In this document: positions 1-50,846 of the stretch, piece after piece
How positions within the stretch are numbered: position 1 is the stretch's first letter
Layout: the number at the start of each line of letters is the position of its first letter
Virus record (IMG/VR): IMGVR_UViG_3300018063_000007
Location: 1-50,846 of that record
Length of the DNA: 50,846 bases
Reading direction: 5' to 3' (one strand)
Source: a virus
The notes under the pieces: model-generated
The model's database searches: none
Told to the model about the DNA's origin: nothing
The model's input: the letters and a program-made list of their open reading frames with translations, nothing else
Position numbers and translations under genes: made by a program

Positions 1-123
1 CAATCTCCCCCATCGGCACGTTCTCGCTCACGGCCTTTCGCACCCGTCGTGCCAGCTCCAACGTCTCCCGGTCGCGGGTGTTCAACAGCCCCAGCTCCAA
101 CCTCCGTCGAAACGCTAGTGCTA
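1..123. repeat. Left copy of exact 123-bp terminal direct repeat
   Basis: These bases are identical to 50724-50846. The repeat lies inside the small terminase gene, which is complete only when the two ends are joined. This is what the overlap of a circular assembly looks like. A genuine short terminal redundancy is possible, but sequence alone cannot show it. Confidence 0.95.
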
Positions 124-154
124 TCGTCCCCGGCCCACCTGCAATCTTTGCCAT
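1..154 (-). CDS. terS: Terminase small subunit, N-terminal part (gene continues at 50846)
   Basis: The true start of the small terminase gene is the ATG at 154-152, followed by MAKIAGGPGTIALAFRRRL and then the reading frame seen at the far right end. A stop codon lies 15 bases upstream of this ATG. Joined across the circle, the protein is 201 residues. Bases 1-123 are the duplicated stretch, so this fragment and the 50272-50846 entry are one gene, not two. The only upstream purine-rich stretch is a weak GGTGGG. It should be the first gene of the late minus-strand block. Confidence 0.85.
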   Translation of the reverse strand, partial: MAKIAGGPGTIALAFRRRLELGLLNTRDRETLELARRVRKAVSENVPMGEI

Positions 155-335
155 CGCCCACCAGCCCTATATCAAATACCGTTCTATTGCAAGCCCATAG
201 CCGCGCGCCACGAGTTTACAGAAACTAGCCAAGATCGCTAACATCCGCATAACCATCGGCGGCCCGACGAATGCCCAACAATAACGCACACTAGAGTGAC
301 ACCATATATACAGGGCCTAGGGGAGGTGCGTGGGG

Positions 336-355
336 GCCATGCCACCTAGCATGGC
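336..355. other. Perfect inverted repeat (hairpin)
   Basis: GCCATGC (336-342) pairs with GCATGGC (349-355) around a 6-base loop. No T-run follows on either strand, so it is not a typical intrinsic terminator. It may be an operator or a structured leader. Confidence 0.5.
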
Positions 356-421
356 AGATGATGTGATGAGCATAGCAACTATCGTGCCATGTGATGCACA
401 TAAGGATGTGCGCGCTGGCTA

Positions 422-466
422 TGTGTACACTTCATGTGTACATATCATCATCATGTTGTGTGTACA
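422..466. repeat. Three TGTGTACA repeats (candidate operator or iterons)
   Basis: TGTGTACA occurs at 422-429, 435-442 and 459-466, each with a near-palindromic GTAC centre. The steps are 13 and 24 bases. Such clusters often bind a regulator or an initiator protein. The function here is inferred only from position in the divergent region. Confidence 0.5.
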
Positions 467-738
467 CGTGTGAGACCCTGTGTCATAACAACACATATGT
501 AACAATGCACATAGCGGCTATGGTCCTTAGCGCTTAGCATGTCAGTAGGATGGCAGCATCTTGCCGCTTGGCATGATTGTGACGATCGGGGGCTTTACCT
601 AGTGTTGACGATGTGTTATCGTGCGCCAATGGGCTGGATTGGGCGTTGCAGCGTTGCAATTGTGACAGGTATGCACGATGACTGATGTTGTGTTTTCGAG
701 GTGTTGCGCTCGGCGCGGGGATTGCAATGGGGAGCGGC

Positions 739-960
739 ATGACCGACAACACGAGTACGAGTACGAGCGCTCTCGCTGAGCGCTACACCACGGCGTGTAA
801 GGACGCCTCGCGGCATCCTGACCCACGGGAGCGGAGCATCGCGCGCACCGTGGCAAGAGGATTGCATGCGGTGATGCGGGAGCGGGGGCTAGCGGGAGAC
901 GGGGACGTGGCGATAGGTGGACCGCATTGGTTGACGTACAACGAAGGGAGCATGACATGA
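739..960 (+). CDS. Small hypothetical protein, first early gene
   Basis: 73 residues starting MTDNTSTSTSALAERY. The ATG at 739 is chosen over upstream starts because GGGGAG lies just before it. The N-terminus is Ser/Thr-rich and the middle is basic and probably helical. It is first in the plus-strand early block and overlaps the next gene by four bases (ATGA), suggesting translational coupling. The family is not recognised. Confidence 0.65.
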   Translation: MTDNTSTSTSALAERYTTACKDASRHPDPRERSIARTVARGLHAVMRERGLAGDGDVAIGGPHWLTYNEGSMT

Positions 961-1241
961 GCTACTACCGCGTTAGAGTAAGCAAGGTTCGCGTCATCGG
1001 CCAGATTTGGCAGCCTGGCTTTACGTGCGCGCAAACCTACACTCTTAGTGCCAATGATGAGCACAACATCGGGGAACCGACTCGCGAGAACGTCGAGGAT
1101 TGGCTAAGCACCCATGCTGGTGACTTCTCGCACATTCAAGACTTTGAGGCCGATATCGGAGATGCGGTGCTTATCCCGTGGGCGGACCCAGATAGCGAAT
1201 GCGTCTACAATGATTGCATGTGTCCGAACGAGGAGGAGTAA
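957..1241 (+). CDS. Hypothetical acidic protein
   Basis: 94 residues. The ATG overlaps the stop of the preceding gene. The start (MSYYRVRVSKVRVIG) looks like beta strands and the C-terminus is acidic with two close cysteines (CVYNDCMCPNEEE). No known family was recognised. The tight overlap places it in the same early transcript. Confidence 0.65.
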   Translation: MSYYRVRVSKVRVIGQIWQPGFTCAQTYTLSANDEHNIGEPTRENVEDWLSTHAGDFSHIQDFEADIGDAVLIPWADPDSECVYNDCMCPNEEE

Positions 1242-1246
1242 ACGAC

Positions 1247-1447
1247 ATGAGCGACGATCGAGGCTACAAGGTGGTTCGCACCTACTTCCGAGGCGGGAAG
1301 CGCACCATCATCGCGCGCTGTACACTCGCGGAGGCGCAGGCGCACTGCGACGACCCCGAGACTAGCTCGTCAACGTGTACGAGCGCGACGGGGAAGACGC
1401 GAACGAGGCGCATGGGGGCGTGGTTTGATGGGTACGAGACACGCTAG
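1247..1447 (+). CDS. Small hypothetical protein
   Basis: 66 residues starting MSDDRGYKVVRTYFRGGKRT. The ATG has a strong GAGGAGGAG site about 10 bases upstream, overlapping the end of the preceding gene. The protein is basic and Arg/Thr-rich at the C-terminus. It may be a small regulator, but nothing in the sequence proves a function. Confidence 0.6.
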   Translation: MSDDRGYKVVRTYFRGGKRTIIARCTLAEAQAHCDDPETSSSTCTSATGKTRTRRMGAWFDGYETR

Positions 1448-1467
1448 GCAACGAGGAGGGAACGACC

Positions 1468-1647
1468 ATGCAATACAAGTGGGGTAGTCCTTACGATTGG
1501 CTTGCTGAAAAGGCGAGGGACTGGGGCGAGTGTGAGTTGTACAGCGTACTCATCACCCTCGCCGCACAAGTAGATAGCGACATGCTACAAGACTTGTTCC
1601 AAGCCGAGATGGACCGAGACGGGTACTTCAAAAAGGTGCGACGATGA
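1468..1647 (+). CDS. Small phage protein, YKW(G/E)SP(Y/F)DWL family, copy 1
   Basis: 59 residues, preceded by a good GAGGAGGGA site. It is a clear paralogue of the gene at 2317-2511: both have YKW.SP.DWL near the start and end with Q.EMD.DGYF. Proteins of this look recur as unnamed early genes in many phages, and no function is known to me. It overlaps the following gene by four bases. Confidence 0.75.
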   Translation: MQYKWGSPYDWLAEKARDWGECELYSVLITLAAQVDSDMLQDLFQAEMDRDGYFKKVRR

Positions 1648-1973
1648 CCAAACGTGATTTCCTAGACCGCCAGCACTTCGTCGAGGTGCTGTGCGAGGTG
1701 GGAGTGCCCGAGCATGACGCAGCGCTGGTGCTTCGCCACGCGGCCACGCTGCAACGGCTGGCCGCCGAGCGGTGCAACCGGGAGTTGACGCGGGTAGAGG
1801 AGAAGCGCGACGAGAGTAGCGAGCGGCGGATCAGGGAGTTGTGCGAGCCGTACCGCGTGAGGGTGCTCACGAGTGGCGACCCTCGCGGCAGCGTTGTGAC
1901 GCTGATGCTCCCGAACGGGTACACGGATAACTTCGCAGGGGATGGCGTTTATGTACCGACGCCGAGGTACTAA
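1644..1973 (+). CDS. Conserved phage hypothetical protein
   Basis: 109 residues. The N-terminal two-thirds is charged and helical (VLRHAATLQRLAAERCNREL). The C-terminus has a compact motif around LMLPNGYTDNFAGDGVYVP that recurs in early-region proteins of other phages. It overlaps the gene before it by an ATGA junction. The family resemblance is from memory; the function is unknown. Confidence 0.75.
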   Translation: MTKRDFLDRQHFVEVLCEVGVPEHDAALVLRHAATLQRLAAERCNRELTRVEEKRDESSERRIRELCEPYRVRVLTSGDPRGSVVTLMLPNGYTDNFAGDGVYVPTPRY

Positions 1974-1974
1974 C

Positions 1975-2151
1975 GTGGACAAGCAATGGACGTTTGAGAT
2001 TGTAGGGCGCAAGGTTGGTGCAATCGGTATCTGCTATCCGATCACGCTGACGGTAGAGGCACCGACCTACGATGAAGCAGTGTTGAGAATGAACGACACG
2101 CATGAGCATATCTCAGTGAAATCATACACAGTAAGAGAGCCGTCGCCATGA
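1975..2151 (+). CDS. Small hypothetical protein
   Basis: 58 residues from a GTG start directly after the previous stop (VDKQWTFEIVGRKVGAIG...). An upstream in-frame ATG at 1942 would overlap the preceding gene by more than 30 bases and is less likely. The pattern of alternating strands plus a helix resembles small beta-rich DNA-phage proteins. No family was recognised. Confidence 0.55.
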   Translation: MDKQWTFEIVGRKVGAIGICYPITLTVEAPTYDEAVLRMNDTHEHISVKSYTVREPSP

Positions 2152-2324
2152 CCTGCCGTCGCTGTCACGCCCCCATCGATGAGCGCTACCGCTTCGACAC
2201 ATGTTCACGGTGCTCCATCGAGAGTGTCAACGAGGCGTGCGAGGAGTGGCAGGAGGCGAAGAAGGTCGCGGCGTATGAGCGGATTAGGGCGATGCGGGAG
2301 CGACAGGAGGTGGAACGTGAGTGA
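2148..2324 (+). CDS. Zinc-ribbon microprotein with helical tail
   Basis: 58 residues, ATG overlapping the preceding stop. Two CxxC-type pairs (CRRC at 3-6, CSRC at 19-22) are spaced as in a single zinc ribbon. A charged helix (EEWQEAKKVAAYERIRAMRE) follows. It is one of many Cys-rich microproteins in this early region. The function may be nucleic-acid or protein binding, by analogy only. Confidence 0.65.
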   Translation: MTCRRCHAPIDERYRFDTCSRCSIESVNEACEEWQEAKKVAAYERIRAMRERQEVERE

Positions 2325-2511
2325 CTACAAGTGGGAGAGCCCCTTTGATTGGCTCGTGGACAAAATGCATGAGTGGAGCCCCGAGAGAATCGCGTACACG
2401 TTGCGCCAAGTTGCAGCAATGGTGTCAAGCGACGACCTACAGGACCTTTTGCAAGTCGAGATGGACGCGGATGGCTACTTCGACAAGCAGGAAGGGGGGC
2501 GGCATGGCTAA
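2317..2511 (+). CDS. Small phage protein, YKW family, copy 2
   Basis: 64 residues from GTG at 2317, eight bases inside the preceding gene. It is a paralogue of 1468-1647, sharing YKW.SP.DWL and LQDL.Q.EMD.DGYF; the middle parts differ strongly, so the duplication is old or the copies came from different phages. The function is unknown. Confidence 0.7.
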   Translation: MSDYKWESPFDWLVDKMHEWSPERIAYTLRQVAAMVSSDDLQDLLQVEMDADGYFDKQEGGRHG

Positions 2512-2719
2512 ACGTCTAACAGTCGATGAAGCAGTAAAGGCTTTATTTGGCGCTTTCAAGCAAGGTGTTCGTGCATATTACTTAGGAGAGACATCGTTTT
2601 GCACAACCTGCGGCGCCCCCGAGGGCTGGTGCTCCCCCGAGTGTGAGGTACGCACGCGGGCGATGGACGGGGACGACGAGCCGCCGGACTACCCACCGAG
2701 AAGGAAGGTGACGACATGA
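2504..2719 (+). CDS. Cys-rich small protein
   Basis: 71 residues starting MAKRLTVDEAVKALFGAFKQ, with a GGGGGG-rich site upstream. A short helix-rich N-terminus is followed by a possible metal site (CTTCGAPEGWCSPEC) and an acidic, Pro-rich tail. It overlaps its neighbours on both sides. The family is not recognised. Confidence 0.65.
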   Translation: MAKRLTVDEAVKALFGAFKQGVRAYYLGETSFCTTCGAPEGWCSPECEVRTRAMDGDDEPPDYPPRRKVTT

Positions 2720-2880
2720 CCAAGCCGATGTTCTATGACTGTGGTTGCTGTGGGGCTTACCACCCCGCCGACTACGACGGCGACTGCCGCGAGGATCCCA
2801 TGCGCTATCTGGGGGACGACCTCGACACGCTGTATGGTCCTGATGGTTGGGTTGAGGTTGACCCCGTGGAGGTGGTATGA
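2716..2880 (+). CDS. KPMFY zinc-binding microprotein, copy 1
   Basis: 54 residues. It is clearly paralogous to 3020-3208: both contain KPMFY(D/N)CG.CG.YH, YDGDC and GPDGW.EVDPV.VV. The CxCCG and YDGDC cysteines could form one metal site. The ATG overlaps the upstream stop. The two copies are separated by one 48-codon gene, so a local duplication made this cluster. Confidence 0.65.
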   Translation: MTKPMFYDCGCCGAYHPADYDGDCREDPMRYLGDDLDTLYGPDGWVEVDPVEVV

Positions 2881-3023
2881 CACGCGATGAGTTAGAGCAG
2901 AAGGTCTTTGAATTACTCGTTAAGTTCTTGGAAGCACACCCGGAACATATCATTAAGCGTATCGATGTGGATTGTGGCGGTGTTGAGCCTTACGTAAACG
3001 TACACGTAGGTATGCGCCCATGA
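2877..3023 (+). CDS. Small hypothetical protein between paralogues
   Basis: 48 residues (MTRDELEQKVFELLVKFLEA...), mostly helix followed by a beta-like C-terminus (YVNVHVG). The ATG overlaps the stop of copy 1 of the KPMFY family, and its own stop overlaps the ATG of copy 2. No family was recognised. Confidence 0.55.
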   Translation: MTRDELEQKVFELLVKFLEAHPEHIIKRIDVDCGGVEPYVNVHVGMRP

Positions 3024-3208
3024 CCCACTCCCCGAGGATTACCACGAGCAAACCAATGTTCTACAACTGCGGTATCTGTGGCTATTATCATCTTACCAGC
3101 TACGACGGGGATTGCCATAACGATGACGCACGGTGGAGTGCAGGTGAGCTTGACGACAAGCACGGGCCTGACGGGTGGGCAGAGGTTGACCCTGTAGGGG
3201 TGGTATGA
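3020..3208 (+). CDS. KPMFY zinc-binding microprotein, copy 2
   Basis: 62 residues, with an N-terminal extension MTHSPRITTS ahead of the shared KPMFYNCGICGYYH core. The C-terminus GPDGWAEVDPVGVV matches copy 1. The first 14 bases of this gene (3020-3033) recur exactly at the start of the next gene (3205-3218), a scar of local duplication. Confidence 0.7.
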   Translation: MTHSPRITTSKPMFYNCGICGYYHLTSYDGDCHNDDARWSAGELDDKHGPDGWAEVDPVGVV

Positions 3209-3456
3209 CCCACTCCCCCCTCTACTACGTCGCCAAGGCTGCCATGCTCAACGATGGCGTACGCATTATCATTGAGAGGCTAGAACAATGGGAGTTTGAG
3301 GATTATCCTGATAAGGATAGAGCTATTACACAAGCACTTCGAGGGTTGCTGTGGCGGGCGACTGCGTATGCAGAGCGTGAGCACGGCGACCACCGAACCG
3401 CCCCCTTCGAGCCCCTCGTGCAGCTAGGCCATATCCCTCCGTTCGTGAAATTGTGA
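3205..3456 (+). CDS. Hypothetical helical protein
   Basis: 83 residues starting MTHSPLYYVAKAAMLNDGVR. The first five residues and first 14 bases are the same as in the preceding gene, although the rest is unrelated, so the start appears to have been copied with the junction. The middle is predicted helical and charged. The function is unknown. Confidence 0.65.
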   Translation: MTHSPLYYVAKAAMLNDGVRIIIERLEQWEFEDYPDKDRAITQALRGLLWRATAYAEREHGDHRTAPFEPLVQLGHIPPFVKL

Positions 3457-3869
3457 GCAACTCTCACCCACATGGTGGAGACCACGGTAACGCCCTTGAC
3501 GCACAGTGCGTCCCTGAGACACTCCTACCTATTCAGCTAGTTCCTACACGCGAACAGTCAGGCGAAATGGCCCTTCTATGGGCAATCCTCGAACGTGCAT
3601 TTCTCGATCTACACCCCAGCGAACGCGAGCCCGGTTCGCGCCCATGGCGTGAAGACGAGGCCCACCGCGCAGACGCTTTGCGCTTCCTTACGACGGGGTG
3701 CGTCATCCAAGGTGGCATTAGCCTCTGCGATGCGTTCGACCTCGATCCAGAGTATGTGGCTCGGCTCGCGAAGCGTGCGCATTCGCAACAATCGTGGCCC
3801 GTGAGCCGTGGGCGCCCCAATCGCCCACAGCGTGTCAGACGCACGCAAATCAACGGAGTCTTAGCGTGA
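3453..3869 (+). CDS. Conserved phage hypothetical protein
   Basis: 138 residues from GTG (GTGA overlap). The central part (LLWAILERAFLDL, then ADALRFL...DAFDLDPEYVARLAKR) resembles a widespread small phage protein with a helical core ending in a LGLDPDYVR-like turn, sometimes placed near regulators. The C-terminal tail is basic (RGRPNRPQRVRRTQ). DNA binding is possible but unproven. Confidence 0.65.
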   Translation: MSNSHPHGGDHGNALDAQCVPETLLPIQLVPTREQSGEMALLWAILERAFLDLHPSEREPGSRPWREDEAHRADALRFLTTGCVIQGGISLCDAFDLDPEYVARLAKRAHSQQSWPVSRGRPNRPQRVRRTQINGVLA

Positions 3870-3997
3870 TAGGTTCCGAACCTCTGCGTCGCTCTCAGGC
3901 CAAACCTGTGCGTTCTAAGGCCACTCTGTGGCTGGTCCTCGCCATCCTAGGCTGGATGGTCTGTGTGTTCCTCCAGCATTGTCACGACCCCTTTTAA
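3866..3997 (+). CDS. Single-pass small membrane protein
   Basis: 43 residues from a GTG overlapping the preceding stop, with GGAG upstream. A basic N-terminus is followed by one hydrophobic segment (TLWLVLAILGWMVCVFLQ) and a short polar end. It is likely to sit in the inner membrane. It ends this gene run; a promoter-like sequence begins within its last bases. The function is unknown. Confidence 0.55.
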   Translation: MIGSEPLRRSQAKPVRSKATLWLVLAILGWMVCVFLQHCHDPF

Positions 3998-3998
3998 C

Positions 3999-4026
3999 TT
4001 GACAATCTGCCTCGTAAGCCTATCCT
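3999..4026 (+). promoter_or_regulatory. Candidate sigma-70 promoter
   Basis: TTGACA (3999-4004), a 16-base spacer and TATCCT (4021-4026). The -35 is perfect and the -10 matches four of six. It lies in a 132-base gap at a break in an otherwise continuous gene run, so it plausibly restarts transcription towards the recombination and replication genes. Confidence 0.5.
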
Positions 4027-4034
4027 TGGGACGT

Positions 4035-4061
4035 GCGGCATAGCGCGAGCGGCCATGCCGC
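4035..4061 (+). other. Hairpin downstream of candidate promoter
   Basis: GCGGCAT (4035-4041) pairs with ATGCCGC (4055-4061) around 13 bases. There is no T-run. It would lie in the 5' leader of a transcript from the 3999-4026 promoter. Confidence 0.35.
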
Positions 4062-4129
4062 CATGTACCCGGTAGGGAGAGGCGAAATAGATCACAGCTA
4101 TTGCCATGTTTAGGTGCCCAGCATAACAT

Positions 4130-4495
4130 ATGGCAGATAGGTCGAAGTGGTTCGCCTACGACAATCCAAAGTCATGGGCTAGGTGGCAGGAGCGCCCTAC
4201 TAACTTTTGGGCGCACTGCCGAGCCACAGGTCAATGCCCTGGTTGCGGGCATAGAGAAGCAGCCCTCAGCCGGGCTTATTGCTTAATCTGCGTGAAGAAG
4301 CGTGTCTTGCAGTACTGGAATCGTAAGTTTTACGAGCTGGGCCGGCATGGTAGTAGGGTCTTTCACGTGAGGCGCATTCTCAACCCACCTAGCTTGCACA
4401 AGCGGCGAGCGCTGCGCCAACTCAAACGTCGGCTCAAGGCTGCTGGTATTGTATTACCGCCACGTTCTCGCAAGTCTGCACGGCAGACCACATGA
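4130..4495 (+). CDS. Basic zinc-ribbon protein
   Basis: 121 residues. A CPGCG...CLIC pair (residues ~36-54) forms a probable zinc ribbon, followed by a strongly basic helical C-terminus (RRALRQLKRRLKAAG and RSRKSARQ). The composition suggests nucleic-acid binding. A good ribosome-binding site is not obvious before the ATG. It is the first gene after the candidate promoter. The family is not recognised. Confidence 0.65.
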   Translation: MADRSKWFAYDNPKSWARWQERPTNFWAHCRATGQCPGCGHREAALSRAYCLICVKKRVLQYWNRKFYELGRHGSRVFHVRRILNPPSLHKRRALRQLKRRLKAAGIVLPPRSRKSARQTT

Positions 4496-4541
4496 CAAAC
4501 ACTGAGGTATCGATGGCACGTAAGGTGCTACGAAGGTGAGC

Positions 4542-4709
4542 ATGGCACCGATCACCGTTCGTGACCTCGCCGAGCGCATCGCTGACGTGGTGATGGCCCT
4601 CGAAGACATCCCCATGCACTGGCCCCAGCGGAGCGCCGTGAGCACGCAATGTAACACACTGCGCACCATCGTGGCCGTGTTAGGGGGCGAGGTGAGCGAT
4701 GTCGAGTAG
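4542..4709 (+). CDS. Small helical hypothetical protein
   Basis: 55 residues starting MAPITVRDLAERIADVVM, with GAAGG upstream. It is all helix-forming. The stop overlaps the start region of the Cas4/RecB-like nuclease by 11 bases, suggesting coupled expression. No family was recognised; a role as an accessory subunit of the nuclease is only a guess from position. Confidence 0.5.
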   Translation: MAPITVRDLAERIADVVMALEDIPMHWPQRSAVSTQCNTLRTIVAVLGGEVSDVE

Positions 4710-5694
4710 CGGTACGGGCACGAGTTTCAATGATTCGTTCAAAGCGTGCATGCAACTCGGCTACCTACACCACGTGCGCGGTATGCGCAAGCGTGGTGAG
4801 ACCTTCGCCCCTCCACTCGTTGTGGGCGAGGCTGCCCACAAGTACGCTGAGACGATCTTCAAAGGCTGGATCGCCGGGCTGACCAGCAAGCCGGAGATGT
4901 TACGCGAGGAGGCCGAAGCACAGTTTGACGCTATTGTCAAGCCGTACTACGATCAGGCTGCTGGCGACGATCTGCTCTACGCGAAACTCAACAAACGTGT
5001 AACCTCGGCTCGCAACGTGTTGCGTATTTGGCGTGACCTCCAGTGGGCACGTCTTGAAGCACACGTCGACATCCCCATTGCGGCCGAGAAAGACATACTC
5101 GTTGAGTTTCCTGCTGAGACGCGCTATGGGCCGATCGCCCCTCACTTACGGCCCTTTACTGGCCGCATCGACCTCGTGGTCGAACGCCGAGACGGGCTTG
5201 ACGCCGTGACGCGACTTGGTGTAACAATCAGGGACATCAAGACCAGCTCAGCAAACGACTTGAAGGGCATGCTCGCCAACCACTACCGCTCAGACCAGCA
5301 TCTCGGATACGCCTTTGGGTGGAATCTCGAACATCCGTACGTGCCCGACAACCAATGTACGCAAGTTGAATATGAGGGCATGCGCTTCGCCGATTGCGCG
5401 ATCAACGACAAGTCATTTTGTAACCTTCGTCGGCCCGTACGCCAATCGCAACTCGACAATTGGTACGAGCGTACAATGGCGCTCCGGGCTCGGCTGTCGC
5501 GGATGTGGCCCGAGCCTACGGTGTTCGACGTCCGTGAGGCGTGGGAGCAAAACAACACGAATACTGGCCCATGCGAGAACTTCTGGGGTAAGTGCGAGTT
5601 TTGGGACTTGTGCGAAAATCCTGGTGACACCGACGCCATTGGGCCAGTGGGCTCAGGCGCTCCGTTTGAGGAGCATGGGCCGGTGCTTGCATGA
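4699..5694 (+). CDS. Cas4/RecB-like PD-(D/E)XK nuclease with Fe-S cluster
   Basis: 331 residues. The pattern is that of RecB-family exonucleases of the PDDEXK_1/Cas4 type: a single N-terminal Cys (C17), a motif-I histidine in GEAAHKYAE (H47), D158 in GRIDLVV, the D-x-K pair at D179/K181, and Q200...Y204. Three C-terminal cysteines (C292, C299, C305) complete a probable 4Fe-4S cluster with C17. In this family such enzymes degrade or process DNA ends. The Sak4-like ATPase lies about 700 bp downstream and a DUF669-like gene follows it, so this is a phage recombination cassette. All catalytic positions look intact. Confidence 0.85.
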   Translation: MSSSGTGTSFNDSFKACMQLGYLHHVRGMRKRGETFAPPLVVGEAAHKYAETIFKGWIAGLTSKPEMLREEAEAQFDAIVKPYYDQAAGDDLLYAKLNKRVTSARNVLRIWRDLQWARLEAHVDIPIAAEKDILVEFPAETRYGPIAPHLRPFTGRIDLVVERRDGLDAVTRLGVTIRDIKTSSANDLKGMLANHYRSDQHLGYAFGWNLEHPYVPDNQCTQVEYEGMRFADCAINDKSFCNLRRPVRQSQLDNWYERTMALRARLSRMWPEPTVFDVREAWEQNNTNTGPCENFWGKCEFWDLCENPGDTDAIGPVGSGAPFEEHGPVLA

Positions 5695-5840
5695 CCCGCA
5701 CAATCGAGCTAGACTGTGGCCACACGTTCACTCATCAACCCAAACCACGCCAACGGGCGCGCGTAGCATACTTCTGCAAACAATGCAAGGGTGTGCGGTA
5801 TGCGAAAGCGGTGAAGGAAGGGAGTATCTATGTCCGTTAG
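5691..5840 (+). CDS. Zinc-binding microprotein
   Basis: 49 residues (MTRTIELDCGHTF...YFCKQCKG). CGH plus CKQC form a likely single zinc site. The ATG overlaps the nuclease stop. The last codons (Tyr-Val-Arg-stop) are read from the 15-base junction sequence that also supplies the start of the next gene. The function is unknown. Confidence 0.6.
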   Translation: MTRTIELDCGHTFTHQPKPRQRARVAYFCKQCKGVRYAKAVKEGSIYVR

Positions 5841-6117
5841 GGAGTTTCTTAAGATGTTTCGGCTTGTGGTCAGACGAAAGCATGTTAAGTGGAAGATTAA
5901 GGACGGAGAAATACGAACAGTGTCAAGAAACGAATGTCCATTGACGTTCTTATCTAAACGTGAAGACCTGTGGGGGTGCTTGTTTACCCGCCCGCTAGGA
6001 CCTAGGCTTGGCCTTAACGCAAAGGACACCTCTGCTATCATGGCCGCCGCTGACTACGAATGTGGTAGCCTTAGACGAAGCCTTCTTCGTATAGTAGCCC
6101 CTTATGTCCGTTAGGGA
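5829..6117 (+). repeat. Repeated 15-base stop/start junction
   Basis: TATGTCCGTTAGGGA occurs exactly at 5829-5843 and 6103-6117, 274 bases apart. Each copy encodes the Tyr-Val-Arg-stop end of one gene and the MSVRE start of the next in another frame. A weaker relative, TATGTCAGATAG, is at 6374-6385 at the next junction. The sites bound a gene that has been duplicated in tandem. Confidence 0.8.
5830..6114 (+). CDS. MSVREF family protein, copy 1
   Basis: 94 residues. One of three paralogues (with 6104-6385 and the N-terminus of 9118-9915). Shared features are M(S/T)(V/I).EF(L/M)K.F..., a KW(K/Q) motif, CP(L/I).F near the middle, AAD, and a final (L/I)(R/K)I(V/I).PY. It is basic and probably mixed alpha/beta. 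No known family was recognised. It lies between the Fe-S nuclease and the recombination ATPase, which hints at a role in DNA metabolism, but that is inference. Confidence 0.7.
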   Translation: MSVREFLKMFRLVVRRKHVKWKIKDGEIRTVSRNECPLTFLSKREDLWGCLFTRPLGPRLGLNAKDTSAIMAAADYECGSLRRSLLRIVAPYVR

Positions 6118-6385
6118 ATTCATGAAAGCGTTTGAAAGAAAGCTGAAGACGCACAATAAGCTAAAGTGGCAGGTAAGCGCATATATTAGGGGGTACGCAA
6201 CTGACCAACACAGACAATACTGCCCAATAGAGTTTGTGGCCGGTGTAGAGGGCGCCTACTTAGCTGGCGAGTCGATTTTGCGGCTGAGAAAATCTTCTGC
6301 TTACAGTATCATCGACGCTGCTGATGGTAAGCCAGGCCGTATTCGAAATCAACTCCTTAAGATCGTGGCCCCCTATGTCAGATAG
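6104..6385 (+). CDS. MSVREF family protein, copy 2
   Basis: 93 residues, starting MSVREFMKAFERKLKTHNKL and ending LLKIVAPYVR. It is closest to the copy in 9118-9915 in its CPIEFV motif, and shares its start and last eight residues with copy 1. It overlaps both neighbours: its start lies inside copy 1 and its stop lies inside the ATPase gene. The function is unknown. Confidence 0.7.
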   Translation: MSVREFMKAFERKLKTHNKLKWQVSAYIRGYATDQHRQYCPIEFVAGVEGAYLAGESILRLRKSSAYSIIDAADGKPGRIRNQLLKIVAPYVR

Positions 6386-7292
6386 CACGACCGTTGGCGC
6401 CCGCCCCCTCGCAACAGCCTACGACCCTTCGCGATTTACGCTAGGGCTCTACGCTCGTAATGGTGTAGGCAAGACCGCTGGTGCAGCGTCCTTCTGCGGC
6501 GGCGAGGCCGGTAAGGGCCTGGTGCTGAACATCGAGGCTGGCGTTGTGAACGACGCTGGGGGCGCAACTACGATCCAACACCTCGCCGGCATCTACGACC
6601 ACGTAACCCAAGACGACTTCTCTATGCTCGATGTGCGTGACTGGCAGGACGCCGAGAATCAGATCCGCTGGCTCCAGCGTGAGGCGCCCAATCTCGTCGA
6701 GGATGGCTTTACCACTCTCATCATGGACTCGGGCACCGATAGCGTGCAACTTCTCAAACGTGCCCTCACCCGCATCAACCCCGCGAACCTCAAAGGTAAC
6801 GTCGACAAGCATGGTCAAGAGGACTCCGCGAAGAAGAACCACAAACGCGCCCTTGTGCCTTGGATCGACGGCAAGCCCGGTCGTGGCATGGAATTTGACG
6901 ACTGGGAATACATTGCCGACTCGTTCTTCTTCGTGATCGCCACGCTTAAGGGGCTACCGTTCAGGCTTATTGTGACGTTCACCGAAGGTGAGGGGTACGA
7001 CGAGAACACCGGCATGAAGATGGGCTATGGCCCTAGCACCGAGGGCCAGAAGATCGGGAAGTCGATCATGGGGAAGTTCAACGCATTCTTTCATTGTCGG
7101 GTGGCGGAGACAGGTCAGCACATGTGGTTGACGCAAAACACCGTGGGCGCAACCGACTCGCTGGGCGATCCCTACTGGGCCAAGCATCGGTATGGATTGA
7201 AGCTCGATCGGCTGGAGCCCGCTAATGGTTTGGCGTTGATGAAGAAGATTGGGGTGCTCAAGTGCCCGCGCACAGAGGAGGAGGAGGCGTGA
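6375..7292 (+). CDS. Sak4-like RecA-fold ATPase
   Basis: 305 residues from ATG 6375 (an upstream in-frame start at 6324 would sit inside the preceding gene). Walker A is GLYARNGVGKT (residues 24-34) and Walker B is FTTLIMD with D118. Length and motifs fit the AAA_24/Sak4 group of phage RecA-like proteins, which promote strand annealing with a phage single-strand-binding protein. The flanking Cas4-like nuclease and DUF669-like gene support this role. The exact subgroup needs a profile search. Confidence 0.75.
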   Translation: MSDSTTVGARPLATAYDPSRFTLGLYARNGVGKTAGAASFCGGEAGKGLVLNIEAGVVNDAGGATTIQHLAGIYDHVTQDDFSMLDVRDWQDAENQIRWLQREAPNLVEDGFTTLIMDSGTDSVQLLKRALTRINPANLKGNVDKHGQEDSAKKNHKRALVPWIDGKPGRGMEFDDWEYIADSFFFVIATLKGLPFRLIVTFTEGEGYDENTGMKMGYGPSTEGQKIGKSIMGKFNAFFHCRVAETGQHMWLTQNTVGATDSLGDPYWAKHRYGLKLDRLEPANGLALMKKIGVLKCPRTEEEEA

Positions 7293-7510
7293 CCATCTGG
7301 AATATTTATGGTTTTGATGCTGGCCCACACGGCGATCAGGCTTATATTGAGGCGGCGACTTTAGAAGAGGCGTTCAATGTCTTAGAGGAATGTATCAAGA
7401 ACGTGGACGATCGCTCAGATACAGTATGGAAGCCTACTCCACGCGAGGAGTGGAGAGGGGTATCAGAAACACGTCCTTTAGTATCTGTCCTCGGGGCTGG
7501 CTGCCGATGA
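7289..7510 (+). CDS. Small hypothetical protein
   Basis: 73 residues from GTG 7289, preceded by a very strong GAGGAGGAGG site and overlapping the ATPase stop. It begins VTIWNIYGFDAGPHGDQAYI and contains TLEEAFNVLEE, a beta-then-helix pattern seen in small ferredoxin-like phage proteins. No function can be assigned. Confidence 0.6.
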   Translation: MTIWNIYGFDAGPHGDQAYIEAATLEEAFNVLEECIKNVDDRSDTVWKPTPREEWRGVSETRPLVSVLGAGCR

Positions 7511-7731
7511 CCGTCGACGACCGCGTTGCCCTTGCAACCATCACCGCTATGGTTCACACTATCCTGCAACGCCTGAACGTTTCGCGTGAGGAAGTCGGCG
7601 CCAATATGCGCGCCGCCTTCGATTTGTGGGGCGTCACCACAGCCGAGAATGTGGCACCCGACCACGAGCACGTGGCGGAAGAGCCCTCCGTTGGACAAGC
7701 GATAGAGGGTAAAGGAGAGGTGACAGACTGA
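7507..7731 (+). CDS. Small hypothetical protein
   Basis: 74 residues (MTVDDRVALATITAMVHTIL...). The N-terminal half is helical and the C-terminus is acidic and Pro/Glu-rich. The ATG overlaps the preceding stop and its own stop abuts the DUF669-like gene (TGATG). It is part of the recombination operon by position. No family was recognised. Confidence 0.6.
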   Translation: MTVDDRVALATITAMVHTILQRLNVSREEVGANMRAAFDLWGVTTAENVAPDHEHVAEEPSVGQAIEGKGEVTD

Positions 7732-8279
7732 TGAGCGACACACGTAGTATGTACGACGAAGGCACAGGCGACATTCAGTACCCACGTCCTCTTATCCATG
7801 AGGACTCGCCAGGCAGGGAACATCTAGAGTTGGTAAGCTTGACGATGACTGACGAGCCTCGTGGTAACGGTAACGAGAGTGCGAAGGGCGTTTTCTATGA
7901 TGCGCGTTTCCGCGTCGTGACCCCCGATGGTGGCAACAACGGATACGAGTTCACTCAGCGTGTTTACGCCGACGCGCGTATCGGTAAGAACGACGACGGG
8001 ACGCCGAAGAAGGCGTCGGTGTGGTTCTCCCGAGGGCGCCCGTTCCTTAACGGGTTGGTTGCTGCGACTAAGGGCCAAAAGGCCATCGGCTCGTTTTGGA
8101 CCGTCTGTAAAGGTGGTGGGCTCAAAGCGTACGTTGATCGGGCTCTCACCCTTACAGGTCAACGATTCAAGGCCAGCGTGGGTGTAGAGAAGGGAGACTT
8201 GATCGACAAGAATGACAAGGACGGTGGTAGGTATCGAGATAAGCAAATCGTCAAGGGCTTCTACGCGCTGACCGCGTAG
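7731..8279 (+). CDS. DUF669-like putative ssDNA-binding protein
   Basis: 182 residues. The C-terminal half (LTGQRFKASVGVEKG...GRYRDKQIVKGF) follows the pattern of DUF669 proteins, which are found next to phage RecA-like ATPases and are thought to act as single-strand-binding partners. An OB-like beta-rich core is plausible (GVFYDARFRVV, YEFTQRVYADARIG). Its place directly after the nuclease/ATPase pair agrees. Identification is by pattern, not by a search. Confidence 0.5.
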   Translation: MSDTRSMYDEGTGDIQYPRPLIHEDSPGREHLELVSLTMTDEPRGNGNESAKGVFYDARFRVVTPDGGNNGYEFTQRVYADARIGKNDDGTPKKASVWFSRGRPFLNGLVAATKGQKAIGSFWTVCKGGGLKAYVDRALTLTGQRFKASVGVEKGDLIDKNDKDGGRYRDKQIVKGFYALTA

Positions 8280-8401
8280 ACTAACCTAGCGTGTGCAGTT
8301 TCTTCGTCGCGTGGCCTAGCTGCACACGTTAGACTAAGGGGAGGGAGCGTCCCCGAGCCCACCAGTGGGTGGGCTCGAAGCAGTTCCCTCACGCACACAT
8401 A
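8280..8401 (+). promoter_or_regulatory. Non-coding gap with two stable hairpins
   Basis: First stem: CGTGTGCAG (8290-8298) with CTGCACACG (8320-8328). Second stem: a perfect 10-bp GC-rich arm pair 8354-8363 / 8368-8377 with loop AGTG. No T-run follows either. They sit between the recombination genes and the UDG gene and could form a terminator, an attenuator or a processed small RNA. A possible GTG start for UDG at 8369 would be buried in the second stem. Confidence 0.5.
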
Positions 8402-9121
8402 ATGGAACTCACAGCCCAAAACGTCATGGCGTGGCGGTTGCAGTTCACACGCTGTGATCTCTGCCCATTTCAACGTCGGCGCAAAGTCGGCTTCGCTGGT
8501 GACATCAACGCCGACATCATCTTGTGGGGCGAGGCGCCTGGCGCTGATGAAGCCTCCTACCGTGCCGGCCAGCAACTCTATGGCGAGCCGTTCGTCGGCC
8601 GTGCTGGTTGGGCGTTGAAGGAGCACATTTTGCTAGAAGCTGGCCCGAAGTTCGCGGTGCGTGAAGGCAAGGGCCACCGGCTGACGTGCTTTGTCGGTAA
8701 CACCATCATGTGCAACCCTCCAAAGAACAAGATCACTGGCACACTCGCCCGCAAGGCCCGTGCGGCATGCACGCCCTCCGGTCAGTTGCTATTAGCTGCA
8801 CTAATACGCAAAAAACGCCGTACACTGGTCCCTATGGGCGATGTGGCCCTCGAAGCCACAAAGGGCGTGACTGGCATTGGCAAGCACCGAGGGCGTGTCA
8901 ACGTCTTTAACGCACCGACGATCATGTTTGAGCATGAACAACTCAAGATCCTGCTCCGAGGTGTGAAGCCACCTACGGAGTGGAAAGGCCACAAGAACGC
9001 TGAGGGCAAGAAGGTGCTGGGCCACGAGGGCATCGTGCGATTGCTGTTGGCGTGGAATAGACGTATGATGAAGCCTAGGAAGCTACCGAAGGTGAAACGA
9101 ACGAAGCAGGAGACTCCATGA
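8402..9121 (+). CDS. Family-4 uracil-DNA glycosylase, N-terminal domain part (motif B missing)
   Basis: 239 residues from ATG 8402 (GTG 8369 would add 11; neither has a clear ribosome-binding site). It shows family-4 UDG hallmarks: four Fe-S cysteines C18, C21, C104 and C123, motif A GEAPGADE (43-50) and the following GEPFVGRAG. Similarity fades after GKHRGRV (~166). The second catalytic motif of the family, HPA.LL, is absent; instead it occurs at the start of the exonuclease gene at 13285. The last ~70 residues are basic and unlike UDG. The enzyme would excise uracil from DNA, but alone it looks incomplete. Confidence 0.8.
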   Translation: MELTAQNVMAWRLQFTRCDLCPFQRRRKVGFAGDINADIILWGEAPGADEASYRAGQQLYGEPFVGRAGWALKEHILLEAGPKFAVREGKGHRLTCFVGNTIMCNPPKNKITGTLARKARAACTPSGQLLLAALIRKKRRTLVPMGDVALEATKGVTGIGKHRGRVNVFNAPTIMFEHEQLKILLRGVKPPTEWKGHKNAEGKKVLGHEGIVRLLLAWNRRMMKPRKLPKVKRTKQETP

Positions 9122-9915
9122 CTATTGGTGAGTTCTTGAAGAAGTTTGAGCGGAAGGTGAAAGCAAAAAAGGTAAAGTGGCAGGCAACCGTAAAAATACG
9201 GGCACAATTAGCTGTGGGCGCCTCTACAGCGTTATGGCCTATGTGTCCAATTGAGTTTGTAGTAGGCCGTAGGAATTACCTTATTGGAGCAGAAAAACTT
9301 GGGTTGACAATGGCACAAACTCGTGCAATTGCTGACGCCGCCGATTTTGCTGACTCCGAGGCAAGCAAGCGCCTCCGTATACAGCTCATCAAGATCATAA
9401 AGCCTTACCTTGTTGCCCTACTTCTCGTAATGCTGACGAGCGCTGACTTGTGGGCCGTCCCGGCGAGCTGTAAGTGTTTTACTGAGAATGGCTTTTGGTC
9501 TTGTACCTGTCCTGATGGGTGGATATTGGAACCTACACCCGCGCTAACCTGTGTCCCTACCGTCCCAATCGTCCGCATCAAGCCTGGCTACGACCACCCG
9601 CTCCTCGTGGCGCCGGGCGAGACGGGGACGTTCCTGCTCGCTATCAAGAACCGGGACCAAGCGGGCTGCCCAGCGCACACGTTCGAGATTGGCGCGGCAG
9701 CGGCGTACGGCGCGGGTACAGGGGCGATTGAGGCCGTGCAGGACGCCACGCTCACGATCGAGCCACGCGAAACGAAGTACACGCGGGTGTACATCACGGT
9801 AGTGCCGGAGAGTGAGGTTGGGCCGGCGATCGTTGTGAGCCCGTATGTGCGGAGGACGGATGAGAGTCGACTGTATGGGCAGGCGGTTGGGCGGATTGTG
9901 GTGGTGGAGCCGTGA
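9118..9915 (+). CDS. MSVREF family copy 3 fused to exported Ig-like domain
   Basis: 265 residues. Residues 1-~100 (MTIGEFLKKFERKVK...LIKIIKPYL) are a third copy of the family at 5830 and 6104, which elsewhere ends at that PY. Here the frame runs on into VALLLVMLTSADLWA, which looks like a signal-peptide core, then a Cys-rich stretch and a beta-sandwich domain with the N.D...C...F signature (NRDQAGCPAHTF) found in bacterial surface proteins. The hydrophobic segment may act as a membrane anchor, or the second half may be translated from an internal start. A stop-codon loss fusing two genes is the likely origin. Confidence 0.65.
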   Translation: MTIGEFLKKFERKVKAKKVKWQATVKIRAQLAVGASTALWPMCPIEFVVGRRNYLIGAEKLGLTMAQTRAIADAADFADSEASKRLRIQLIKIIKPYLVALLLVMLTSADLWAVPASCKCFTENGFWSCTCPDGWILEPTPALTCVPTVPIVRIKPGYDHPLLVAPGETGTFLLAIKNRDQAGCPAHTFEIGAAAAYGAGTGAIEAVQDATLTIEPRETKYTRVYITVVPESEVGPAIVVSPYVRRTDESRLYGQAVGRIVVVEP

Positions 9916-10184
9916 GCGTACTTAAAAGTAACAGGTCGAAACGTAAAACGCGCTGCTCTGAAGGCTGCCCACATAGTAGTAGGAGAGTTGACGCGTGGAT
10001 TAGGAGAGAGTTGACTAGGGTTCAAGTTACACGTCCTGGCTTTAGTTATCGTTACTGGCTTGCTCTTACATTACTTTTAGAAACACGCGAGGCAGCTAGA
10101 TCATTGCTTATGAAGGTGTGTCAGCCACCGTACACTACTTGTACTTACCATGGGGAGTTAGCTCGTGCCCTCGAAAATGAATAA
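9912..10184 (+). CDS. Basic hypothetical protein
   Basis: 90 residues from GTG (GTGA overlap). The N-terminus is very basic (KSNRSKRKTRC), followed by cysteines (C15, C19) and a helical stretch (YWLALTLLLETREAARSLL). No family was recognised. Nucleic-acid binding would fit the charge but is not shown. Confidence 0.55.
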   Translation: MSVLKSNRSKRKTRCSEGCPHSSRRVDAWIRRELTRVQVTRPGFSYRYWLALTLLLETREAARSLLMKVCQPPYTTCTYHGELARALENE

Positions 10185-10413
10185 GGGTAAGTTTCCGGCG
10201 TTTCCGTTACCACGCGTGTCAATACCAACTGGCTACGTGGAATGGAGTGGACAAGAGGGCATGTCCCTCCGCGCGTACATTGCGACACATGCGTTAGCGG
10301 GGCTACTCGCCGCCCCTGATGTTCATGGGCGCCCTGAGTGGTTTGTCCATAGTGCTGTAGTGTATGCCGACGCTCTCCTCGCCGAGCTAGCGAAGGAGCC
10401 GACCGATGGCTGA
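10165..10413 (+). CDS. Conserved small phage protein (GMSLR.Y type)
   Basis: 82 residues. GTG 10165 has GGGGAG at good distance; ATG 10177 is an alternative. The motif GMSLRAYIATHALAGLLA followed by VVYADALLAELAK is typical of a common small phage protein of unknown role, usually written GMTLRDYFAA...YADALL. It overlaps the preceding gene by 20 bases. Confidence 0.7.
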   Translation: MPSKMNKGKFPAFPLPRVSIPTGYVEWSGQEGMSLRAYIATHALAGLLAAPDVHGRPEWFVHSAVVYADALLAELAKEPTDG

Positions 10414-10630
10414 CCTCCGCCTGCTGACGGTCCTCCTCGTGCTGGCACTCGCCGGGTGTAATGGCGGCATGGTACTTCCTGAACGGCCTCAAGAGTGCCA
10501 CCTTCTTGTAAACGGGAAGCCTGTGGGCATTTCGTGTCAATGGTCCGGTGGGCGCTGCATGAGCGACACATACGTAACAGTACAGGTAGGAGACGAAATC
10601 CATATCGTATGTAGGAGAGCCGATGGCTGA
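10406..10630 (+). CDS. Small lipoprotein
   Basis: 74 residues. The N-terminus MADLRLLTVLLVLALAGC is a signal peptide with a lipobox (LAGC, lipidated Cys at 18). The mature part is short and beta-rich with three further cysteines. Phage lipoproteins of this size act as outer spanins or block superinfection. No inner-spanin partner is adjacent, so the role is open. A Gram-negative envelope is implied but not proven. Confidence 0.65.
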   Translation: MADLRLLTVLLVLALAGCNGGMVLPERPQECHLLVNGKPVGISCQWSGGRCMSDTYVTVQVGDEIHIVCRRADG

Positions 10631-10886
10631 CCCCACGCTGGACGAATGGATCACGGCCGAGCTGGCGCAGTGCGAGGGGGCTAAATTGCCGCTGGGCTCT
10701 TACCATCGCGCCCTCACCCTGCTACAACAGCACCGCGCGGCGCTGCGGAAGCTATTCGCGCTTGTTGAAGACGGGACGCTCGTACGTGACATCTCTCGGG
10801 ACGACTTACGAGGTTGGGCGATGCGCCAAATACCACTTGTGAAAACGTTAGCTGAGGTCAGCGTCGTGCTTGCAGAGAAGCCATGA
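10623..10886 (+). CDS. Hypothetical helical protein
   Basis: 87 residues (MADPTLDEWITAELAQCEGA...). The first residues MAD and the overlap with the preceding gene (8 bases) mirror the junction at 10406. It is largely helical (RALTLLQQHRAALRKLFAL). No family was recognised. Confidence 0.6.
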   Translation: MADPTLDEWITAELAQCEGAKLPLGSYHRALTLLQQHRAALRKLFALVEDGTLVRDISRDDLRGWAMRQIPLVKTLAEVSVVLAEKP

Positions 10887-11248
10887 GCAAAGCCAACCCC
10901 AACGTGACGCACGCCATAGCCGATGTAATGAGCAGTTTGCTCAGTCGTGCCAACCGTGCAGAGGACCGCATCGCCCACCTCGAAGCCGACAAGGCACGGC
11001 TCACCACCGTAATACGAGAGCTACATCGCGTAGACTCACTTGGCTCAGACATCCCCAATGCTGGGCTGTACTGTCGTGCAATGGAGAAGGCTATTGATGC
11101 TCTCGCTGGCGTAGGCGACGTGCTCACGCCGGAGGAGCGCTCCCTCGTAACGAAGTGTGACCGCTGGCATGGGGGACCGCCGATATTCTACGCACTCCTT
11201 GCCATCCTCGACCGCATCGCCCCTGCACCAAAGGAGCCTGCGGCGTGA
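10883..11248 (+). CDS. Coiled-coil hypothetical protein
   Basis: 121 residues. A heptad-like region (residues ~15-50: SSLLSRANRAEDRIAHLEAD) suggests a coiled coil; the C-terminal half is helical. The ATG overlaps the previous stop. An 11-codon frame at 11245 follows but is too short to call. Confidence 0.6.
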   Translation: MSKANPNVTHAIADVMSSLLSRANRAEDRIAHLEADKARLTTVIRELHRVDSLGSDIPNAGLYCRAMEKAIDALAGVGDVLTPEERSLVTKCDRWHGGPPIFYALLAILDRIAPAPKEPAA

Positions 11249-11272
11249 CCGCTCGCTACTTTCAGATGACTG

Positions 11273-11503
11273 ATGACTGACCGTGCGTGGACGATGGGAG
11301 AGGTGTACGACCTGCTCGCGCTAGCGTGGGCGGTGCAGGAGCGTGAGGTTCGACGTTACAGTCAACTCCCGATAATGTTCCAACTATCGAACACCTGTGG
11401 AGACTGCGGTCGCGAGGGCACGTTGCACGAGTATTACTGCCTTACCGCGCCGGCCCGCCGCATCCTCGCCCCGATCCTGTTTCCTGAGAGGGAGGGAGTA
11501 TGA
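11273..11503 (+). CDS. Cys-rich hypothetical protein
   Basis: 76 residues starting MTDRAWTMGEVYDLLALAWA. A CGDCGREG...C cluster in the middle may bind zinc. The C-terminus reads RRILAPILFPEREG. The start has no strong site, but the TGATG junction with the short frame upstream suggests reinitiation. The function is unknown. Confidence 0.55.
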   Translation: MTDRAWTMGEVYDLLALAWAVQEREVRRYSQLPIMFQLSNTCGDCGREGTLHEYYCLTAPARRILAPILFPEREGV

Positions 11504-11625
11504 GTGACTGGGTAGAGAGAGGTCTAGCGGCCATGATTGGATTCTTAGCTTTCGTTGGGCTACTTACTGTGGCTGCTATCGGGGGGCAACTGGTACATCG
11601 TTGCTCTTGTGCGTGCGTACCATGA
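11500..11625 (+). CDS. Single-pass small membrane protein
   Basis: 41 residues with a strong GAGAGGGAGGG site. One transmembrane segment (MIGFLAFVGLLTVAAIGG) and a Cys-containing tail (HRCSCACVP). It is probably an inner-membrane microprotein. It overlaps both neighbours by four bases. Confidence 0.6.
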   Translation: MSDWVERGLAAMIGFLAFVGLLTVAAIGGQLVHRCSCACVP

Positions 11626-11837
11626 CCATCACCCTCATCTTTACCCTTCCTGACGAGCAAGCCGAGTACGACGACGCGCGGAACGGCACGAAGTGGAAGT
11701 GTGTCGTCGAGGCGCTCCGCGAGCACCTACGTGCGAAGCTGAAGTACAGCGACATACCTACCAAGCAACGGGTGATTGTTGCCGAATTGCTCACCACACT
11801 CCACACCATCTGCCAGGACTGGGACGTGTCGTTGTGA
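11622..11837 (+). CDS. Conserved phage protein (TLPDEQ.E...A.NG type)
   Basis: 71 residues: MTITLIFTLPDEQAEYDDAR then W-K and a helical region (VVEALREHLRAKLKY). This matches a small protein very common in phage early regions, usually with the motif F.LPEE..E...A..G..K. No function is established to my knowledge. An opposite-strand open frame covers it but lacks any phage-like signature. Confidence 0.75.
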   Translation: MTITLIFTLPDEQAEYDDARNGTKWKCVVEALREHLRAKLKYSDIPTKQRVIVAELLTTLHTICQDWDVSL

Positions 11838-12115
11838 GCGCAGTCGCGCCCGGCCACACCAATTCCCTCGTTGTCTACCGCTGCGCCGGCTGTGGGAAGG
11901 ACATTGAGCGCCGCCGGGTGAAGGTCAAGAAAACCCGCATCGGCTACGAGCGCACGATGCGCGGGTTCAAGACCATCTACACCTACACCCTCTATCACGG
12001 CTGCAAGGAGAAGCGCTGCGCCCCCGTCATCGCGTGGGATCGGCGCAAACAGAAACCGCGCTACGACAAGCGCTACAACAAAGAGGAGAACGCTCATGAG
12101 TATGCAAGTACCTAG
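11834..12115 (+). CDS. Basic zinc-ribbon protein
   Basis: 93 residues from GTG 11834. YRCAGCGKDIERRRVKVKK is a CxxC knuckle; a second pair may be C and C in HGCKEKRC (~62-67). The C-terminus is basic and Tyr-rich (RYDKRYNKEE). It probably binds nucleic acid, by analogy with zinc-ribbon proteins. Confidence 0.6.
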   Translation: MSAVAPGHTNSLVVYRCAGCGKDIERRRVKVKKTRIGYERTMRGFKTIYTYTLYHGCKEKRCAPVIAWDRRKQKPRYDKRYNKEENAHEYAST

Positions 12116-12425
12116 CGGAATTGTTGCGACGGCAGTGATGATGGCTGTGCTGACCGTACCCGCGTCGGCGGAGTGGGCATACGCACCACCCTTCCCGCTC
12201 GTCTCCGGCACGGTGGTGTGCCCTGCTCGCAACGACTCCGCCATCCCCCTGACGGTATGGATCGAGTGCGTGGAGGCGACGAACGATGGGACGGTAGAGA
12301 GCCCAAAGGTGTGCGTTGACCTCCTCCCCAACACGGCCTGCGCGATCACGAGTACGGACTCGCGGTGTCGGCGGTGCAAGGCGTCGTGGGATGGGGGCGT
12401 GGGGCGCGTGAGCATCGCGGAGTAG
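12096..12425 (+). CDS. Exported Cys-containing protein
   Basis: 109 residues. The N-terminus (SGIVATAVMMAVLTVPASAEW) is a signal peptide with an A-S-A cleavage site. The mature domain, about 85 residues, starts with a beta pattern (PLVSGTVVCPARNDSAIPLT) and has six or more cysteines, suggesting disulfides outside the cytoplasm. It has AGGAG upstream. It is an early, exported phage protein, so envelope modification or superinfection exclusion are possible roles; neither is shown. Confidence 0.6.
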   Translation: MSMQVPSGIVATAVMMAVLTVPASAEWAYAPPFPLVSGTVVCPARNDSAIPLTVWIECVEATNDGTVESPKVCVDLLPNTACAITSTDSRCRRCKASWDGGVGRVSIAE

Positions 12426-12434
12426 GAGGACAGC

Positions 12435-12635
12435 GTGAGCACCTGGACAATCGAAGTCGTCACCCGTGAGGCGTGGCTCGCCCGCATCGCCAAGCACGAG
12501 CGCCGCTGCCGGAAGTGTAAGCGGAGGGTGGTGTACAACGCCGGGACGACGACACATCCGCTGCCGCCGATCTGCTTGCGGTACATTGGGATGCTGTGGG
12601 GCCTACGGGCGTGCGAGTTAGCGAGGGTGGCGTGA
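12435..12635 (+). CDS. Zinc-knuckle small protein
   Basis: 66 residues from GTG with GGAGGA upstream. CRKCKRRVVYNAGTTTH contains a CxxC knuckle, with a later C in PICLRY. It is basic overall. The function is unknown. Confidence 0.55.
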   Translation: MSTWTIEVVTREAWLARIAKHERRCRKCKRRVVYNAGTTTHPLPPICLRYIGMLWGLRACELARVA

Positions 12636-12943
12636 GCCCAGTGTTAAGTGAGGCTCGGAGGTTGTTTATAATGAATCGGGCTCAACAGATGATATTAGCT
12701 GGTACAGCGCGAAAGTGCCCCTCAGACGGTTTGCTGTGTGATCGTTGTAATGATTTAGTCGAGGGTGCTTGCGGTATGATAAATGATGCCAATGCCGACT
12801 TCAACAGCATTCTTTGGCATGATAGCATGGCCGACAGCCACACCGACCTCACTATGTGGCTGTTGAAGCATTGGAGCGAGAGCATGCAAGTCCTCGCGGA
12901 ACGGCTGATGCGAGAGTACGACATTAGCAAGAAGGAGTCTTAG
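12632..12943 (+). CDS. Hypothetical protein with central CxxC
   Basis: 103 residues from GTG 12632 (GTGA overlap). The N-terminus is helical, a CDRC pair sits in LLCDRCNDLVEGACG, and the C-terminal half is a long helix (MWLLKHWSESMQVLAERLM). No family was recognised. Confidence 0.55.
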   Translation: MSPVLSEARRLFIMNRAQQMILAGTARKCPSDGLLCDRCNDLVEGACGMINDANADFNSILWHDSMADSHTDLTMWLLKHWSESMQVLAERLMREYDISKKES

Positions 12944-12945
12944 CC

Positions 12946-13059
12946 ATGTGCGAATGCTGCCGCCTCAGCGGTGTCGACTACATCTACCGTGGCTTGCTCA
13001 TCTGTACGCTGTGTGTCAAACGGTGGTGCGTGAGGCAGACGGAGTTGAGGAAGTTGTGA
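12946..13059 (+). CDS. Zinc-ribbon microprotein
   Basis: 37 residues: MCECCRLSGVDYIYRG then CTLCVKRWC. Two Cys pairs about 25 residues apart fit a minimal zinc ribbon. AAGGAG lies upstream. Its stop overlaps the GTG of the following membrane protein. Confidence 0.5.
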   Translation: MCECCRLSGVDYIYRGLLICTLCVKRWCVRQTELRKL

Positions 13060-13175
13060 GCGCCTGTTCATATTTTGCCGACATCGGCGCCGGTATCATG
13101 CTTTCGGGCATAGGGGCGCTCATCTGGCTCATCGTGGGCAGCTTGTTGTACCACGGGTGGATCAATCGTGAGTGA
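13056..13175 (+). CDS. Single-pass small membrane protein
   Basis: 39 residues from GTG 13056, with GAGG upstream. One hydrophobic span (IMLSGIGALIWLIVGSLLY). It is the third single-span microprotein of the early block. A longer frame exists upstream in this phase, but it would overlap the zinc-ribbon gene. Confidence 0.5.
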   Translation: MSACSYFADIGAGIMLSGIGALIWLIVGSLLYHGWINRE

Positions 13176-13278
13176 GCCTAGCGGGTGTTTCCAGCATCGA
13201 GTTCGTGACGATGGGGCGTGGTTTCACGAGATGCGCGCTGTCAACGCAGTAGCGCTGGCGACGCCCAGCACCCGCTAA
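13168..13278 (+). CDS. Possible 36-codon gene in frame with the next gene
   Basis: GTG 13168 to TAA 13276-13278, product starting VSEPSGCFQHRVRDDG. It is in the same frame as the exonuclease gene at 13285, separated only by the TAA and two codons. It may be an independent microgene, a degraded 5' piece of the downstream gene, or a leader whose stop is sometimes read through. It does not obviously resemble UDG. GGGTGG lies upstream. Confidence 0.3.
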   Translation: MSEPSGCFQHRVRDDGAWFHEMRAVNAVALATPSTR

Positions 13279-13284
13279 ATCTTT

Positions 13285-14106
13285 ATGAGTGAACTCCCCA
13301 GCTACATCGTCCCTTCGTACCACCCAGCCTACCTCCTTCGTAACCAAACTCTCACGAAGCCGACGATCGAGGATTTTCGCAAGGCCGCACGTATTCACGA
13401 GACAGGCCCGACACGCATTCCTATAGCTGAGCGAGAAAATGGTAGTATGGCTGACGCAGCGCTATTCCCGCTGCTTGATGATGTAGAAGGTTTCTTCAAA
13501 GGTTGGGGCCGTACTCATACCAGAATGTCCATCGACTTCGAAGCCACTATGACCGGCATCCCCTGGTGCGTGGGCTTCTGGCCGTGTGATAGTGAAGACC
13601 AAGTGCTTACCACTCAGGGTATCTGCATCCCCTTCCACAAACAGGGCGGCGAGAACTATTGGTCTCCACGCGACCACGAAGCGACCATGTGGCTGTTGAA
13701 GGAGTACCTCGAAGATCCTACACAGCCCAAGGTCGGGCAAAATTGGGTTGGTTATGACGGAGGTTACAACGATCATGGCTGGGAAGAAAGCGACCACTCG
13801 CTCGCATACCGAGCTTTCGGCATACGGGTTAGAGGCTTGGTACTCGACACGATGGTTGCACACCATGCGGTCTCTCCTGAGCTACCACATTCTCTTGCAT
13901 TCCAATCCTCTCTCTGTACTGACCTTGGTGCATACAAGCTGGAAGTCCACGCCACCTCATCGGTCGACGACGAAAAGGAAGACGACGCGCAGAAGGGCAT
14001 CCAAAACGTGAAGGACGTAGACGATAGGGTGTTACGGGGCTACTGCTTGAGGGACTGTTTTGCTGCTGGGCTGAGCGCGTGCGAGTTAGAGCGGGTGATG
14101 GCGTGA
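13285..14106 (+). CDS. UDG C-terminal segment fused to 3'-5' exonuclease
   Basis: 273 residues. Residues 7-37 (IVPSYHPAYLLRN...FRKAARI) match the end of family-4 UDG, including catalytic motif B with H13, which the UDG gene at 8402 lacks. Residues ~80-270 are a DnaQ-like proofreading domain: Exo I D84/E86 in SIDFEA, Exo II N153/D158 in QNWVGYD, Exo III Y253/D257 in YCLRD. The family A polymerase domain follows as a separate gene at 15072. In SPO1-type polymerases a UDG-like domain, exonuclease and polymerase form one chain; this gene is the middle third. There is no clear ribosome-binding site. Confidence 0.8.
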   Translation: MSELPSYIVPSYHPAYLLRNQTLTKPTIEDFRKAARIHETGPTRIPIAERENGSMADAALFPLLDDVEGFFKGWGRTHTRMSIDFEATMTGIPWCVGFWPCDSEDQVLTTQGICIPFHKQGGENYWSPRDHEATMWLLKEYLEDPTQPKVGQNWVGYDGGYNDHGWEESDHSLAYRAFGIRVRGLVLDTMVAHHAVSPELPHSLAFQSSLCTDLGAYKLEVHATSSVDDEKEDDAQKGIQNVKDVDDRVLRGYCLRDCFAAGLSACELERVMA

Positions 14107-14342
14107 AGCGTTTCGTAAACCTCGGTGAGCAGATTTGCCCTGGGGCTCCGTGCTTCGCGTGGTTTGATACTGTTGTATCCCAATTCGAGGAACACAATGG
14201 AGCACAAATATGGGATAGCTGGGGTGAGTTCAAAGCTGATTATGTGGGTGGTGACTTAAAGCGGTACTTAGGGCTATTCATGCGGTCAGATTTTGGTGGC
14301 ATTGTTGGCGCTCATGATACCACTATACTAACGGACGAGTAG
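14103..14342 (+). CDS. Hypothetical protein between exonuclease and polymerase
   Basis: 79 residues from GTG 14103 (GTGA overlap). It begins VKRFVNLGEQICPGAPCFAW and contains WDSWGEFKADYVGGDLKRYL. Some residues suggest a small alpha/beta fold; none is recognised. It is the first of five small genes lying between the exonuclease and polymerase parts. Confidence 0.55.
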   Translation: MKRFVNLGEQICPGAPCFAWFDTVVSQFEEHNGAQIWDSWGEFKADYVGGDLKRYLGLFMRSDFGGIVGAHDTTILTDE

Positions 14343-14479
14343 TGGCTACCTTGACCGACCACGAAGGCCTTTGGTATTGTAAGCACTGTGGCGCGTTGAA
14401 CGTAGCCGTGTGCGATTGTGATTTCTGTTTAGTATGCTGCCAAGTAATATGTATAGCACATGATGGGCACGAGTCGTGA
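14342..14479 (+). CDS. Cys-rich zinc microprotein
   Basis: 45 residues from a GTG sharing one base with the preceding stop. WYCKHCGAL, CDCDFC and CCQVIC give eight cysteines, plus histidines near the end, enough for two metal sites. The function is unknown. Confidence 0.5.
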   Translation: MATLTDHEGLWYCKHCGALNVAVCDCDFCLVCCQVICIAHDGHES

Positions 14480-14679
14480 CCACCTACACCGTCTGCTCTA
14501 CCTGTGGCACACCACACCTGTTCGACCCTTCGTGGGACGTAGAACAATGCCCAGACTGCTACTACGCCGACAACCACGAGCCGCTAGACGACACAAGTGA
14601 AAATGACTGGCTTGACTTTTTAGAAGACAGTTATCTTGATGATAGCCCCTGGGATTTAGACGAACATGATGAGGACTGA
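14476..14679 (+). CDS. Acidic zinc-ribbon protein
   Basis: 67 residues from GTG (GTGA overlap). CSTCGTPHLFDPSW...CPDC is a classic zinc ribbon, followed by a very acidic tail (residues ~35-67). An acidic tail after a ribbon could mimic nucleic acid or bind a partner protein; this is speculation. Confidence 0.6.
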   Translation: MTTYTVCSTCGTPHLFDPSWDVEQCPDCYYADNHEPLDDTSENDWLDFLEDSYLDDSPWDLDEHDED

Positions 14680-14920
14680 AGCTGCTGAGCTTGAAGACCT
14701 CCGCACCCAGAAATCCATCTGGCAAGGGTGCTACACCCGCCAGGTCGTGCGCCAGCTCAACACGTTTCACCTCGCCACCTCGGCGGTCGTGGCCCTTATA
14801 GCTATGCGCGACCAGCTCCCCACGCTCACCGAAGCAACCACCCACGAGCTATACCACCGGCTCGACGTGGCGATCGAGCAGTTGTCGTCGGCGTTGAAGG
14901 TGGCGGAGGGTGAGTTGTGA
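14666..14920 (+). CDS. Helical hypothetical protein
   Basis: 84 residues starting MMRTEAAELEDLRTQKS. It is all helical and probably forms a coiled coil. It overlaps the preceding gene by 14 bases. The function is unknown. Confidence 0.55.
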   Translation: MMRTEAAELEDLRTQKSIWQGCYTRQVVRQLNTFHLATSAVVALIAMRDQLPTLTEATTHELYHRLDVAIEQLSSALKVAEGEL

Positions 14921-15081
14921 CGGTAGAGAATGTAAACTGGCACTTTACGTATACAGAAGACAAACGTGCTGTTGTAACAGAGGTTGGTGGGCGAGTTAAG
15001 TGGTACGTATATCGATGTTATGGTCTTCAAGGCTACATTTGGGTAGCTGCTAGCATACTTGAGCGTGGCGCATGGGCCTAG
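14917..15081 (+). CDS. Small hypothetical protein before polymerase
   Basis: 54 residues from GTG with GGAGGG upstream. It has an aromatic, beta-like composition (WHFTYTEDKR, VKWYVYRCYG, YIWVAAS). Its stop overlaps the polymerase ATG by 10 bases. No family was recognised. Confidence 0.5.
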   Translation: MTVENVNWHFTYTEDKRAVVTEVGGRVKWYVYRCYGLQGYIWVAASILERGAWA

Positions 15082-16352
15082 GCGTCAGGCACATCCACGA
15101 CATCGGCCTCCCACTCCTCCCAATCGTCCAGCAAGTGGGCATGCAGGGCCTTCCCTTCGACGCCCAGCGCCGCGAATCTCTGTTGATGGACTTCATCGAA
15201 CCTGAGCTAGCCAACCTCGCGGGCTCGCTTGCCGATTGTGGCATCACCGACGCCAAATCCACCAAGAAGCTGGGCGCTGCACTGGCCGCGCTAGGGGTGC
15301 CGCTGGAGAAACACACGAAGGGCGGTGAGCAATTCGCTGTCGACCTCGAAGTCCTCCGGCGTAAGCACCATGAGTTTAACGAGGCCGACGATCGCGTTCG
15401 CTTTCCCTTTCTCCCCACCCTCATACGCTTCAAGCAGTTTGAGAAGGCACGTGCGAACCTGCACAGCATGGTCTTGTGCAAGGACGGTCGCCTGCGCTGT
15501 CGGTTGAACTCGCTGGGGACGGAGACGGGTCGTTATTCGAGCGCGGGTCTTGGATGGTGCCCGCGTTGCCACCAACCGGATCATGGCACGAACCTCCAAA
15601 ACATTGCTAAGAACAACGCTGAGATAGGACTGAACCTCCGAGACGTTATTGTAGCACGCCCAGGGTACACACTACTAGAGTTCGACTACTCGATGCTTGA
15701 GCTAAGGATCTTGGCATACGTAGCGAACGTCAAACTGCTCATCGAGCGCCTCGAACGGGGCGACGACATCCACAGCGAACATGAACGCGACCTGTTCGGC
15801 ACGGTGGGCGAAAGTCGCACCCTCGCCAAGAACTTCGGTTTTGCCGCCATCTATGGTGGTAAGGCCAAAGCTATTCAGATGGCCCTCGCCAAGAAGGGCA
15901 TTTTCCTCGAACTCGCTGAGATTGAGCGTCTTCGCTCGATCATGCTCTACGAACGCTACCCCGAGATTATCTCGTGGCAGATCGACGCTGAACGTCAGAT
16001 CAACGCGCTGAAGCTGGCGAAGCTTCCTGTGGCGGTGCGTACGGTGTTCGGCTCCGCGCGAGTCTTACTCGGCTACGAGCCCCTCAAGGAGTGGCTCAGC
16101 ACTCGCATCCAGGGCACGGCTGGGTGGATTATGTCGTTTAACCTCCTACGGATGCGCAAGCAAACGCGGGGCTACCTATGTACGCAGATCCACGACGCCT
16201 TCTTAGCCGAGGTTCCCGCAAACATGATGATGCAGTATACAGCGGAGATGGTGGAGTTGATGGAACGTAAAGTCTGGATGCATGACCGCTTCGTGCGCTT
16301 TCCCGTCGATGTCAGTTGTGGTAGACGGTGGAGCGAGATGACGAAGTGCTGA
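15072..16352 (+). CDS. Family A DNA polymerase, polymerase domain only
   Basis: 426 residues, lacking the exonuclease domain, which is on the gene at 13285. It has TETGRYSS (R154), NLQNI (174-178), motif A FDYSMLELR with D205, motif B RTLAKNFGFAAIYG with R249, K253, F257 and Y261, and motif C IHDA with D375. Both catalytic Asp are present. Two oddities: the usual Glu of motif C (HDE) is Ala, and a CPRCHQPDH insertion before NLQN could bind zinc. Phe at the nucleotide-selecting O-helix position is E. coli-like. It is the replicative polymerase, probably working with the separate exonuclease. Confidence 0.9.
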   Translation: MGLGVRHIHDIGLPLLPIVQQVGMQGLPFDAQRRESLLMDFIEPELANLAGSLADCGITDAKSTKKLGAALAALGVPLEKHTKGGEQFAVDLEVLRRKHHEFNEADDRVRFPFLPTLIRFKQFEKARANLHSMVLCKDGRLRCRLNSLGTETGRYSSAGLGWCPRCHQPDHGTNLQNIAKNNAEIGLNLRDVIVARPGYTLLEFDYSMLELRILAYVANVKLLIERLERGDDIHSEHERDLFGTVGESRTLAKNFGFAAIYGGKAKAIQMALAKKGIFLELAEIERLRSIMLYERYPEIISWQIDAERQINALKLAKLPVAVRTVFGSARVLLGYEPLKEWLSTRIQGTAGWIMSFNLLRMRKQTRGYLCTQIHDAFLAEVPANMMMQYTAEMVELMERKVWMHDRFVRFPVDVSCGRRWSEMTKC

Positions 16353-17320
16353 AGGCCCAATCGCTTGGCTGGCTCATCGACCACCCGCCACCGGAGGTAA
16401 AATCACTATGGGGCAACGCATTGCTTCCACGCCGGGGTCTTACGCTTTTACATTCAGCCTCGAAACAGGGGAAATCTATGTTAGCATTGAACCTTGCTTT
16501 AGCTGGCGCGGCTGGATTGCCTCACTACTTAGGTTTCCCTATAGAATCTACGTTTACGACCTTCGTACTTCAAGGCGAAATCCACTTACGGGGAGTGTGG
16601 GAACGTGCCTCCCAAATGATTCGGACTATGGGCGCGACCCTACCGAGCGAGGCCATTAACCGGGTGATCGTGAACGAGGAGCGTACCCTGCGATTGGCGC
16701 AGTCGGAGATGTGGGATGAGTTCCGAGAGGTAGTGCGGTGGCTTCGGCCCGATTTGGTAATTCTCGACCCCTTCGCCCACGTGCTCACCGAGGATGAGAA
16801 CTCGAACGTCATCGTGGGCAAGATCCTCGAAAAGATCGCGGAGTTGCGTGACGACCCTGGATGCGCTATCCTTCTCGTACACCATGACGGCAAGCCCAGC
16901 GAAAGCACGTCGTCGCGCCAACCTCGCCAGCGCTCGCGTGGAGCAGATCGCCTTAACGCAGATCCAGACAGCATTCTCTCGTTGGTGCCGCTCCGCCGTC
17001 CCAAGGGCTCAGGCCCGCTCAGCCGTCTTGAGCCTGTCTCTCGATACGGGCGAAGTGTGGATTCTTTCGACGTGGCCCTCAACGAAGACACGCTCTGGTT
17101 TGAGCGTGCGACGCAAGAGGACACGGAAGACTTTGACATCGCCATCGCCTCGTTGGTTCCCCCTGGAGGCTGCTCCGAGCAAGAATTACTCAGAGCCTTT
17201 AACACTGTCAAAGGATATAGTGACGGGCGGTTACGTCAAGCTCGATCAGCTTTCGCAGAAGCCGTTGGGCAGGGTATTTTGCAGGTAGAGCATGGAGTCG
17301 TGAGAAAAAAGGAGGAGTGA
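16328..17320 (+). CDS. RepA-like replicative helicase (AAA_25 type)
   Basis: 330 residues from GTG 16328, overlapping the polymerase end by 25 bases. The P-loop HSASKQGKS (42-50) lacks the first Gly but keeps GKS. Walker B is PDLVILD (141-147), a sensor-like LLVHHDG is at 183-188, and an RGADRL segment follows. The last ~60 residues look like a winged helix (CSEQELLRAFN...GRLRQARSAF). This architecture matches hexameric RepA-type helicases. Its place after the polymerase supports a role in fork unwinding. Confidence 0.75.
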   Translation: MERDDEVLKAQSLGWLIDHPPPEVKSLWGNALLPRRGLTLLHSASKQGKSMLALNLALAGAAGLPHYLGFPIESTFTTFVLQGEIHLRGVWERASQMIRTMGATLPSEAINRVIVNEERTLRLAQSEMWDEFREVVRWLRPDLVILDPFAHVLTEDENSNVIVGKILEKIAELRDDPGCAILLVHHDGKPSESTSSRQPRQRSRGADRLNADPDSILSLVPLRRPKGSGPLSRLEPVSRYGRSVDSFDVALNEDTLWFERATQEDTEDFDIAIASLVPPGGCSEQELLRAFNTVKGYSDGRLRQARSAFAEAVGQGILQVEHGVVRKKEE

Positions 17321-17556
17321 TGCCATACATCCCTCAAGACGCTCGTAAACAGCTTGACAGCGGTGACATCCAAGGGGGAGGTTCCCTCTGTTACCTCATC
17401 ACCATGTTGTGTAAAGGCTACCTCCTTCAACGTGGCGAGAGCTACGACCATTATGGTGAGGTACGCCACGCCCTTGCTACGACGTGGGATGAGTACGTGC
17501 TACCGCGCTTTCGCACCTACGAGGCCAAGAAGCGCGAAACCAATGGTGAAGTGTGA
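17320..17556 (+). CDS. DUF6899-like conserved phage protein
   Basis: 78 residues from ATG 17320, with an AAAAAAGGAGGAG site that also overlaps the helicase stop. MPYIPQDARKQLDSG followed by GSLCYLITMLCKGYL and a final KKRETNGEV matches the common phage protein usually starting MPYI.qe.R and ending in NGDV (DUF6899 by memory). The function is unknown. Confidence 0.65.
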   Translation: MPYIPQDARKQLDSGDIQGGGSLCYLITMLCKGYLLQRGESYDHYGEVRHALATTWDEYVLPRFRTYEAKKRETNGEV

Positions 17557-17930
17557 GGATATACGTTGCGGGCACCTTCGGCGACCGCTCCAAGCTCAAG
17601 AAGATTGTCAAGCGCATCCGCGCCACGGGCCACGAAGTCTCTAGCTCATGGATGTACGAGGGCAAGCGCCCAGAGGGGCAAACGCATGAGCATTGGTTCC
17701 AGCAGCTCGCCCTCAAAGATTTGGCCGAAGTACGTAAGGCGAACCTCTTGATCCTCGACACACGTACCCGCTCGCCTCGTGGAGGTAAGAACGTAGAGTT
17801 TGGGGCTGCGCTCGTTGAGTATAAGTTCGTGTGGGTCGTCGGTCCAGTGCGCAACGTGTTCGAGACGCTCGCTGATGAGCACTTCCCAACGTGGGCGGCT
17901 GCGATAGCGCGATTGAAGGAGGCTGTGTGA
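17553..17930 (+). CDS. Nucleoside 2-deoxyribosyltransferase-like protein
   Basis: 125 residues from GTG 17553. It begins with the fold's first strand and glycine turn (RIYVAGTFGDR), has GHEV then W, an acidic D56 in KDLAEV, LLILDT, and GGKNVEFGAAL with the candidate catalytic E82. This is the pattern of the PF05014 family, which transfers deoxyribose between bases or hydrolyses deoxynucleosides. In phages such proteins join nucleotide salvage or base-modification pathways. The gene after it is dATP/dGTP-diphosphohydrolase-like. Confidence 0.7.
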   Translation: MRIYVAGTFGDRSKLKKIVKRIRATGHEVSSSWMYEGKRPEGQTHEHWFQQLALKDLAEVRKANLLILDTRTRSPRGGKNVEFGAALVEYKFVWVVGPVRNVFETLADEHFPTWAAAIARLKEAV

Positions 17931-18328
17931 CCACGAACCTACTAACATGTACGAAGTGTCATGGTAAATACCCTCGTGAGGAGCTTGACACACATCCATG
18001 CGAACCTCGGTCACGCAAAGAGATGCTTGACGCGCAGCGGATGCTTGACGCACAGCGACCAGGTGTCGCGTACGATCTAAGCGAGCAAGATGAAGTGCTC
18101 GCCATCTTCATGGTGATGCTGAAGGAAGTTACCGCTGATGGGGGCCGAAAGCGGGCAAAGGGTGCAAAGCCGTCATGGAAGGTCGATCCTTCACATGAAG
18201 CAGCGATCTTCTCTCACCTAAACAGGTGGAAGCATGGTGAGAAGGTCGATCCCGATAGTGGTACTCACCCACTCGTGCATCTTGCGTGGCGGGCGCTGGC
18301 GATTGCGTATCAGGAGGGCGCCCGTTGA
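17927..18328 (+). CDS. dATP/dGTP diphosphohydrolase-like protein (DUF5664 type) with zinc N-terminus
   Basis: 133 residues from GTG 17927. The N-terminus has CTKC and H23...C25, a possible zinc site. Two tandem MLDAQR copies follow (residues ~33-44). The C-terminal domain (GAKPSWK, SHLNRWKHGEKVDPDSG, H114, H118) matches the family annotated as dATP/dGTP diphosphohydrolase N-terminal domain, usually G.KY...NW...RH...GE..D.ESG..H..H. Hydrolysis of dATP or dGTP is the family suggestion. It lies next to a deoxyribosyltransferase-like gene. Confidence 0.6.
   Translation: MTTNLLTCTKCHGKYPREELDTHPCEPRSRKEMLDAQRMLDAQRPGVAYDLSEQDEVLAIFMVMLKEVTADGGRKRAKGAKPSWKVDPSHEAAIFSHLNRWKHGEKVDPDSGTHPLVHLAWRALAIAYQEGAR
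18023..18058 (+). repeat. Tandem 18-bp repeat inside coding sequence
   Basis: 18023-18040 and 18041-18058 differ at two positions and both encode MLDAQR. It is an in-frame duplication in the linker of the surrounding gene. Confidence 0.85.
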
Positions 18329-18693
18329 AAATACTCCTGCTGGACATCGCGTGGCTTGCTGGGCTGTTAGAGGGCGAAGGTTCTTTCCATATTAGTACAA
18401 AGCGAGGTAAGCCAAGTTCATTGCTCGTTGTTGTGCAAATGACTGACGGCGATATAATTGAGCGGGTGGCGCAGCTATTCAATAGGCCGATGCATGGGCC
18501 CTACAAACGCCGCAATCCTTCGTACAAGCCTTTTTACTCTACGAGTATCTCGGCGAGTAGCGCTGCTAGCTGGATGATGACGCTTTATCCTTTTCTTGGT
18601 CAAAGACGCCGAGAGAAGATTAAGGAGCTTTTACATTTCTGGCGAGCACAAGCTGCTGGACGAGGAGGACGGCCACGCGCATCTTATTGCTAG
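18325..18693 (+). CDS. LAGLIDADG homing endonuclease
   Basis: 122 residues from TTG 18325, with an AGGAGGG site six bases upstream. One LAGLIDADG motif (LAGLLEGEG, residues 11-19) followed by GSFHIS, a QMTD segment and a C-terminal helix (RRREKIKELLHFW); single-motif enzymes act as dimers. The first residues LKILLLDI are not typical of this family but match the start of the exonuclease gene that follows, whose frame repeats RILLLDI at 18678-18698. The endonuclease therefore appears inserted just after the start of that gene. It overlaps the upstream stop (TTGA). Confidence 0.85.
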   Translation: MKILLLDIAWLAGLLEGEGSFHISTKRGKPSSLLVVVQMTDGDIIERVAQLFNRPMHGPYKRRNPSYKPFYSTSISASSAASWMMTLYPFLGQRRREKIKELLHFWRAQAAGRGGRPRASYC

Positions 18694-19415
18694 ATATAGA
18701 GACGAGCCCAAATACTGTATTCACATGGGGTTTGTTCAAACAAAATATCTCTACCGACAAGATCATCGACTCTAGTTCTGTCCTCTGCTGGGCCGCTAAG
18801 TGGTACGGTGAGCGCCAAGTGATGTTCGATTCCGTGCATGCATCGAAACCTAAGATGATGCTCCGCCGTATGCACAAACTCCTTGACGAAGCCGACGCCG
18901 TGATAACCTACTTCGGTGACTCGTTCGACCTTCCTACGTTGTCGAAGGAGTTTGTGCTTCATGGATTCACACCCCCGGCACCATTCAAGAAGGTGGACCT
19001 CTGCCGTGTTGTCCAACGTACGTTCAAGTTCCCGTCGAACAAGCTCGACTATGTTGGACAAGCCCTTGGCCTAGGTATGAAGACGCGCCACACTGGCTTT
19101 GAGATGTGGGTGCAGTGCATGGCGGGCGACGCGAAGGCGTGGAAGCTGATGGAGAAGTATAATCGTAGAGATGTGACATTGCTTGAGCAACTCTACGACC
19201 GCCTCAAACCTTGGATCAAGTCTCACCCCAACCATCGGCTCTACGACGACGACGCCCTCTGCCCTAACTGTGGGAGCGTACGCCACCAGCGAAGGGGTTA
19301 CGCTATGAGCAAGGTGCTCAAGTATTCTCGTTTTCAGTGCTTAGAGTGTGGCACGTGGTTCCGCTCGACGCATTGCGTGAAGGATGCGACAACGCGGTAC
19401 ACACAGGTTCAATGA
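18687..19415 (+). CDS. RNase H-fold 3'-5' exonuclease (YprB-like) with zinc ribbon
   Basis: 242 residues counted from TTG 18687. Related phage proteins start M(K/R)ILLLDIETSP. Here that position is ACG 18675, which has AGGAGG at ideal distance, so initiation at ACG (246 residues) is possible. Catalytic pattern: DIE (D3, E5), GDSFD (D81), YNRRD (Y158, D162). C192/C195 and C218/C221 form a C-terminal zinc ribbon. It probably degrades DNA or RNA from the 3' end. The original start region seems to be the one now used by the homing endonuclease at 18325. Confidence 0.75.
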   Translation: MLDIETSPNTVFTWGLFKQNISTDKIIDSSSVLCWAAKWYGERQVMFDSVHASKPKMMLRRMHKLLDEADAVITYFGDSFDLPTLSKEFVLHGFTPPAPFKKVDLCRVVQRTFKFPSNKLDYVGQALGLGMKTRHTGFEMWVQCMAGDAKAWKLMEKYNRRDVTLLEQLYDRLKPWIKSHPNHRLYDDDALCPNCGSVRHQRRGYAMSKVLKYSRFQCLECGTWFRSTHCVKDATTRYTQVQ

Positions 19416-19690
19416 AAAAGTTCATCCCCCTCCAAGTCGACGTAATCTGGGACGATGCTCGCGACGAGCCCGGTGAGTGGGATCTTGACGACGTAATCGC
19501 TGGGAAAGGGCCACAACCCAAGCGCAACCGCTCAACTGGCGGTCGACTCTGCTACGTATGTGAGGAGTACATCACGCTTATGCACGACTGGGACGCTGAT
19601 ACTCGCGACGTAGGCAATGCAACGACGATCTTCGTGGGTTGGATTAAGTTAATCACACACCCGCGTCGAGGAGCGCTCTACCGCCGATGA
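19412..19690 (+). CDS. Hypothetical protein
   Basis: 92 residues from ATG 19412 (ATGA overlap with the exonuclease). It starts MKKFIPLQVDVIWDDARDEP and has one CYVC pair in the middle. The C-terminus is basic. No family was recognised. Confidence 0.6.
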   Translation: MKKFIPLQVDVIWDDARDEPGEWDLDDVIAGKGPQPKRNRSTGGRLCYVCEEYITLMHDWDADTRDVGNATTIFVGWIKLITHPRRGALYRR

Positions 19691-19857
19691 CAAGCTGGCT
19701 CGATCTTCGTATCGAATGGGGCCTGTTCACGTGCATGAACTGCTGGCGCATCCAGCTATTCTGGCCGGGAGGTGCGTTCGCACGAGGGCCGAGCGGCAAA
19801 CTACGGTGGCTATGCCGTCCATGCTGGTTTAGCTGGTACAGAAGGGCACAGTCATGA
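19687..19857 (+). CDS. Trp/Cys-rich microprotein
   Basis: 56 residues, ATG overlapping the previous stop. It is rich in Trp (seven) with CMNC and C..C (LCRPC), possibly a small zinc ribbon. The function is unknown. Confidence 0.5.
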   Translation: MTSWLDLRIEWGLFTCMNCWRIQLFWPGGAFARGPSGKLRWLCRPCWFSWYRRAQS

Positions 19858-20267
19858 GTAAGCGGAAGGTGCCGAGTGGTGCGGCTGAACTCACACCCGC
19901 TGGGGCGTGGCTTGCTGGCTATCACGCTGGGCTGCGTGTCGGGCAGGTAGCGTCACCACCGCCAAGTCCTACGAAAGAGCCAGAATCGAACACCTGGGCT
20001 ATCCTTTGGTTCGGGGCCACTTTGTTGCTTGCTTGTGCCCTCGTGGCTTGTGTTCTGACTGATCCTATTTGCGACTGCGCTAAGCCACGTCCAGAGGCTC
20101 AGCCGCTGGAGACGATTCCCCGGCAGAGTCCGCTGGTCGTCCACGACCCAGGAGCCATGCTGTTGCCTGCCAACTGGCGATGCGGAGTCGGACGCTCCAG
20201 AGTTCGAGTCGGAGCCAGGCCGTTCGGCGTTGTCGTCGCCTCTCAAATAATCCATGAGCGTAGATGA
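19854..20267 (+). CDS. Single-pass membrane protein, last early gene
   Basis: 137 residues. A hydrophilic N-terminus contains TPAGAWLAGYHAGLRVGQ and a Pro-rich stretch, then one membrane span (WFGATLLLACALVACVL, ~53-69), then a Pro/Arg-rich tail. The gene ends 10 bases from the end of the convergent late block. The last third of the frame may be non-conserved tail. The function is unknown. Confidence 0.5.
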   Translation: MSKRKVPSGAAELTPAGAWLAGYHAGLRVGQVASPPPSPTKEPESNTWAILWFGATLLLACALVACVLTDPICDCAKPRPEAQPLETIPRQSPLVVHDPGAMLLPANWRCGVGRSRVRVGARPFGVVVASQIIHERR

Positions 20268-20276
20268 CCTTTCCCA

Positions 20277-23200
20277 TTAACGCACGCTAGGGTGGGCGCG
20301 CGGCTTCGCTGGTTTGGGCTGGCCAGCGACCTTCTTCCGCGCAGCCTGTAACGTCTGCATGATCTTGCGGCGCTCCTCGGGGCTTGCATCCCGCCAAATG
20401 GTGTTGAGGATTTGTGAGGTCTTGCCACTCTCGGTTGCGCGTTGCTGCTTCGTAGGACGCTCGATGAACGCCAACGGCGGCTCGATGGGCGCAGCAAGTG
20501 TACGCACGAGGCTAAACGGACGTTGAATTTGACGCTGGGTCGTCGAGTCCTTGCGATAAGCGTCATCAGGATCAAGGATCTGATCTAATAACGTAGAGTC
20601 GTCTCGCTTCACACGCCCACCAGCCACGATGTCTGAAGTCATCTTGTAAGGCCAGAAGTTCATCAAGAAGTTGTCGACTGGGTTCTGTCGGGCCATGCTT
20701 GGCACAAACCCCCCAGTCTTCGGGTCGAACTCCTGTCCCTCATGAGTAGTAAGCCTACCACGTACGCGCTGAAAGCGAAAGAGGTCGACGCCCAAGACGG
20801 TTTCGATGGCGGTGGAGAGCACGGGGTCGAGTTGGTTAATGAGGTCGGCACCGGGGTCGTTGGAGCTAAGTACCGACGACGGGTCTGGACCGCGAGTGTT
20901 GAACATGCGAAGGACTTGCTGGCCGTCTGGGCCTTCAACGACATCAACGGGGATGGAGTCTTGCAGCCAGTGAGGGATGTCGCGCGACTCGAAGCCCCAC
21001 ACGTCGAGTTGGTCATTTAGGTCTTCACGGGCCATCTGGGCGAGCGTGCGAATGGTCTTTGCCGCGATAGGCTGCTCGAACGGAAACCGCCACGTCATCT
21101 TCACGGCGTGCTTCCAGAAGGCGTGAAACGGCATCACTGAGCGCAGGATGCGCCTACTGTGGGGGTCTTGTTTGCGGTAGTTGGCGTGTGTGTCGTTCAT
21201 GAATTTGAGGGCGGCGTCCCAGTCGTCTTGTTTCATGGTGGCCTGGGCGCCCATCTTGTAGAGGTCGTCGATGCGCTCAGCCTGGTCCATGAAGTTGAGG
21301 AAGCTGCGCCCGGTAGCCTTCATGTTCGCTTTAGCGTTCTTTTCGAGTTTGTAGATAGCGGCGACGGAGCGAAAGAAAGCGTCGGTGTCGGTGTTGAACT
21401 GGGCGGCGGCGGCGCCTACGCGGCCAATAAAGCGCTTGGCTGGGTTACGAGACGCCTTGAAACGCGCTGCGACGTTGCGTGTACCCTCGGTGAATGCTTT
21501 CTCAACCATGCCGCCCTGCGCCACGCCAGGGAGTTTGCGAATAGCAGAGAGTTGGCGCCCACGTTCGCCAAACCACCCAAAGTGGTCGTAGGCAACACCT
21601 TGGAAGGCTTTGAAGTGCGCGCTGTACGTTGCTGGGTTAAGCGGGTGGATACCAGCCATTGCGTTGAATGTTGCGCCGCCGATGAGGTTGTTACGGAGCC
21701 ACGCCGGGCGCAAGGGGAGCGTGATGAAGCGCCAGTTGTCACTGAGGTTGTCCCATAACCGCATGAGCCCACTCGTTGGCTTGAACCGTTGGGTCATGTG
21801 TTCGTGGACGATTTCGGCGGCCTCACGAGGGACCGCCCATGTCTCGCCCTTTCGGACGCCCATCGTGCGAGGCGCGCGAGCAGAGGCGTTGTCGAGCAGC
21901 TTGTCGAATCGCGCGACGCTCGCAGCTTCGTCACCAGCGTCTACACGCTTGCGCATGCCGTCGAACAGCGTGTCAAGTTCGTGGGAGAGCGTATACATCT
22001 GGTAACGCCCATTTGGGTGGAGGAACTGATGGGTAGCTTGCTCACCAGTCTTGGCGTCACCAGCGAAACGCTTGTCCTTCGCAAGTTCAGTGAAACGCGC
22101 CTTGTCGCGCGGAACCTTTTCACCACCATAGGCGTTGATGACATGGTTCATCACGTCAACGTAGTTCGCGTGGGAGGCGGCTTGCTCGTTCATGTTGAGC
22201 ATGGCACGTAGGAGGGGGTCGCCGAGTTTGCCCATCTCAGCCCGCACGAGCTTCTCGACCTGGGGGTTGCCACGCTCAAGGGCGGTTTGGAGCTTCTCTT
22301 GAAGGCGACGAAGGGGTTCGTGAGGCTCTAACACCTCAAGGACGCCGGCACGTTGAAGCGCCCCTCGGTTGTACTTCCACGGTTGTGCTTCGCGGAGTTT
22401 GCTTGACACTGCGCCGAAGGTCTGTTGCGCCTTCGTGAGCACCTCAGCAGAATGCGGTACGTAGAGGGCACCCTGCCCCCCAGCGAACTCGTTGAGAATC
22501 TCATGGGGGTCAATGCTGCCTTCGAGGATTTGCTGGATGCGATTCCCCGGCTTACCAGGGCCGGGAATGTCGGGCATTGGGTTTAGCCAATGTGCCTGCT
22601 CAACCGTTGTGGCAGCAAGCCCTTCGAGGCGCATCTTGTCGACGCCCTTGTTCCACTCAGCCTTCTTCGCGTCGTACACAGCGTCGCGGAGCGGTTGAGT
22701 ACGGCGGAGCAAGCGTTGCTCTTCAGCCTTCGCGAACTCAGTCTCATGTACTTCATCGAGACGCTGTTGACGTACGGCTGGGTCGGCGAACGCTGGGTCG
22801 GTGTCGATACGCCGAGCCTCCTGCAACACGCGCTCCTGGGCGATCGTCTCAGGGTGGAGATTGAGCGTTGTTTCTACACGAGTCTGGATCTGCTCCCACT
22901 CAGCCATATGCTGGGCCATGCGCTCGCCAAACTGGTCTAACTCGCCGCCAGTTGGGGGCATGAGTGACATTTTCCCCTGAGTGTAGGTTGGGAAGTAGGC
23001 GCGTTCCTCGGGTGACATGCGACCATAGAAGGCTTTGATGTCGGCATTGTTCTGGTTAATGATCGCTTCTTTGATGATGTCGGCGCGGTAGGTGGCTTCT
23101 TGGAGTTCGTTGCGTACCTCTTGCTGACGCATGTACGATGGGTACTTCGTACGCGCGATCGCTTGGCCACCTTTGTAGAGGGCGTTGATTGGGTCGAGGG

Positions 23201-23795
23201 AGGTGCTAGCGTTAACGACGGCTTCGCCGATTCTGCTGAGTTTGGCGATCTTGGCGGCGCTACCGGCTACTTTGAGCCCGAGCCCGGTGCCCGTCCCTAC
23301 GGTGGCGATGTCGGAGAGCGTGAGTAGTGGGTCGTCAAGTGTCCTTCTCGTCACAACGTCCCACACGCTCTCACCTTCGCGTGGGGTGTAGTCTTCGACG
23401 AACGCTTTACCTAGAAACTTGGTGGCGGCGGTGAGCGGCCCAAGGATTGGCCCACCAGGCTCAGAGATAAGCGCCTTGGCGCCGTGCTTGATGGTTTCGC
23501 GCCCAGCTTCGGTGAAGGGGAGAGTGATAAGACCGACGTAGCCTTGGGCGAGTTCGCCTAGATCGCCGAACGCACCTCGGCTAAACCGATCGAGGGTTCC
23601 TCGTGACTGAGGCACGAGCGTCTTAAGCGCTTCAATACGCGCTTCAGGCTCTATACGAGGGGCGAAACGTTCGCTCGCAGGGGCGGGACGGACAGGCGCA
23701 CCGGGGGCGGGCGCAGTCGCCTCTAAGCCTGCTTCAGTGTCTTCGTCGTCGTCTTCCTGACGCCGAAGAAGCTCCTCAATGTCTCGGAGTGGCAT
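20277..23795 (-). CDS. Large internal virion / DNA ejection protein (putative)
   Basis: 1172 residues. The N-terminus is acidic then Pro/Ala-rich; the rest is mainly helical, with long charged segments (~210-560) and a more hydrophobic region near LPLRPAWLRNNLIGGATFN (~690). Very large, helical, late proteins at the end of a short-tailed phage virion cluster are usually ejection proteins that enter the host with the DNA. No peptidase or lytic transglycosylase motif was seen. No good ribosome-binding site precedes ATG 23795. It is the last gene of the late block. Confidence 0.55.
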   Translation of the reverse strand: MPLRDIEELLRRQEDDDEDTEAGLEATAPAPGAPVRPAPASERFAPRIEPEARIEALKTLVPQSRGTLDRFSRGAFGDLGELAQGYVGLITLPFTEAGRETIKHGAKALISEPGGPILGPLTAATKFLGKAFVEDYTPREGESVWDVVTRRTLDDPLLTLSDIATVGTGTGLGLKVAGSAAKIAKLSRIGEAVVNASTSLDPINALYKGGQAIARTKYPSYMRQQEVRNELQEATYRADIIKEAIINQNNADIKAFYGRMSPEERAYFPTYTQGKMSLMPPTGGELDQFGERMAQHMAEWEQIQTRVETTLNLHPETIAQERVLQEARRIDTDPAFADPAVRQQRLDEVHETEFAKAEEQRLLRRTQPLRDAVYDAKKAEWNKGVDKMRLEGLAATTVEQAHWLNPMPDIPGPGKPGNRIQQILEGSIDPHEILNEFAGGQGALYVPHSAEVLTKAQQTFGAVSSKLREAQPWKYNRGALQRAGVLEVLEPHEPLRRLQEKLQTALERGNPQVEKLVRAEMGKLGDPLLRAMLNMNEQAASHANYVDVMNHVINAYGGEKVPRDKARFTELAKDKRFAGDAKTGEQATHQFLHPNGRYQMYTLSHELDTLFDGMRKRVDAGDEAASVARFDKLLDNASARAPRTMGVRKGETWAVPREAAEIVHEHMTQRFKPTSGLMRLWDNLSDNWRFITLPLRPAWLRNNLIGGATFNAMAGIHPLNPATYSAHFKAFQGVAYDHFGWFGERGRQLSAIRKLPGVAQGGMVEKAFTEGTRNVAARFKASRNPAKRFIGRVGAAAAQFNTDTDAFFRSVAAIYKLEKNAKANMKATGRSFLNFMDQAERIDDLYKMGAQATMKQDDWDAALKFMNDTHANYRKQDPHSRRILRSVMPFHAFWKHAVKMTWRFPFEQPIAAKTIRTLAQMAREDLNDQLDVWGFESRDIPHWLQDSIPVDVVEGPDGQQVLRMFNTRGPDPSSVLSSNDPGADLINQLDPVLSTAIETVLGVDLFRFQRVRGRLTTHEGQEFDPKTGGFVPSMARQNPVDNFLMNFWPYKMTSDIVAGGRVKRDDSTLLDQILDPDDAYRKDSTTQRQIQRPFSLVRTLAAPIEPPLAFIERPTKQQRATESGKTSQILNTIWRDASPEERRKIMQTLQAARKKVAGQPKPAKPRAHPSVR

Positions 23796-23801
23796 GCACG
23801 C

Positions 23802-24707
23802 TTAGCGTTGGAGGTATTGACGAAGCTGCTCGTCGTCCGACTCACCTTCGCCCGCACCAAACGCTAGTGAGCGTGACTCTAGCCGGCCGAGCAAATCTGC
23901 CTTATCAAGCATCTCCTTACGTTCACGTTCCTCGCGGGCCTGACGTTCTTCATCGAGTATCGTGTCCAAATCCACTTTCGCTTGCGCGGCCTCGGTAGAG
24001 GTTCGTTGGATGGTATGGCCAGGGATGTCCTTACCCAGCTTTTCAGGATTATACAAGCGCTTATAGGCTTGCTTCATGATGTAATCGTATGCCTGTTTGT
24101 TGATGCGCTTGTTAATTAAATCGCTGTGAACTTGCTCCTTCATGCTGAGAAAGCCTTCAAGAACGCCTTTGTCAAGGTAACGTTCTCCAACCTCGATAGC
24201 CTTAACGGCTTCGTTCTCCTTACGTTTAGCAGTTGCGGCTTTTGGGCTTGGCGCCAACTTCTTCAGCTTCGTCCGCGCAACCATGCGGCTGCGTTCGTCT
24301 TTAGGTGAGAGTAAGGCATTTTCGCCCATGAGCGCACTAGGATCTTCGACGAGTTGCCCTTCGCTGTCACGCATGCTCGACACGCCAGCGGCGGCTTCGA
24401 GGGATGCACGATGAATCTCTGCTGGGTCGTACTGTGGGAGCGTGGCCTTGCCAAACGGTGCGTTGGTAAACGTGCGTGTGTCGGCGCCAAGCATCTCCGA
24501 GAGGCGAGAGGCACCCTCCGTTAGAGGAGCCTTGGTAGGCTGCCCACTTTCATGTGATGGACGTGGTTGCTTACCCGGTCCGATCCAGCCCTCCTCCTCA
24601 ACATTCCCAAGCAACTCGGCTTCAGAGGAGCCAGGGCGGATGATGCGGCCTTCTTGAGTAAGAAAACGATTGCCGCTAGGGATAGCGACGAGTGGTTTAC
24701 GAGCCAT
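23802..24707 (-). CDS. Hydrophilic late protein, putative internal virion component
   Basis: 301 residues with GGAG before the ATG. It is rich in Lys, Glu and Ala. The C-terminal third is a likely coiled coil (LDEERQAREERERKEMLDKA). It is directly upstream of the 1172-residue protein with a 6-base gap, so a shared virion role is plausible. Confidence 0.5.
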   Translation of the reverse strand: MARKPLVAIPSGNRFLTQEGRIIRPGSSEAELLGNVEEEGWIGPGKQPRPSHESGQPTKAPLTEGASRLSEMLGADTRTFTNAPFGKATLPQYDPAEIHRASLEAAAGVSSMRDSEGQLVEDPSALMGENALLSPKDERSRMVARTKLKKLAPSPKAATAKRKENEAVKAIEVGERYLDKGVLEGFLSMKEQVHSDLINKRINKQAYDYIMKQAYKRLYNPEKLGKDIPGHTIQRTSTEAAQAKVDLDTILDEERQAREERERKEMLDKADLLGRLESRSLAFGAGEGESDDEQLRQYLQR

Positions 24708-25209
24708 TTAACTTCTCCAAATGTCCGATCATAGCGTTTGCACCGCCCTCGGCGAACATTCTAGCTTCATCCTCACGACGCACAACCAAGCCTGCAAGGC
24801 GGCGCTTGCCCGCTAGCGTCCACCGTCGTAGTTCATAGGGGACCGCGCAACAAAATCCGGCGTTGAGTTTACTAAGGAGTGTAGCCCGGGAGAATGCCCC
24901 AACACCTACGTTGAACACAAATGATACGAGAGCGTCGAACTGGGCTTGGCGGATTGATGCACGTACGAGGCGATTGACAGCTTCTTCAGCAATCTCTAGA
25001 TCACTACGAAGCAGTTCAGCCGCTTCTGCCTCAGAGATGCCGTTGCTGAACGGCGCTTCACTGGCAAGATCGGTACCAACTTCTCCTTTATGCACGAGGT
25101 GCCCATAGCCTACAGTAGCATGTCCAGCAGCGTCATTGTAAAGCTGGGCACGAAACCCTTCATGTTGCGCGATGAACTTTACGCCGGTTTCGCTAGTGCG
25201 ACGTTGCAC
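24697..25209 (-). CDS. T4-type lysozyme (GH24 endolysin)
   Basis: 170 residues from GTG 25209 with AGGGG upstream. The catalytic triad is present with T4 spacing: E17 in QHEGF, D26 in YNDAAGH and T32 in ATVGYGH. Residues up to ~150 cover the normal GH24 domain. There is no signal peptide, so it needs a holin for release; small membrane proteins lie just upstream. It cleaves peptidoglycan at the end of infection. Confidence 0.9.
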   Translation of the reverse strand: MQRRTSETGVKFIAQHEGFRAQLYNDAAGHATVGYGHLVHKGEVGTDLASEAPFSNGISEAEAAELLRSDLEIAEEAVNRLVRASIRQAQFDALVSFVFNVGVGAFSRATLLSKLNAGFCCAVPYELRRWTLAGKRRLAGLVVRREDEARMFAEGGANAMIGHLEKLNGS

Positions 25210-25406
25210 TAGAGCCCCTTGTACTCATCCTGCAACTGCCGCTTGCGCACGGGATCTTGCTCCTCAGAAATCTTGCGGAGCAAGTCTTGCTTATGCCGAT
25301 CGACGGTAGAGCCCATCGGACTGGGCATTTCCTTACGGAGCTTGTCGGCACGGGCCTTGAGGGCTGCTGTGGCACGAACCTGCTCCTCCTTGCTAACGCC
25401 GGCCAT
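25209..25406 (-). CDS. Small charged helical protein
   Basis: 65 residues from ATG 25406 (MAGVSKEEQVRATAAL), with GGGAAG upstream. It is highly charged and probably a single coiled coil. Its stop overlaps the lysozyme GTG (TAGTG). A late protein of unknown role. Confidence 0.6.
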   Translation of the reverse strand: MAGVSKEEQVRATAALKARADKLRKEMPSPMGSTVDRHKQDLLRKISEEQDPVRKRQLQDEYKGL

Positions 25407-25407
25407 G

Positions 25408-25596
25408 TTACTTCCGCCCGCCATACTGTGAGCCACCAGTAATGGCCTCTGTGTAGTCGTCCTCAGCCTCTACACCTGTCGCGCGTTCTGATAGTTGCTT
25501 GCGTCGACGCCGCTTAGCGGCATCTTCGGCCAAGGCACGTTTGCGCATGATAGAGGCTTCGTCGTCCTCAAAAGCCGGTCGTTGTTTGGCTGCCAT
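25408..25596 (-). CDS. Small basic/acidic protein
   Basis: 62 residues (MAAKQRPAFEDDEASIMRKR...). A basic block KRRRRKQ sits in the middle and the end is Gly-rich. GGAG lies upstream. The pattern resembles the small protein at 36529 (AFEDDEA versus AFEDFGA). The function is unknown. Confidence 0.55.
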   Translation of the reverse strand: MAAKQRPAFEDDEASIMRKRALAEDAAKRRRRKQLSERATGVEAEDDYTEAITGGSQYGGRK

Positions 25597-25599
25597 CGG

Positions 25600-25905
25600 C
25601 TACTCCGGCTTACCAGGGTCGAGCGCAACCACGGCATCCTGGATGAGTTTGTCGAGGATGCGCTTAGTCGCGGGGATACCATGTTCGCGCGCGAGTGTAG
25701 CTAGCGTCTCACGAACCCGCACCTTCTTGGTATCGCCTGGAAGCTCGACGCCTTCATAATTAGCAACGAGGCGCGCGGCTTCAGCTTCCAGCACAGCCAT
25801 ACCCACAGCACCAACTACGCTGAGGATGTTCGCCGCAGCTGCGCGAACGATGTCAGTGATACCCGAGTTGACGAACCACGCCTTGATTGTGCTGAAAAAG
25901 CTCAT
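25600..25905 (-). CDS. Late protein with amphipathic N-terminus
   Basis: 101 residues starting MSFFSTIKAWFVNSGITDIV, then an Ala/Val-rich segment (AAAANILSVVGAVGMAVLEA) that could associate with a membrane. The C-terminal half is charged and helical. It overlaps the holin-like gene by four bases, so a lysis role is possible. GGGAG lies upstream. Confidence 0.5.
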   Translation of the reverse strand: MSFFSTIKAWFVNSGITDIVRAAAANILSVVGAVGMAVLEAEAARLVANYEGVELPGDTKKVRVRETLATLAREHGIPATKRILDKLIQDAVVALDPGKPE

Positions 25906-26096
25906 TTGACAACTCCCTTTACAAAGCGCACGACATCTGAGGTCGTTTGCCCAGTGATGTAAACTCCGCTGATGACGGTGATGAAATCGAGGTACTTGCT
26001 TGCTGTCACCCCATCCGTGATATACTGACAGGCGACGAAACCAGCCCCTAACGACGCGATAAAGCTCAGGAACCGCTTGCCAATGATGTCGAGCAT
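25902..26096 (-). CDS. Putative holin
   Basis: 64 residues with two hydrophobic segments (FLSFIASLGAGFVACQY and FITVISGVYITG) and a basic C-terminus. Size and topology fit a small class II holin, which forms membrane holes to release the lysozyme encoded about 700 bases downstream. There is no other evidence. Confidence 0.5.
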   Translation of the reverse strand: MLDIIGKRFLSFIASLGAGFVACQYITDGVTASKYLDFITVISGVYITGQTTSDVVRFVKGVVK

Positions 26097-26104
26097 CTAC
26101 GTCG

Positions 26105-26121
26105 TTCTATCAGAAATAGAA
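26105..26121 (-). other. Small inverted repeat between lysis genes
   Basis: TTCTAT (26105-26110) pairs with ATAGAA (26116-26121) around five bases, in the 53-base gap before the holin-like gene. It is AT-rich and weak. Confidence 0.3.
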
Positions 26122-26149
26122 TGGTGTATCAAGTCTGCTAGGAGCTAGC

Positions 26150-26401
26150 CTACCTCTTTGTAATACTTGACGCAAGCTTCCCCTCGATCTGACCGAGGGA
26201 GCGGTTGATCTCCCCAAGTTGTGCTATCATCTTGTCCTGCCCGTCTGCCATACGCTCGATACGAAGGAGGAGTTCGAGGGAGCGCTGCTCAACCGTGGCG
26301 ATACGGGCCTCGTTTTGAAGGGTGACGCGGCAGGTAGCGCCCCCGAGCGCGAGGGCGACGACGACGGCGGAGTTGATGAGGATTTGAGTCCAGGTGTTCA
26401 T
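26150..26401 (-). CDS. Membrane-anchored coiled-coil protein, possible inner spanin
   Basis: 83 residues from ATG 26401 (ATGA overlap). An N-terminal span (ILINSAVVVALALGGATC) is followed by a coiled coil (IATVEQRSLELLLRIERMAD...). One membrane anchor plus periplasmic coiled coil is the inner-spanin layout; a typical outer spanin is not nested in it. An XhlA-like protein would have the opposite order. It lies within the lysis cluster. Confidence 0.45.
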   Translation of the reverse strand: MNTWTQILINSAVVVALALGGATCRVTLQNEARIATVEQRSLELLLRIERMADGQDKMIAQLGEINRSLGQIEGKLASSITKR

Positions 26402-26826
26402 GGTATGAGTGTGAGCAAGGAACAATCTTCAGCAAGGAGCGTTCCACCCCCTTCGTCGTATTCGGATACTTGAATGCAGACAGCGTGCGAGCCAAGTTGG
26501 GAGCCCTGGTCAGTTACGACGATTGCACCAAAACGCTCTTTCTCTCCGGGGCCGAGCATGAATGTTTGATAAGGAAACGTCGTTCCATTTAACCATATGT
26601 CGGAATCGTTGGGAGCAACATTAGCAGCGACGAAGAAGGTACGTGTGAAGTTACAGCTAGGAGCGTCGTGGTTGATAAGGCGTACTTCAAATGGTACTTG
26701 CTCCCCAATCGCGGCAACCTCGGTGCCAGGAGTGATAGCGAGACCGGGGGTGCGCTCAACGCAGGCACGGGCCTGGGCAGTAGTAGTAAGGACGGCGAGC
26801 ACAAGGATTGTGACGAATGGTTTCAT
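26398..26826 (-). CDS. Exported Ig-like domain protein
   Basis: 142 residues with AGGAGG before ATG. Signal peptide MKPFVTILVLAVLTTTAQA, then a beta-sandwich domain with the NHDAPSCNFTRTFF signature (N.D...C...F) shared with the domain fused in 9118-9915 (NRDQAGCPAHTF). Such domains occur in secreted bacterial proteins. It follows the two giant exported proteins in the late block and may work with them at the cell surface. The role is not known. Confidence 0.65.
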   Translation of the reverse strand: MKPFVTILVLAVLTTTAQARACVERTPGLAITPGTEVAAIGEQVPFEVRLINHDAPSCNFTRTFFVAANVAPNDSDIWLNGTTFPYQTFMLGPGEKERFGAIVVTDQGSQLGSHAVCIQVSEYDEGGGTLLAEDCSLLTLIP

Positions 26827-26842
26827 GTGAACCTCCTACTGT

Positions 26843-29275
26843 TCATGGTTTACCCTCCATTGTGACAGTAATGCGGCCCGCAGCTGCTAGCGTTCCGCTC
26901 AGATCATACTTCAGACTCATGCACGCACCCGCAGGGACACTGACAGCAACGTCGGACCAACAGGCAGACTTTGCGGTAACGGTCACGAGGGTTGAGGTTG
27001 TACTGGTGCTGGAGGCATACGCTGCCACGCAGTCCTGCCCTACGGTCGGAGCCGCCGTCGAGTACGAAAGTGTAATCGTTGCTGTGATCCCACTGTCCAT
27101 CGCCGTGTCGAACGCTGTGCAGCCCGAGAGTTTGCCGATTGCGCTCCCGGTGACCCAACTGCTTGCGTTGTCGGTAAGGTCAGGGGTTACCGCCGTACCC
27201 ATGAAGAAGTCGGTAGTGAAATTGCCGCTCTCGCCGTACCACACCATGCCCCCGGCGGTGAAGGGGGAGCCAGTATCTGTGCTGCACGCAAGCCCCATGT
27301 TCTGCCCACCGGAATTTGCTGGGCTGCTTATCGCGTCCATCTGGAGTTGGAAGCATCTCCCGGCGGGGATTGCCGCTGCGGTTTGGGCGAACGTACAGTT
27401 ATTGATCGCGCTGGTTACCGTGCAACTAGCGAGCGTCGAGTAGCTCAGATCTGTGCAGTCTTGGCTGCTCGTAAGGGCCGCCGTAGACCCCAACAGATTG
27501 TAGACCCAGCTTGCTGCCCCACCTGGCACAGCGTCTACAATGAGCATCCCTTTGCATGTTTGGATGCTTGTAGGCGAAATCCAGAAGGTTTGGTCCGTGG
27601 CTGTCGCCGCATTGTGCGGACCAAAGAACCGATCTGCCGTGAGGCCAGTTGGTTGGGCCCCGTTGAACGTCATTTCCCCGTCTGTGGGAGAGGATGTAGT
27701 TATGCAGTCTATAGAGTAGTTAAGGTCCCCAGGAGACATTGGGGTAGTAACTGGAGTAAACCGCAAAGTCATACAGGTATTCGCGGCGGCATTGCCGGTA
27801 AGCGTTGCAGTGCCAGTGAGGTGGCGGTTCGTTAGGGCTATCGACCCGACGTTTGCTACCTCCATTGAGGCGAGGTTCCCAACACAATCTGTTGTTGTCC
27901 CAAACGCCGTATTCTCGTAGAGAAGGTCGACAGTCCAACTACCAGTAGTTGGGGCGCTAAGCAGCGCTATATCTACAACACAGGAGGATAGCGTTTCGGT
28001 TGTGACTACGTACGCAGCTTCCGTAGAGCCGCCTGCGATACAGCCGTCGAGATTATTCCCCTGTCCACAATGAAACGTGGCCGTGCTCCCACTTCCGTAG
28101 TTGCTCGCAAAGTTTGCTCCACCGTCTGGTGTCGAGGTTGCGGTGGGGGTAGGCGTGGTAGTGGGGGTCGCGGTAGCAGTGCGGGTAGCTGTGAGAGTGG
28201 GTGTGGGAGTTGGAGTGCGCGTCGCGGTGGGGGTGGGAGTTTGCGTAGGTGTTGCTGTTAACGTCGGGGTCGGGGTCGGCGTAGTAGTTGGGGTTGCCGT
28301 TGGTGTTGTCGCGCAGAAGATGTCGCCTTCGGCATCTGTAAGGAGAGCGGAGGAGCAGTTAGGCTTTTGTATGAGGCGTACTTGGGGAATAGTGCCGGTA
28401 CCACCGTCTGAATGAAGTAACAAAGCCCCAAGTGGCGTACCACCCGCACCGGACACGCCAACATTAAATTGTATCCTTCCTGGAAGATCAGTGCCGCTTG
28501 GTGCCGCATCAGCAAAAGTCTCAATCGTTATGCCGAGACTTTCAAATAAACCGTTTTTCCCTAAGAACGCGATTGCTCCTAAGCTATCATTAACCGCAAC
28601 TGATGTTGGGCTCGCGCTTGTTCCTCTAGCCCGGAAGAAATGTATTTGCCCGTTTGTAACCCCAAACGCAGACAGTTTATGTATTAAGCTTGTACCCTCC
28701 GACTGGAGCCTAAGTTCAGCATTACCTCCGCTTGTGTCTACGACCCCCAACACATTCGTAGCCTTATTATATGTTAACACCCCCGTATCCGTCCCAAGCA
28801 CCCCTCCATCGTTGAAGATTACGTCCTGGTCGGCGGGTGGGACGCAGATGAGGCACGGGGCGCTGCTCGGCCCTGTCGCCGTGGGGGTAGGCGTTGGCGT
28901 GAGCGTGGGAGTAGGCGACACAGTTACCGTGGGCGTGGGAGTTACCGTGGCCGTGGGAGTCGGGAGCGCAGCGACACACGGCGTGCAGATAAGGTCCCCC
29001 GTCGCCTCAATCCCCACCGCGCACGTCCCTGGGGCGCAGTCGGTAGGGTCGAAACAGAGTTCGTTCGCGCACTGGTGCTGGTGGCAGAGCGGGGCGTCTG
29101 CCGCCCCACCTATGCATAATCCCCACTTGAATATGTTGCCGTCGTCAATAGGGCACTCGCCGAGTTGTGGAGGGTCGTCAGGAGCGAAAATCTCATGGGG
29201 GATGATAGACTCTTGAGCAAACGCCCGCCCAGCGGCAGCGAACAGCAACAAAAGTATCAGTACGAGCTTGGTCAT
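26843..29275 (-). CDS. Exported modular protein with fibre-like domain and three Cys-rich repeat domains
   Basis: 810 residues. Signal peptide 1-20 ([17 protein letters not shown]); Cys-rich segment 40-100 with 10 cysteines; Thr-Pro linker 104-135; a beta-rich domain 146-305 of the type seen in phage tail fibres (TYNKATN..., [25 protein letters not shown]); linker 323-384; then three related beta domains (385-533, 534-683, 684-810) with motifs such as SW.V.LLYE/LGSTA, DC and C...L. The same domain occurs six times in the gene before it. A signal peptide on a fibre-like phage protein is unusual. It could be a host-surface protein or a virion appendage. Confidence 0.7.
28124..28309 (-). repeat. 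Thr-Pro linker repeat (second linker of 810-residue protein)
   Basis: In-frame low-complexity DNA coding for about 62 residues of TPT/TAT/TRT units between the fibre-like domain and the repeat triplet. Read on the other strand it gives spurious Val-Gly frames. Confidence 0.9.
28871..28966 (-). repeat. Thr-Pro linker repeat (first linker of 810-residue protein)
   Basis: Codes for about 32 residues of TPTPT/TVTVSPT type between the Cys-rich segment and the fibre-like domain. Confidence 0.9.
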
Positions 29276-32200
29276 GGCGTACTCGTCGGTGATGGAGTCG
29301 GCGTCGCAGTGCGAGTGCGGCTAGGGCATGGGCCACCAAGACACGGCGAAGGCATCGGGCACGTGGGGGTGGGTGTTGCCGTCCTCGTGGCCTGTGGTGT
29401 TGGCGTCGGTGAGGTCGACGGTGTTGGCGAACGGCTGGGCGTAGGAGTCCGTGAGGGCGTTGGGGTACGCGAGGGAGTTGGCGTGCGGGTGCGCGTAGGC
29501 GTGGGCGTGCGTGTGGGGGTTGGGGTAGCGCCGCCAGTGCAAGAAAGTAGCTCAAATGCCTCAGTGTCGGGAGGCGCCGCACCTGCCTCACCTCGCAACG
29601 TCGCGGTGAGTCCTGCGTTGCCTGTTGGGTATGTTACACAAGAAGTAGCCACCCCTGGTTGTGCAGTCACGGTGCCACAACCAGCTTCCCAAATCGCCAC
29701 ACAAGCTGGTTCAACTCCAGTGTCTTCGGGGGACGACGGGGTAGTAATGGCTGGGCCGGTGATGTCAATGAAGTTTACGTCAGTCCCGTTAGCAACTGGG
29801 TTGCTGTTGATGTCAGAGACGATTGCAGAAATAATCATCATGCATTGACCTGCTGTAAGCACAGTGCAGGCAGGCGGTTGGACAAGCACAATCTGATTTG
29901 GTGGCAAAGGAGTTGCTGTGGCCGTTGGGGTGGGTGTCAGCGTAACCACCGGTGTGGGCGTGGCCCCTCCAGCGTCGCACTCTAGCGTCCACGTCTCACC
30001 GCCTGTGCCTATGGCCGTCCCGCTCTCCACTGCTTGTAGCTGTAGGCAGCCCTTAGCCAAAAAGGGGATACTCGCACCAGTGAAGCTGCAATTACGGTCA
30101 TTGTCAGCAATGGTGCAGAGAGTGGCAGTCGAGGTCATTGTGGCATTGATGCAATGCTGGGCAGCGGTGAGCGCAGGGGAGTAATTTGCCCGGATCGCCC
30201 ACGAGTTACCCACGCCAGGCGGATTCACTACGTTCACGACCCCAGAGCACGAACTTGGCCTAACATTGTAGCCGTTAGGCACAATCCAGCGTGTGAGTTG
30301 TGAGTCGATAGTTGTGGCCTCGCGGGCCATTAAGAATGACGAAGTGCGGTTCGTTGTGGACACACCTTGCCAAACAGGCCCCCCGGCGACGTAAGGTGCA
30401 ATGGGATCGCCTGTACAGTCTACACTCCATGACCAACCGCCACCTGTGCTGTCAGGTGGGAGGCAAGAGTGTGGCCCGTCAATGCAGGTGCAGTTAGCGT
30501 TAACAGTGCAAGTACTACCAGCAGAACAGCCATCGTGGCACCGGGAGACTTGCGATAATCGTAACCGCATACAGCTATTCGTGGCTATGTCAAATGATTG
30601 GTCGACTGTAAATGCACAGTGTTCTTCTGCCCCAGAGATAGAACATTTCGTGATTGGCGTGTACGTGAGATCTGTACAGCGTTGAGTGCTTGTGAGCGGG
30701 GCCGTTGAGCCTTCAAGAACTACGTCCCAGTTACCTTTTATTGGGTTTGACGCTGTAGGGGGGCTCGTGAGATACACACCGCCTGCGCAACCTTCAATGT
30801 CAGTTGTAGTAATCCACTGAGAAAGCAATGTTGGTGGGTTGGTACCTGATATATGCCCCATTACGAAATTGGCTTGGCCAGATGTATTACCAGCATTGCC
30901 AGGGTCGTTATACGATGAGAAGCCATCGGCGCGCTCGTCTTCGCAGTAGACTGAGGCGTTGATTGAGCCAGGAGTAGTGGTGTTGCCGACACTGGGCGTT
31001 AGCTTATACTGCAAGCACGAGTCCACTGCCACACCAGGGGCAGCGAACGTGTGGGACCACGAGCAGTTCTTGTTTGGTGGTATGATGATACACGCTACGC
31101 CTGTCGAGAGGTACGTAGCTTCGTCGCAGCTTTCGTTAACCCCTAGAGCAATGTCGCTGTATAGCAACTCAATTGCAAAATTCCCTGTGGGCGACGTTTC
31201 CACGGCGACTGTGCCGCTGCACTTCTTGAGATTCTGTTGGGTCTTCCACCATGGCGCTGGCTCAGAAAGACTACGATCAGCGCTTGCGGCTCGACCAATG
31301 AAGCAAGGCGCGGTTGTAGAAGTGCATTGCAATGTGTTGCTACTACCGTTGCTAAAGAACATCGGCCCACCGTCGATTGGCGTTGGGGCGGCTGTTGGCG
31401 TCGCTGTAGCTGTGGGTGTGGCTGTGCTCGTCGGGGTGGGCGTAGGGCTTTCTGATGGTGTTGGAGTAACTGTTGGTGTAGGTGTGGCAGTCAGCGTAGG
31501 GGTAGCAGTTACAGTCTGCGTTGCAGTCACCGTAGGTGTGACTGTGATGGTTGGCGTCGGCGTGGCCGCAGAAACTTCCTCGCACGTCACTGCCCACGTC
31601 TCCGCGCCCGACCCTTGAACACCAACCTCCGTCACACGTAGGCGCAGGCACCCACCCGCAGGGACGTTGAGCGTAGCGTCCGTGAAGCTACATGAGTTGG
31701 TATTTGTCGTTGCATCGATGGCGCATACAGTCCCCGTACTAGTCCAGTCAGTGCTGAGTATTGGGCAGTCGTCAGCGTTGGCGACAGCGGTGTCTGTGCC
31801 TTCGAGTTCGATAGTCCACCCGTTCGTCCCGCCGCCCCCTGCGGAGGTGTTCATCGCGACGTGGCCAGAGCAGGACGTGAGCCCGGTTGACGTAACCCAC
31901 TGCCCATTCGCGTTACCCGCTCCTGCGATCCGCTCGCCGCTTCCGAGGAAGTGGCTGGTCGTGCCGCTAGAGCCGTCGCCGCCGTAGAACACCGGGGGGC
32001 CACTCTCGAACGTTGCAGCGTTGTCAAGGGAGCATGAGACAACGACGTGGTGGCCGGCTGTGTTGACTGCGGTCAGCACCTCATCGAAGAACACCCGGAA
32101 GCAACTCCCCTTGGGGATGTTGATGGCGGAATCGATGGCCTTGGTGCAGTTGTTGTCGGTGGCGGTGAGGGTGCAGAGGGCAGTCGTAGTTGTGAAGGCC

Positions 32201-32967
32201 AGGTCGACGCAACTCTGCGTCGTAGCGAGCGTGGTATCCGAAATCTGGAGGCCAACGTTCCACGTCCCTGAGCCTCCCGAGGGCGTATCCACCACGATCC
32301 ACGCGCTACACGCGGAGTAGTCCTCCGTGGCAATCCAGTGGTTCGCGTCGGAGCTGCTCGCCACGGCGTTCGACTCAGGGCCGATGAACGTGTCCCCCTG
32401 GATGCCCGTGTCGGTGTCGAAGTTAAAGGTGGTCAGGCCGTCGCTGTTGGCGTCTTCACAGTCGATGGTCTGACCCACGAGGGTGGCCGCTGCGGGAACC
32501 CCTGTTGCGGTGAGCCGGTACTGGAAGCACGTCTTGGCCGCAATCCCGATCCCCCCGTTGATGCTGGTGAGGTCCTTCGTCCAGTCACAAGAGTTGTCGG
32601 TGTCGGAGATGGTACAGAGCGTCCCAGTGGTCTCCATTGAGGCGACGTTCGAGGCGCAGTCGGCAGTGACCCCGAGGGCGGTTTCCTCATATAGCAACTC
32701 GACCGCCCACGACGTTCCCGCGCCTGGAGCGGTCCTGAGCGTCACCATCCCCGTGCATGTCTTGAGCGCTTGGTCCGTTACCCAAAACGTCCCGTCGTTG
32801 GTTTGAGTCGTGCTTGGAGTGGACGCGCCGCCGCCGAAGTAGGTCGCCGTCCCGATGGTATTCCAATACTGGTTAGCGAAATGCGGCCCGCCGTCCTTGA
32901 CTGCCCCCGCAACAGCAGGGAGTAGTAGCAATAGGACTAAGAAGCCAAGTCTAACGACGACGCCCAA
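29272..32967 (-). CDS. Giant exported protein with six Cys-rich repeat domains and Thr-Pro linkers
   Basis: 1231 residues from TTG 32967, with GGGAGAGGAA upstream; a start at 33012 would place 15 charged residues before the signal peptide. Signal 1-22 ([16 protein letters not shown]); domains 24-177, 178-330, 331-467; linker 468-530; domains 531-682, 683-870, 871-1001; linker 1002-1020; an Ig/Big1-like domain 1021-1143; Thr-Pro tail to the end. Recurrent signatures are C.G.V, LLYE/LLYS, DC, NCS and C.Q..LT. The fifth domain has an extra Cys-rich insertion ([19 protein letters not shown]). Three domains per block suggest a designed triplet. Likely extracellular; function unknown. Confidence 0.7.
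29275..29535 (-). repeat. Thr-Pro/Arg tail repeat
   Basis: C-terminal 87 residues of the giant protein, units such as RTPTPS repeated, interrupted by a [12 protein letters not shown] cluster. The tail ends exactly where the next gene begins (ATGA). Confidence 0.9.
29908..29964 (-). repeat. Short Thr-Pro linker
   Basis: Codes for [19 protein letters not shown] between the second triplet and the Ig-like domain. Confidence 0.85.
31378..31566 (-). repeat. Thr-Pro linker between repeat triplets
   Basis: Codes for about 63 residues of TPT/TAT/TVT units between domains 3 and 4 of the giant protein. The domain after it starts IDGGPMFF, matching DGGPHF and DGGANF at the start of the other two triplets. 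Confidence 0.9.
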
Positions 32968-33856
32968 AAGTTCCTCTCCCTCTAGAGGAAGCGCTGCCAA
33001 ATGCCGGCCCAAATGAGCTTCGAGGGCGTTGTGCTGGGTTCATGCCCTCTGGGCCAGCTAGGCGCTCATCCTCAAAACGAGGAAGGCCGTAGCGTTCGGC
33101 GCCGACAGTGCCAATGCGCTCAGTTTCGGCTCGCGCCCAGTCAAGTGGCTGGCGTGCGTTGAATTGGCGTGCGTCCTCGGCCAACTTGGCCTTTTGTGCC
33201 TCAAGCTGCGCGGCGATCGACGAAGACATTTGTTCGTACTTCGCGGCGTCGATGAGTTGGTTGTTGAAGGCAGAGTCGAGTTGGGCTTGCAACTGTCGCG
33301 ACTCTTGGAGCGCGCCTGCATACGCGAGATTACGTTGGCCCATCTGTTCGTTGAAACCGCCTGCGAGGCTTGCGTAGGCGCCTGTCGCTGCTTGGTAGCC
33401 AGGCAGGGCCTGTTGGCGGATTGCGCTTGCACCTTCGAGGCCGGTAAGCGCAAGGGCTTGCATACGGTTGGTAGCGGCTCGACGGCCAGCACTGCCACCA
33501 CCATAGCCCTGGCGTTGCCGTTGGATGCTGGCAAGCCGGGTGTCCTCGCTTGCCGCAATGGCTGTACGCTCAGAGGCGAGGTTCATCAAGTCCTTGAAGG
33601 CAGCCGAGTTCTGAGGGTGGTTGAACTCGTTGAGGAAGCCGAGTGCTTCCCCACGTACCTCGCCAATACCCTCACGCGACGGGGTGCCAAAATCACCCAA
33701 CGCCGGGCCTTGGACGATGGGCCGCGCAATAGGCGGCTTACCAAGCACACCGCTTGAGCTACTACTAACGCCAAAAGCGCCACCGCTACGACGGCTACCA
33801 ATGATTCTACCACCAAATGGCCGAGAACTGGTTGGGGTAGCATAGTTAATTGGCAT
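32951..33856 (-). CDS. Putative internal virion protein
   Basis: 301 residues, Ala/Gln/Arg-rich. The N-terminus is Ser/Gly-rich ([16 protein letters not shown]); residues ~70-250 are helical ([37 protein letters not shown]); the C-terminus is Gly/Arg-rich ([12 protein letters not shown]). This composition is typical of P22 gp7/gp20-like ejection proteins. Its stop overlaps the start of the giant exported protein. Confidence 0.5.
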
Positions 33857-33868
33857 GATATATCACCT

Positions 33869-34309
33869 TTATCCTACTGTGATGTAAATTGCAAATAGTG
33901 CATCACCCGCTGCTGGGGGATCGCCAACGATTAGGAGGAAGGGATTGTCTCGATTCCAATAGAAGGATTCGGTTGGCGGTGGGTTAGCGTTTGAACGTTC
34001 AAGCCGGATGGCAGTGTTCGACCCGGTACGATGGTGGATGACAGCAATGTTCTCACCTGTTGGGGTGTTCGAGAGTGTGTAGGTGGTGTTGGCACCATCC
34101 ATTACGCCTAATGGTGGATCGTCGATGACGAGCCGTTCGCGGGTGAGCGTGGGCGCCTGGTCGTTGATGAGCGATTTTGTCTTGAGGGCAAGCGAGCGCT
34201 CCGTGTGGCTTTGGCGCTGGCGCTCGGCGTCGATGTCGATACCGTAGGCTTTCGCTTTGTTGTAGATACGCTGGCGTGCATCGCGAATACGTTCGCGGGG
34301 CGTGCTCAT
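33869..34309 (-). CDS. Late structural protein (putative)
   Basis: 146 residues. The N-terminal ~55 residues form a charged helix (RERIRDARQRIYNKAKAYG); the rest is beta-rich (TYTLSNTPTGENIAVIHHR, FLLIVGDPPAAGDALFAIYI), ending like a small virion attachment domain. It overlaps the preceding gene. No family was recognised. Confidence 0.5.
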   Translation of the reverse strand: MSTPRERIRDARQRIYNKAKAYGIDIDAERQRQSHTERSLALKTKSLINDQAPTLTRERLVIDDPPLGVMDGANTTYTLSNTPTGENIAVIHHRTGSNTAIRLERSNANPPPTESFYWNRDNPFLLIVGDPPAAGDALFAIYITVG

Positions 34310-34992
34310 ACTGTACCTACCCTAGATTCACGTATGCGCGGACCGAGGACGTGCCACGAAGCTTGCCAGTGTTCGAGGCGGAAGGGCTCGTTTGCCGCGT
34401 GTTCGACGGTTACGCTGAACGATTGGGCTTTCACGTTTGTTTGAAGCCGCATGTGTTGCCGCCCCACGCGCAGCCCTGCACGACGGTTCGCCAGTTCATT
34501 TTGGTACTCGCCAACGTGAAAGCGGTAGACAGAGGTGGGCGACGTAGGGATGTCGCGGAGGTTGAAAGCGAACTCACGAAGCCGTTTGAGGTAGTCGAGC
34601 CGATAGGCGTCAAAACTACCAGCATCGTCCATCGACGATGGTATGGGGCCGAATTTCGCCATGCGTTGTATAGGGGCAAACGTGTTATAGTCCCATTCGT
34701 CTCTGTGTCGCTCCCAGTCTAGGTAGTACAGGCGGTTGACGACTGCCACGACAATGATGTCGTTACCTTCTTCATCTTCGATCTGAGATACGTGTGTTGC
34801 AGGGATGTCCCAGAGTGTCCATGCACCATAGACATTGCCCAGTTCGTCGTCCTCTGCATCAGGCGACAAATCCATGGAGTAGACGAAGTTAGCCCAACGG
34901 TCGGCAATACACCCAGCGCGCGTGCATTTAATGCGCTTGGGGATGACACCAGTAGGGTCGTCGAAGAAGTCTTGGCAAAGTATTTCAGCCAT
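34306..34992 (-). CDS. Late structural protein (putative)
   Basis: 228 residues, mixed alpha/beta with many aromatic residues (YGAWTLWDIPATHVSQI, RLYYLDWERHRDEWDYN). Two cysteines near the start. The ATG overlaps the stop of the preceding gene (TAATG). It lies in the neck/tail part of the virion block; the role is not known. Confidence 0.5.
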   Translation of the reverse strand: MAEILCQDFFDDPTGVIPKRIKCTRAGCIADRWANFVYSMDLSPDAEDDELGNVYGAWTLWDIPATHVSQIEDEEGNDIIVVAVVNRLYYLDWERHRDEWDYNTFAPIQRMAKFGPIPSSMDDAGSFDAYRLDYLKRLREFAFNLRDIPTSPTSVYRFHVGEYQNELANRRAGLRVGRQHMRLQTNVKAQSFSVTVEHAANEPFRLEHWQASWHVLGPRIRESRVGTV

Positions 34993-35582
34993 TATGACAC
35001 GTTCACGAAGCTAATGTCGACATCGGGGGCTGGGATAGGCCCTGCAACAGTCACTACGACAAACATGCTGGAGACTATTGTAACGATAAAGGAGTCTGTA
35101 GTTACGTCGCCACCCCTGAAGAACGGGAGAGGAATGCCATCTGGCGCTAGCAGGTCTGTTTGAGGAGTGCCGAACACGCCGACTGTATCGTTTGAGAGAA
35201 CGAAGATGCCTTTCTTGTGGATAGCTCCCGAAAAGAAAAATGCAAATCTGTACTGTGGTCCACAGCAACCTCCTGAGCGGCTCCTAAGCAGAATACTTAC
35301 TATGCTATTCTCAGGCGCGTTTGTGACAGCTACCGTCATCTGGCCATTGATATTGCCAACACTAGAGGTGAGGCTTACGTTAGGGTCGCCATTAAGGAAT
35401 TCTTGGTGTGCTTGGAGCACCTCATGGGACTCAAAACTAAGATTATCGAGGAATGCTTGATAGAACCCAGCATCTTCGAAGGCAAATGCCTTCTTGGTAA
35501 CTGTAAAAGTCACGCCATTATCGTCTGCGGTTGGTGGCACGCGTTTAGGGTTGAACGCTGGTCCTGGTTCACACAGCGGCAT
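34992..35582 (-). CDS. Late hypothetical protein, beta-rich
   Basis: 196 residues. A helical segment in the middle (FYQAFLDNLSFESHEVLQAHQ) is followed by many beta strands (MTVAVTNAPENSIVSILLRS, SFIVTIVSSMFVVVTVAG) and CC in SRSGGCCGPQ. Part of the coupled run 34306-36529 with TAATG junctions, so probably made together with virion proteins. Confidence 0.5.
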   Translation of the reverse strand: MPLCEPGPAFNPKRVPPTADDNGVTFTVTKKAFAFEDAGFYQAFLDNLSFESHEVLQAHQEFLNGDPNVSLTSSVGNINGQMTVAVTNAPENSIVSILLRSRSGGCCGPQYRFAFFFSGAIHKKGIFVLSNDTVGVFGTPQTDLLAPDGIPLPFFRGGDVTTDSFIVTIVSSMFVVVTVAGPIPAPDVDISFVNVS

Positions 35583-36529
35583 TAGGCTTCAACCTTATCG
35601 GGGTCACAAGCAGGCTCCCCAGTGATTGGGTCAATGTAAGTTTCTTGGGGTTGCTCTGGCAAGCATGGGGGTGACGTGGTGCCTACGCCACAAGGATTGA
35701 TGTCGGCGCCTGGATCATCACATGGTGGGTGGTCACATTCATCGTCGTCGGAGCAATCAAGCTCAACTGTCTCTATAAGTTCGTGCCAGTGCGCAAGTTG
35801 CTCTGGGGTTAGCGTAGCCTCGAACGCGGCGACTGCGGCTTCGTCGCACAGGTCGATAGGAGGCGGGCCAGGAAACTCGACGACAGGCGGTAGGGGATCT
35901 GGCTCAGGGTTAATAGGGTCGGTGAAGCAAGGGACGCCGTTCTCATCTACACCTTCAGGGTGTACGAGGCAGGCGGGCGGGTCGAGGCAGTTGTCGGGGT
36001 CAACCTCACACGGATCTTGGGGGGTCACGTCGGGATTGCACTCACCGAACAGGTGGATGGCGATGAAGCGGTTGACTGGAGTACCAACGGCGCCTGGGTC
36101 CATAGTGATCCAGACAGCGCCTACATCTCGAAGGTCCGTAGTGAGAAACAGGTCGAAGACCTTGCGCTCGCCGCTCCGCACTCCCGTGAACAGGCTGTTA
36201 AGCGCAAAACGCCTGCGCCGCGCCCACTCTAAGGTCGCTGTGCTGCGAGTCCACAGTTCTAGGAATGGGACATCAAGGGCCGCGTAGCTTGGGCGTAGCT
36301 TCACGAGCGCGCCAGAGAAGAATGCTGGGAAGCGTAGGAATGTGAGGAGGGCGCCTTCACGCTCCAATTCGCCGGTTTGCTCGAAGTCCTGGTCCATCAA
36401 GCCAACTTGTGCGGCGGTACCCCACGACGCGGCGGTGGCGGCCGGGTTATCTACATCATAGTCAACAGTTTGCTGAAGGGTGTAGTTGTCTCCTGAATCG
36501 AGGCCGACTCGGCGGATGCGCCTACTCAT
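35582..36529 (-). CDS. Late structural protein with Asp/Pro/Cys-rich tail
   Basis: 315 residues. Residues 1-~165 are a beta-rich folded domain (ALLTFLRFPAFFSGALVKLR, RKVFDLFLTTDLRDVGAVW). From ~165 on, the chain is acidic with many Pro and Cys, resembling a disordered or metal-binding extension. It follows the hub-like protein and the small gene 36529-36726, so it may belong to the tail tip. Confidence 0.5.
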   Translation of the reverse strand: MSRRIRRVGLDSGDNYTLQQTVDYDVDNPAATAASWGTAAQVGLMDQDFEQTGELEREGALLTFLRFPAFFSGALVKLRPSYAALDVPFLELWTRSTATLEWARRRRFALNSLFTGVRSGERKVFDLFLTTDLRDVGAVWITMDPGAVGTPVNRFIAIHLFGECNPDVTPQDPCEVDPDNCLDPPACLVHPEGVDENGVPCFTDPINPEPDPLPPVVEFPGPPPIDLCDEAAVAAFEATLTPEQLAHWHELIETVELDCSDDDECDHPPCDDPGADINPCGVGTTSPPCLPEQPQETYIDPITGEPACDPDKVEA

Positions 36530-36726
36530 TAAACGTCTCGGAGGCCCCGTTGTGCTCGCTCAGCTGGTGTAAGGTGAAGAAGCTCCTCAGCGTCCTTGCC
36601 TTTGCGAGGCTTACGTTTTAGTAAGTCCTCAATGTCCCGAATAGCATCTAACTCCTGCTGACGTTTCTTACTGGCGCCAAAATCCTCAAAGGCTAACCTT
36701 TGTTTAACTTTAGATTTGTCACTCAT
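36529..36726 (-). CDS. Small charged late protein
   Basis: 65 residues from ATG 36726, with GGAG upstream and an 8-base overlap with the hub gene. It has a helical, charged sequence (SKVKQRLAFEDFGASKKRQQ) and LLKRKPRKGKDAEELL. It slightly resembles the small protein at 25408. The function is unknown. Confidence 0.55.
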   Translation of the reverse strand: MSDKSKVKQRLAFEDFGASKKRQQELDAIRDIEDLLKRKPRKGKDAEELLHLTPAERAQRGLRDV

Positions 36727-38107
36727 TACCGAGATTCTCCACTTCTCGCCGTTTGCGCGTCGCACCGAAGCCCCACCACATGAATACACGGCGTTTACGG
36801 TCGAAGGCTGCTGAACTGCCGAGCGAGAAGTCCAGCGCAGCGTAGAGTTGGTCAATCGCGCCGCTCAGCCGCACAGCGTGGATGCCCCCAGTGCCGCTCT
36901 CATACCGCTCGATGCGGTATACGCCATCGCGGGAGGCGAACATGATTGCGTTCTCGACCGCTATCACTGATCCAGGAGCGAAGCACCCAATACCGATACG
37001 GTGGCCACCACCAGCAGCCAGCACGGGCACAGGCTTGTACTCCTCGAACACCTCGCCAGCAATGGCCCACGTCCCAACTTCCTTGAATGCGACGAGCCAC
37101 TCGTGCATGGAGCTAAGGGCAGCGAGCCTGTCACCGTCCCCATGAGCCACGGGGATTTCGTTATCATCGGGCCAGCCCTCAGGCACCATGTAGTCGGGGT
37201 GTTGGTTAGAAAAGCGCACGAGTGAGAGGTCGTCGATCATCACAGCGGCGAGTTGGCCTCGATGCTCTGCGAGCGCTGAGAACGGGTGAGGAGGCGGTGT
37301 GTTGACTAGCTCCTCGGCGGGCGTGCGTCCTTCGAGCACAGCATCCGACGTAGTATCGGTGATGTCATTGCCAATGTCAGCAGTCCCAATGAATCGGTAA
37401 CTACCACGCGAGGCATTCGTGCGATAGAGGGACCATTTGGTGACCTGGGGGTCGTTGTAGTTTGCTGGATCGGTAGGTGAGGAGAACGTGTTCGTCTGAC
37501 ACGTTGTATTGGTGACGGTGAGTGGATTCTCGTTAAGGTCACTTTCGTGCCACGGAGAGCTGAGCGTCCACTTGTAATCGCGCTTGCCAGCCTCGATACA
37601 GTTGGGGGCGACGCCAGCGGCTATGACGGGCGCGCCTGGCGGCATGAGCATCGTCTTAATGCCCACGCGCGTCAGCGCTTGGGTTACACCATCGTACTTG
37701 AGGTTGGGGTTTAGCCCGTCGTAGATGAAGGTGAGGTTTTGCCCGCCTGAGATAGAAAGGAAGTTGACCTTAAGCGGCGTCGCCCGAGTTTGCTCGTCAT
37801 CAGGCATGCTAGTGAGCAAAAGCTCCACTGGATCGGCACCAGGCAAGAGTCGATAGAGTTTCTCACCAGCAGCAACAATGAGTTCACGGGTACCATCCTC
37901 ATAGACATGCCATCCGTGGCCGCGAATAGGATCGGGGAAGGGTATAGCGTGGATGGGGCGTAGGCCGGGGCGGCCCGCGAGAATGCCCCCAGGGACGTAG
38001 ACGTTTAGTGCCTCTCTTAGATAGCCGGCTTGATGTTTACGGGGGTGCTCGCGGGCGAGAATGCCACGAAAGTAGGTGTCCTGAGTTTGAGCGGCGCGAG
38101 TAGCCAC
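36719..38107 (-). CDS. Tail hub / packaged-DNA stabilisation protein (P22 gp10-like)
   Basis: 462 residues from GTG 38107 with GGGAGC upstream. The N-terminus (YLREALNVYVPGGILAGRPGL) and repeated beta motifs (VYEDGTRELIVAAGEKLYRL, ENAIMFASRDGVYRIERYE) are typical of beta-propeller hub proteins that close the neck of short-tailed phages. Its length is near the 472 residues of P22 gp10. Its place after the adaptor-like gene agrees. Confidence 0.6.
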   Translation of the reverse strand: MATRAAQTQDTYFRGILAREHPRKHQAGYLREALNVYVPGGILAGRPGLRPIHAIPFPDPIRGHGWHVYEDGTRELIVAAGEKLYRLLPGADPVELLLTSMPDDEQTRATPLKVNFLSISGGQNLTFIYDGLNPNLKYDGVTQALTRVGIKTMLMPPGAPVIAAGVAPNCIEAGKRDYKWTLSSPWHESDLNENPLTVTNTTCQTNTFSSPTDPANYNDPQVTKWSLYRTNASRGSYRFIGTADIGNDITDTTSDAVLEGRTPAEELVNTPPPHPFSALAEHRGQLAAVMIDDLSLVRFSNQHPDYMVPEGWPDDNEIPVAHGDGDRLAALSSMHEWLVAFKEVGTWAIAGEVFEEYKPVPVLAAGGGHRIGIGCFAPGSVIAVENAIMFASRDGVYRIERYESGTGGIHAVRLSGAIDQLYAALDFSLGSSAAFDRKRRVFMWWGFGATRKRREVENLGNE

Positions 38108-38113
38108 ACTACG

Positions 38114-38479
38114 TTAGCTCCCAAACGAGAGCGACGAGACGGTTGGGCGCCCAGAAAACGCGACGGTGATGTAAGTACCAGCGCCAGTCGTGATAACAGT
38201 GAGGCCCTTCGAGAATGTCACTGGGCCGTCAAACTGAATCCCAAGCACTGACGTGTTGACCGTAGCGATGAGCGTGGTGTCGTCGGTAGTACCACCAGCG
38301 GGGGTGTCATAAAACTTAGCGAGGGTGCCAACCACGCCGACGTTCACGCGCGCAAGTACGCCGCCACCAGCAGCAACCATTACCTCAGTGCCATCGCCCT
38401 TAAGTTGTGCGTATTGATACTCACCAAGTGAGTAACTTGGGTTGCGGTTTGTTGGTCCGTAGACTGCGGTGAGTGCCAT
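38114..38479 (-). CDS. Small beta-rich virion protein (putative)
   Basis: 121 residues with GGAGAA before ATG. It is Gly/Thr/Val-rich with strands (GTEVMVAAGGGVLARVNVG, GLTVITTGAGTYITVAF), like the C-terminal domains of small fibre or decoration proteins. It lies between the adaptor and hub genes. Confidence 0.55.
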   Translation of the reverse strand: MALTAVYGPTNRNPSYSLGEYQYAQLKGDGTEVMVAAGGGVLARVNVGVVGTLAKFYDTPAGGTTDDTTLIATVNTSVLGIQFDGPVTFSKGLTVITTGAGTYITVAFSGRPTVSSLSFGS

Positions 38480-38491
38480 TAGTTCTCCTAA

Positions 38492-39253
38492 CTACGCGAT
38501 GAAATCTTCCAAAAATCCATCAACCGTTCGTGTATCCTTCACCTGTCGCGGCCCGGCGGCCCTCGTCACCATGTCCAGCTTGTCTGAATAGTCGGCGCCA
38601 GCGATGTTTACTTCGTCGGCGATCCCCTGCTTCCGATAACAGTCGAGCACCACATAGCTAATCACGGCGTCGAGCATGATGTCGTTGAAACCCGAGCCTT
38701 CGAAGGTATCGCGGCCAATGAGGGTGCGTGGGCCTTGGATGTAATCGAGGCGCACGTTCTGAGGTTCAGAGAGTTGGGGCGTAGGCCGCACGAGCAAGCG
38801 CGGGCCAGCTTCGCGCCAGATGACTTCCATGACGTAACAGCCACCGGTGTCGGGCGCGAGTTCGTGTTCGAGCTGGCGGAAGTCGCTGTGGGTGATGTCA
38901 CGCATCACGAAACGCGCAATAGGGTCGGCCAACGGATCGGGCACGACCATCTCGAACGCCAACAGTTCGTAGAAGTCGGGTGGCAACTCCATCTCGCTTA
39001 CGTTGGCGGTGAGTTTGAGCGCCGCAGGGTTATATTGGCGCCCGTAGATGCCAAATGGGGCGTCGCTCGACACGATTGAGCGCACGAACCAGTTCTCCTT
39101 GGCCTCGCGCGCTCGTTGCCACACCTTACGCATCCCCCGGTTCATGGACTCGATGATGAATCGGGTGGGCCAGAGGTTGTTGTTGGGGTCGCTGTCTTCG
39201 TCGATCTCGTCGCGCACCCGGCGTACAAGCGTGGAGACGGTCATGTTCGTCAT
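38492..39253 (-). CDS. Neck adaptor protein (head-tail connector, P22 gp4-like)
   Basis: 253 residues from ATG 39253, ATGA overlap. The N-terminal region (VSTLVRRVRDEIDEDSDPNN, FIIESMNRGMRKVWQ) is the helical head of adaptor proteins that bind the portal ring; VSEMELPPDFYELLAFEMV is also typical. Residues ~190-240 are helical (AVISYVVLDCYRKQG). A longer upstream start is less likely because it would lie within the preceding gene. Confidence 0.6.
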   Translation of the reverse strand: MTNMTVSTLVRRVRDEIDEDSDPNNNLWPTRFIIESMNRGMRKVWQRAREAKENWFVRSIVSSDAPFGIYGRQYNPAALKLTANVSEMELPPDFYELLAFEMVVPDPLADPIARFVMRDITHSDFRQLEHELAPDTGGCYVMEVIWREAGPRLLVRPTPQLSEPQNVRLDYIQGPRTLIGRDTFEGSGFNDIMLDAVISYVVLDCYRKQGIADEVNIAGADYSDKLDMVTRAAGPRQVKDTRTVDGFLEDFIA

Positions 39254-39792
39254 CGAGGCACCGCCACGCGCCGCTTCTCCTCCCAACAGAGGTCTTCCCA
39301 CGCCTCACACGCCACATCTCCAGACATTCGCTGCACTTTCGCTTTGTGGTCGCTCACGGCTTTATCGTATCGGGCGTCAGCCTCGTTTGAGCTTAGCTCA
39401 GCGTCACGTGCATGTGTGCCAGTCTGGCCCATCAACTCGGCGGCATTCCACTTGAGGATGAACAAGAACTTGTCGAGCGCGGGCAGGCCATCGCGGCGCC
39501 AACCAGTGTTCACGTAGCTGGGGTCGGTGCGCGGGTCGTACGCCCACAAGAACTGGAATCCATCCTGATAACATGTAAGCGTCTCGGGGGAGGCTTTGCC
39601 AGACTTGAAATGAAGGTAGGTGCGCTCGTCGACTTCTGCACACCCACACCGAAAGCGTTGCTCAACACGCCACCGTTGCTCGTACTCGCTCCACCGCACG
39701 CGGATTGGGGGGATGCCGCACAAGCCCAGGGCGAATTTGTTGTAGCTATCGAGACCTCGGGCGAAATTACTCGGCAGTCGGGGCGTCATCAC
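39250..39792 (-). CDS. Hypothetical late protein
   Basis: 180 residues. It has aromatic, mixed structure (NKFALGLCGIPPIRVRWSEY), CGC in the middle (RFRCGCAEVDERTY), and a helical C-terminus (ADARYDKAVSDHKAKVQRM). It overlaps the preceding gene by 26 bases. It may be a minor head protein; no family was recognised. Confidence 0.5.
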   Translation of the reverse strand: MMTPRLPSNFARGLDSYNKFALGLCGIPPIRVRWSEYEQRWRVEQRFRCGCAEVDERTYLHFKSGKASPETLTCYQDGFQFLWAYDPRTDPSYVNTGWRRDGLPALDKFLFILKWNAAELMGQTGTHARDAELSSNEADARYDKAVSDHKAKVQRMSGDVACEAWEDLCWEEKRRVAVPR

Positions 39793-40249
39793 TCAGTACG
39801 GCCTCGACCAGTTGCGAGTCAGCTTCCTCCAACCCACGATCGGGCGGCGGAGTGCGCTGCCCAAGGGGATTGGTCTTGAACCCACGGCCTTTGAGGGCCA
39901 TCGCGCGGGTGCTGATGTCCATGACCTTGGGGGTGAGCGGTGTGCCATCGTCCGCGAACTTCTGCTCCATCGACTCTAGCGGGAATGACGAGGTTGGCGC
40001 GGCTTCCTCAGAGGTGAGGTCTGGCTTCGTCGGCACGCCATTGATAACGGTGCAGAGGCGCTCAACACGATACTCAGTGAAATGGTCCCACGTCACCGCT
40101 GAGTGGTAGATGTAATGGCGGGCCTCACCCACGGAAGGGATGAGTTTCTCTTCATGCGGCCCCCACACCTCCTCTTTACCGTCGAACGTGACGCTCACGG
40201 GGGCGTCGGTGCGATTGCGGATGACGACTGTTTCGTACCTGCTTGCCAT
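39767..40249 (-). CDS. Hypothetical late protein
   Basis: 160 residues with GGAGAA before ATG. The N-terminal ~70 residues form a beta domain (YETVVIRNRTDAPVSVTFDG, RHYIYHSAVTWDHF); the C-terminus is polar and flexible. The first gene after the hairpin gap at 40250-40337, so it may have its own expression level. Confidence 0.5.
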   Translation of the reverse strand: MASRYETVVIRNRTDAPVSVTFDGKEEVWGPHEEKLIPSVGEARHYIYHSAVTWDHFTEYRVERLCTVINGVPTKPDLTSEEAAPTSSFPLESMEQKFADDGTPLTPKVMDISTRAMALKGRGFKTNPLGQRTPPPDRGLEEADSQLVEAVLSDDAPTAE

Positions 40250-40289
40250 AAATGTGTTCTCCTTTGGTCTCCTTTGTGAAAGCGAGCCC

Positions 40290-40320
40290 CCAGGCCGTAA
40301 AGGAGGGCAAACCGGCCTGG
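40290..40320 (-). terminator. Hairpin in late intergenic gap (possible terminator or attenuator)
   Basis: CCAGGCCG (40290-40297) pairs with CGGCCTGG (40313-40320), extended by a few more pairs beyond one mismatch. It lies in the 88-base gap after the gene at 40338. No T-run follows, so termination would be partial at best. It would limit read-through from coat genes into neck genes. Confidence 0.45.
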
Positions 40321-40337
40321 AGGCCCCTACTTCCTAA

Positions 40338-40742
40338 CTAAGACTTCAGAGGCTCGACAACCAGCGTCACGATAACGCCGGTGAAATCGTCCCCTGCGGC
40401 CAGGAGCTTGCTTGTGACCACAATGAGTTCGCAAGCATCGAGTTGCTCGCTAACCTTGATGCCACAAGCGCCTTCTGGGCCGGCCCCGGCCGTAACGAGG
40501 GCCACTGAGCCAAGCACCCTGCCTGTGAGGCTTGCTTCTCGTACACGAATGGTAATGCCGTCACCGGCACCAGTCGACGTAAGCACCCCAACAACCACTC
40601 TCTCCAACTCCAAGTTCTCTGGGACTTGGATGACAGCAATCACTGCCTCGGTGTCGGTAGTTGCAACGAGGGCATCGGGGATTGGCCCAACAGTAAGGTA
40701 CTTGCCACCGTACAACTCTCGTTCAATGTCACTTTGTGCCAT
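40338..40742 (-). CDS. Small beta-rich head protein (putative decoration)
   Basis: 134 residues with AGGAGG before ATG. It is rich in Val, Thr and Gly with strands such as AVIAVIQVPENLELERVVVG. Two genes downstream of the coat gene and strongly primed for translation, which fits an abundant head decoration or fibre base. No family was recognised. Confidence 0.5.
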   Translation of the reverse strand: MAQSDIERELYGGKYLTVGPIPDALVATTDTEAVIAVIQVPENLELERVVVGVLTSTGAGDGITIRVREASLTGRVLGSVALVTAGAGPEGACGIKVSEQLDACELIVVTSKLLAAGDDFTGVIVTLVVEPLKS

Positions 40743-40755
40743 TATTCATTCCTCC

Positions 40756-41220
40756 TTATGACCACACAACGTCGATAGCAACGGGGTCGGTGGCGTCGAG
40801 GTCGGTAGTCCCATCAACGGCTTGGTTTGCCACGACGTTGATGCTCGTACCGCATTCGATGCCGTTGTCTTCAGTGAGATAGACAGTCTCCGAGGACTGT
40901 CGTACTTTGCACCACACACGTGCGCGGATGACCGTGCCATCGAGAATGTCAACTGAGGCGTTGGCAGTTGCCTCGACCCCAGCCGAATCAGCGTTGGACT
41001 TCACCCGGATTCCATACACCCTGCCAGGCGAGCCCTTGATGACAGTGGCGGTTGCGTTCGTACCGGAGGGCACAGCCGTATAATTCGGCTCTGCAACCTC
41101 TCGGCGCTCCACAAGGCGCTCGAAATGCTCCTTGAGAGCGAACAACCACGCACTCGTGAGACGGCCAGTCTTGTACTGGTCGCGTGCGATGAATGAGAAG
41201 AACTTGTCTGCGATAGCCAT
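40756..41220 (-). CDS. Head-associated protein (putative decoration/head fibre)
   Basis: 154 residues with GAGGAG before ATG. The N-terminal helix (FFSFIARDQYKTGRLTSAW, LKEHFERLVERREV) is followed by a beta domain (GRVYGIRVKSNADSAG, SVDILDGTVIRARVW). Directly after the major coat gene. Decoration or minor head protein is inferred from position. Confidence 0.55.
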   Translation of the reverse strand: MAIADKFFSFIARDQYKTGRLTSAWLFALKEHFERLVERREVAEPNYTAVPSGTNATATVIKGSPGRVYGIRVKSNADSAGVEATANASVDILDGTVIRARVWCKVRQSSETVYLTEDNGIECGTSINVVANQAVDGTTDLDATDPVAIDVVWS

Positions 41221-41232
41221 GTCGTTCTCCTC

Positions 41233-42531
41233 TTACCTTACGTGCACAACCACTTTGTTGGTCGAAATCCCGGAGAGCTTCGCGCTCGCGTGCGAGTTCT
41301 GATTAGCGAAGTTGCCTGCCCACTCGAACACCGCCTCGTAGGCGTCCTGGCCCATGATCGGGCGCAGCACGTCTCCACCCTTGTCGACCCACTGGCCGGG
41401 GGTGTTCTCGTACCGCTTGAACCAGCGCTTGTCGACGAAGTACATGATGTCGTAGTCGCAGTCGCGGTCCACCTTAACGGGGTACCCGCTGAACTCCACG
41501 TCCTTCGTAAGAGCCTGGCCCTTGAAGCCGCCGTCGTGGTCGTTGGCCCCACCGCTAGAGATGTACATACGGTTTGCGGAGAGGATCGCTTGATAGGCTC
41601 GACGAACGGAGTGTTCGCACCAGTATTCGCGGATCATCGAGTTACCAAGCTGGGAGGCCACGTCGAGGGCTTGCTGCATGACATCGGTGTTGAGCGCACC
41701 CACGGAGCCAATCACAGTCGAGCGGCAGATGTCTTGCTCGGTGCGGTTGATGCCGTGGTAGTTGTTGACGAACTCACCATCGTCGATGTGTCCACGCATG
41801 CCCATCGGGTCGAGGTTGAAGTGTGCATCGGCAACCTCGGTGATGTTCATGGTCGGGGCAAGGACGATGATCGCGTTGTCGGGGGCCTGAACTGCTGAGA
41901 GGGGGCTGTTGACGGTCACGCGATTGCCGTCGTTCGTACCGGCGAAGCCAACTTCGGTCACCCGACGCACAGCGAGGACGGCCGAGCCGTCGGCGCTAAG
42001 GATGGCGATTTTCTGGCCTCGGTTGAGGAAACGGGCGCCGTTCACAGCGCCGGGGACGCCACCAGGAGCATCGACGATCAACTCAGTGGTGTCGGTGGCT
42101 GCGCCATTCTTAAGGGCTTGGATGCCCCGACCATCGGCCCACATGATCTGATTCATGAGGTCGGTGAAGTCGGTACGGGCACCCTCGCTCTCAAGCGAGA
42201 AGGTCTGCTTGTACGCGCCCTTGTTGGTCTTGGAGACCTTCATGGACACGCCAGACAGGAAGATGCGCGAGTAACCGAACCGGCAAGGGATACGCATGTT
42301 GATGCCGGTCTGGGGCTGCGGCTCAGGGAGCGGGCCGAGTTCGCGAACGAAGCCGGCGCCGTAGTTACGCCCGGAGTGGAGCGCAACGGTGATGTAGTCC
42401 TTGCCTTCCCAGGTCATGCTTGGAACTTTCTGGAACATGTTCCACGCAGCAACCTCGGTCGGCAAAAGTTCGATGTACGTCGGTTCGTAGACGTACTTGA
42501 GAAGGTAACTAGCAGTCGTGGTATCAGCCAT
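41233..42531 (-). CDS. Major capsid protein
   Basis: 432 residues with AGAGGA before ATG. Features expected of a coat protein: next to a scaffold-like gene, Gly/Ala-rich, soluble, with a conserved N-terminal region (TYIELLPTEVAAWNMFQKVP) and a long central helix-beta part (SESEGARTDFTDLMNQIMWA-like stretch near residue 112). It probably adopts the HK97 fold seen in P22-like coats. Position and size make this call firm; the exact family needs a profile search. Confidence 0.8.
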   Translation of the reverse strand: MADTTTASYLLKYVYEPTYIELLPTEVAAWNMFQKVPSMTWEGKDYITVALHSGRNYGAGFVRELGPLPEPQPQTGINMRIPCRFGYSRIFLSGVSMKVSKTNKGAYKQTFSLESEGARTDFTDLMNQIMWADGRGIQALKNGAATDTTELIVDAPGGVPGAVNGARFLNRGQKIAILSADGSAVLAVRRVTEVGFAGTNDGNRVTVNSPLSAVQAPDNAIIVLAPTMNITEVADAHFNLDPMGMRGHIDDGEFVNNYHGINRTEQDICRSTVIGSVGALNTDVMQQALDVASQLGNSMIREYWCEHSVRRAYQAILSANRMYISSGGANDHDGGFKGQALTKDVEFSGYPVKVDRDCDYDIMYFVDKRWFKRYENTPGQWVDKGGDVLRPIMGQDAYEAVFEWAGNFANQNSHASAKLSGISTNKVVVHVR

Positions 42532-42552
42532 TCTATCCTCTGTGCGCTAAGG

Positions 42553-43473
42553 CTATTCTGAAGCGAGCACCCTATCAGTTTCGCGGTCCTGCCAGTTCCG
42601 AAGGTCTGCAAGCCACTTGTCGGTGCCGGCTTCGTGCTTAGAGCTGAAGCCTTCGCCTCGGGTGGTTGGGCCTTCGCTGGTGGTTGCTCGACTCAGATTT
42701 GCCTCGCGGCGTTGTTTGACTTTTTCGATGTCTCGTGCCCCAAGTGCCGTCGCTACTGGGATGAACAAGTCGCCCTTAACGGAGTTGAAGACTTGGGTGA
42801 TAACTTTGCGTTGGAGTTGGGGGTCCCAAAACGCTTCAAGCATGGTCTCGTTGCCAGGTTCATTGATGTCGTGGCCAACGAGGTCCTTGATGCGCATGAG
42901 GGTCTTGTCGCTCGGCTCGGAGCCGAACTCCTCTTTGTAGAGCGAACGCAAGTGCTCCAGCCCGGCCGTATTGTGCGAACGGGCGTAGATTTGACGATCG
43001 CGCTCGGAAGCGTCGATCTCTGCAAAAAGCCCTGGGCGCCGAGACTCCAATCGACGAATAATTTCGTCGGTGAGTGCTTCGTCGCGGCTGTCGCGCGTTG
43101 CTGCGAGACGTTCGGCCTCTTGCTGCGCGAGGTAGTCAGCTTCAGCTTTCTCGTACTCAGCGAGTCGAGACAGCTTTGATTTGGCTTCCTCGGGCGTGTA
43201 CCCAAGCTCACGATACTCTTTCTCGCGCTTAGCGCGCTCGTTGAGTTGCGTGAACCGCTTGCGAAGCCCGGCCGGGATACCTGAGAAATCTGCATCGCCC
43301 GTATCGTCGGCGTCACGGTCAGTTTTCTCGGCTCCAATGCCTGGTTCGTCATCGTCGGTTTCGTCGCTTGGTTTAGCATCACTTGCTACTGTGCTCGTTG
43401 CTGCACCTTCGTCGTCCCCCTCCAACTTCCAAGGGGCGTCCTCCCTTTCTGGCTCTCTGTACCCGTACCGCAT
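42553..43473 (-). CDS. Scaffolding protein (putative)
   Basis: 306 residues, starting MRYGYREPEREDAPW. Residues 15-65 are very acidic; 70-160 form a charged coiled coil (FTQLNERAKREKEYRELGYT, YEKAEADYLAQQEAERLAA); the C-terminus is polar. An acidic, helical protein directly upstream of the coat gene is the standard place and type of a scaffold. GAGGAG lies before the ATG. It is the first gene after the 43549-43575 promoter. Confidence 0.7.
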   Translation of the reverse strand: MRYGYREPEREDAPWKLEGDDEGAATSTVASDAKPSDETDDDEPGIGAEKTDRDADDTGDADFSGIPAGLRKRFTQLNERAKREKEYRELGYTPEEAKSKLSRLAEYEKAEADYLAQQEAERLAATRDSRDEALTDEIIRRLESRRPGLFAEIDASERDRQIYARSHNTAGLEHLRSLYKEEFGSEPSDKTLMRIKDLVGHDINEPGNETMLEAFWDPQLQRKVITQVFNSVKGDLFIPVATALGARDIEKVKQRREANLSRATTSEGPTTRGEGFSSKHEAGTDKWLADLRNWQDRETDRVLASE

Positions 43474-43548
43474 GGCGTTGTCTCCTCTCGGTTTTTACCG
43501 TGGTTCCGGGCCACGCGAGGCGCTCAGCGCCCTCTTAGTCTTACTATC

Positions 43549-43575
43549 GTTATACTAGATCAAACACTGTGTCAA
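43549..43575 (-). promoter_or_regulatory. Candidate promoter for scaffold/coat operon
   Basis: On the minus strand TTGACA (43570-43575) and TATAAC (43549-43554) with a 15-base spacer. The -35 is perfect and the -10 matches five of six, though the spacer is short. A GGCGC-TCA-GCGCC hairpin (43519-43531) follows in the leader. It would boost expression of scaffold and coat. Confidence 0.5.
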
Positions 43576-43967
43576 GTGACCAACAACCTCCGTACCTTCA
43601 CGTTGTCGGTGACGCTAGGATTCGTGATACGCAGGCGCGTGATGAGAAGGCCGGTCGATGGGTTGGCACCACTGAGAAAGCACGGGAAACCTTCACGCAG
43701 CCCAGTGCTGAAAGTGGTGAGACCATCAAAAATCTCAAGTGTGACCTCACCATCTAGGGCAATGATGCCGGCCCAGGTAAACGCGGTGAGTGGGCCAGCA
43801 GTGTTCACCCAAATGACAGTGTTGGTCGCCGCTGCAACAATGTCGTAAAGCTGGTCATCCTTCTTCGTGAGGCTGTCGATAGAAGGGGGGGTCGTTCCCT
43901 GAGTGAAAACGGCCTCCTCACCCCCTATGAAGATTCGAAAGTCAAACCTGCCTACGAGTGTTGCCAC
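43572..43967 (-). CDS. Late protein in frame with upstream exported gene
   Basis: 131 residues from GTG 43967, directly after the TAA of the preceding gene and in the same frame. There is no purine-rich ribosome-binding site, only the Thr-Pro coding tail of the upstream gene. The chain is beta-rich (FDFRIFIGGEEAVFTQG, LITRLRITN) and resembles small virion proteins. It may be made by coupling or by stop read-through as part of a 232-residue exported fusion. Confidence 0.55.
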   Translation of the reverse strand: MATLVGRFDFRIFIGGEEAVFTQGTTPPSIDSLTKKDDQLYDIVAAATNTVIWVNTAGPLTAFTWAGIIALDGEVTLEIFDGLTTFSTGLREGFPCFLSGANPSTGLLITRLRITNPSVTDNVKVRRLLVT

Positions 43968-44270
43968 TTACGGCGTTGAAGTTGCCGTTGGTGTTGGGGT
44001 AGCTGTGGCAGTGGCGGTCGGGGTCGCGGTCGCGGTACTCGTAGCGAACGAACACGCTCCACAGCCCGAAATCACTCGACGGCTACCGTTCTGGCACGAG
44101 TAGATGCAACAATCACCCTTCGCGCCGTAAAGGCCAACGTCAGCAGCACCACACGTAGGCTGCACCGAGGGGCGTGGGAGCCCCATGATGAACGGGCCGT
44201 CCGCGCGTACAGGCACGACTGCGCACACCGCCAGCGTAATGAGGAACACAATAGCGAGAAATGCTTTCAT
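43968..44270 (-). CDS. Exported Cys-rich protein with Thr-Pro tail
   Basis: 100 residues with AGGAGG before ATG. Signal peptide 1-23 (FLAIVFLITLAVCAVVPVRA), a Cys-rich core 40-73 (nine cysteines, e.g. GDCCIYSCQNG), then TATATPT repeats 75-100 up to the stop. The tail is the same style as in the giant proteins at 26843 and 29272. A linker ending in a stop is odd, and the next codons are open in the same frame (see 43572). Confidence 0.65.
   Translation of the reverse strand: MKAFLAIVFLITLAVCAVVPVRADGPFIMGLPRPSVQPTCGAADVGLYGAKGDCCIYSCQNGSRRVISGCGACSFATSTATATPTATATATPTPTATSTP
43971..44048 (-). repeat. Thr-Pro/Ala tail repeat
   Basis: Low-complexity coding DNA for the last 26 residues ([15 protein letters not shown] units) of the exported protein. 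Confidence 0.85.
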
Positions 44271-44278
44271 CGTTCCTC

Positions 44279-44554
44279 CTATGAAGGGATCGCCGAGCTA
44301 ACGACGACGGCGTTCTGGTCGTCGTTGATCGTCAGGTAAGCGGTTTCGCCCTGGGCGTTTCTTAGCTCAAGCACGGTCTGGCCGGACTTGCCTCGAATGA
44401 CGCCGAGTAGTGTACCAACCTTATCGATGAAGACATGCCGGTCTTGCTGGCCGTTCGCCGCGTTTGCGGTAACGCCATCGCCGGTGTAGTCCTTGCGGGC
44501 CGCACCAGTCATGCGCTTTGCTTCGGGGAAGTTTTCGACAACTGTGACTGCCAT
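44279..44554 (-). CDS. Small late protein
   Basis: 91 residues with AAGGAGA before ATG. Beta-rich C-terminus (TVLELRNAQGETAYLTIND). It lies between portal and scaffold and could be a minor head protein. No family was recognised. Confidence 0.5.
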   Translation of the reverse strand: MAVTVVENFPEAKRMTGAARKDYTGDGVTANAANGQQDRHVFIDKVGTLLGVIRGKSGQTVLELRNAQGETAYLTINDDQNAVVVSSAIPS

Positions 44555-44564
44555 TTTGGTCTCC

Positions 44565-44777
44565 TTAGCCTATGTACTGCTTGTTCATGTAGTGTGCGAA
44601 TTGCTGCTGAGCGGCGCAGAGGACACCAACCGCATCTGGAGTAGCCTTTTGGCCGGTGTAGCCAAGGGCGGTGATTACAGCGGCGATCGTGCCGTCTTCG
44701 TAGTAAGCGGCGAGTGCGTCGGCGCCGTCCTGGGACTCTACGGCGAATTCGACGAGAAGTTGAGCGAGAGTTTTCAT
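44565..44777 (-). CDS. Small helical late protein
   Basis: 70 residues (MKTLAQLLVEFAVESQDGAD...), with AAGGAG before ATG. Ala-rich and helical. The function is unknown. Confidence 0.55.
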   Translation of the reverse strand: MKTLAQLLVEFAVESQDGADALAAYYEDGTIAAVITALGYTGQKATPDAVGVLCAAQQQFAHYMNKQYIG

Positions 44778-44780
44778 GCG

Positions 44781-44963
44781 TTACTCCTTAAAGGCTTTGC
44801 GGTGCGGGAGTTTCTTCTTGACGTTGGTAGCGAGCTGGCTGATAGCGGTGAGGGCTTGGGGTGCGCTCACGGTGGATTTAGAGCGGGCGAACTCGGGGAG
44901 CACTTCAGGCGCAGCGACAGCCGGTGGCGCGGGGTAGACAAGTCGGCGTTGGGTACGAGACAC
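44781..44963 (-). CDS. Small basic late protein
   Basis: 60 residues from GTG 44963, Pro/Ala-rich N-terminus and a Lys-rich end (ATNVKKKLPHRKAFKE). It overlaps neither neighbour. Unknown. Confidence 0.45.
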   Translation of the reverse strand: MSRTQRRLVYPAPPAVAAPEVLPEFARSKSTVSAPQALTAISQLATNVKKKLPHRKAFKE

Positions 44964-44965
44964 AG

Positions 44966-45139
44966 CTAATCGGCGAACGCCCTACGTTTCTTTGCTACGT
45001 ACTTCTTACGGGCTTCGGGCGACGTGCCCTTGATGGTGCCTTTACGTTCACTGGCGTAGAAGACCTGTTCACCTTTCTTGCTGCCATACTGCTTCTTCAT
45101 GGCAGACTTTATCTTCTGGCCCTTCTCGGTAAGCGGCAC
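44966..45139 (-). CDS. Conserved small phage protein (QYGSKKGE.VFYAS type)
   Basis: 57 residues from GTG 45139. The sequence KSAMKKQYGSKKGEQVFYAS followed by KGTIKG is a widely seen phage signature, usually (M/R)YGSKKGE.VFYAS.NKGTI. It is often found between portal and head genes. The function is unknown, though virion association has been suggested for relatives. Confidence 0.75.
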   Translation of the reverse strand: MPLTEKGQKIKSAMKKQYGSKKGEQVFYASERKGTIKGTSPEARKKYVAKKRRAFAD

Positions 45140-45141
45140 GC

Positions 45142-45366
45142 CTAACGCCCAAACGCCTGTGGGAGTGGGATCTTGCGGCCAGGTGGGCGTAGGCCGGGAG
45201 CGTTGACCTTGCCGGGCATTGGCCGGCGCCCAGGCGCCTGACGACCCCCACGTGGAATAGCCATAGTAGGGGCGGGGCTTGGGCCAGCCTGACCAGGCGG
45301 GCGCTGTCCACCAGGCATCGGCGAATAGGGCATCGGGGGCTTAGCGCTAGATCTGTATGCAGCCAT
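45142..45366 (-). CDS. Pro/Gly-rich basic protein
   Basis: 74 residues, about 25% Pro and many Gly and Arg (GGQRPPGQAGPSPAPTM, RRPMPGKVNAPGLRPPGRK). Probably unstructured. GGAG lies before ATG. It may be a small internal head protein, by place only. Confidence 0.5.
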   Translation of the reverse strand: MAAYRSSAKPPMPYSPMPGGQRPPGQAGPSPAPTMAIPRGGRQAPGRRPMPGKVNAPGLRPPGRKIPLPQAFGR

Positions 45367-45407
45367 TCAATTCTCCTTGGGGACCATATATTAGAACAAC
45401 GTTTGTG

Positions 45408-45617
45408 TCAAGCATATCGTGCCTTGGTGCAAGCGTAGCAAAAGAGCGCTCTATGGTGGGAGGCGCCCACAAGTGGACAGGGGGGCGTTTCCCACTTTTG
45501 CGTGTTTCGCGCATGGGCTGGTTGCAAAGCGGCAGTGGCCTTCACAGCGGCGGACATTGGCATGGACTTTGCTAACCTGGGACCACAACCTGGGCATTTC
45601 AACTTCGTAACGCGCAT
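45408..45617 (-). CDS. Zinc-finger-like small protein after portal
   Basis: 69 residues, ATG overlapping the portal stop (TAATG). CPGCG at the start and CYAC at the end (residues 8-11 and 60-63) could form one zinc site, as in small Com-like phage proteins. The middle is variable. Codon use and overlap suggest a real gene. Confidence 0.5.
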   Translation of the reverse strand: MRVTKLKCPGCGPRLAKSMPMSAAVKATAALQPAHARNTQKWETPPCPLVGASHHRALFCYACTKARYA

Positions 45618-47755
45618 TACGCGGCGGCTACCTGTTGACGTTCGGAGCGTCCGGCGGCGCCACCACCTCTGGCGGAAGCGTTTTCGTTCTTCGCGCCCGT
45701 AGTGTCACCGGACTGTTGGCCACCCGCGCCACCTGTGGGCGCGGCGGCCTGTTGAGACATCATCTTCACTTGAACTTGCATTACCGTCTCTTGGAGGTGA
45801 ATACGCATCATGTTCTGGACTGGCGGCGGGAGAGTGCGAAACTCCTCGGACTTCATCCATGTGCTGTGACGCCCATAGTGGAACTCACTATTGTCGACCA
45901 GTGGGTCGACGATAACGGGGAACGGCGGTAGTTGATCGATAGGGGTGAGCAACTCACCTTCAGGTGAGAAGTGCTGCTTGGTGTAGTCAATGACCATGCC
46001 GTGCTCGCGGGCCACTACGTCGTCGTCAGCGTGGGTGTCGTCCATCAGCTCATGGACCTGGAGGGCGCGAATGACCGTCAGGCGCACACGGGGGTCGTTG
46101 ATGTCCACGAGGCCCATTTGCATGGCTTGTTCGTAGGCAGCACGTTTCTGGAGTTGGGTCTTGGGTTGTGCAGACCCGGCTTCGACGCGAATGTCGACCG
46201 AGCCATAGAGGTCGGCAGCCTTAACTTGGGCCATTTGCCAACGGGCTTCCTCACCCTTAATGGCGAAGAAGCTAATATCCGGGGCGTTGTTGCGGAAAAT
46301 GAGAAAGGCTTGGCGCGCCAGCTCCTGATAACTCTGCTCCCAGCCGAAGTAGAGGGCGGCGAAGCGAGTTTGGGCGCGCTGTTGAAGGATGTTCATTGCG
46401 TAGCCACTGTCGACCCGGCCAGGGGCGGCGCCCGTGAGCACTTCTTCGATACCTGCTATGCGCATCATCTCGTCGTCGATTTGCTGGAAGCGCTGGGAAA
46501 AGGAGTTAGGGAGACGCCCACCCTCTAGGCGCTTGGGCTCGCCCAGATCCTTGTTGAACTCGATGATTGAGCCTTCCTCGCCGGGGAAGGTCTTGAGGTC
46601 GCTGCCCTGCGGCATGGCAATTATGCCGTTGGCGGTACGCGCGAAGTATAACTCGACGGAGGCTTGGACACGGTTGCGGTTACGTTGTGGTGCCTTCAAC
46701 GAGTCGGCTGGGCCGGTCTTGTAGTGACAACCAGGTACATCGTCGAAGCCCCAGTGAACCACTGGAATGAAAGGACGGCCACGCTTCTCGGGGTTGCCAT
46801 CATGCGTCGCCAGTTCGGGCTTAGCCTCCAAGACTTCATTACACCCAGCGAATCTAGCGGTCGCGCCGCGTTTATACTCACGGCAAGGCATGATGTAGAG
46901 GTCGTCGACTATTTCGCTGTTATCGAAGACGGTGGCGCCAGAGCCTCGGTTGAGCGTCGAGCCAGTTGCAATGCGAATGATCGACTGCAAGTAGGTCATG
47001 CCAACGTCACTCGGTACCATGTACTGCGCGTCACGTTTGGCTTTCCCTGGGTACTTATTCTGCACCCACGTGAGGCTCTTGAGCCGCCGCACCATAATCA
47101 TGGGTTGATCGTCGATGTGCTTGATTGTGGGGTCGACCCAGACCTCAAATGGGGTGAGCACTTCAAGGTACGGCGTACCTCGCGGGACTTCACTCGACGA
47201 CGGCTCCAACGGTGACTTATGGATGGGGCACTTGCCACCAACTTTCTCGGCTTCTTCGGGTGCCCAGGGCTCTCCTCCTTTGACGCACACCATTACGGGC
47301 ACAGAGTCAACGCGCCCACCGTCGAAGTCCCAGCCCATGAGCGTGTACATATTGTTCATCAAACACACGCCCTTCGATAACTCGGGGCGATGACGGTCGA
47401 GTTGGATGAGGTCTTCGACATGACCAATGACGATTTTGGCGCCATCGGCGGCGGTGCGGTCGTTGTCGCGGTTGCTGCCTGGGGCGAAGGAAAGCGAAGG
47501 CTCGACGCGGCTCAACTCAGCATCGACGCGCCCGAGCACCGATTTGTAGATGTTGGTGACGGGCATAGGTGCAGATTTGCGCAGGGGTGGGCGTTGGAAA
47601 TGCCCCGAGAGGTGGTTGAACTCGATCCACTGGTGGTCTACATAGAACATAGTGTTCTCGTAGAAATTGCGCATAGGGCCAGCACGCGACCCTTCAATAC
47701 GGGCTTGGAACTTTTCGCGCGAGGAGAGGAGCTTGATTTCGAGTTCAGTTGGCAC
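45617..47755 (-). CDS. Portal protein (P22-like)
   Basis: 712 residues, close to the 725 of P22 portal. N-terminal helical region (FYENTMFYVDHQWIEFNHL), wing/stem-like parts (TPFEVWVDPTIKHIDDQPMI; GIEEVLTGAAPGRVDSGYAM; ILQQRAQTRFAALYFGWEQ) typical for portals, and a Gly/Ala-rich C-terminus. It forms the ring through which DNA is packaged, and lies one gene after the large terminase. Confidence 0.8.
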   Translation of the reverse strand: MPTELEIKLLSSREKFQARIEGSRAGPMRNFYENTMFYVDHQWIEFNHLSGHFQRPPLRKSAPMPVTNIYKSVLGRVDAELSRVEPSLSFAPGSNRDNDRTAADGAKIVIGHVEDLIQLDRHRPELSKGVCLMNNMYTLMGWDFDGGRVDSVPVMVCVKGGEPWAPEEAEKVGGKCPIHKSPLEPSSSEVPRGTPYLEVLTPFEVWVDPTIKHIDDQPMIMVRRLKSLTWVQNKYPGKAKRDAQYMVPSDVGMTYLQSIIRIATGSTLNRGSGATVFDNSEIVDDLYIMPCREYKRGATARFAGCNEVLEAKPELATHDGNPEKRGRPFIPVVHWGFDDVPGCHYKTGPADSLKAPQRNRNRVQASVELYFARTANGIIAMPQGSDLKTFPGEEGSIIEFNKDLGEPKRLEGGRLPNSFSQRFQQIDDEMMRIAGIEEVLTGAAPGRVDSGYAMNILQQRAQTRFAALYFGWEQSYQELARQAFLIFRNNAPDISFFAIKGEEARWQMAQVKAADLYGSVDIRVEAGSAQPKTQLQKRAAYEQAMQMGLVDINDPRVRLTVIRALQVHELMDDTHADDDVVAREHGMVIDYTKQHFSPEGELLTPIDQLPPFPVIVDPLVDNSEFHYGRHSTWMKSEEFRTLPPPVQNMMRIHLQETVMQVQVKMMSQQAAAPTGGAGGQQSGDTTGAKNENASARGGGAAGRSERQQVAAA

Positions 47756-48138
47756 TAAGCGTAATCTCCTCTAGCTTCCACGTCATCTTTGAAGCGGCAC
47801 TCGGGATCATCGTACGGAACGGGCGCTAGCGGATCACGGGCGAGCGACTTCGTAAGCGCAACCTTACTTTCGAGCGAGCGATGCTGCGCACGTTCATAGG
47901 CTTGCGAGATACCCGTGCGACCGTAGACTTCGAGGAGACGGTCAGTCGCGATGTCAGCGCGTTCAGTTGCTTCCACGTGCCGCCGATTAAGCTCAATGAA
48001 GTCTTCATGTGCTCGTTCGAGGGCGAACTCCAAGCGTTCGATAACTCGCTCAAAGATTCGGCGTTCTGCGGCGATGAATTCCTTTGCGTCAGCGACACCA
48101 GCTTCGTAGCCATCTGCAAATCTCCTAAAGAGCTTCAT
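47755..48138 (-). CDS. Coiled-coil late protein between terminase and portal
   Basis: 127 residues, nearly all helix with heptad patterns (IFERVIERLEFALERAHEDF). It overlaps the terminase gene by four bases and the portal gene by one. It may help terminase-portal docking; this is only positional inference. Confidence 0.6.
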   Translation of the reverse strand: MKLFRRFADGYEAGVADAKEFIAAERRIFERVIERLEFALERAHEDFIELNRRHVEATERADIATDRLLEVYGRTGISQAYERAQHRSLESKVALTKSLARDPLAPVPYDDPECRFKDDVEARGDYA

Positions 48139-49985
48139 GCATACCTCGCGTTACCGTCAGCTTGCGTATCGCCTCGAAACCACGAACTATCGCTGTAGTC
48201 GCCTGAGTCCTCCACGATTCGCGAATTGCGAATCTCCCACACTGCACGGGAGCCGGGGTCGACTTTCATTAAATCGCGTTCGATCTGCGTCGTCGCGGTC
48301 AACTCACGTGGGAGTGTCTTACCTGGGGGGAAGGCTTTCTTCACAGCAGCGGAGAGCGCGTCGCTCAAGTCGTCGAACTCGGGGTTAGGGAAGTCAAGAA
48401 GTTCACCTTCGAGGTCTGCAATCCCTTGGTTAACGATGTCGCTACCTTCAAGGTGAAAGATCATGCCGTTGGCGTAGCGAGATTGAAGGGAGCTGATGCG
48501 GTCAGGCTTGCTAATCGGGGAGCCGTCCCAGTCTAGGAGCAGAAATGGCGTACGCCCGCGCTTGAACTCTGTCCTAAAGATGTGGACGTAGAGGATTTGC
48601 ATACCACGTTGCTCAATGAACACGGCCTTGGGTGCCCACTGGTCGACGAGAGTGAAAGTCTCTTTAACGAACGTATCGACGCCCCAACGACGGCGAATCG
48701 AACGGAGCACGTACCAATTGTTGTCTGGCCCCACGGCCAAAACGATGATGCCGAAGAAGTCACCCTCACGGCCCTCCTTGCGATGTTGGTTGGGGTCGAG
48801 GCGCTTGCCAGGCTCACGCGCTGAGGTGGGGTCGACGAACACGAAGATGTTGCACAGCGCGAGGCGAATCTTCCTGCCTTCGCGGCCCTCATGGTCGAGT
48901 TCGATGAGGTGGTCACCCTCGCGCCGGCACTGACGAAACAAACTCTCGCTGAAGCCTAGCTTGTCAGCGTCGCGTGGGTTGTTACAATACCAACATGAGA
49001 ACAGAAACGGGTTTGCCTTCTTCAACTTCAACGCAATGTCGACGTTGCATTGGCTGAAAATCATGTGCTCGCGCGAGTAGTCCTCAGTAGCCTTACCATC
49101 TTTCTCACACCACGAGCGTAGCGCGACCATCGTGCTTGGTGACGCCCGCTCGATCCGCGAGTACGGGTCGAAGAAGGCCCACCGCGTGCCGCAGATCCTT
49201 CGCTCGCTCGTGTTGAGGTTGGCGAACATGGGCGTCAGGTTGTCGTACGCAGCGCACACCTTGTCCATCTGGGCACGGGGCAGCTCATCTCCCACTATGT
49301 CGTCGACAAGCTGGAGTGTGAAATGCCCTCCTACGAGGGTGCTCCCGACACCGGACGCTCGAATCGAGGGGTCGGTGTATACCCCATGACGTTTGATGGT
49401 CAGCGCTGTGGCGCTCCACTTATCCTGCTCGCCCTTACCGGGCACGATCTCGCCAAAGCACGCCAAGAACAATTGCCCTCTAGGCCCTAACCCCTGCATG
49501 AGCAGCCGAATGGGCGTCAGCATGCCCTCAGCCATCGACACGTTGTGCGTGTAGATGAGGATGCGTTCCTCAGGGTCGCGCACCAAGCGCCAGGCACAAT
49601 AGGCTTGGGTGAGCATAGTCGTCTTCAGATGCCCTCGGGGTACGATCGCCATGCGTTCGCGGCCTAGCACCTGCCCGCTCTTGGTCTTCCACCCATTGGG
49701 CGCGGACCAGGCCCACGCGAGGTCGCTGTGAAATGGCACTTCGAGCAACGAACCGCTCGCGTCAGCGTTGAACGCACAGATGAACTTGGCGAAGAAGAAG
49801 AAGTCGCGCAGCCCACGCTGACGATGATACTCGGTGAAGTCGGCGTCGTTGAACATCGCTGTGCGCGGGCGACCTTCGGCCTCCCAATGCTCGAAACGCC
49901 TGTGCAAAGGTTCGAGTTCGGCGGTGAGCCAATGCTCAATGGGCGCGGCGTCGGGGATTACGAGGTCGGTGAGTCGACGGGCCAT
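48135..49985 (-). CDS. terL: Terminase large subunit
   Basis: 616 residues from ATG 49985 (TGATG overlap). ATPase: Walker A-like PRGHLKTT (116-123, K121), Walker B TLQLVDD (D228, D229). RNase H-like nuclease: FVFVDPTSA (D385), VFIEQ (E458) and FDDLSDALSAA (D539, D542). The order and spacing fit a complete large terminase that pumps and cuts DNA during packaging. Which packaging subgroup it belongs to needs a phylogeny. Confidence 0.9.
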   Translation of the reverse strand: MARRLTDLVIPDAAPIEHWLTAELEPLHRRFEHWEAEGRPRTAMFNDADFTEYHRQRGLRDFFFFAKFICAFNADASGSLLEVPFHSDLAWAWSAPNGWKTKSGQVLGRERMAIVPRGHLKTTMLTQAYCAWRLVRDPEERILIYTHNVSMAEGMLTPIRLLMQGLGPRGQLFLACFGEIVPGKGEQDKWSATALTIKRHGVYTDPSIRASGVGSTLVGGHFTLQLVDDIVGDELPRAQMDKVCAAYDNLTPMFANLNTSERRICGTRWAFFDPYSRIERASPSTMVALRSWCEKDGKATEDYSREHMIFSQCNVDIALKLKKANPFLFSCWYCNNPRDADKLGFSESLFRQCRREGDHLIELDHEGREGRKIRLALCNIFVFVDPTSAREPGKRLDPNQHRKEGREGDFFGIIVLAVGPDNNWYVLRSIRRRWGVDTFVKETFTLVDQWAPKAVFIEQRGMQILYVHIFRTEFKRGRTPFLLLDWDGSPISKPDRISSLQSRYANGMIFHLEGSDIVNQGIADLEGELLDFPNPEFDDLSDALSAAVKKAFPPGKTLPRELTATTQIERDLMKVDPGSRAVWEIRNSRIVEDSGDYSDSSWFRGDTQADGNARYA

Positions 49986-50275
49986 CAGCCAATACACCAA
50001 CGACAATACAGTGCATGCGTCGCCGGCCAGCCCAGTTGCTTCAACTCAACCAACCGTGCTTGGCCGTTGTAGCTGGCCGAATGGCGCTCAGTACCACCTA
50101 GCAACTTCAAGCCAGCCTCCGCGTTCCCACACCCAGCGCACTTCCCACCATATGCTGCTAGCATCTCTGCCCTGAGCTTAGCCCGGTAGTTGCGTCCCAC
50201 GAGGCGCTGCCGGTCCACGGTCATGGTTCCGGCAGCGAGTCGGCGGGCTCGTGGGGAAGCTACACCCGATCTCAC
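49985..50275 (-). CDS. HNH-like zinc protein, probably inactive
   Basis: 96 residues from GTG 50275 (ATG 50224 is also possible; neither has a good site). YGGKCAGCG...GWPATHALYCRWC follows the zinc knuckles of the small phage HNH family, but the usual ID-H catalytic segment is replaced by LKLLGGTERH. The zinc scaffold without the catalytic His suggests loss of nuclease activity. HNH enzymes often accompany terminase genes and aid packaging. Confidence 0.6.
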   Translation of the reverse strand: MRSGVASPRARRLAAGTMTVDRQRLVGRNYRAKLRAEMLAAYGGKCAGCGNAEAGLKLLGGTERHSASYNGQARLVELKQLGWPATHALYCRWCIG

Positions 50276-50846
50276 GAAGGAGGCTCGGGCGCAGGCAGCG
50301 CAATCGGCTCGACTATCACCTCGGCCTGGATTGCACGCGCTTTCAACTTGGCGTCGTCGGCGGCGACTCCGCTCATTTGGTTGATGATCGTCAACTCACC
50401 AACTTGGATGATCGGTCGCTGCGCCTTCGTATTCTGATCCCACCCCTTGAACTTCATCATCTTCTCGGTGGCCCATTGGGCGAGCGGAGGCGACTTCCAC
50501 TGGCGGCCCTCCCTCGTTAACTGATACCGAAAGCAATCCTCGATGAACGCGATCGAGTTCTCCCCTTGAGCTTCCAAGCGGATGCGCTCCCCTTTGCGCT
50601 TACGCTCAGCAATCAGCTCGTCGTCCTGCGAGTCCTCCTGCTCTAGATATGCGAACGCCTGCTTGGCCATCCCCCGGCGCAGCCAAGCCCGAAGCGAGTC
50701 CTCCTTCATGTTCACATCGTGGCCAATCTCCCCCATCGGCACGTTCTCGCTCACGGCCTTTCGCACCCGTCGTGCCAGCTCCAACGTCTCCCGGTCGCGG
50801 GTGTTCAACAGCCCCAGCTCCAACCTCCGTCGAAACGCTAGTGCTA
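50272..50846 (-). CDS. terS: Terminase small subunit, C-terminal part (start at 154 across the join)
   Basis: In the closed circle the gene has 201 residues; this part holds residues from about 10 to the end. A helix-turn-helix-like region (ARRVRKAVSENVPMGEIGHD, MKEDSLRAWLRRGM) would recognise the packaging site. Then a charged helical region and a C-terminal tail that ends in PAPEPPS. It is followed by the HNH-like and large terminase genes, the usual packaging order. Within the window the frame is open to the right edge; TTG 50823 is not the true start. Confidence 0.8.
   Translation of the reverse strand, partial: ALAFRRRLELGLLNTRDRETLELARRVRKAVSENVPMGEIGHDVNMKEDSLRAWLRRGMAKQAFAYLEQEDSQDDELIAERKRKGERIRLEAQGENSIAFIEDCFRYQLTREGRQWKSPPLAQWATEKMMKFKGWDQNTKAQRPIIQVGELTIINQMSGVAADDAKLKARAIQAEVIVEPIALPAPEPPS
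50724..50846. repeat. Right copy of exact 123-bp terminal direct repeat
   Basis: Identical to bases 1-123. Removing one copy gives a 50,723-bp circle in which the small terminase gene is intact. Confidence 0.95.

Follow-up and report, generated by a model that had tools for sequence, protein, structure and literature searches.

DNA polymerases of the SPO1 type carry a UDG domain, an exonuclease and a family A polymerase domain (PolA) in one continuous coding sequence. This arrangement is found in Bacillus phage SPO1 gp31 and its relatives (PHROG 17), including those of Microcystis phage Mel-JY34, archaeal virus vir526 and Pseudomonas phage PaBG (Pol I), and in SPO1 the continuity of the gene, gene 31, is broken only by a group I intron. 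In these polymerases the C-terminal element of the UDG immediately precedes the exonuclease. Family-4 UDGs hold motif B (HPxxLL) and the catalytic His in the same chain as the rest of the enzyme, and the pocket residues of Thermus thermophilus UDGa include F54 and N80 (PMC5387724). Some T4-like enzymes are encoded in separate pieces that reassemble, as described for NrdA-a/NrdA-b of Aeh1 and gp43A/43B of phage 25 (PMC2988022).

Here we analyzed a 50,846-nucleotide stretch of viral DNA (the window; IMG/VR record IMGVR_UViG_3300018063_000007), in which the same three domains occur in the SPO1-type order, on one strand, but in three ORFs instead of a single polypeptide. An N-terminal UDG piece (UDG_N, 8402-9121, plus strand, as are all features below) is followed after 4163 nt by a DnaQ/Klenow-type 3'-5' exonuclease gene (13285-14106) and, after a further 965 nt, by a family A DNA polymerase (15072-16352; PF00476 2e-34, PHROG 17 3.5e-47) with no exonuclease match. 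The first gap (break 1) holds a cassette of about 12 small genes (9118-13175) and the second (break 2) another set of small genes (14079-15081). No homing endonuclease family was recognized among the break-1 genes scanned, which were all but two small ORFs. The three domains are colinear with those of relatives within the same slot, which is bounded upstream by a Sak4-like ssDNA-annealing protein (6324-7292; phrog_124 4e-15) and downstream by an AAA_25 primase/helicase-like protein (16328-17320; PF13481 7e-24, phrog_906 2e-19), with a PD-(D/E)XK exonuclease gene as a further syntenic neighbor (4699-5694; PF12705 2e-10). The vir526 genome shares the Sak4-like upstream neighbor and has an exonuclease (phrog_69) at the position equivalent to the 4699-5694 gene. 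A strong Shine-Dalgarno sequence is absent from both the UDG_N and the exonuclease genes.

The UDG_N product consists of the ~165 N-terminal residues of a family-4 UDG and a 73-residue clade-specific tail; a GTG at 8369 is a possible alternative start. It matches the Pfam UDG family (E 5e-8) and has motif A (GEAPGADE, residues 43-50, 8528-8551) and the sequence PFVG at residue 63; F64 and N100 are the counterparts of the T. thermophilus pocket Phe and Asn. The four cysteines of the predicted Fe-S cluster (C18, C21, C104 and C123) are conserved in all five phages with the split. Fold, cysteines, motif A and pocket Phe/Asn are common to UDG_N and the T. thermophilus (1ui0) and T. maritima (1vk2) enzymes. 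Foldseek matched the AF2 model of UDG_N to the family-4 structures 1l9g, 1vk2 and 1ui0 (1l9g, E 7.5e-8), and the UDG fold is recovered in part, because the target-normalized TM against 1l9g is only ~0.6. Block means of the model are mostly at least 90 up to about residue 150, no strand is present beyond residues 141-145, and pLDDT falls below 50 at residues 172-206 of the C-terminal tail. This tail (residues 167-239, 8900-9118), which bears a clade-conserved LRG..P..W, occupies in alignments the place expected for strand beta4 and motif B. The conserved tail could stabilize UDG_N alone, a point against the explanation preferred below. Fused-phage and stand-alone UDGs, but none of the split phages, were used to build a motif-B profile, which scores below zero on the UDG_N product. 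Two degenerate candidates within UDG_N that arose from first alignments (FEHEQLKILLR and GHEGIVRLLL) were rejected on the same score and on a His that is not conserved in the four homologs. No second UDG was found across the whole virus record.

The C-terminal UDG piece missing from UDG_N was located at the N-terminus of the exonuclease, whose residues 1-40 (IVPSYHPAYLLRN..., 13285-13404) comprise beta4, motif B (YHPAYLLRN, with His13) and the C-terminal helix. The NCBIfam family-4 profile TIGR00758 aligns with UDG_N over positions 1-130 only, and positions 140-169 of its 173 align with exonuclease residues 7-36 (E 0.004, whole library searched); the two genes thus match complementary, non-overlapping parts of one profile. 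In a six-frame search of the window the leave-out motif-B profile gave the 13285 ORF at E 4e-9 (next best 0.4), a score reached by 0 of 5000 shuffles, and it also matched the exonuclease of L047, another phage with the split (E 3e-8). No UDG remnant was found in any frame 5' of the exonuclease start. Exo I-III are intact (D84/E86, D158, Y253/D257), and a domain search detected no polymerase domain in this protein. Its Pfam exonuclease score of 19.5 bits is under the gathering score of 23.6, and its identity was confirmed by PHROG 17 (4e-12), a Foldseek match to Klenow 1kfd and alignment. In the AF2 model of the exonuclease, residues 1-13 are coil, with helices at 14-19 and 21-40. An earlier note on this DNA had described a UDG gene with GEAPGADE, four Fe-S cysteines and no HPA.LL, a YHPAYLLRN at the start of an exonuclease that has intact Exo motifs and no polymerase domain, and a polymerase without an exonuclease; each of these was found as described. 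The note would have yielded to a motif B inside the 8402 product or to unrelatedness of exonuclease residues 7-37 to UDG, and the profile searches gave the opposite result on both counts.

A census of ~44 loci compared contiguous and split forms; its exonuclease profile included one out-of-frame row, which produced a spurious second frame hit and had no other effect. In ~35 relatives, SPO1 gp31 included, the UDG C-terminal segment is contiguous with the UDG core, and contiguous UDG-exonuclease-PolA ORFs occur in many phages, SPO1 and vir526 among them. The ancestral ORF is therefore contiguous in relatives and split in the window. The three-gene split, with an identical break point, is shared by the window and four other IMG/VR phages, all uncultured and on contigs from different metagenomes, which form one clade (support 100/99 in the exonuclease and UDG trees). 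The cassette genes at the breaks differ among the five, the UDG-exonuclease gap ranges from 358 to 4163 nt, and in L010 the exonuclease and polymerase genes overlap. Single-protein viral-contig scans queried with UDG or polymerase returned no relatives, and neither did a scan of bacterial and archaeal genomes with the exonuclease alignment. The search for fused forms that the earlier note had proposed thus upholds its view of an ancestral single chain, cut twice and filled by variable cassettes, the earlier of the two break points along the chain lying within the UDG domain.

UDG_N is kept in all five split phages and never has motif B. Mean pairwise identity among the five is 38% for the exonuclease tail, 37% for the UDG core and 46% for the exonuclease body. 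Motifs A and B are both intact in the window and L047 and partial in L010, and the corresponding pairs are LDTPTRGD and LNPNQFF in L009 and LSMPEKDD and HDPKSVF in L063. Decay of motif A in the UDG gene thus goes with decay of motif B in the exonuclease gene, and the motif-B His is retained in all three split phages that retain the motif-A Glu. This parallel decay represents few events, as the three eroded members cluster in trees, with support just below the program's threshold in the exonuclease tree and just above it in the UDG tree. Several catalytic residues are lost in these three of the five, and the retained function may therefore be structural.

We consider it likely that the locus encodes a genes-in-pieces UDG-exonuclease-PolA replicase in which the N-terminal segment of the exonuclease supplies in trans the part that the UDG domain lacks. 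In the common ancestor of the five phages, a contiguous SPO1-type gene would have been divided into three cistrons. Break 1 would have fallen inside the UDG domain, directly ahead of the last beta-strand and motif B, and the N-terminal piece would therefore have become a separate protein, with the last strand, motif B and final UDG helix staying behind as an extension of the exonuclease. We infer that this extension docks onto the UDG_N sheet as the missing edge strand, in the manner of a split reporter. Docking would complete the UDG fold and a uracil pocket formed by Glu44, Ala45, Glu50, Phe64 and Asn100 of UDG_N and His13 of the exonuclease, and it would link the Fe-S UDG to the proofreading exonuclease, itself expected to act together with the separately encoded polymerase. 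In the window, and likewise in the phage most closely related to it, the predicted pocket needs both chains to be complete, and once assembled the module could bind uracil, or remove it, at the replication fork. The eroded pocket of the other three members suggests a structural role, and it is probably in this capacity that the assembly has been kept there. Because the active-site His is on the exonuclease, the two proteins probably must dock to give a working, or at least folded, module, and the sequences are best explained by a glycosylase that would function only as a pair of polypeptides. Equal expression of the two is not assured, as their genes are up to 4.2 kb apart. More tentatively, the pair may be a natural split UDG whose active site forms only once the exonuclease docks and donates its catalytic His, so that uracil recognition would be switched on only within the assembled replicase.

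The tail could alternatively be vestigial, with exonuclease residues 1-40 an old leftover of the fused UDG that now serves as an N-terminal cap, and UDG_N an Fe-S DNA-binding protein, either in decay or put to a new use, that does not join the exonuclease. The loss of motif A and/or motif B residues in three members, the new conserved tail of UDG_N and the fairly confident tail helices in the model of the exonuclease alone are in keeping with this idea. However, the exonuclease tail is conserved like the UDG core and shows no free decay, its N-terminal strand residues are unfolded in that same model, the His persists wherever the motif-A Glu does, and every member has UDG_N, always lacking motif B; we regard this alternative as unlikely.

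It is less probable still that UDG_N was acquired independently, as a stand-alone UDG from which motif B then disappeared, the exonuclease tail being the remnant of a different polymerase-fused UDG. UDG-core trees favor neither origin (AU p 0.24-0.32) and allow UDG_N to be placed among the stand-alone enzymes (AU p 0.24). The Fe-S cysteines are usual in stand-alone family-4 UDGs and missing from most fused ones, but the contiguous fused forms of L005, L078 and vir526 have them too. Moreover, the gene order is colinear within the same synteny slot, and a single break is more parsimonious than the loss, without overlap, of precisely the part kept by the exonuclease.

Restoration of a single chain by trans-splicing, through a split group I/II intron or split intein, is very improbable. 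Introns do enter this gene family, as SPO1 gene 31 illustrates, but Rfam searches of the window (E up to 1) and of 8800-15200 by itself found none, with a sensitivity limited in that SPO1's own intron, the control, scores only 25.6 bits. Each of the two genes also starts or stops at a conserved site of its own, the UDG_N tail is conserved, and the domain search recognized no intein domain. Misassembly or a dying pseudogene is just as improbable, for although every member is an uncultured contig, the same break with different cassettes recurs on five separate contigs from different metagenomes, with long conserved ORFs and intact exonuclease and polymerase motifs.

A UDG module that is normally one piece within a phage DNA polymerase is thus two proteins in a small group of uncultured phages. 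Should the pieces assemble, they would provide a ready-made split glycosylase, of possible use in base-editing or reporter tools. They would also make it possible to test why a UDG domain is present in so many phage family A polymerases, whether to survey the fork for uracil or to serve as a structural docking module, the role suggested by the eroded members. No earlier report of a natural split UDG was found in the literature searched, which lay mostly outside subscription journals. Two-gene UDG-exo/pol forms such as that of Caulobacter phage Kuura (MW202554) are cut between exonuclease and polymerase at about the domain border of break 2, but in them the exonuclease remains joined to a complete UDG domain. 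The pieces of Aeh1 NrdA and phage 25 gp43A/B are, like those of the window, colinear around an insertion (PMC2988022), and reassembly in the window would extend the likeness. A homing endonuclease gene or intercistronic sequence lies between those pieces, whereas no homing endonuclease was recognized among the break-1 genes scanned here. Split phage enzymes are already known, and in the cited cases each piece remains part of one enzyme. What sets the window clade apart from these, and from family-4 UDGs, is a cut through a catalytic domain that leaves the last strand and the key His attached to another enzyme, the proofreading exonuclease.

The product of the gene at 8402-9121 (239 residues; here UDG_N) gives a Pfam UDG match (5e-8) and covers positions 1-130 of the 173 in TIGR00758, the family-4 UDG model. 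Positions 140-169 of the same model are matched by residues 7-36 of the exonuclease encoded from 13285, and the two matches are complementary, without overlap. A motif-B profile, prepared from fused-phage and stand-alone phage UDGs with the window and its close relatives excluded, detected the 13285 ORF in the six-frame window with E 4e-9 (runner-up 0.4) and scored below zero on UDG_N; none of 5000 shuffled versions of the exonuclease N-terminus attained the real score. The earlier note had claimed that the UDG gene lacks motif B and that the motif lies at the N-terminus of the exonuclease gene, which these searches bear out. Translations revealed no further UDG sequence upstream of 13285 in any frame, and the 50,846-base record, from an uncultured phage, holds no second UDG. 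A single UDG domain is almost certainly split over two genes, at a position common to a whole clade.

In the AF2 model of UDG_N, block-mean pLDDT is mostly at least 90 up to about residue 150 and below 50 at 172-206, and the last strand lies at 141-145. Foldseek matched this model to family-4 UDGs (E 7.5e-8 to 5e-7, 162-170 columns, target-normalised TM ~0.6). The exonuclease model is coil at residues 1-13 and helical at 14-40. Both models look as expected of complementary fragments, their binding being itself a prediction.

The identical arrangement of UDG_N, other genes, exonuclease and separate polymerase occurs in four further IMG/VR contigs: 3300020122_000466 (L047/L088), 3300005441_000001 (L010/L065), 3300037137_000454 (L009/L064) and 3300017605_000491 (L063). 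The exonuclease of these relatives begins just ahead of the motif-B strand, and in L009 and L063 its start codon overlaps the preceding stop, supporting the assigned start. The five phages form one clade in both the exonuclease and UDG trees (100/99 each), with no member found among 50,697 phage records or in a bacterial and archaeal genome scan. The gap between UDG_N and exonuclease measures 4163 nt in the window and 358, 1353, 1817 and 1953 nt in L047, L010, L009 and L063, respectively. Because the arrangement is the same while the genes in the gap differ among the five phages, the break is probably older than its present cassettes. In the window, the gap genes that were scanned include no recognisable homing endonuclease, and no intron was found in the break region. 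Beside UDG_N, the four relatives encode a small predicted secreted protein with a signal peptide followed by AASL(R/K)(V/I)C (L047 8698-9084, L010 6802-7203, L009 4089-4442, L063 5749-6126); at this position the window has a different gene, with a membrane segment (9118-9915).

Mean pairwise identity is 38% for the first 40 exonuclease residues, 37% for the UDG core and 46% for the exonuclease body, from small samples with only moderate per-pair agreement: single pairs differ on average by 6 points from the core and by 9 points from the exonuclease body. Both motifs are intact in the window (GEAPGADE, YHPAYLL) and L047 (GEMPGKDE, IHPAALL); L010 has FEAPGADE and MHPASFF but no longer the pocket Phe, and both motifs are lost in L009 (LDTPTRGD, LNPNQFF) and L063 (LSMPEKDD, HDPKSVF). 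Motifs A and B thus decay jointly across the split phages, in all five of which the four cysteines are conserved. In one-chain UDGs, motif A loss is likewise associated with motif B loss (Fisher p 0.006, uncorrected for relatedness). The pocket of T. thermophilus UDGa comprises E41, G42, E47, F54, N80 and H155, and H155S reduces k2 by a factor of over a thousand (PMC5387724). In the alignment, the first five correspond in the window to E44, A45, E50, F64 and N100 of UDG_N, and the sixth to His13 of the exonuclease. The split phages have kept both UDG_N and the exonuclease tail, and the two change in parallel; for this reason they likely assemble in trans, as judged from sequence. Catalysis by the window phage is predicted at slightly under an even bet; in three split members the assembly, if it occurs, would probably be structural.

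The exonuclease and polymerase also occupy separate genes, as previously claimed. The 13285 product retains D84/E86, D158 and Y253/D257, matches PHROG 17 DNA polymerase and, as a model, Klenow (Foldseek); the polymerase encoded from 15072 belongs to family A (PF00476 2e-34) and has no exonuclease match. In L010, the exonuclease and polymerase ORFs overlap. Neighbouring window genes encode a PD-(D/E)XK nuclease, a Sak4-like annealing protein and an AAA_25 primase/helicase-like product. In virus vir526, one fused 859-residue polymerase is flanked by an exonuclease-Sak4 pair and a primase, and therefore the three window genes fill the slot of one gene. Downstream, at 17553-18328, a nucleoside 2-deoxyribosyltransferase-like gene (PF05014, below cut-off) lies beside a dATP/dGTP diphosphohydrolase-like gene (PF18909 7e-9); the window polymerase also shows weaker matches to aminoadenine-incorporating DpoZ models, and nucleotide-pool or base modification is possible. 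A weak LAGLIDADG-like match at 18286-18693 (3e-4, just below cut-off), ~2 kb downstream of the polymerase, is possibly a homing endonuclease near the broken genes, and the product of 18687-19415 is a second exonuclease-like protein of RNase H fold (PF13482 5e-13).

Phages with the three parts fused, as the proposed ancestry called for, were found. In a census of ~44 loci, a single frame in nearly all relatives runs from the UDG core through motif B into the exonuclease, and usually on into the polymerase; the polymerase is separate in Kuura, MW202554, L067 and L071, and L084 carries a complete UDG apart from its exo-pol. In SPO1 gp31, counted from where the open frame begins, the UDG core spans 26-148, motif B starts at 154 and the exonuclease at 221; the polymerase comes next, and the known intron is present. 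This order makes the earlier comparison with SPO1 right for architecture. Motif A of SPO1 is eroded (QENPFDYE). Catalytic motifs are eroded in several fused phage UDG-polymerases (L066, L021, L083 and SPO1 gp31, L091 2203-4068), which suggests a non-catalytic role for their UDG domain. In seven relatives (L072, L024, L079, L037, L041, L042, L086) the pol domain is interrupted for 0.2-2 kb at pol-profile position ~155-189, mostly 169-175, coinciding with the group I intron site of SPO1 gene 31 (167/173). These interruptions are probably introns; Rfam did not recognise them as such.

The literature searched yielded no report of a natural split UDG. In T4-like phages, enzymes likewise exist in pieces and their reassembly is established (PMC2988022); reassembly in the window phage is predicted. 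The UDG-polymerase described in PaBG is fused (PMC7412058); in the window, by contrast, the UDG domain is split over two genes and the polymerase is separate.

Follow-up and report, generated by a model that had tools for sequence, protein, structure and literature searches.

A LAGLIDADG homing endonuclease that probably captured the start signal of a phage DNA polymerase exonuclease gene

Introduction

How can a freestanding homing endonuclease lie in the 5' part of an important gene when that gene can still be read behind it? The question is raised by a virus record from IMG/VR, the whole 50.8 kb of which was analyzed here and is referred to as the window. The peptide ILLLDI occurs twice in it, at the start of a LAGLIDADG endonuclease and again at the start of the DNA polymerase exonuclease frame that follows. 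The original prediction held that the endonuclease had invaded after the first codons of the exonuclease, had taken over its start signal, and had brought or rebuilt a second 5' end so that the exonuclease stayed functional.

Results

Two exonuclease start regions around one endonuclease

The features described here between 17927 and 19415 are on the plus strand. The upstream gene (17927-18328) encodes a dATP/dGTP diphosphohydrolase N-terminal domain (Pfam PF18909, E 5.7e-9), and its TGA overlaps the TTG of the endonuclease as TTGA, a 4-nt stop/start overlap. A perfect Shine-Dalgarno sequence, AGGAGG (18312-18317), is located 7 nt before TTG 18325. The endonuclease ORF (18325-18693, 122 aa, TAG stop at 18691-18693) opens TTG AAA ATA CTC CTG CTG GAC ATC GCG TGG CTT GCT GGG, reads (L/M)KILLLDIAWLAGLLEGEG, and carries a single motif, LAGLLEGEG. 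The strong ribosome-binding site and the start KILLLDI followed by LAGLLEGEG, on which the original prediction was built, are thus present as described. The captured exonuclease 5' end, fused in frame to the endonuclease, would comprise the codons from TTG through GAC ATC and the next G (18325-18349).

The gene behind it (18675-19415) encodes a DnaQ/RNase H-like DNA polymerase exonuclease subunit (phrog_403, E 2.4e-82; Pfam RNase_H_2, E 5.6e-13), and a family-A DNA polymerase gene is found at 15072-16352. The exonuclease frame reads (T)RILLLDIETSPNT, also written RILLLDIETSPNTVFTWGLFKQN, and its LLLDIE is what we take to be the first catalytic motif. A second, differently coded exonuclease 5' end overlaps the last codons of the endonuclease. 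It is taken as the first 27 codons (18675-18755), which are poorly adapted to the codon usage of this phage, and the overlap with the endonuclease ORF runs to 18693. It is preceded by a second Shine-Dalgarno sequence, GAGGAGG (18662-18668), inside the endonuclease 3' end and 6 nt before the aligned exonuclease start. The start peptide had been claimed for both sides of the endonuclease; RILLLDIE is indeed read downstream, but no ATG, GTG or TTG stands there, the aligned position in the comparison with relatives being occupied by ACG (18675-18677). The two ILLLDI copies are encoded by ATA CTC CTG CTG GAC ATC upstream and ATC TTA TTG CTA GAT ATA downstream; the copies agree in 11 of 18 bases and in 0 of 6 codons. 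Different synonymous codons throughout, as first reported, therefore hold for the window but are not a general property, since 4 of 7 and 7 of 23 codons are identical in the two parallel cases described below (L013 and phage Conley, respectively).

The endonuclease matched Pfam LAGLIDADG_3 with an E value of 2.3e-4 and 21.8 bits, just below the curated cut-off of 22.5. LAGLLEGEG occupies residues 11-19 with its acidic residue present, and W10, G13, E16, G17 and E18 were invariant in an alignment of 14 sequences. An AlphaFold model (pLDDT 91.5) gave the single-motif enzymes I-CvuI, I-MsoI and I-CreI as best PDB matches (Foldseek against I-CvuI: E 2.3e-5, TM-score 0.68 on the query). The best 50 PDB matches were LAGLIDADG endonucleases or engineered forms. 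The window ORF is predicted to be a LAGLIDADG homing endonuclease with an I-CreI-like fold.

Because an Rfam scan of 17000-20000 gave no match at E values up to 1, and because the endonuclease and exonuclease frames differ, the endonuclease appears to be freestanding, outside an intron or intein. Removal of such an element would join the upstream KILLLDI to the exonuclease body, and the resemblance of the upstream TTG, Shine-Dalgarno sequence and codons to a genuine exonuclease start would be explained, as would a downstream copy without a usual start codon. An intein was rejected since an in-frame join with both host parts is not seen; the endonuclease is out of frame and has its own TAG. The endonuclease also fills the insert, RILLLDI at the 3' end would be needless in an insert that is removed, and three relatives on the same gene (L104, L105 and L113; loci are numbered with an L) have no exonuclease start peptide upstream. 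Excision of an intron or intein is hardly credible given this arrangement.

The KILL residues are foreign to the endonuclease family

Endonuclease relatives were gathered from viral contigs, and 95 of the 113 loci were used together with the window to compare starts. Seven of these, window included, are on the exonuclease; the other 89 are elsewhere, which means that no exonuclease was detected in the available DNA, and a few of these loci end soon after the endonuclease. Among the 89, the native endonuclease start is variable but often ends in DIAWLAG, with D matching in 53, I in 64 and A in 47. By this comparison the endonuclease family has an LDI(AW) of its own but no KILL, so that KILL is the diagnostic part. 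The shared ILLLDI had been taken as a sign of import as a whole; this stands for the residues of KILL, but LDI belongs to the endonuclease itself.

KILLLDI was matched at six or more of its seven positions by none of the 89 relatives elsewhere (best 5 of 7, in one case) and at all seven by the window and L094, both of which are on the exonuclease. The original prediction had named relatives at unrelated sites all starting with KILLLDI as the case that would count against it, and the comparison turned up no such relative; a close endonuclease relative with KILLLDIAWLAG at an unrelated locus would likewise be a contrary sign. With independent column frequencies from the 89 relatives elsewhere, the chance of KILLLDI is approximately 1.5e-6. 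Each endonuclease start was also compared with the sequence that follows that gene. Here six of seven positions were reached by the window and L094 alone, and mismatched pairs reached at most five. None of the 89 relatives elsewhere reached six in this test; three loci, two of them near-copies, scored five, as did 0.85% of mismatched pairs. A scan of viral contigs for KILLLDIxW returned 32 stretches, among which the sole endonuclease of this kind was L172, on the same contig as L094. The same scan of genome contigs gave two matches, both irrelevant.

KILLLDI is absent from the start in five of the seven exonuclease-adjacent family members, which indicates that capture is not obligatory. These five members would fit an origin of KILLLDI by chance or convergence, in which a small number of changes turned a native start such as MIKTLDIAWLAG into KILLLDI, and the exonuclease in front of which the endonuclease landed was left intact. 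The native LDIAW and the one relative elsewhere at five of seven positions point the same way. However, the probability per gene is low, both KILLLDI carriers are on the exonuclease gene, the exonuclease of another locus is preceded by an unrelated HNH endonuclease that also begins MKILLLD, the stop/start overlap and the TTG match those of other exonucleases, and start capture can be read directly in phage Conley. Chance resemblance was rejected on the 0 of 89, the HNH parallel and the region-behind comparison, and is regarded as very unlikely.

Capture of the exonuclease start is the preferred reading also for the signals in front of it. Three loci without an endonuclease insert of this kind (L020, L324 and L012) have the same 4-nt stop/start overlap before the exonuclease, and AGGAGG at 18312-18317 is for this reason read as the exonuclease's original ribosome-binding site. 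The comparisons support use by the endonuclease of this site, the TTG and the first 7-8 codons of the exonuclease. The GACATCG stretch of 18325-18349 may derive from either parent; with LDI common to both genes and native to the endonuclease, placement of the breakpoint within it is ambiguous.

An HNH endonuclease with a similar fusion on the same gene

In L013, the gene directly upstream of the exonuclease encodes an HNH protein that has a NUMOD domain like that of I-HmuI (PF22083, PF13392). Its gene opens ATG AAA ATA TTA TTG CTA GAT TAC, which reads MKILLLDYSVTEDG and so begins MKILLLD, and the exonuclease has its own ATG (MKILLLDIESAPN). The relatives of the HNH protein appear to lack this start. 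Of the 40 phage matches listed, 31 align only from residue 7 or 8 onward and the other 9 already at residue 1 or 2, and in the two best PHROG profiles residue 7 is the first to be matched. The match to KILLLD was at most 3 of 6 in all 12 HNH relatives compared from phage records (L402-L405 and L412-L419, with L403 and L419 near-copies; L406 was compared by eye). A run of 13 bases upstream in L013 recurs at the exonuclease of L066, where there is no such insert. A search of viral contigs for relatives of the L013 endonuclease returned L013 itself only.

Some HNH relatives at other sites have hydrophobic starts, such as MKFVFIDG in L405, which sits between two ribonucleotide-reductase ORFs, and part of the L013 start could therefore be native. 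For the same reason the HNH gene of L402 (PQ867851.1), which is on the exonuclease and starts VKIAIIDF, was not counted as a start capture. As read from these gene starts, LAGLIDADG and HNH endonucleases, two unrelated families, show the same fusion on the exonuclease gene.

Conley and Petito provide an interrupted and an empty allele

Gordonia phage Conley (OR159671.1; L418) encodes an HNH endonuclease (gp83) with a DNA helicase (gp84) next to it, and start capture is seen here on the helicase gene. The helicase gene of phage Petito (PP758912.1, gp87) is uninterrupted. The first 70 bases of the Conley HNH gene are identical to the start of the Petito helicase, and the match stops at the codons for GGVGTGK, presumably the P-loop of the helicase. 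Upstream of the HNH gene 98 of 100 bases are identical between the phages; further left, identity is 93-98% per 150-base segment to approximately 900 bases, and beyond this it is 89%, 63% and 75%. Behind the endonuclease, the Conley helicase is 71% identical to that of Petito in three successive 150-base segments, then 83, 89, 93, 98 and 97% identical.

Seventy identical bases followed by a 71% tract that rises to 97-98% lead to the reading that the recipient start was kept and the donor 5' end imported. Conley thus shows, at the level of aligned DNA, what the window suggests: the recipient start has stayed on the endonuclease, and the second 5' end arrived within a donor tract of approximately 450-600 bases. 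Between its two copies, 7 codons and 18 residues of the first 23 codons are identical. The Conley endonuclease ends GGAGGATTAATG, and GGAGG precedes the helicase ATG at the place that matches GAGGAGG in the window, so that the endonuclease 3' end supplies the Shine-Dalgarno sequence and overlaps the new helicase start. Of 61 records, Conley is the single one to cover at least 80% of the queried region. The Gordonia relatives on the list match this region piecewise, under helicase annotations, and four of them were examined. The Conley parallel is the strongest evidence for start capture. Together with the KILL comparison and the L013 fusion, it upholds the original view that the endonuclease entered after the first exonuclease codons and took the start signal.

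Codon usage of the second exonuclease 5' end

Codons 4-27 of the window exonuclease score on average 0.323 lower than the remaining codons of the gene. The same difference in 44 other genes had a mean of -0.011 (SD 0.128) and was as low in none of them, and the GC3 difference of codons 4-27 was as low in 1 of the 44. Since the starts of these other genes were called mechanically, the evidence from codon usage is moderate. The codon score of the endonuclease is below all 47 gene means listed. At the protein level, residues 10-27 resemble the exonucleases of the other loci with an insert more closely (p=0.029), but the same is true of residues 100-117, which served as a control (p=0.015), and the protein-level signal for a donor tract was left unused. 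R is found at exonuclease residue 2 in 5 of 7 insert-bearing loci and in 12 of 138 others.

The original prediction also favored an imported allele over a simple local duplication. The protein similarity of the window, being equaled by the control stretch, adds nothing to this, but codon usage and the donor tract of Conley do. If the exonuclease 5' end had instead been duplicated in place on either side of the endonuclease, and its synonymous sites had then drifted, that control result and the 4 of 7 codons that the L013 copies have in common would be accommodated. Against it are the absence of any identical codon among the six in the window, a codon deviation that extends beyond the duplicated peptide, and the difference of Conley from Petito over approximately 450-600 bases, far past the part that is present twice. 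Duplication is accordingly considered improbable. Import of the window's second 5' end from a donor is inferred from codon usage and the Conley parallel. The proposed comparison with a related uninterrupted exonuclease came to nothing for the window, as the search found no empty allele close to its gene; the nearest exonuclease is approximately 60% identical.

Reuse of the exonuclease site

The LAGLIDADG family is found directly upstream of the exonuclease in six further loci (L094, L104, L105, L107, L113 and L279). The endonuclease ORF overlaps aligned exonuclease codons in six of the seven loci, and that of L104 ends just before them. On a weakly resolved endonuclease tree, which left out L135, L150, L151, duplicates and short rows, the seven exonuclease-site endonucleases require 2 label changes, a value as low in 0 of 500 shuffles. 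The insert-bearing exonucleases require 5 label changes on a tree that is also weakly resolved, with values as low in 19 of 500 shuffles. Four of the seven insert-bearing exonucleases (L104, L105, L107 and L279) belong to a single starred set of six in which the two endonuclease groups occur together, and the other three are elsewhere; part of the pattern may thus be common descent. The distribution suggests that the endonuclease moved between exonuclease lineages.

Unusual exonuclease start codons behind nuclease genes

At the aligned start position, ATG CGN is found in L094, L105 and L113, GTG AAA in L107, ACG CGC in the window and ATA CGT in L104. The exonuclease frame was present in 247 of 247 entries, which include four second copies (L198, L321, L323 and L350) and L369, which is without the motif; 176 distinct loci were kept. 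Only four of the 176 lack a usual start codon (ATG, GTG or TTG) at the aligned position or ahead of it: the window (ACG), L104 (ATA), L330 (ATC) and L382. A nuclease-type gene is directly upstream in all four, namely LAGLIDADG in the window and L104, endonuclease VII in L330, and a NinG/Rap-like HNH protein in L382 that is assigned by a PHROG match and has no Pfam match at 0.001.

Upstream ORFs of at least 50 aa were present in 168 of the 176 loci, and Pfam was run on 83 of 90 cluster representatives, the other 7 being endonucleases. A nuclease-type gene is upstream in at least 13 of 176 loci (the 7 with LAGLIDADG, L013, L007, L330, L383, L395 and L382). The Pfam run on the representatives gave, in addition, a phage endonuclease I match and a PD-(D/E)XK match. 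In a first, incomplete list compared post hoc, the unusual start was found in 3 of 10 nuclease-preceded loci versus 1 of 166 others (Fisher p = 0.0005). These counts suggest that endonuclease insertion is linked to loss of the usual exonuclease start codon.

The first usual in-frame start codon of the window exonuclease is TTG at 18687-18689. It falls within the first beta strand of the exonuclease model, and since that strand covers residues 3-10, initiation there would drop first-strand residues. The ACG and the place of this TTG leave the original view that the exonuclease stayed functional a supposition. A frameshift from the endonuclease into the exonuclease is disfavored because no slippery heptamer was seen by eye in the overlap of the two genes. 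The exonuclease might not be made from its own start at all, as a decaying gene or a low-level product, a possibility suggested by ACG in the window, ATA in L104 and ATC in L330 and by the nuclease-type gene in front of all four unusual-start loci. However, the exonuclease frame is open over 246 codons with its conserved residues present, and GAGGAGG lies 6 nt before the ACG. Failure to initiate at its own start is judged unlikely.

Discussion

The evidence makes it quite probable that a LAGLIDADG endonuclease invaded a proofreading exonuclease gene by homing at its 5' end and captured its start, with a donor 5' tract behind the endonuclease. In the proposed mechanism, the endonuclease would cut an empty allele at the conserved first-motif codons (LLLDIE), a cut postulated for the window and for Conley alike. 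The gene-body side would be repaired by homology from a donor that has both the endonuclease and a complete target gene, presumably with one homologous arm. The other side would join in frame, in the window at the LDI codons common to both genes. The resulting order of recipient start, endonuclease, donor 5' tract and recipient body can be read directly in Conley; the window would have its recipient start and its donor tract in the same places. The diverged second copy would be a poor target, which would make both the window and Conley immune. Translation of the exonuclease would probably use the internal GAGGAGG and the weak ACG start, and ribosomes leaving the overlapping endonuclease frame would help its initiation.

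Endonucleases of related habit are known in other systems. In fungal mitochondria, the mORFs of Allomyces atp6 and of Glomus atp6, atp9, cox2 and nad3 place a LAGLIDADG or GIY-YIG endonuclease in a conserved gene. The gene end is duplicated with near-identical protein and many synonymous differences, the atp6 copies having 63.5% DNA identity, and horizontal transfer has been proposed for the donor end (PMC3630166). The window is like the mORFs in having a gene end twice, with the same protein and diverged DNA (0 of 6 codons in ILLLDI). It is their mirror image in that mORFs replace the 3' end (carboxy terminus) and leave the native one behind, whereas the window repeats the 5' end. Further differences are that the window belongs to a phage and that the original start signal has gone to the endonuclease. 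A foreign origin of the second end is seen in Conley; in the window codon usage speaks for it, while protein similarity does not set it apart from a control stretch.

In T4-like phages, freestanding endonucleases are described that insert where a gene is functionally critical; their flanks are co-converted, and they overlap neighboring ORFs. Split phage genes include those with mobE in Aeh1 nrdA, mobA in T4 gene 60 and seg43 in phage 25 gene 43 (PMC2988022). In these cases the interrupted host gene yields two polypeptides, whereas the downstream ORF of the window encodes the exonuclease in full, and all that is left of it upstream is the first residues of the endonuclease. The ShiLan element, an HNH sequence inserted out of frame into phage methylases (PMC11855218), is similar to the window in placing an endonuclease among conserved codons with overlapping frames and no known splicing element. 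There the methylase reads on as a single ORF across the insert, and the portions of that article used here do not describe a duplicated start or start capture.

The window endonuclease resembles I-CreI, I-CvuI and I-MsoI in its predicted fold and its one LAGLIDADG-type motif. Those enzymes are intron-encoded, whereas the window endonuclease appears freestanding and fused to the start of its target gene. No description of a phage 5' version with capture of the start signal was seen in searches of open-licence PubMed Central papers.

Start capture could be a general route by which unrelated freestanding phage endonucleases invade the 5' part of important genes, although this wider reading is tentative and somewhat doubtful. 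Under it, the cut would fall at the first conserved motif (DxE in the exonuclease, the P-loop region in the Conley helicase) and homing would proceed with one homologous arm. The endonuclease would keep the recipient start, and the donor 5' end would bring a ribosome-binding site inside the endonuclease gene. If this is true, target synthesis in the ACG and ATA lineages would depend on translation of the endonuclease, and the element would be hard to lose. Conley and Petito are cultured phages, so a direct test by co-infection is possible.

The arrangement would be the 5' counterpart, in phages, of the known replacement of 3' gene ends, and a general solution is suggested by its occurrence on two genes and with enzymes of both the LAGLIDADG and the HNH type. 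The window and its parallels may offer a readable record of how a freestanding endonuclease lands in an important gene without destroying its target: the target's start would be captured in frame, and a second start region would arrive with the element.

A usual start codon was absent at the aligned position in 4 of the 176 exonuclease loci compared (L330:2098-2620, L382:541-990, L104:2949 and position 18675 of the window), and in all four a nuclease-type gene lies directly upstream. These upstream nucleases are of the LAGLIDADG, endonuclease VII and NinG/Rap-like HNH types. The PHROG family matching the LAGLIDADG proteins, phrog_5046, is labelled 'HNH endonuclease', a label contradicted by the fold that structure modelling predicts for the LAGLIDADG protein.

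Start capture was also observed on a different gene. In Gordonia phage Conley (L420:785-2556 = OR159671.1 53384-55155), the first 70 bases of the DNA helicase gene are now captured by an HNH endonuclease, and an imported 5' tract stands behind it; the helicase gene is uninterrupted in Petito and further Gordonia phages. In Vibrio phage henriette 12B8 (L405 = HQ316582.1 5986-8586), both ORFs flanking an HNH-type gene are annotated as anaerobic ribonucleotide reductase, and the pair looks like one gene split by that endonuclease.

An I-HmuI-like endonuclease lies between thyX and the exonuclease gene of a Zobellviridae phage (L402 = PQ867851.1 24056-24544). Its N-terminus, VKIAIIDF, is similar to an exonuclease start, and it is possibly one more start capture. 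Endonuclease VII-type genes lie directly upstream of the exonuclease at four loci (L007:898-1299, L330:2098-2484, L383:726-1097 and L395:2008-2499), with a 20-nt overlap with the exonuclease start in L007. Several nuclease families seem to be drawn to the 5' side of the exonuclease gene.

Follow-up and report, generated by a model that had tools for sequence, protein, structure and literature searches.

Candidate exported, cysteine-rich tail appendages built from triplets of related domains in a podovirus-like phage

The window, i.e., the whole stretch of 50,846 bases analysed here (IMG/VR record IMGVR_UViG_3300018063_000007), reads as a complete podovirus-like genome in IMG/VR and has a 123-bp direct terminal repeat. 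Features of the window lie on the minus strand unless marked otherwise. A single minus-strand run contains the genes for the terminase large subunit (TerL; phrog_38; 48135..50006), a portal-sized ORF that aligns with the portals of relatives, the major capsid protein (MCP; phrog_14242; 41233..42531), which served as the query for relatives, a connector-like protein (phrog_399), and nozzle-type proteins (phrog_511/3287), and it extends onward to a lysozyme and a large late protein of 1172 aa. The tail nozzle or stabilisation-type protein (36719..38107), which has no signal peptide, is a landmark of this structural module. Two adjacent genes, here called A and B, lie on the same strand and in the same run as TerL, portal, and MCP, with the nozzle region on one side and the lysis genes on the other, and are encoded inside the structural operon as a fibre protein would be. 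Also observed in the genome were a 315-aa structural-module protein with 12 Cys and no signal peptide (35582-36529) and, outside the structural module, a protein of 109 aa whose N-terminus is plausible as a signal peptide (12096-12425, plus strand).

Gene A (29272..32967) encodes a predicted exported six-domain protein of 1231 aa from a TTG start at 32967, with the ribosome-binding site GGGAGAGGAA upstream, and gene B (26843..29275) encodes a predicted exported protein of 810 aa. The stop of gene A overlaps the start of gene B as ATGA (29275-29272), and the two genes are translationally coupled. An earlier, sequence-only reading had placed two minus-strand ORFs of 1231 and 810 codons here and estimated that ~12% of the genome is spent on them; both are present, and the share computes to 12.0%. 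In protein A, a signal peptide called by rule (32902..32967) is followed by triplet I, comprising domains A1-A3 (31576..32895), a Thr-Pro linker (31375..31575), triplet II, comprising domains A4-A6 (29971..31374), of which A5 bears a six-Cys insertion, a Cys-containing region at aa 1024-1146 (29530..29898), and a Thr-Pro-rich C-terminal tail (29275..29529). By eye, the region at aa 1024-1146 is like a bacterial Ig-like (Big) domain, and a Pfam search gave no match for it. Protein B consists, in order, of a signal peptide (29216..29275; likewise a rule-based call), a Cys-rich N-terminal module with 9 Cys in 80 aa (28976..29215), a Thr-Pro linker, a tail-fibre-like domain at aa 141-321 (28313..28855), a further Thr-Pro linker (28127..28312), and a single triplet, B1-B3 (26846..28126). 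The structural module holds two more signal-peptide proteins, one of 142 aa with 4 Cys directly after B (26398..26826), and one of 100 aa with 7 Cys and a Thr-Pro tail between portal and scaffold (43968..44270). These two genes, the N-terminal module and fibre domain of B, and the Cys-containing region of A had all been overlooked in the sequence-only reading. The gene at 43968-44270 ends in TAA, and a GTG-start ORF of 131 aa that has no ribosome-binding site adjoins it in-frame (43572-44270), an arrangement that, from the sequence, might represent reinitiation, readthrough of the stop codon, or an exported gene that has been split.

The nine domains are 142-173 aa long, at aa 25-172, 173-320, 321-464, 532-680, 681-853, and 854-999 in A and at aa 384-525, 526-667, and 668-810 in B. 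Their relatedness, and the 3 + 3 layout in A with 3 in B, had been proposed from the letters and held up on computation, with 33/36 domain pairs scoring above the 99th percentile obtained with shuffled sequences. The collinear arrangement, in which A1 is matched with A4 and B1, A2 with A5 and B2, and A3 with A6 and B3, ranks first of 36 arrangements by similarity, which indicates that the three domains were duplicated together; the duplicated unit is the triplet, as had been suggested. Each triplet begins with the described motif (DGGPHF, DGGPMF, or DGGANF) behind a signal peptide or Thr-Pro linker.

The domains are rich in Cys, which make up 4.3% of A and 3.6% of B vs. 0-1.8% of the recognised capsid, portal, terminase, and nozzle proteins. 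The counts for A1-A6 and B1-B3 are 6, 6, 6, 8, 12, 6, 6, 6, and 4, all of them even, for which random parity would give a probability of about 0.002, and six core Cys columns recur among the domains, with two Cys gained in A4 and six in A5. B1 has lost both Cys of columns 116/127, which lie on two neighbouring hairpin strands in the predicted model, and has gained a different Cys pair. Because the Cys are even in number, conserved, and jointly lost, we predict that the triplet domains probably hold disulfides, the three core ones most likely joining the first to the last strand, the invariant pair 80-123 (A1 numbering), and the hairpin pair 94-103 (A1). Even counts and joint pair loss are what the sequence of a Sec-exported protein with disulfide-capable Cys would present; paired Cys are coherent in an exported protein and odd in a cytoplasmic virion protein. 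Within A5 (30409-30927), a 36-residue insertion holds six Cys and has the look of a small disulfide-type knot.

An AlphaFold2 model of one domain, based on the nine-sequence alignment, is all-beta (pLDDT 76.8, pTM 0.74). Its matches by Foldseek and VIA-align are jelly-roll sandwiches with Z of 6.6-8.1 and sequence identity < 16%, led by the microvirus spike G (Z 8.1) and including Ena pili (Z 7.0), icosahedral coat proteins, TNF-family ligands, BclA-type heads, and collagen-binding and CBM6-type modules. BFVD adds collagen-like fibre heads (KNV1: TM 0.56, rmsd 2.9). As judged from the model, TNF/C1q, the BclA heads, the disulfide-linked Ena spore pili, the microvirus spike G, and CBM6 share a sandwich of similar size. 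Z values of 7-8 are common among unrelated sandwiches, and we therefore limit our claim to a jelly-roll-like beta-sandwich as the predicted fold of a single domain, the fold match being moderate. Sandwiches of this type are used in viral fibre heads and in carbohydrate-binding modules. The model of a whole triplet (pLDDT 55, pTM 0.33) is of too low quality to judge trimeric or pseudo-trimeric packing.

Relatives of the triplet were not found in INPHARED (tblastn, E up to 10), among plasmids, or in a profile search over 52 phage records. The same was true of viral contigs searched with A and the triplet alignment as queries, a search that depends on short conserved peptides and may overlook distant kin, and of one genome for each of 84,980 species searched with two patterns, where distant kin are again missable. 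A single triplet domain had no match in Pfam, PHROG, or PDB sequences. The triplet is thus far a sequence orphan and a putative new adhesin module. By contrast with A, which matches no tail-fibre family, B matches the tail-fibre family phrog_9942 at aa 208-291 (E 9.8e-8) and, by tblastn, tail fibre/endosialidase proteins of Synechococcus phages with 38-47% identity over 60-90 aa; a peptide-pattern search of IMG/VR gave no homologues of this fibre domain. The match to the phrog_9942 and Synechococcus fibres does not take in the other parts of B, i.e., its Cys-rich N-terminus, Thr-Pro linkers, and triplet, and these fibres are not known to carry signal peptides. The view that the pair is of a kind not recognised from phages finds no support in that form, given the phrog_9942 domain of B and the place of the pair in the tail end of the operon. 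For the suggested blocking of other phages, or a defence role more generally, PADLOC returned no family match, an absence that proves little.

Signal peptides were called with a hand-written rule (not SignalP) combined with a filter against downstream transmembrane segments. By this rule, the N-termini of A and B are strong, textbook Sec signal peptides, with an n-, h-, and c-region, an AxA site, and a chain otherwise free of membrane segments, although the n-region of A is weak, with one Arg. The predicted mature N-termini are VKDGG (A) and QESII (B). The same rule and filter applied at internal positions gave 0/706 calls, and the clear signal peptides seen on both proteins in the sequence-only reading stand. 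Whereas a cytoplasmic fibre would have no signal peptide, both A and B have one. On other phage genes the rule was positive in 27/1622 (about 1.7%); against this background, signal-peptide genes are enriched in the window (4/55, Fisher p 0.017) and in two further phages, ctLwi270 (6/42, p 1e-4) and G022 (8/42, p 1e-6).

The podovirus ctLwi270 was found via its MCP, which is 36% identical to that of the window phage. Six proteins encoded in its structural module begin with a signal peptide, namely the collar fibre (PF07484, 1.7e-23), a tailspike of GH28/pectate-lyase type (phrog_2234), a LamG lectin (PF13385), a repeat protein of 846 aa, and two proteins of 197 and 164 aa, the latter encoded after the MCP. 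Four of the six genes lie between portal and scaffold, the region that corresponds in location to the 100-aa signal-peptide gene of the window. In a collar-motif survey of IMG/VR, a convincing signal peptide was seen on 1 of 108 proteins whose N-terminus could be read; this protein belongs to G022 (IMGVR_UViG_3300042988_000862; L178-L180), an uncultured podovirus of 42.8 kb. An apparent collar match (L161) was set aside as spurious on its sequence. In G022, most of the tail bears signal peptides, which are found on the nozzle (phrog_578), the collar fibre, a protein with the Mtd second domain (PF21916), a LamG fibre of 1090 aa, and four small proteins, whereas the MCP, scaffold, portal-sized, and connector genes are without one. 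The nozzle has its canonical RQLNIFDFSGGLN start, the N-terminus RQLNIFDFSGGLNSK standing directly after the signal, and the locus was assembled again from a second sample. The collar fibres (PF07484) are encoded after the nozzle and carry signal peptides in ctLwi270 and G022; unlike them, A and B have no collar domain. A 394-aa ORF of G022 (L179:9314-10498, minus strand), once counted among the signal-peptide proteins, was dropped as a multi-span membrane protein; it lies between the MCP and the tail genes and by eye is O-antigen ligase/polymerase-like.

Such signals on clear tail proteins are rare. No signal peptide was found among the structural genes checked in Shocker, ctEqG8, ctMEh928, S-SRP01, DB2, and KBS-S-2A, and FNGNID-type fibre N-termini of other phages lack one in 4/4 cases, which indicates that the signal is an addition. 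The repeat protein of ctLwi270 has 13 Cys, 12 of them after the signal, including three CxxGC pairs (CVSGC, CSAGC, and CDSGC), whereas the homologous stretches without a signal peptide have 1 Cys in ctMEh928, 1 in S-SRP01, and 0 in DB2; in the aligned stretch, the exported ctLwi270 version reads LQVECVSGCAGSGGTS vs. ALAITGAGSGGTS in ctMEh928. The gain of signal and Cys pairs together argues that the signals are used. By analogy with these clear tail proteins of ctLwi270 and G022, a signal peptide marks a variant and is compatible with a fibre role for A and B. The sequence-only reading had held that its proposal would fall if the domains belonged to a known tail-fibre family present only in virions without signal cleavage. 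This is a false choice, as fibre-type proteins carry a signal in at least two further phages.

Several other genes were seen in the course of these comparisons. A 589-aa signal-peptide protein of G020 (L049:11043-12812, minus strand) has a pectate-lyase-type/beta-helix region and a weak C-terminal match to Phage_cement_2, and is possibly an exported head decoration. A signal-peptide glycosidase-like protein (GH26-like by eye; L019:812-1891, plus strand) adjoins the portal of a relative. In several portal relatives (L016, L017, L042, and L054), a conserved 118-aa protein has an N-terminal membrane segment, which is probably an anchor rather than a signal peptide.

The usual teaching is that the virions of tailed phages are made in the cytoplasm and set free at lysis. 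The open-licence papers searched contained no description of Sec-exported tail fibres of tailed phages or of assembly outside the cytoplasm. That receptor-binding proteins lack signal peptides has been used as a sign that they are phage-borne (PMC6199706). Tailed phages are known to use Sec for some proteins (PMC7143992), and SAR or Sec-exported endolysins share the use of Sec with A and B but serve in lysis and are not appendages of the virion. A signal peptide is combined with a binding domain, as in A and B, in DGR targets displayed on bacterial surfaces and in adhesins that bacteria secrete, but these are cellular. T4 extract complementation, as recounted in PMC9576892, indicates that fibre-type parts can join particles late and in extracts, so that joining after lysis is physically reasonable.

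We consider it about an even chance (probability roughly 0.5) that A and B are exported, disulfide-bonded tail appendages that would meet the virion outside the cytoplasm and be incorporated there. Much of the earlier interpretation is retained in this reading (modular, exported proteins with a duplicated triplet, and virion decoration after secretion among the listed options), and its claim of unfamiliarity to phages is not. To judge from their position, A and B would be made late from the structural operon; their textbook signal peptides suggest Sec export and trimming by signal peptidase, and the even, conserved, jointly lost Cys suggest that the jelly-roll-like domains would then be oxidised to disulfides. 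These proposed steps of late expression, Sec export, and disulfide formation are well supported. Heads, portal, and nozzle would be built in the cytoplasm, and the finished appendages would bind to them at lysis, outside the cytoplasm, a step suggested by the fibre domain of B and, by analogy, by the signal-bearing tail proteins of other phages. That the triplets, spaced by Thr-Pro linkers, might then bind the surface glycan or receptor of the next host is a guess from their architecture.

The main rival to a virion appendage is a late, secreted adhesin or decoy that stays off the virion and coats the infected cell or its matrix, either masking receptors and so keeping released virions from adhering to debris or aiding aggregates of infected cells. 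Signal peptides and disulfide-type Cys would suit such a protein, as would the N-terminus of A, which has no recognised anchor or virion-attachment motif, the Thr-Pro linkers, which are typical of secreted bacterial proteins, and the several conventional small tail genes that remain. We nevertheless regard this role as less likely, because B has a tail-fibre domain and because in other phages the signal is borne by the very nozzle and collar fibre, proteins that are hardly decoys. The resemblance of the signal peptide, Thr-Pro linkers, and repeated Cys domains to secreted bacterial proteins could also mean that an exported adhesin module was captured from a host and fused to fibre parts, acting on the host surface or in transit with no phage-specific assembly route. 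The GC3 of A and B (0.59-0.62) is indeed below that of MCP and TerL (0.73-0.79), but similar values (0.57-0.65) are seen in further genes of this module, and the two-pattern search of species genomes, subject to the same caveat on distant kin, found no triplet relative; we consider such a capture improbable. It is more doubtful still that the hydrophobic N-termini are uncleaved membrane anchors or virion-membrane contacts, with the proteins staying in the inner membrane and docking virions. Cleavage is a prediction and the n-region of A is weak, but each h-region is followed by an AxA-type site, the proteins have no second membrane segment, and paired Cys require the whole chain to be outside.

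Returning to exported tail appendages, we infer that the case for exported proteins reaching the virion is strongest for G022, as it is hard to see what else a nozzle would serve for. It is weaker for A and B, since A is without a recognised virion-attachment segment and the two could be secreted adhesins. As the triplet has no sequence relative, its putative virion role rests on the fibre domain of B, operon position, and analogy. A and B may be extra, the nozzle and several small tail genes of the window being free of signal peptides. A wider reading, which we put forward tentatively, is that some tailed phages deliberately divide morphogenesis between two compartments. Heads would be made and packaged in the cytoplasm; fibres, tailspikes, and in G022 also the nozzle would be exported by Sec and oxidised, and would join the virion at lysis or otherwise only outside the cytoplasm. 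The window phage would belong here through the export of its largest appendages.

Exported fibre-like appendages would be new, and a categorically new route of morphogenesis would be the stronger reading. If fibre-type proteins are exported, the rule that phage receptor-binding proteins have no signal peptide (PMC6199706) would fail, annotation pipelines would wrongly assign such genes to the host secretome, and disulfide chemistry would become accessible to phages for their adhesins.
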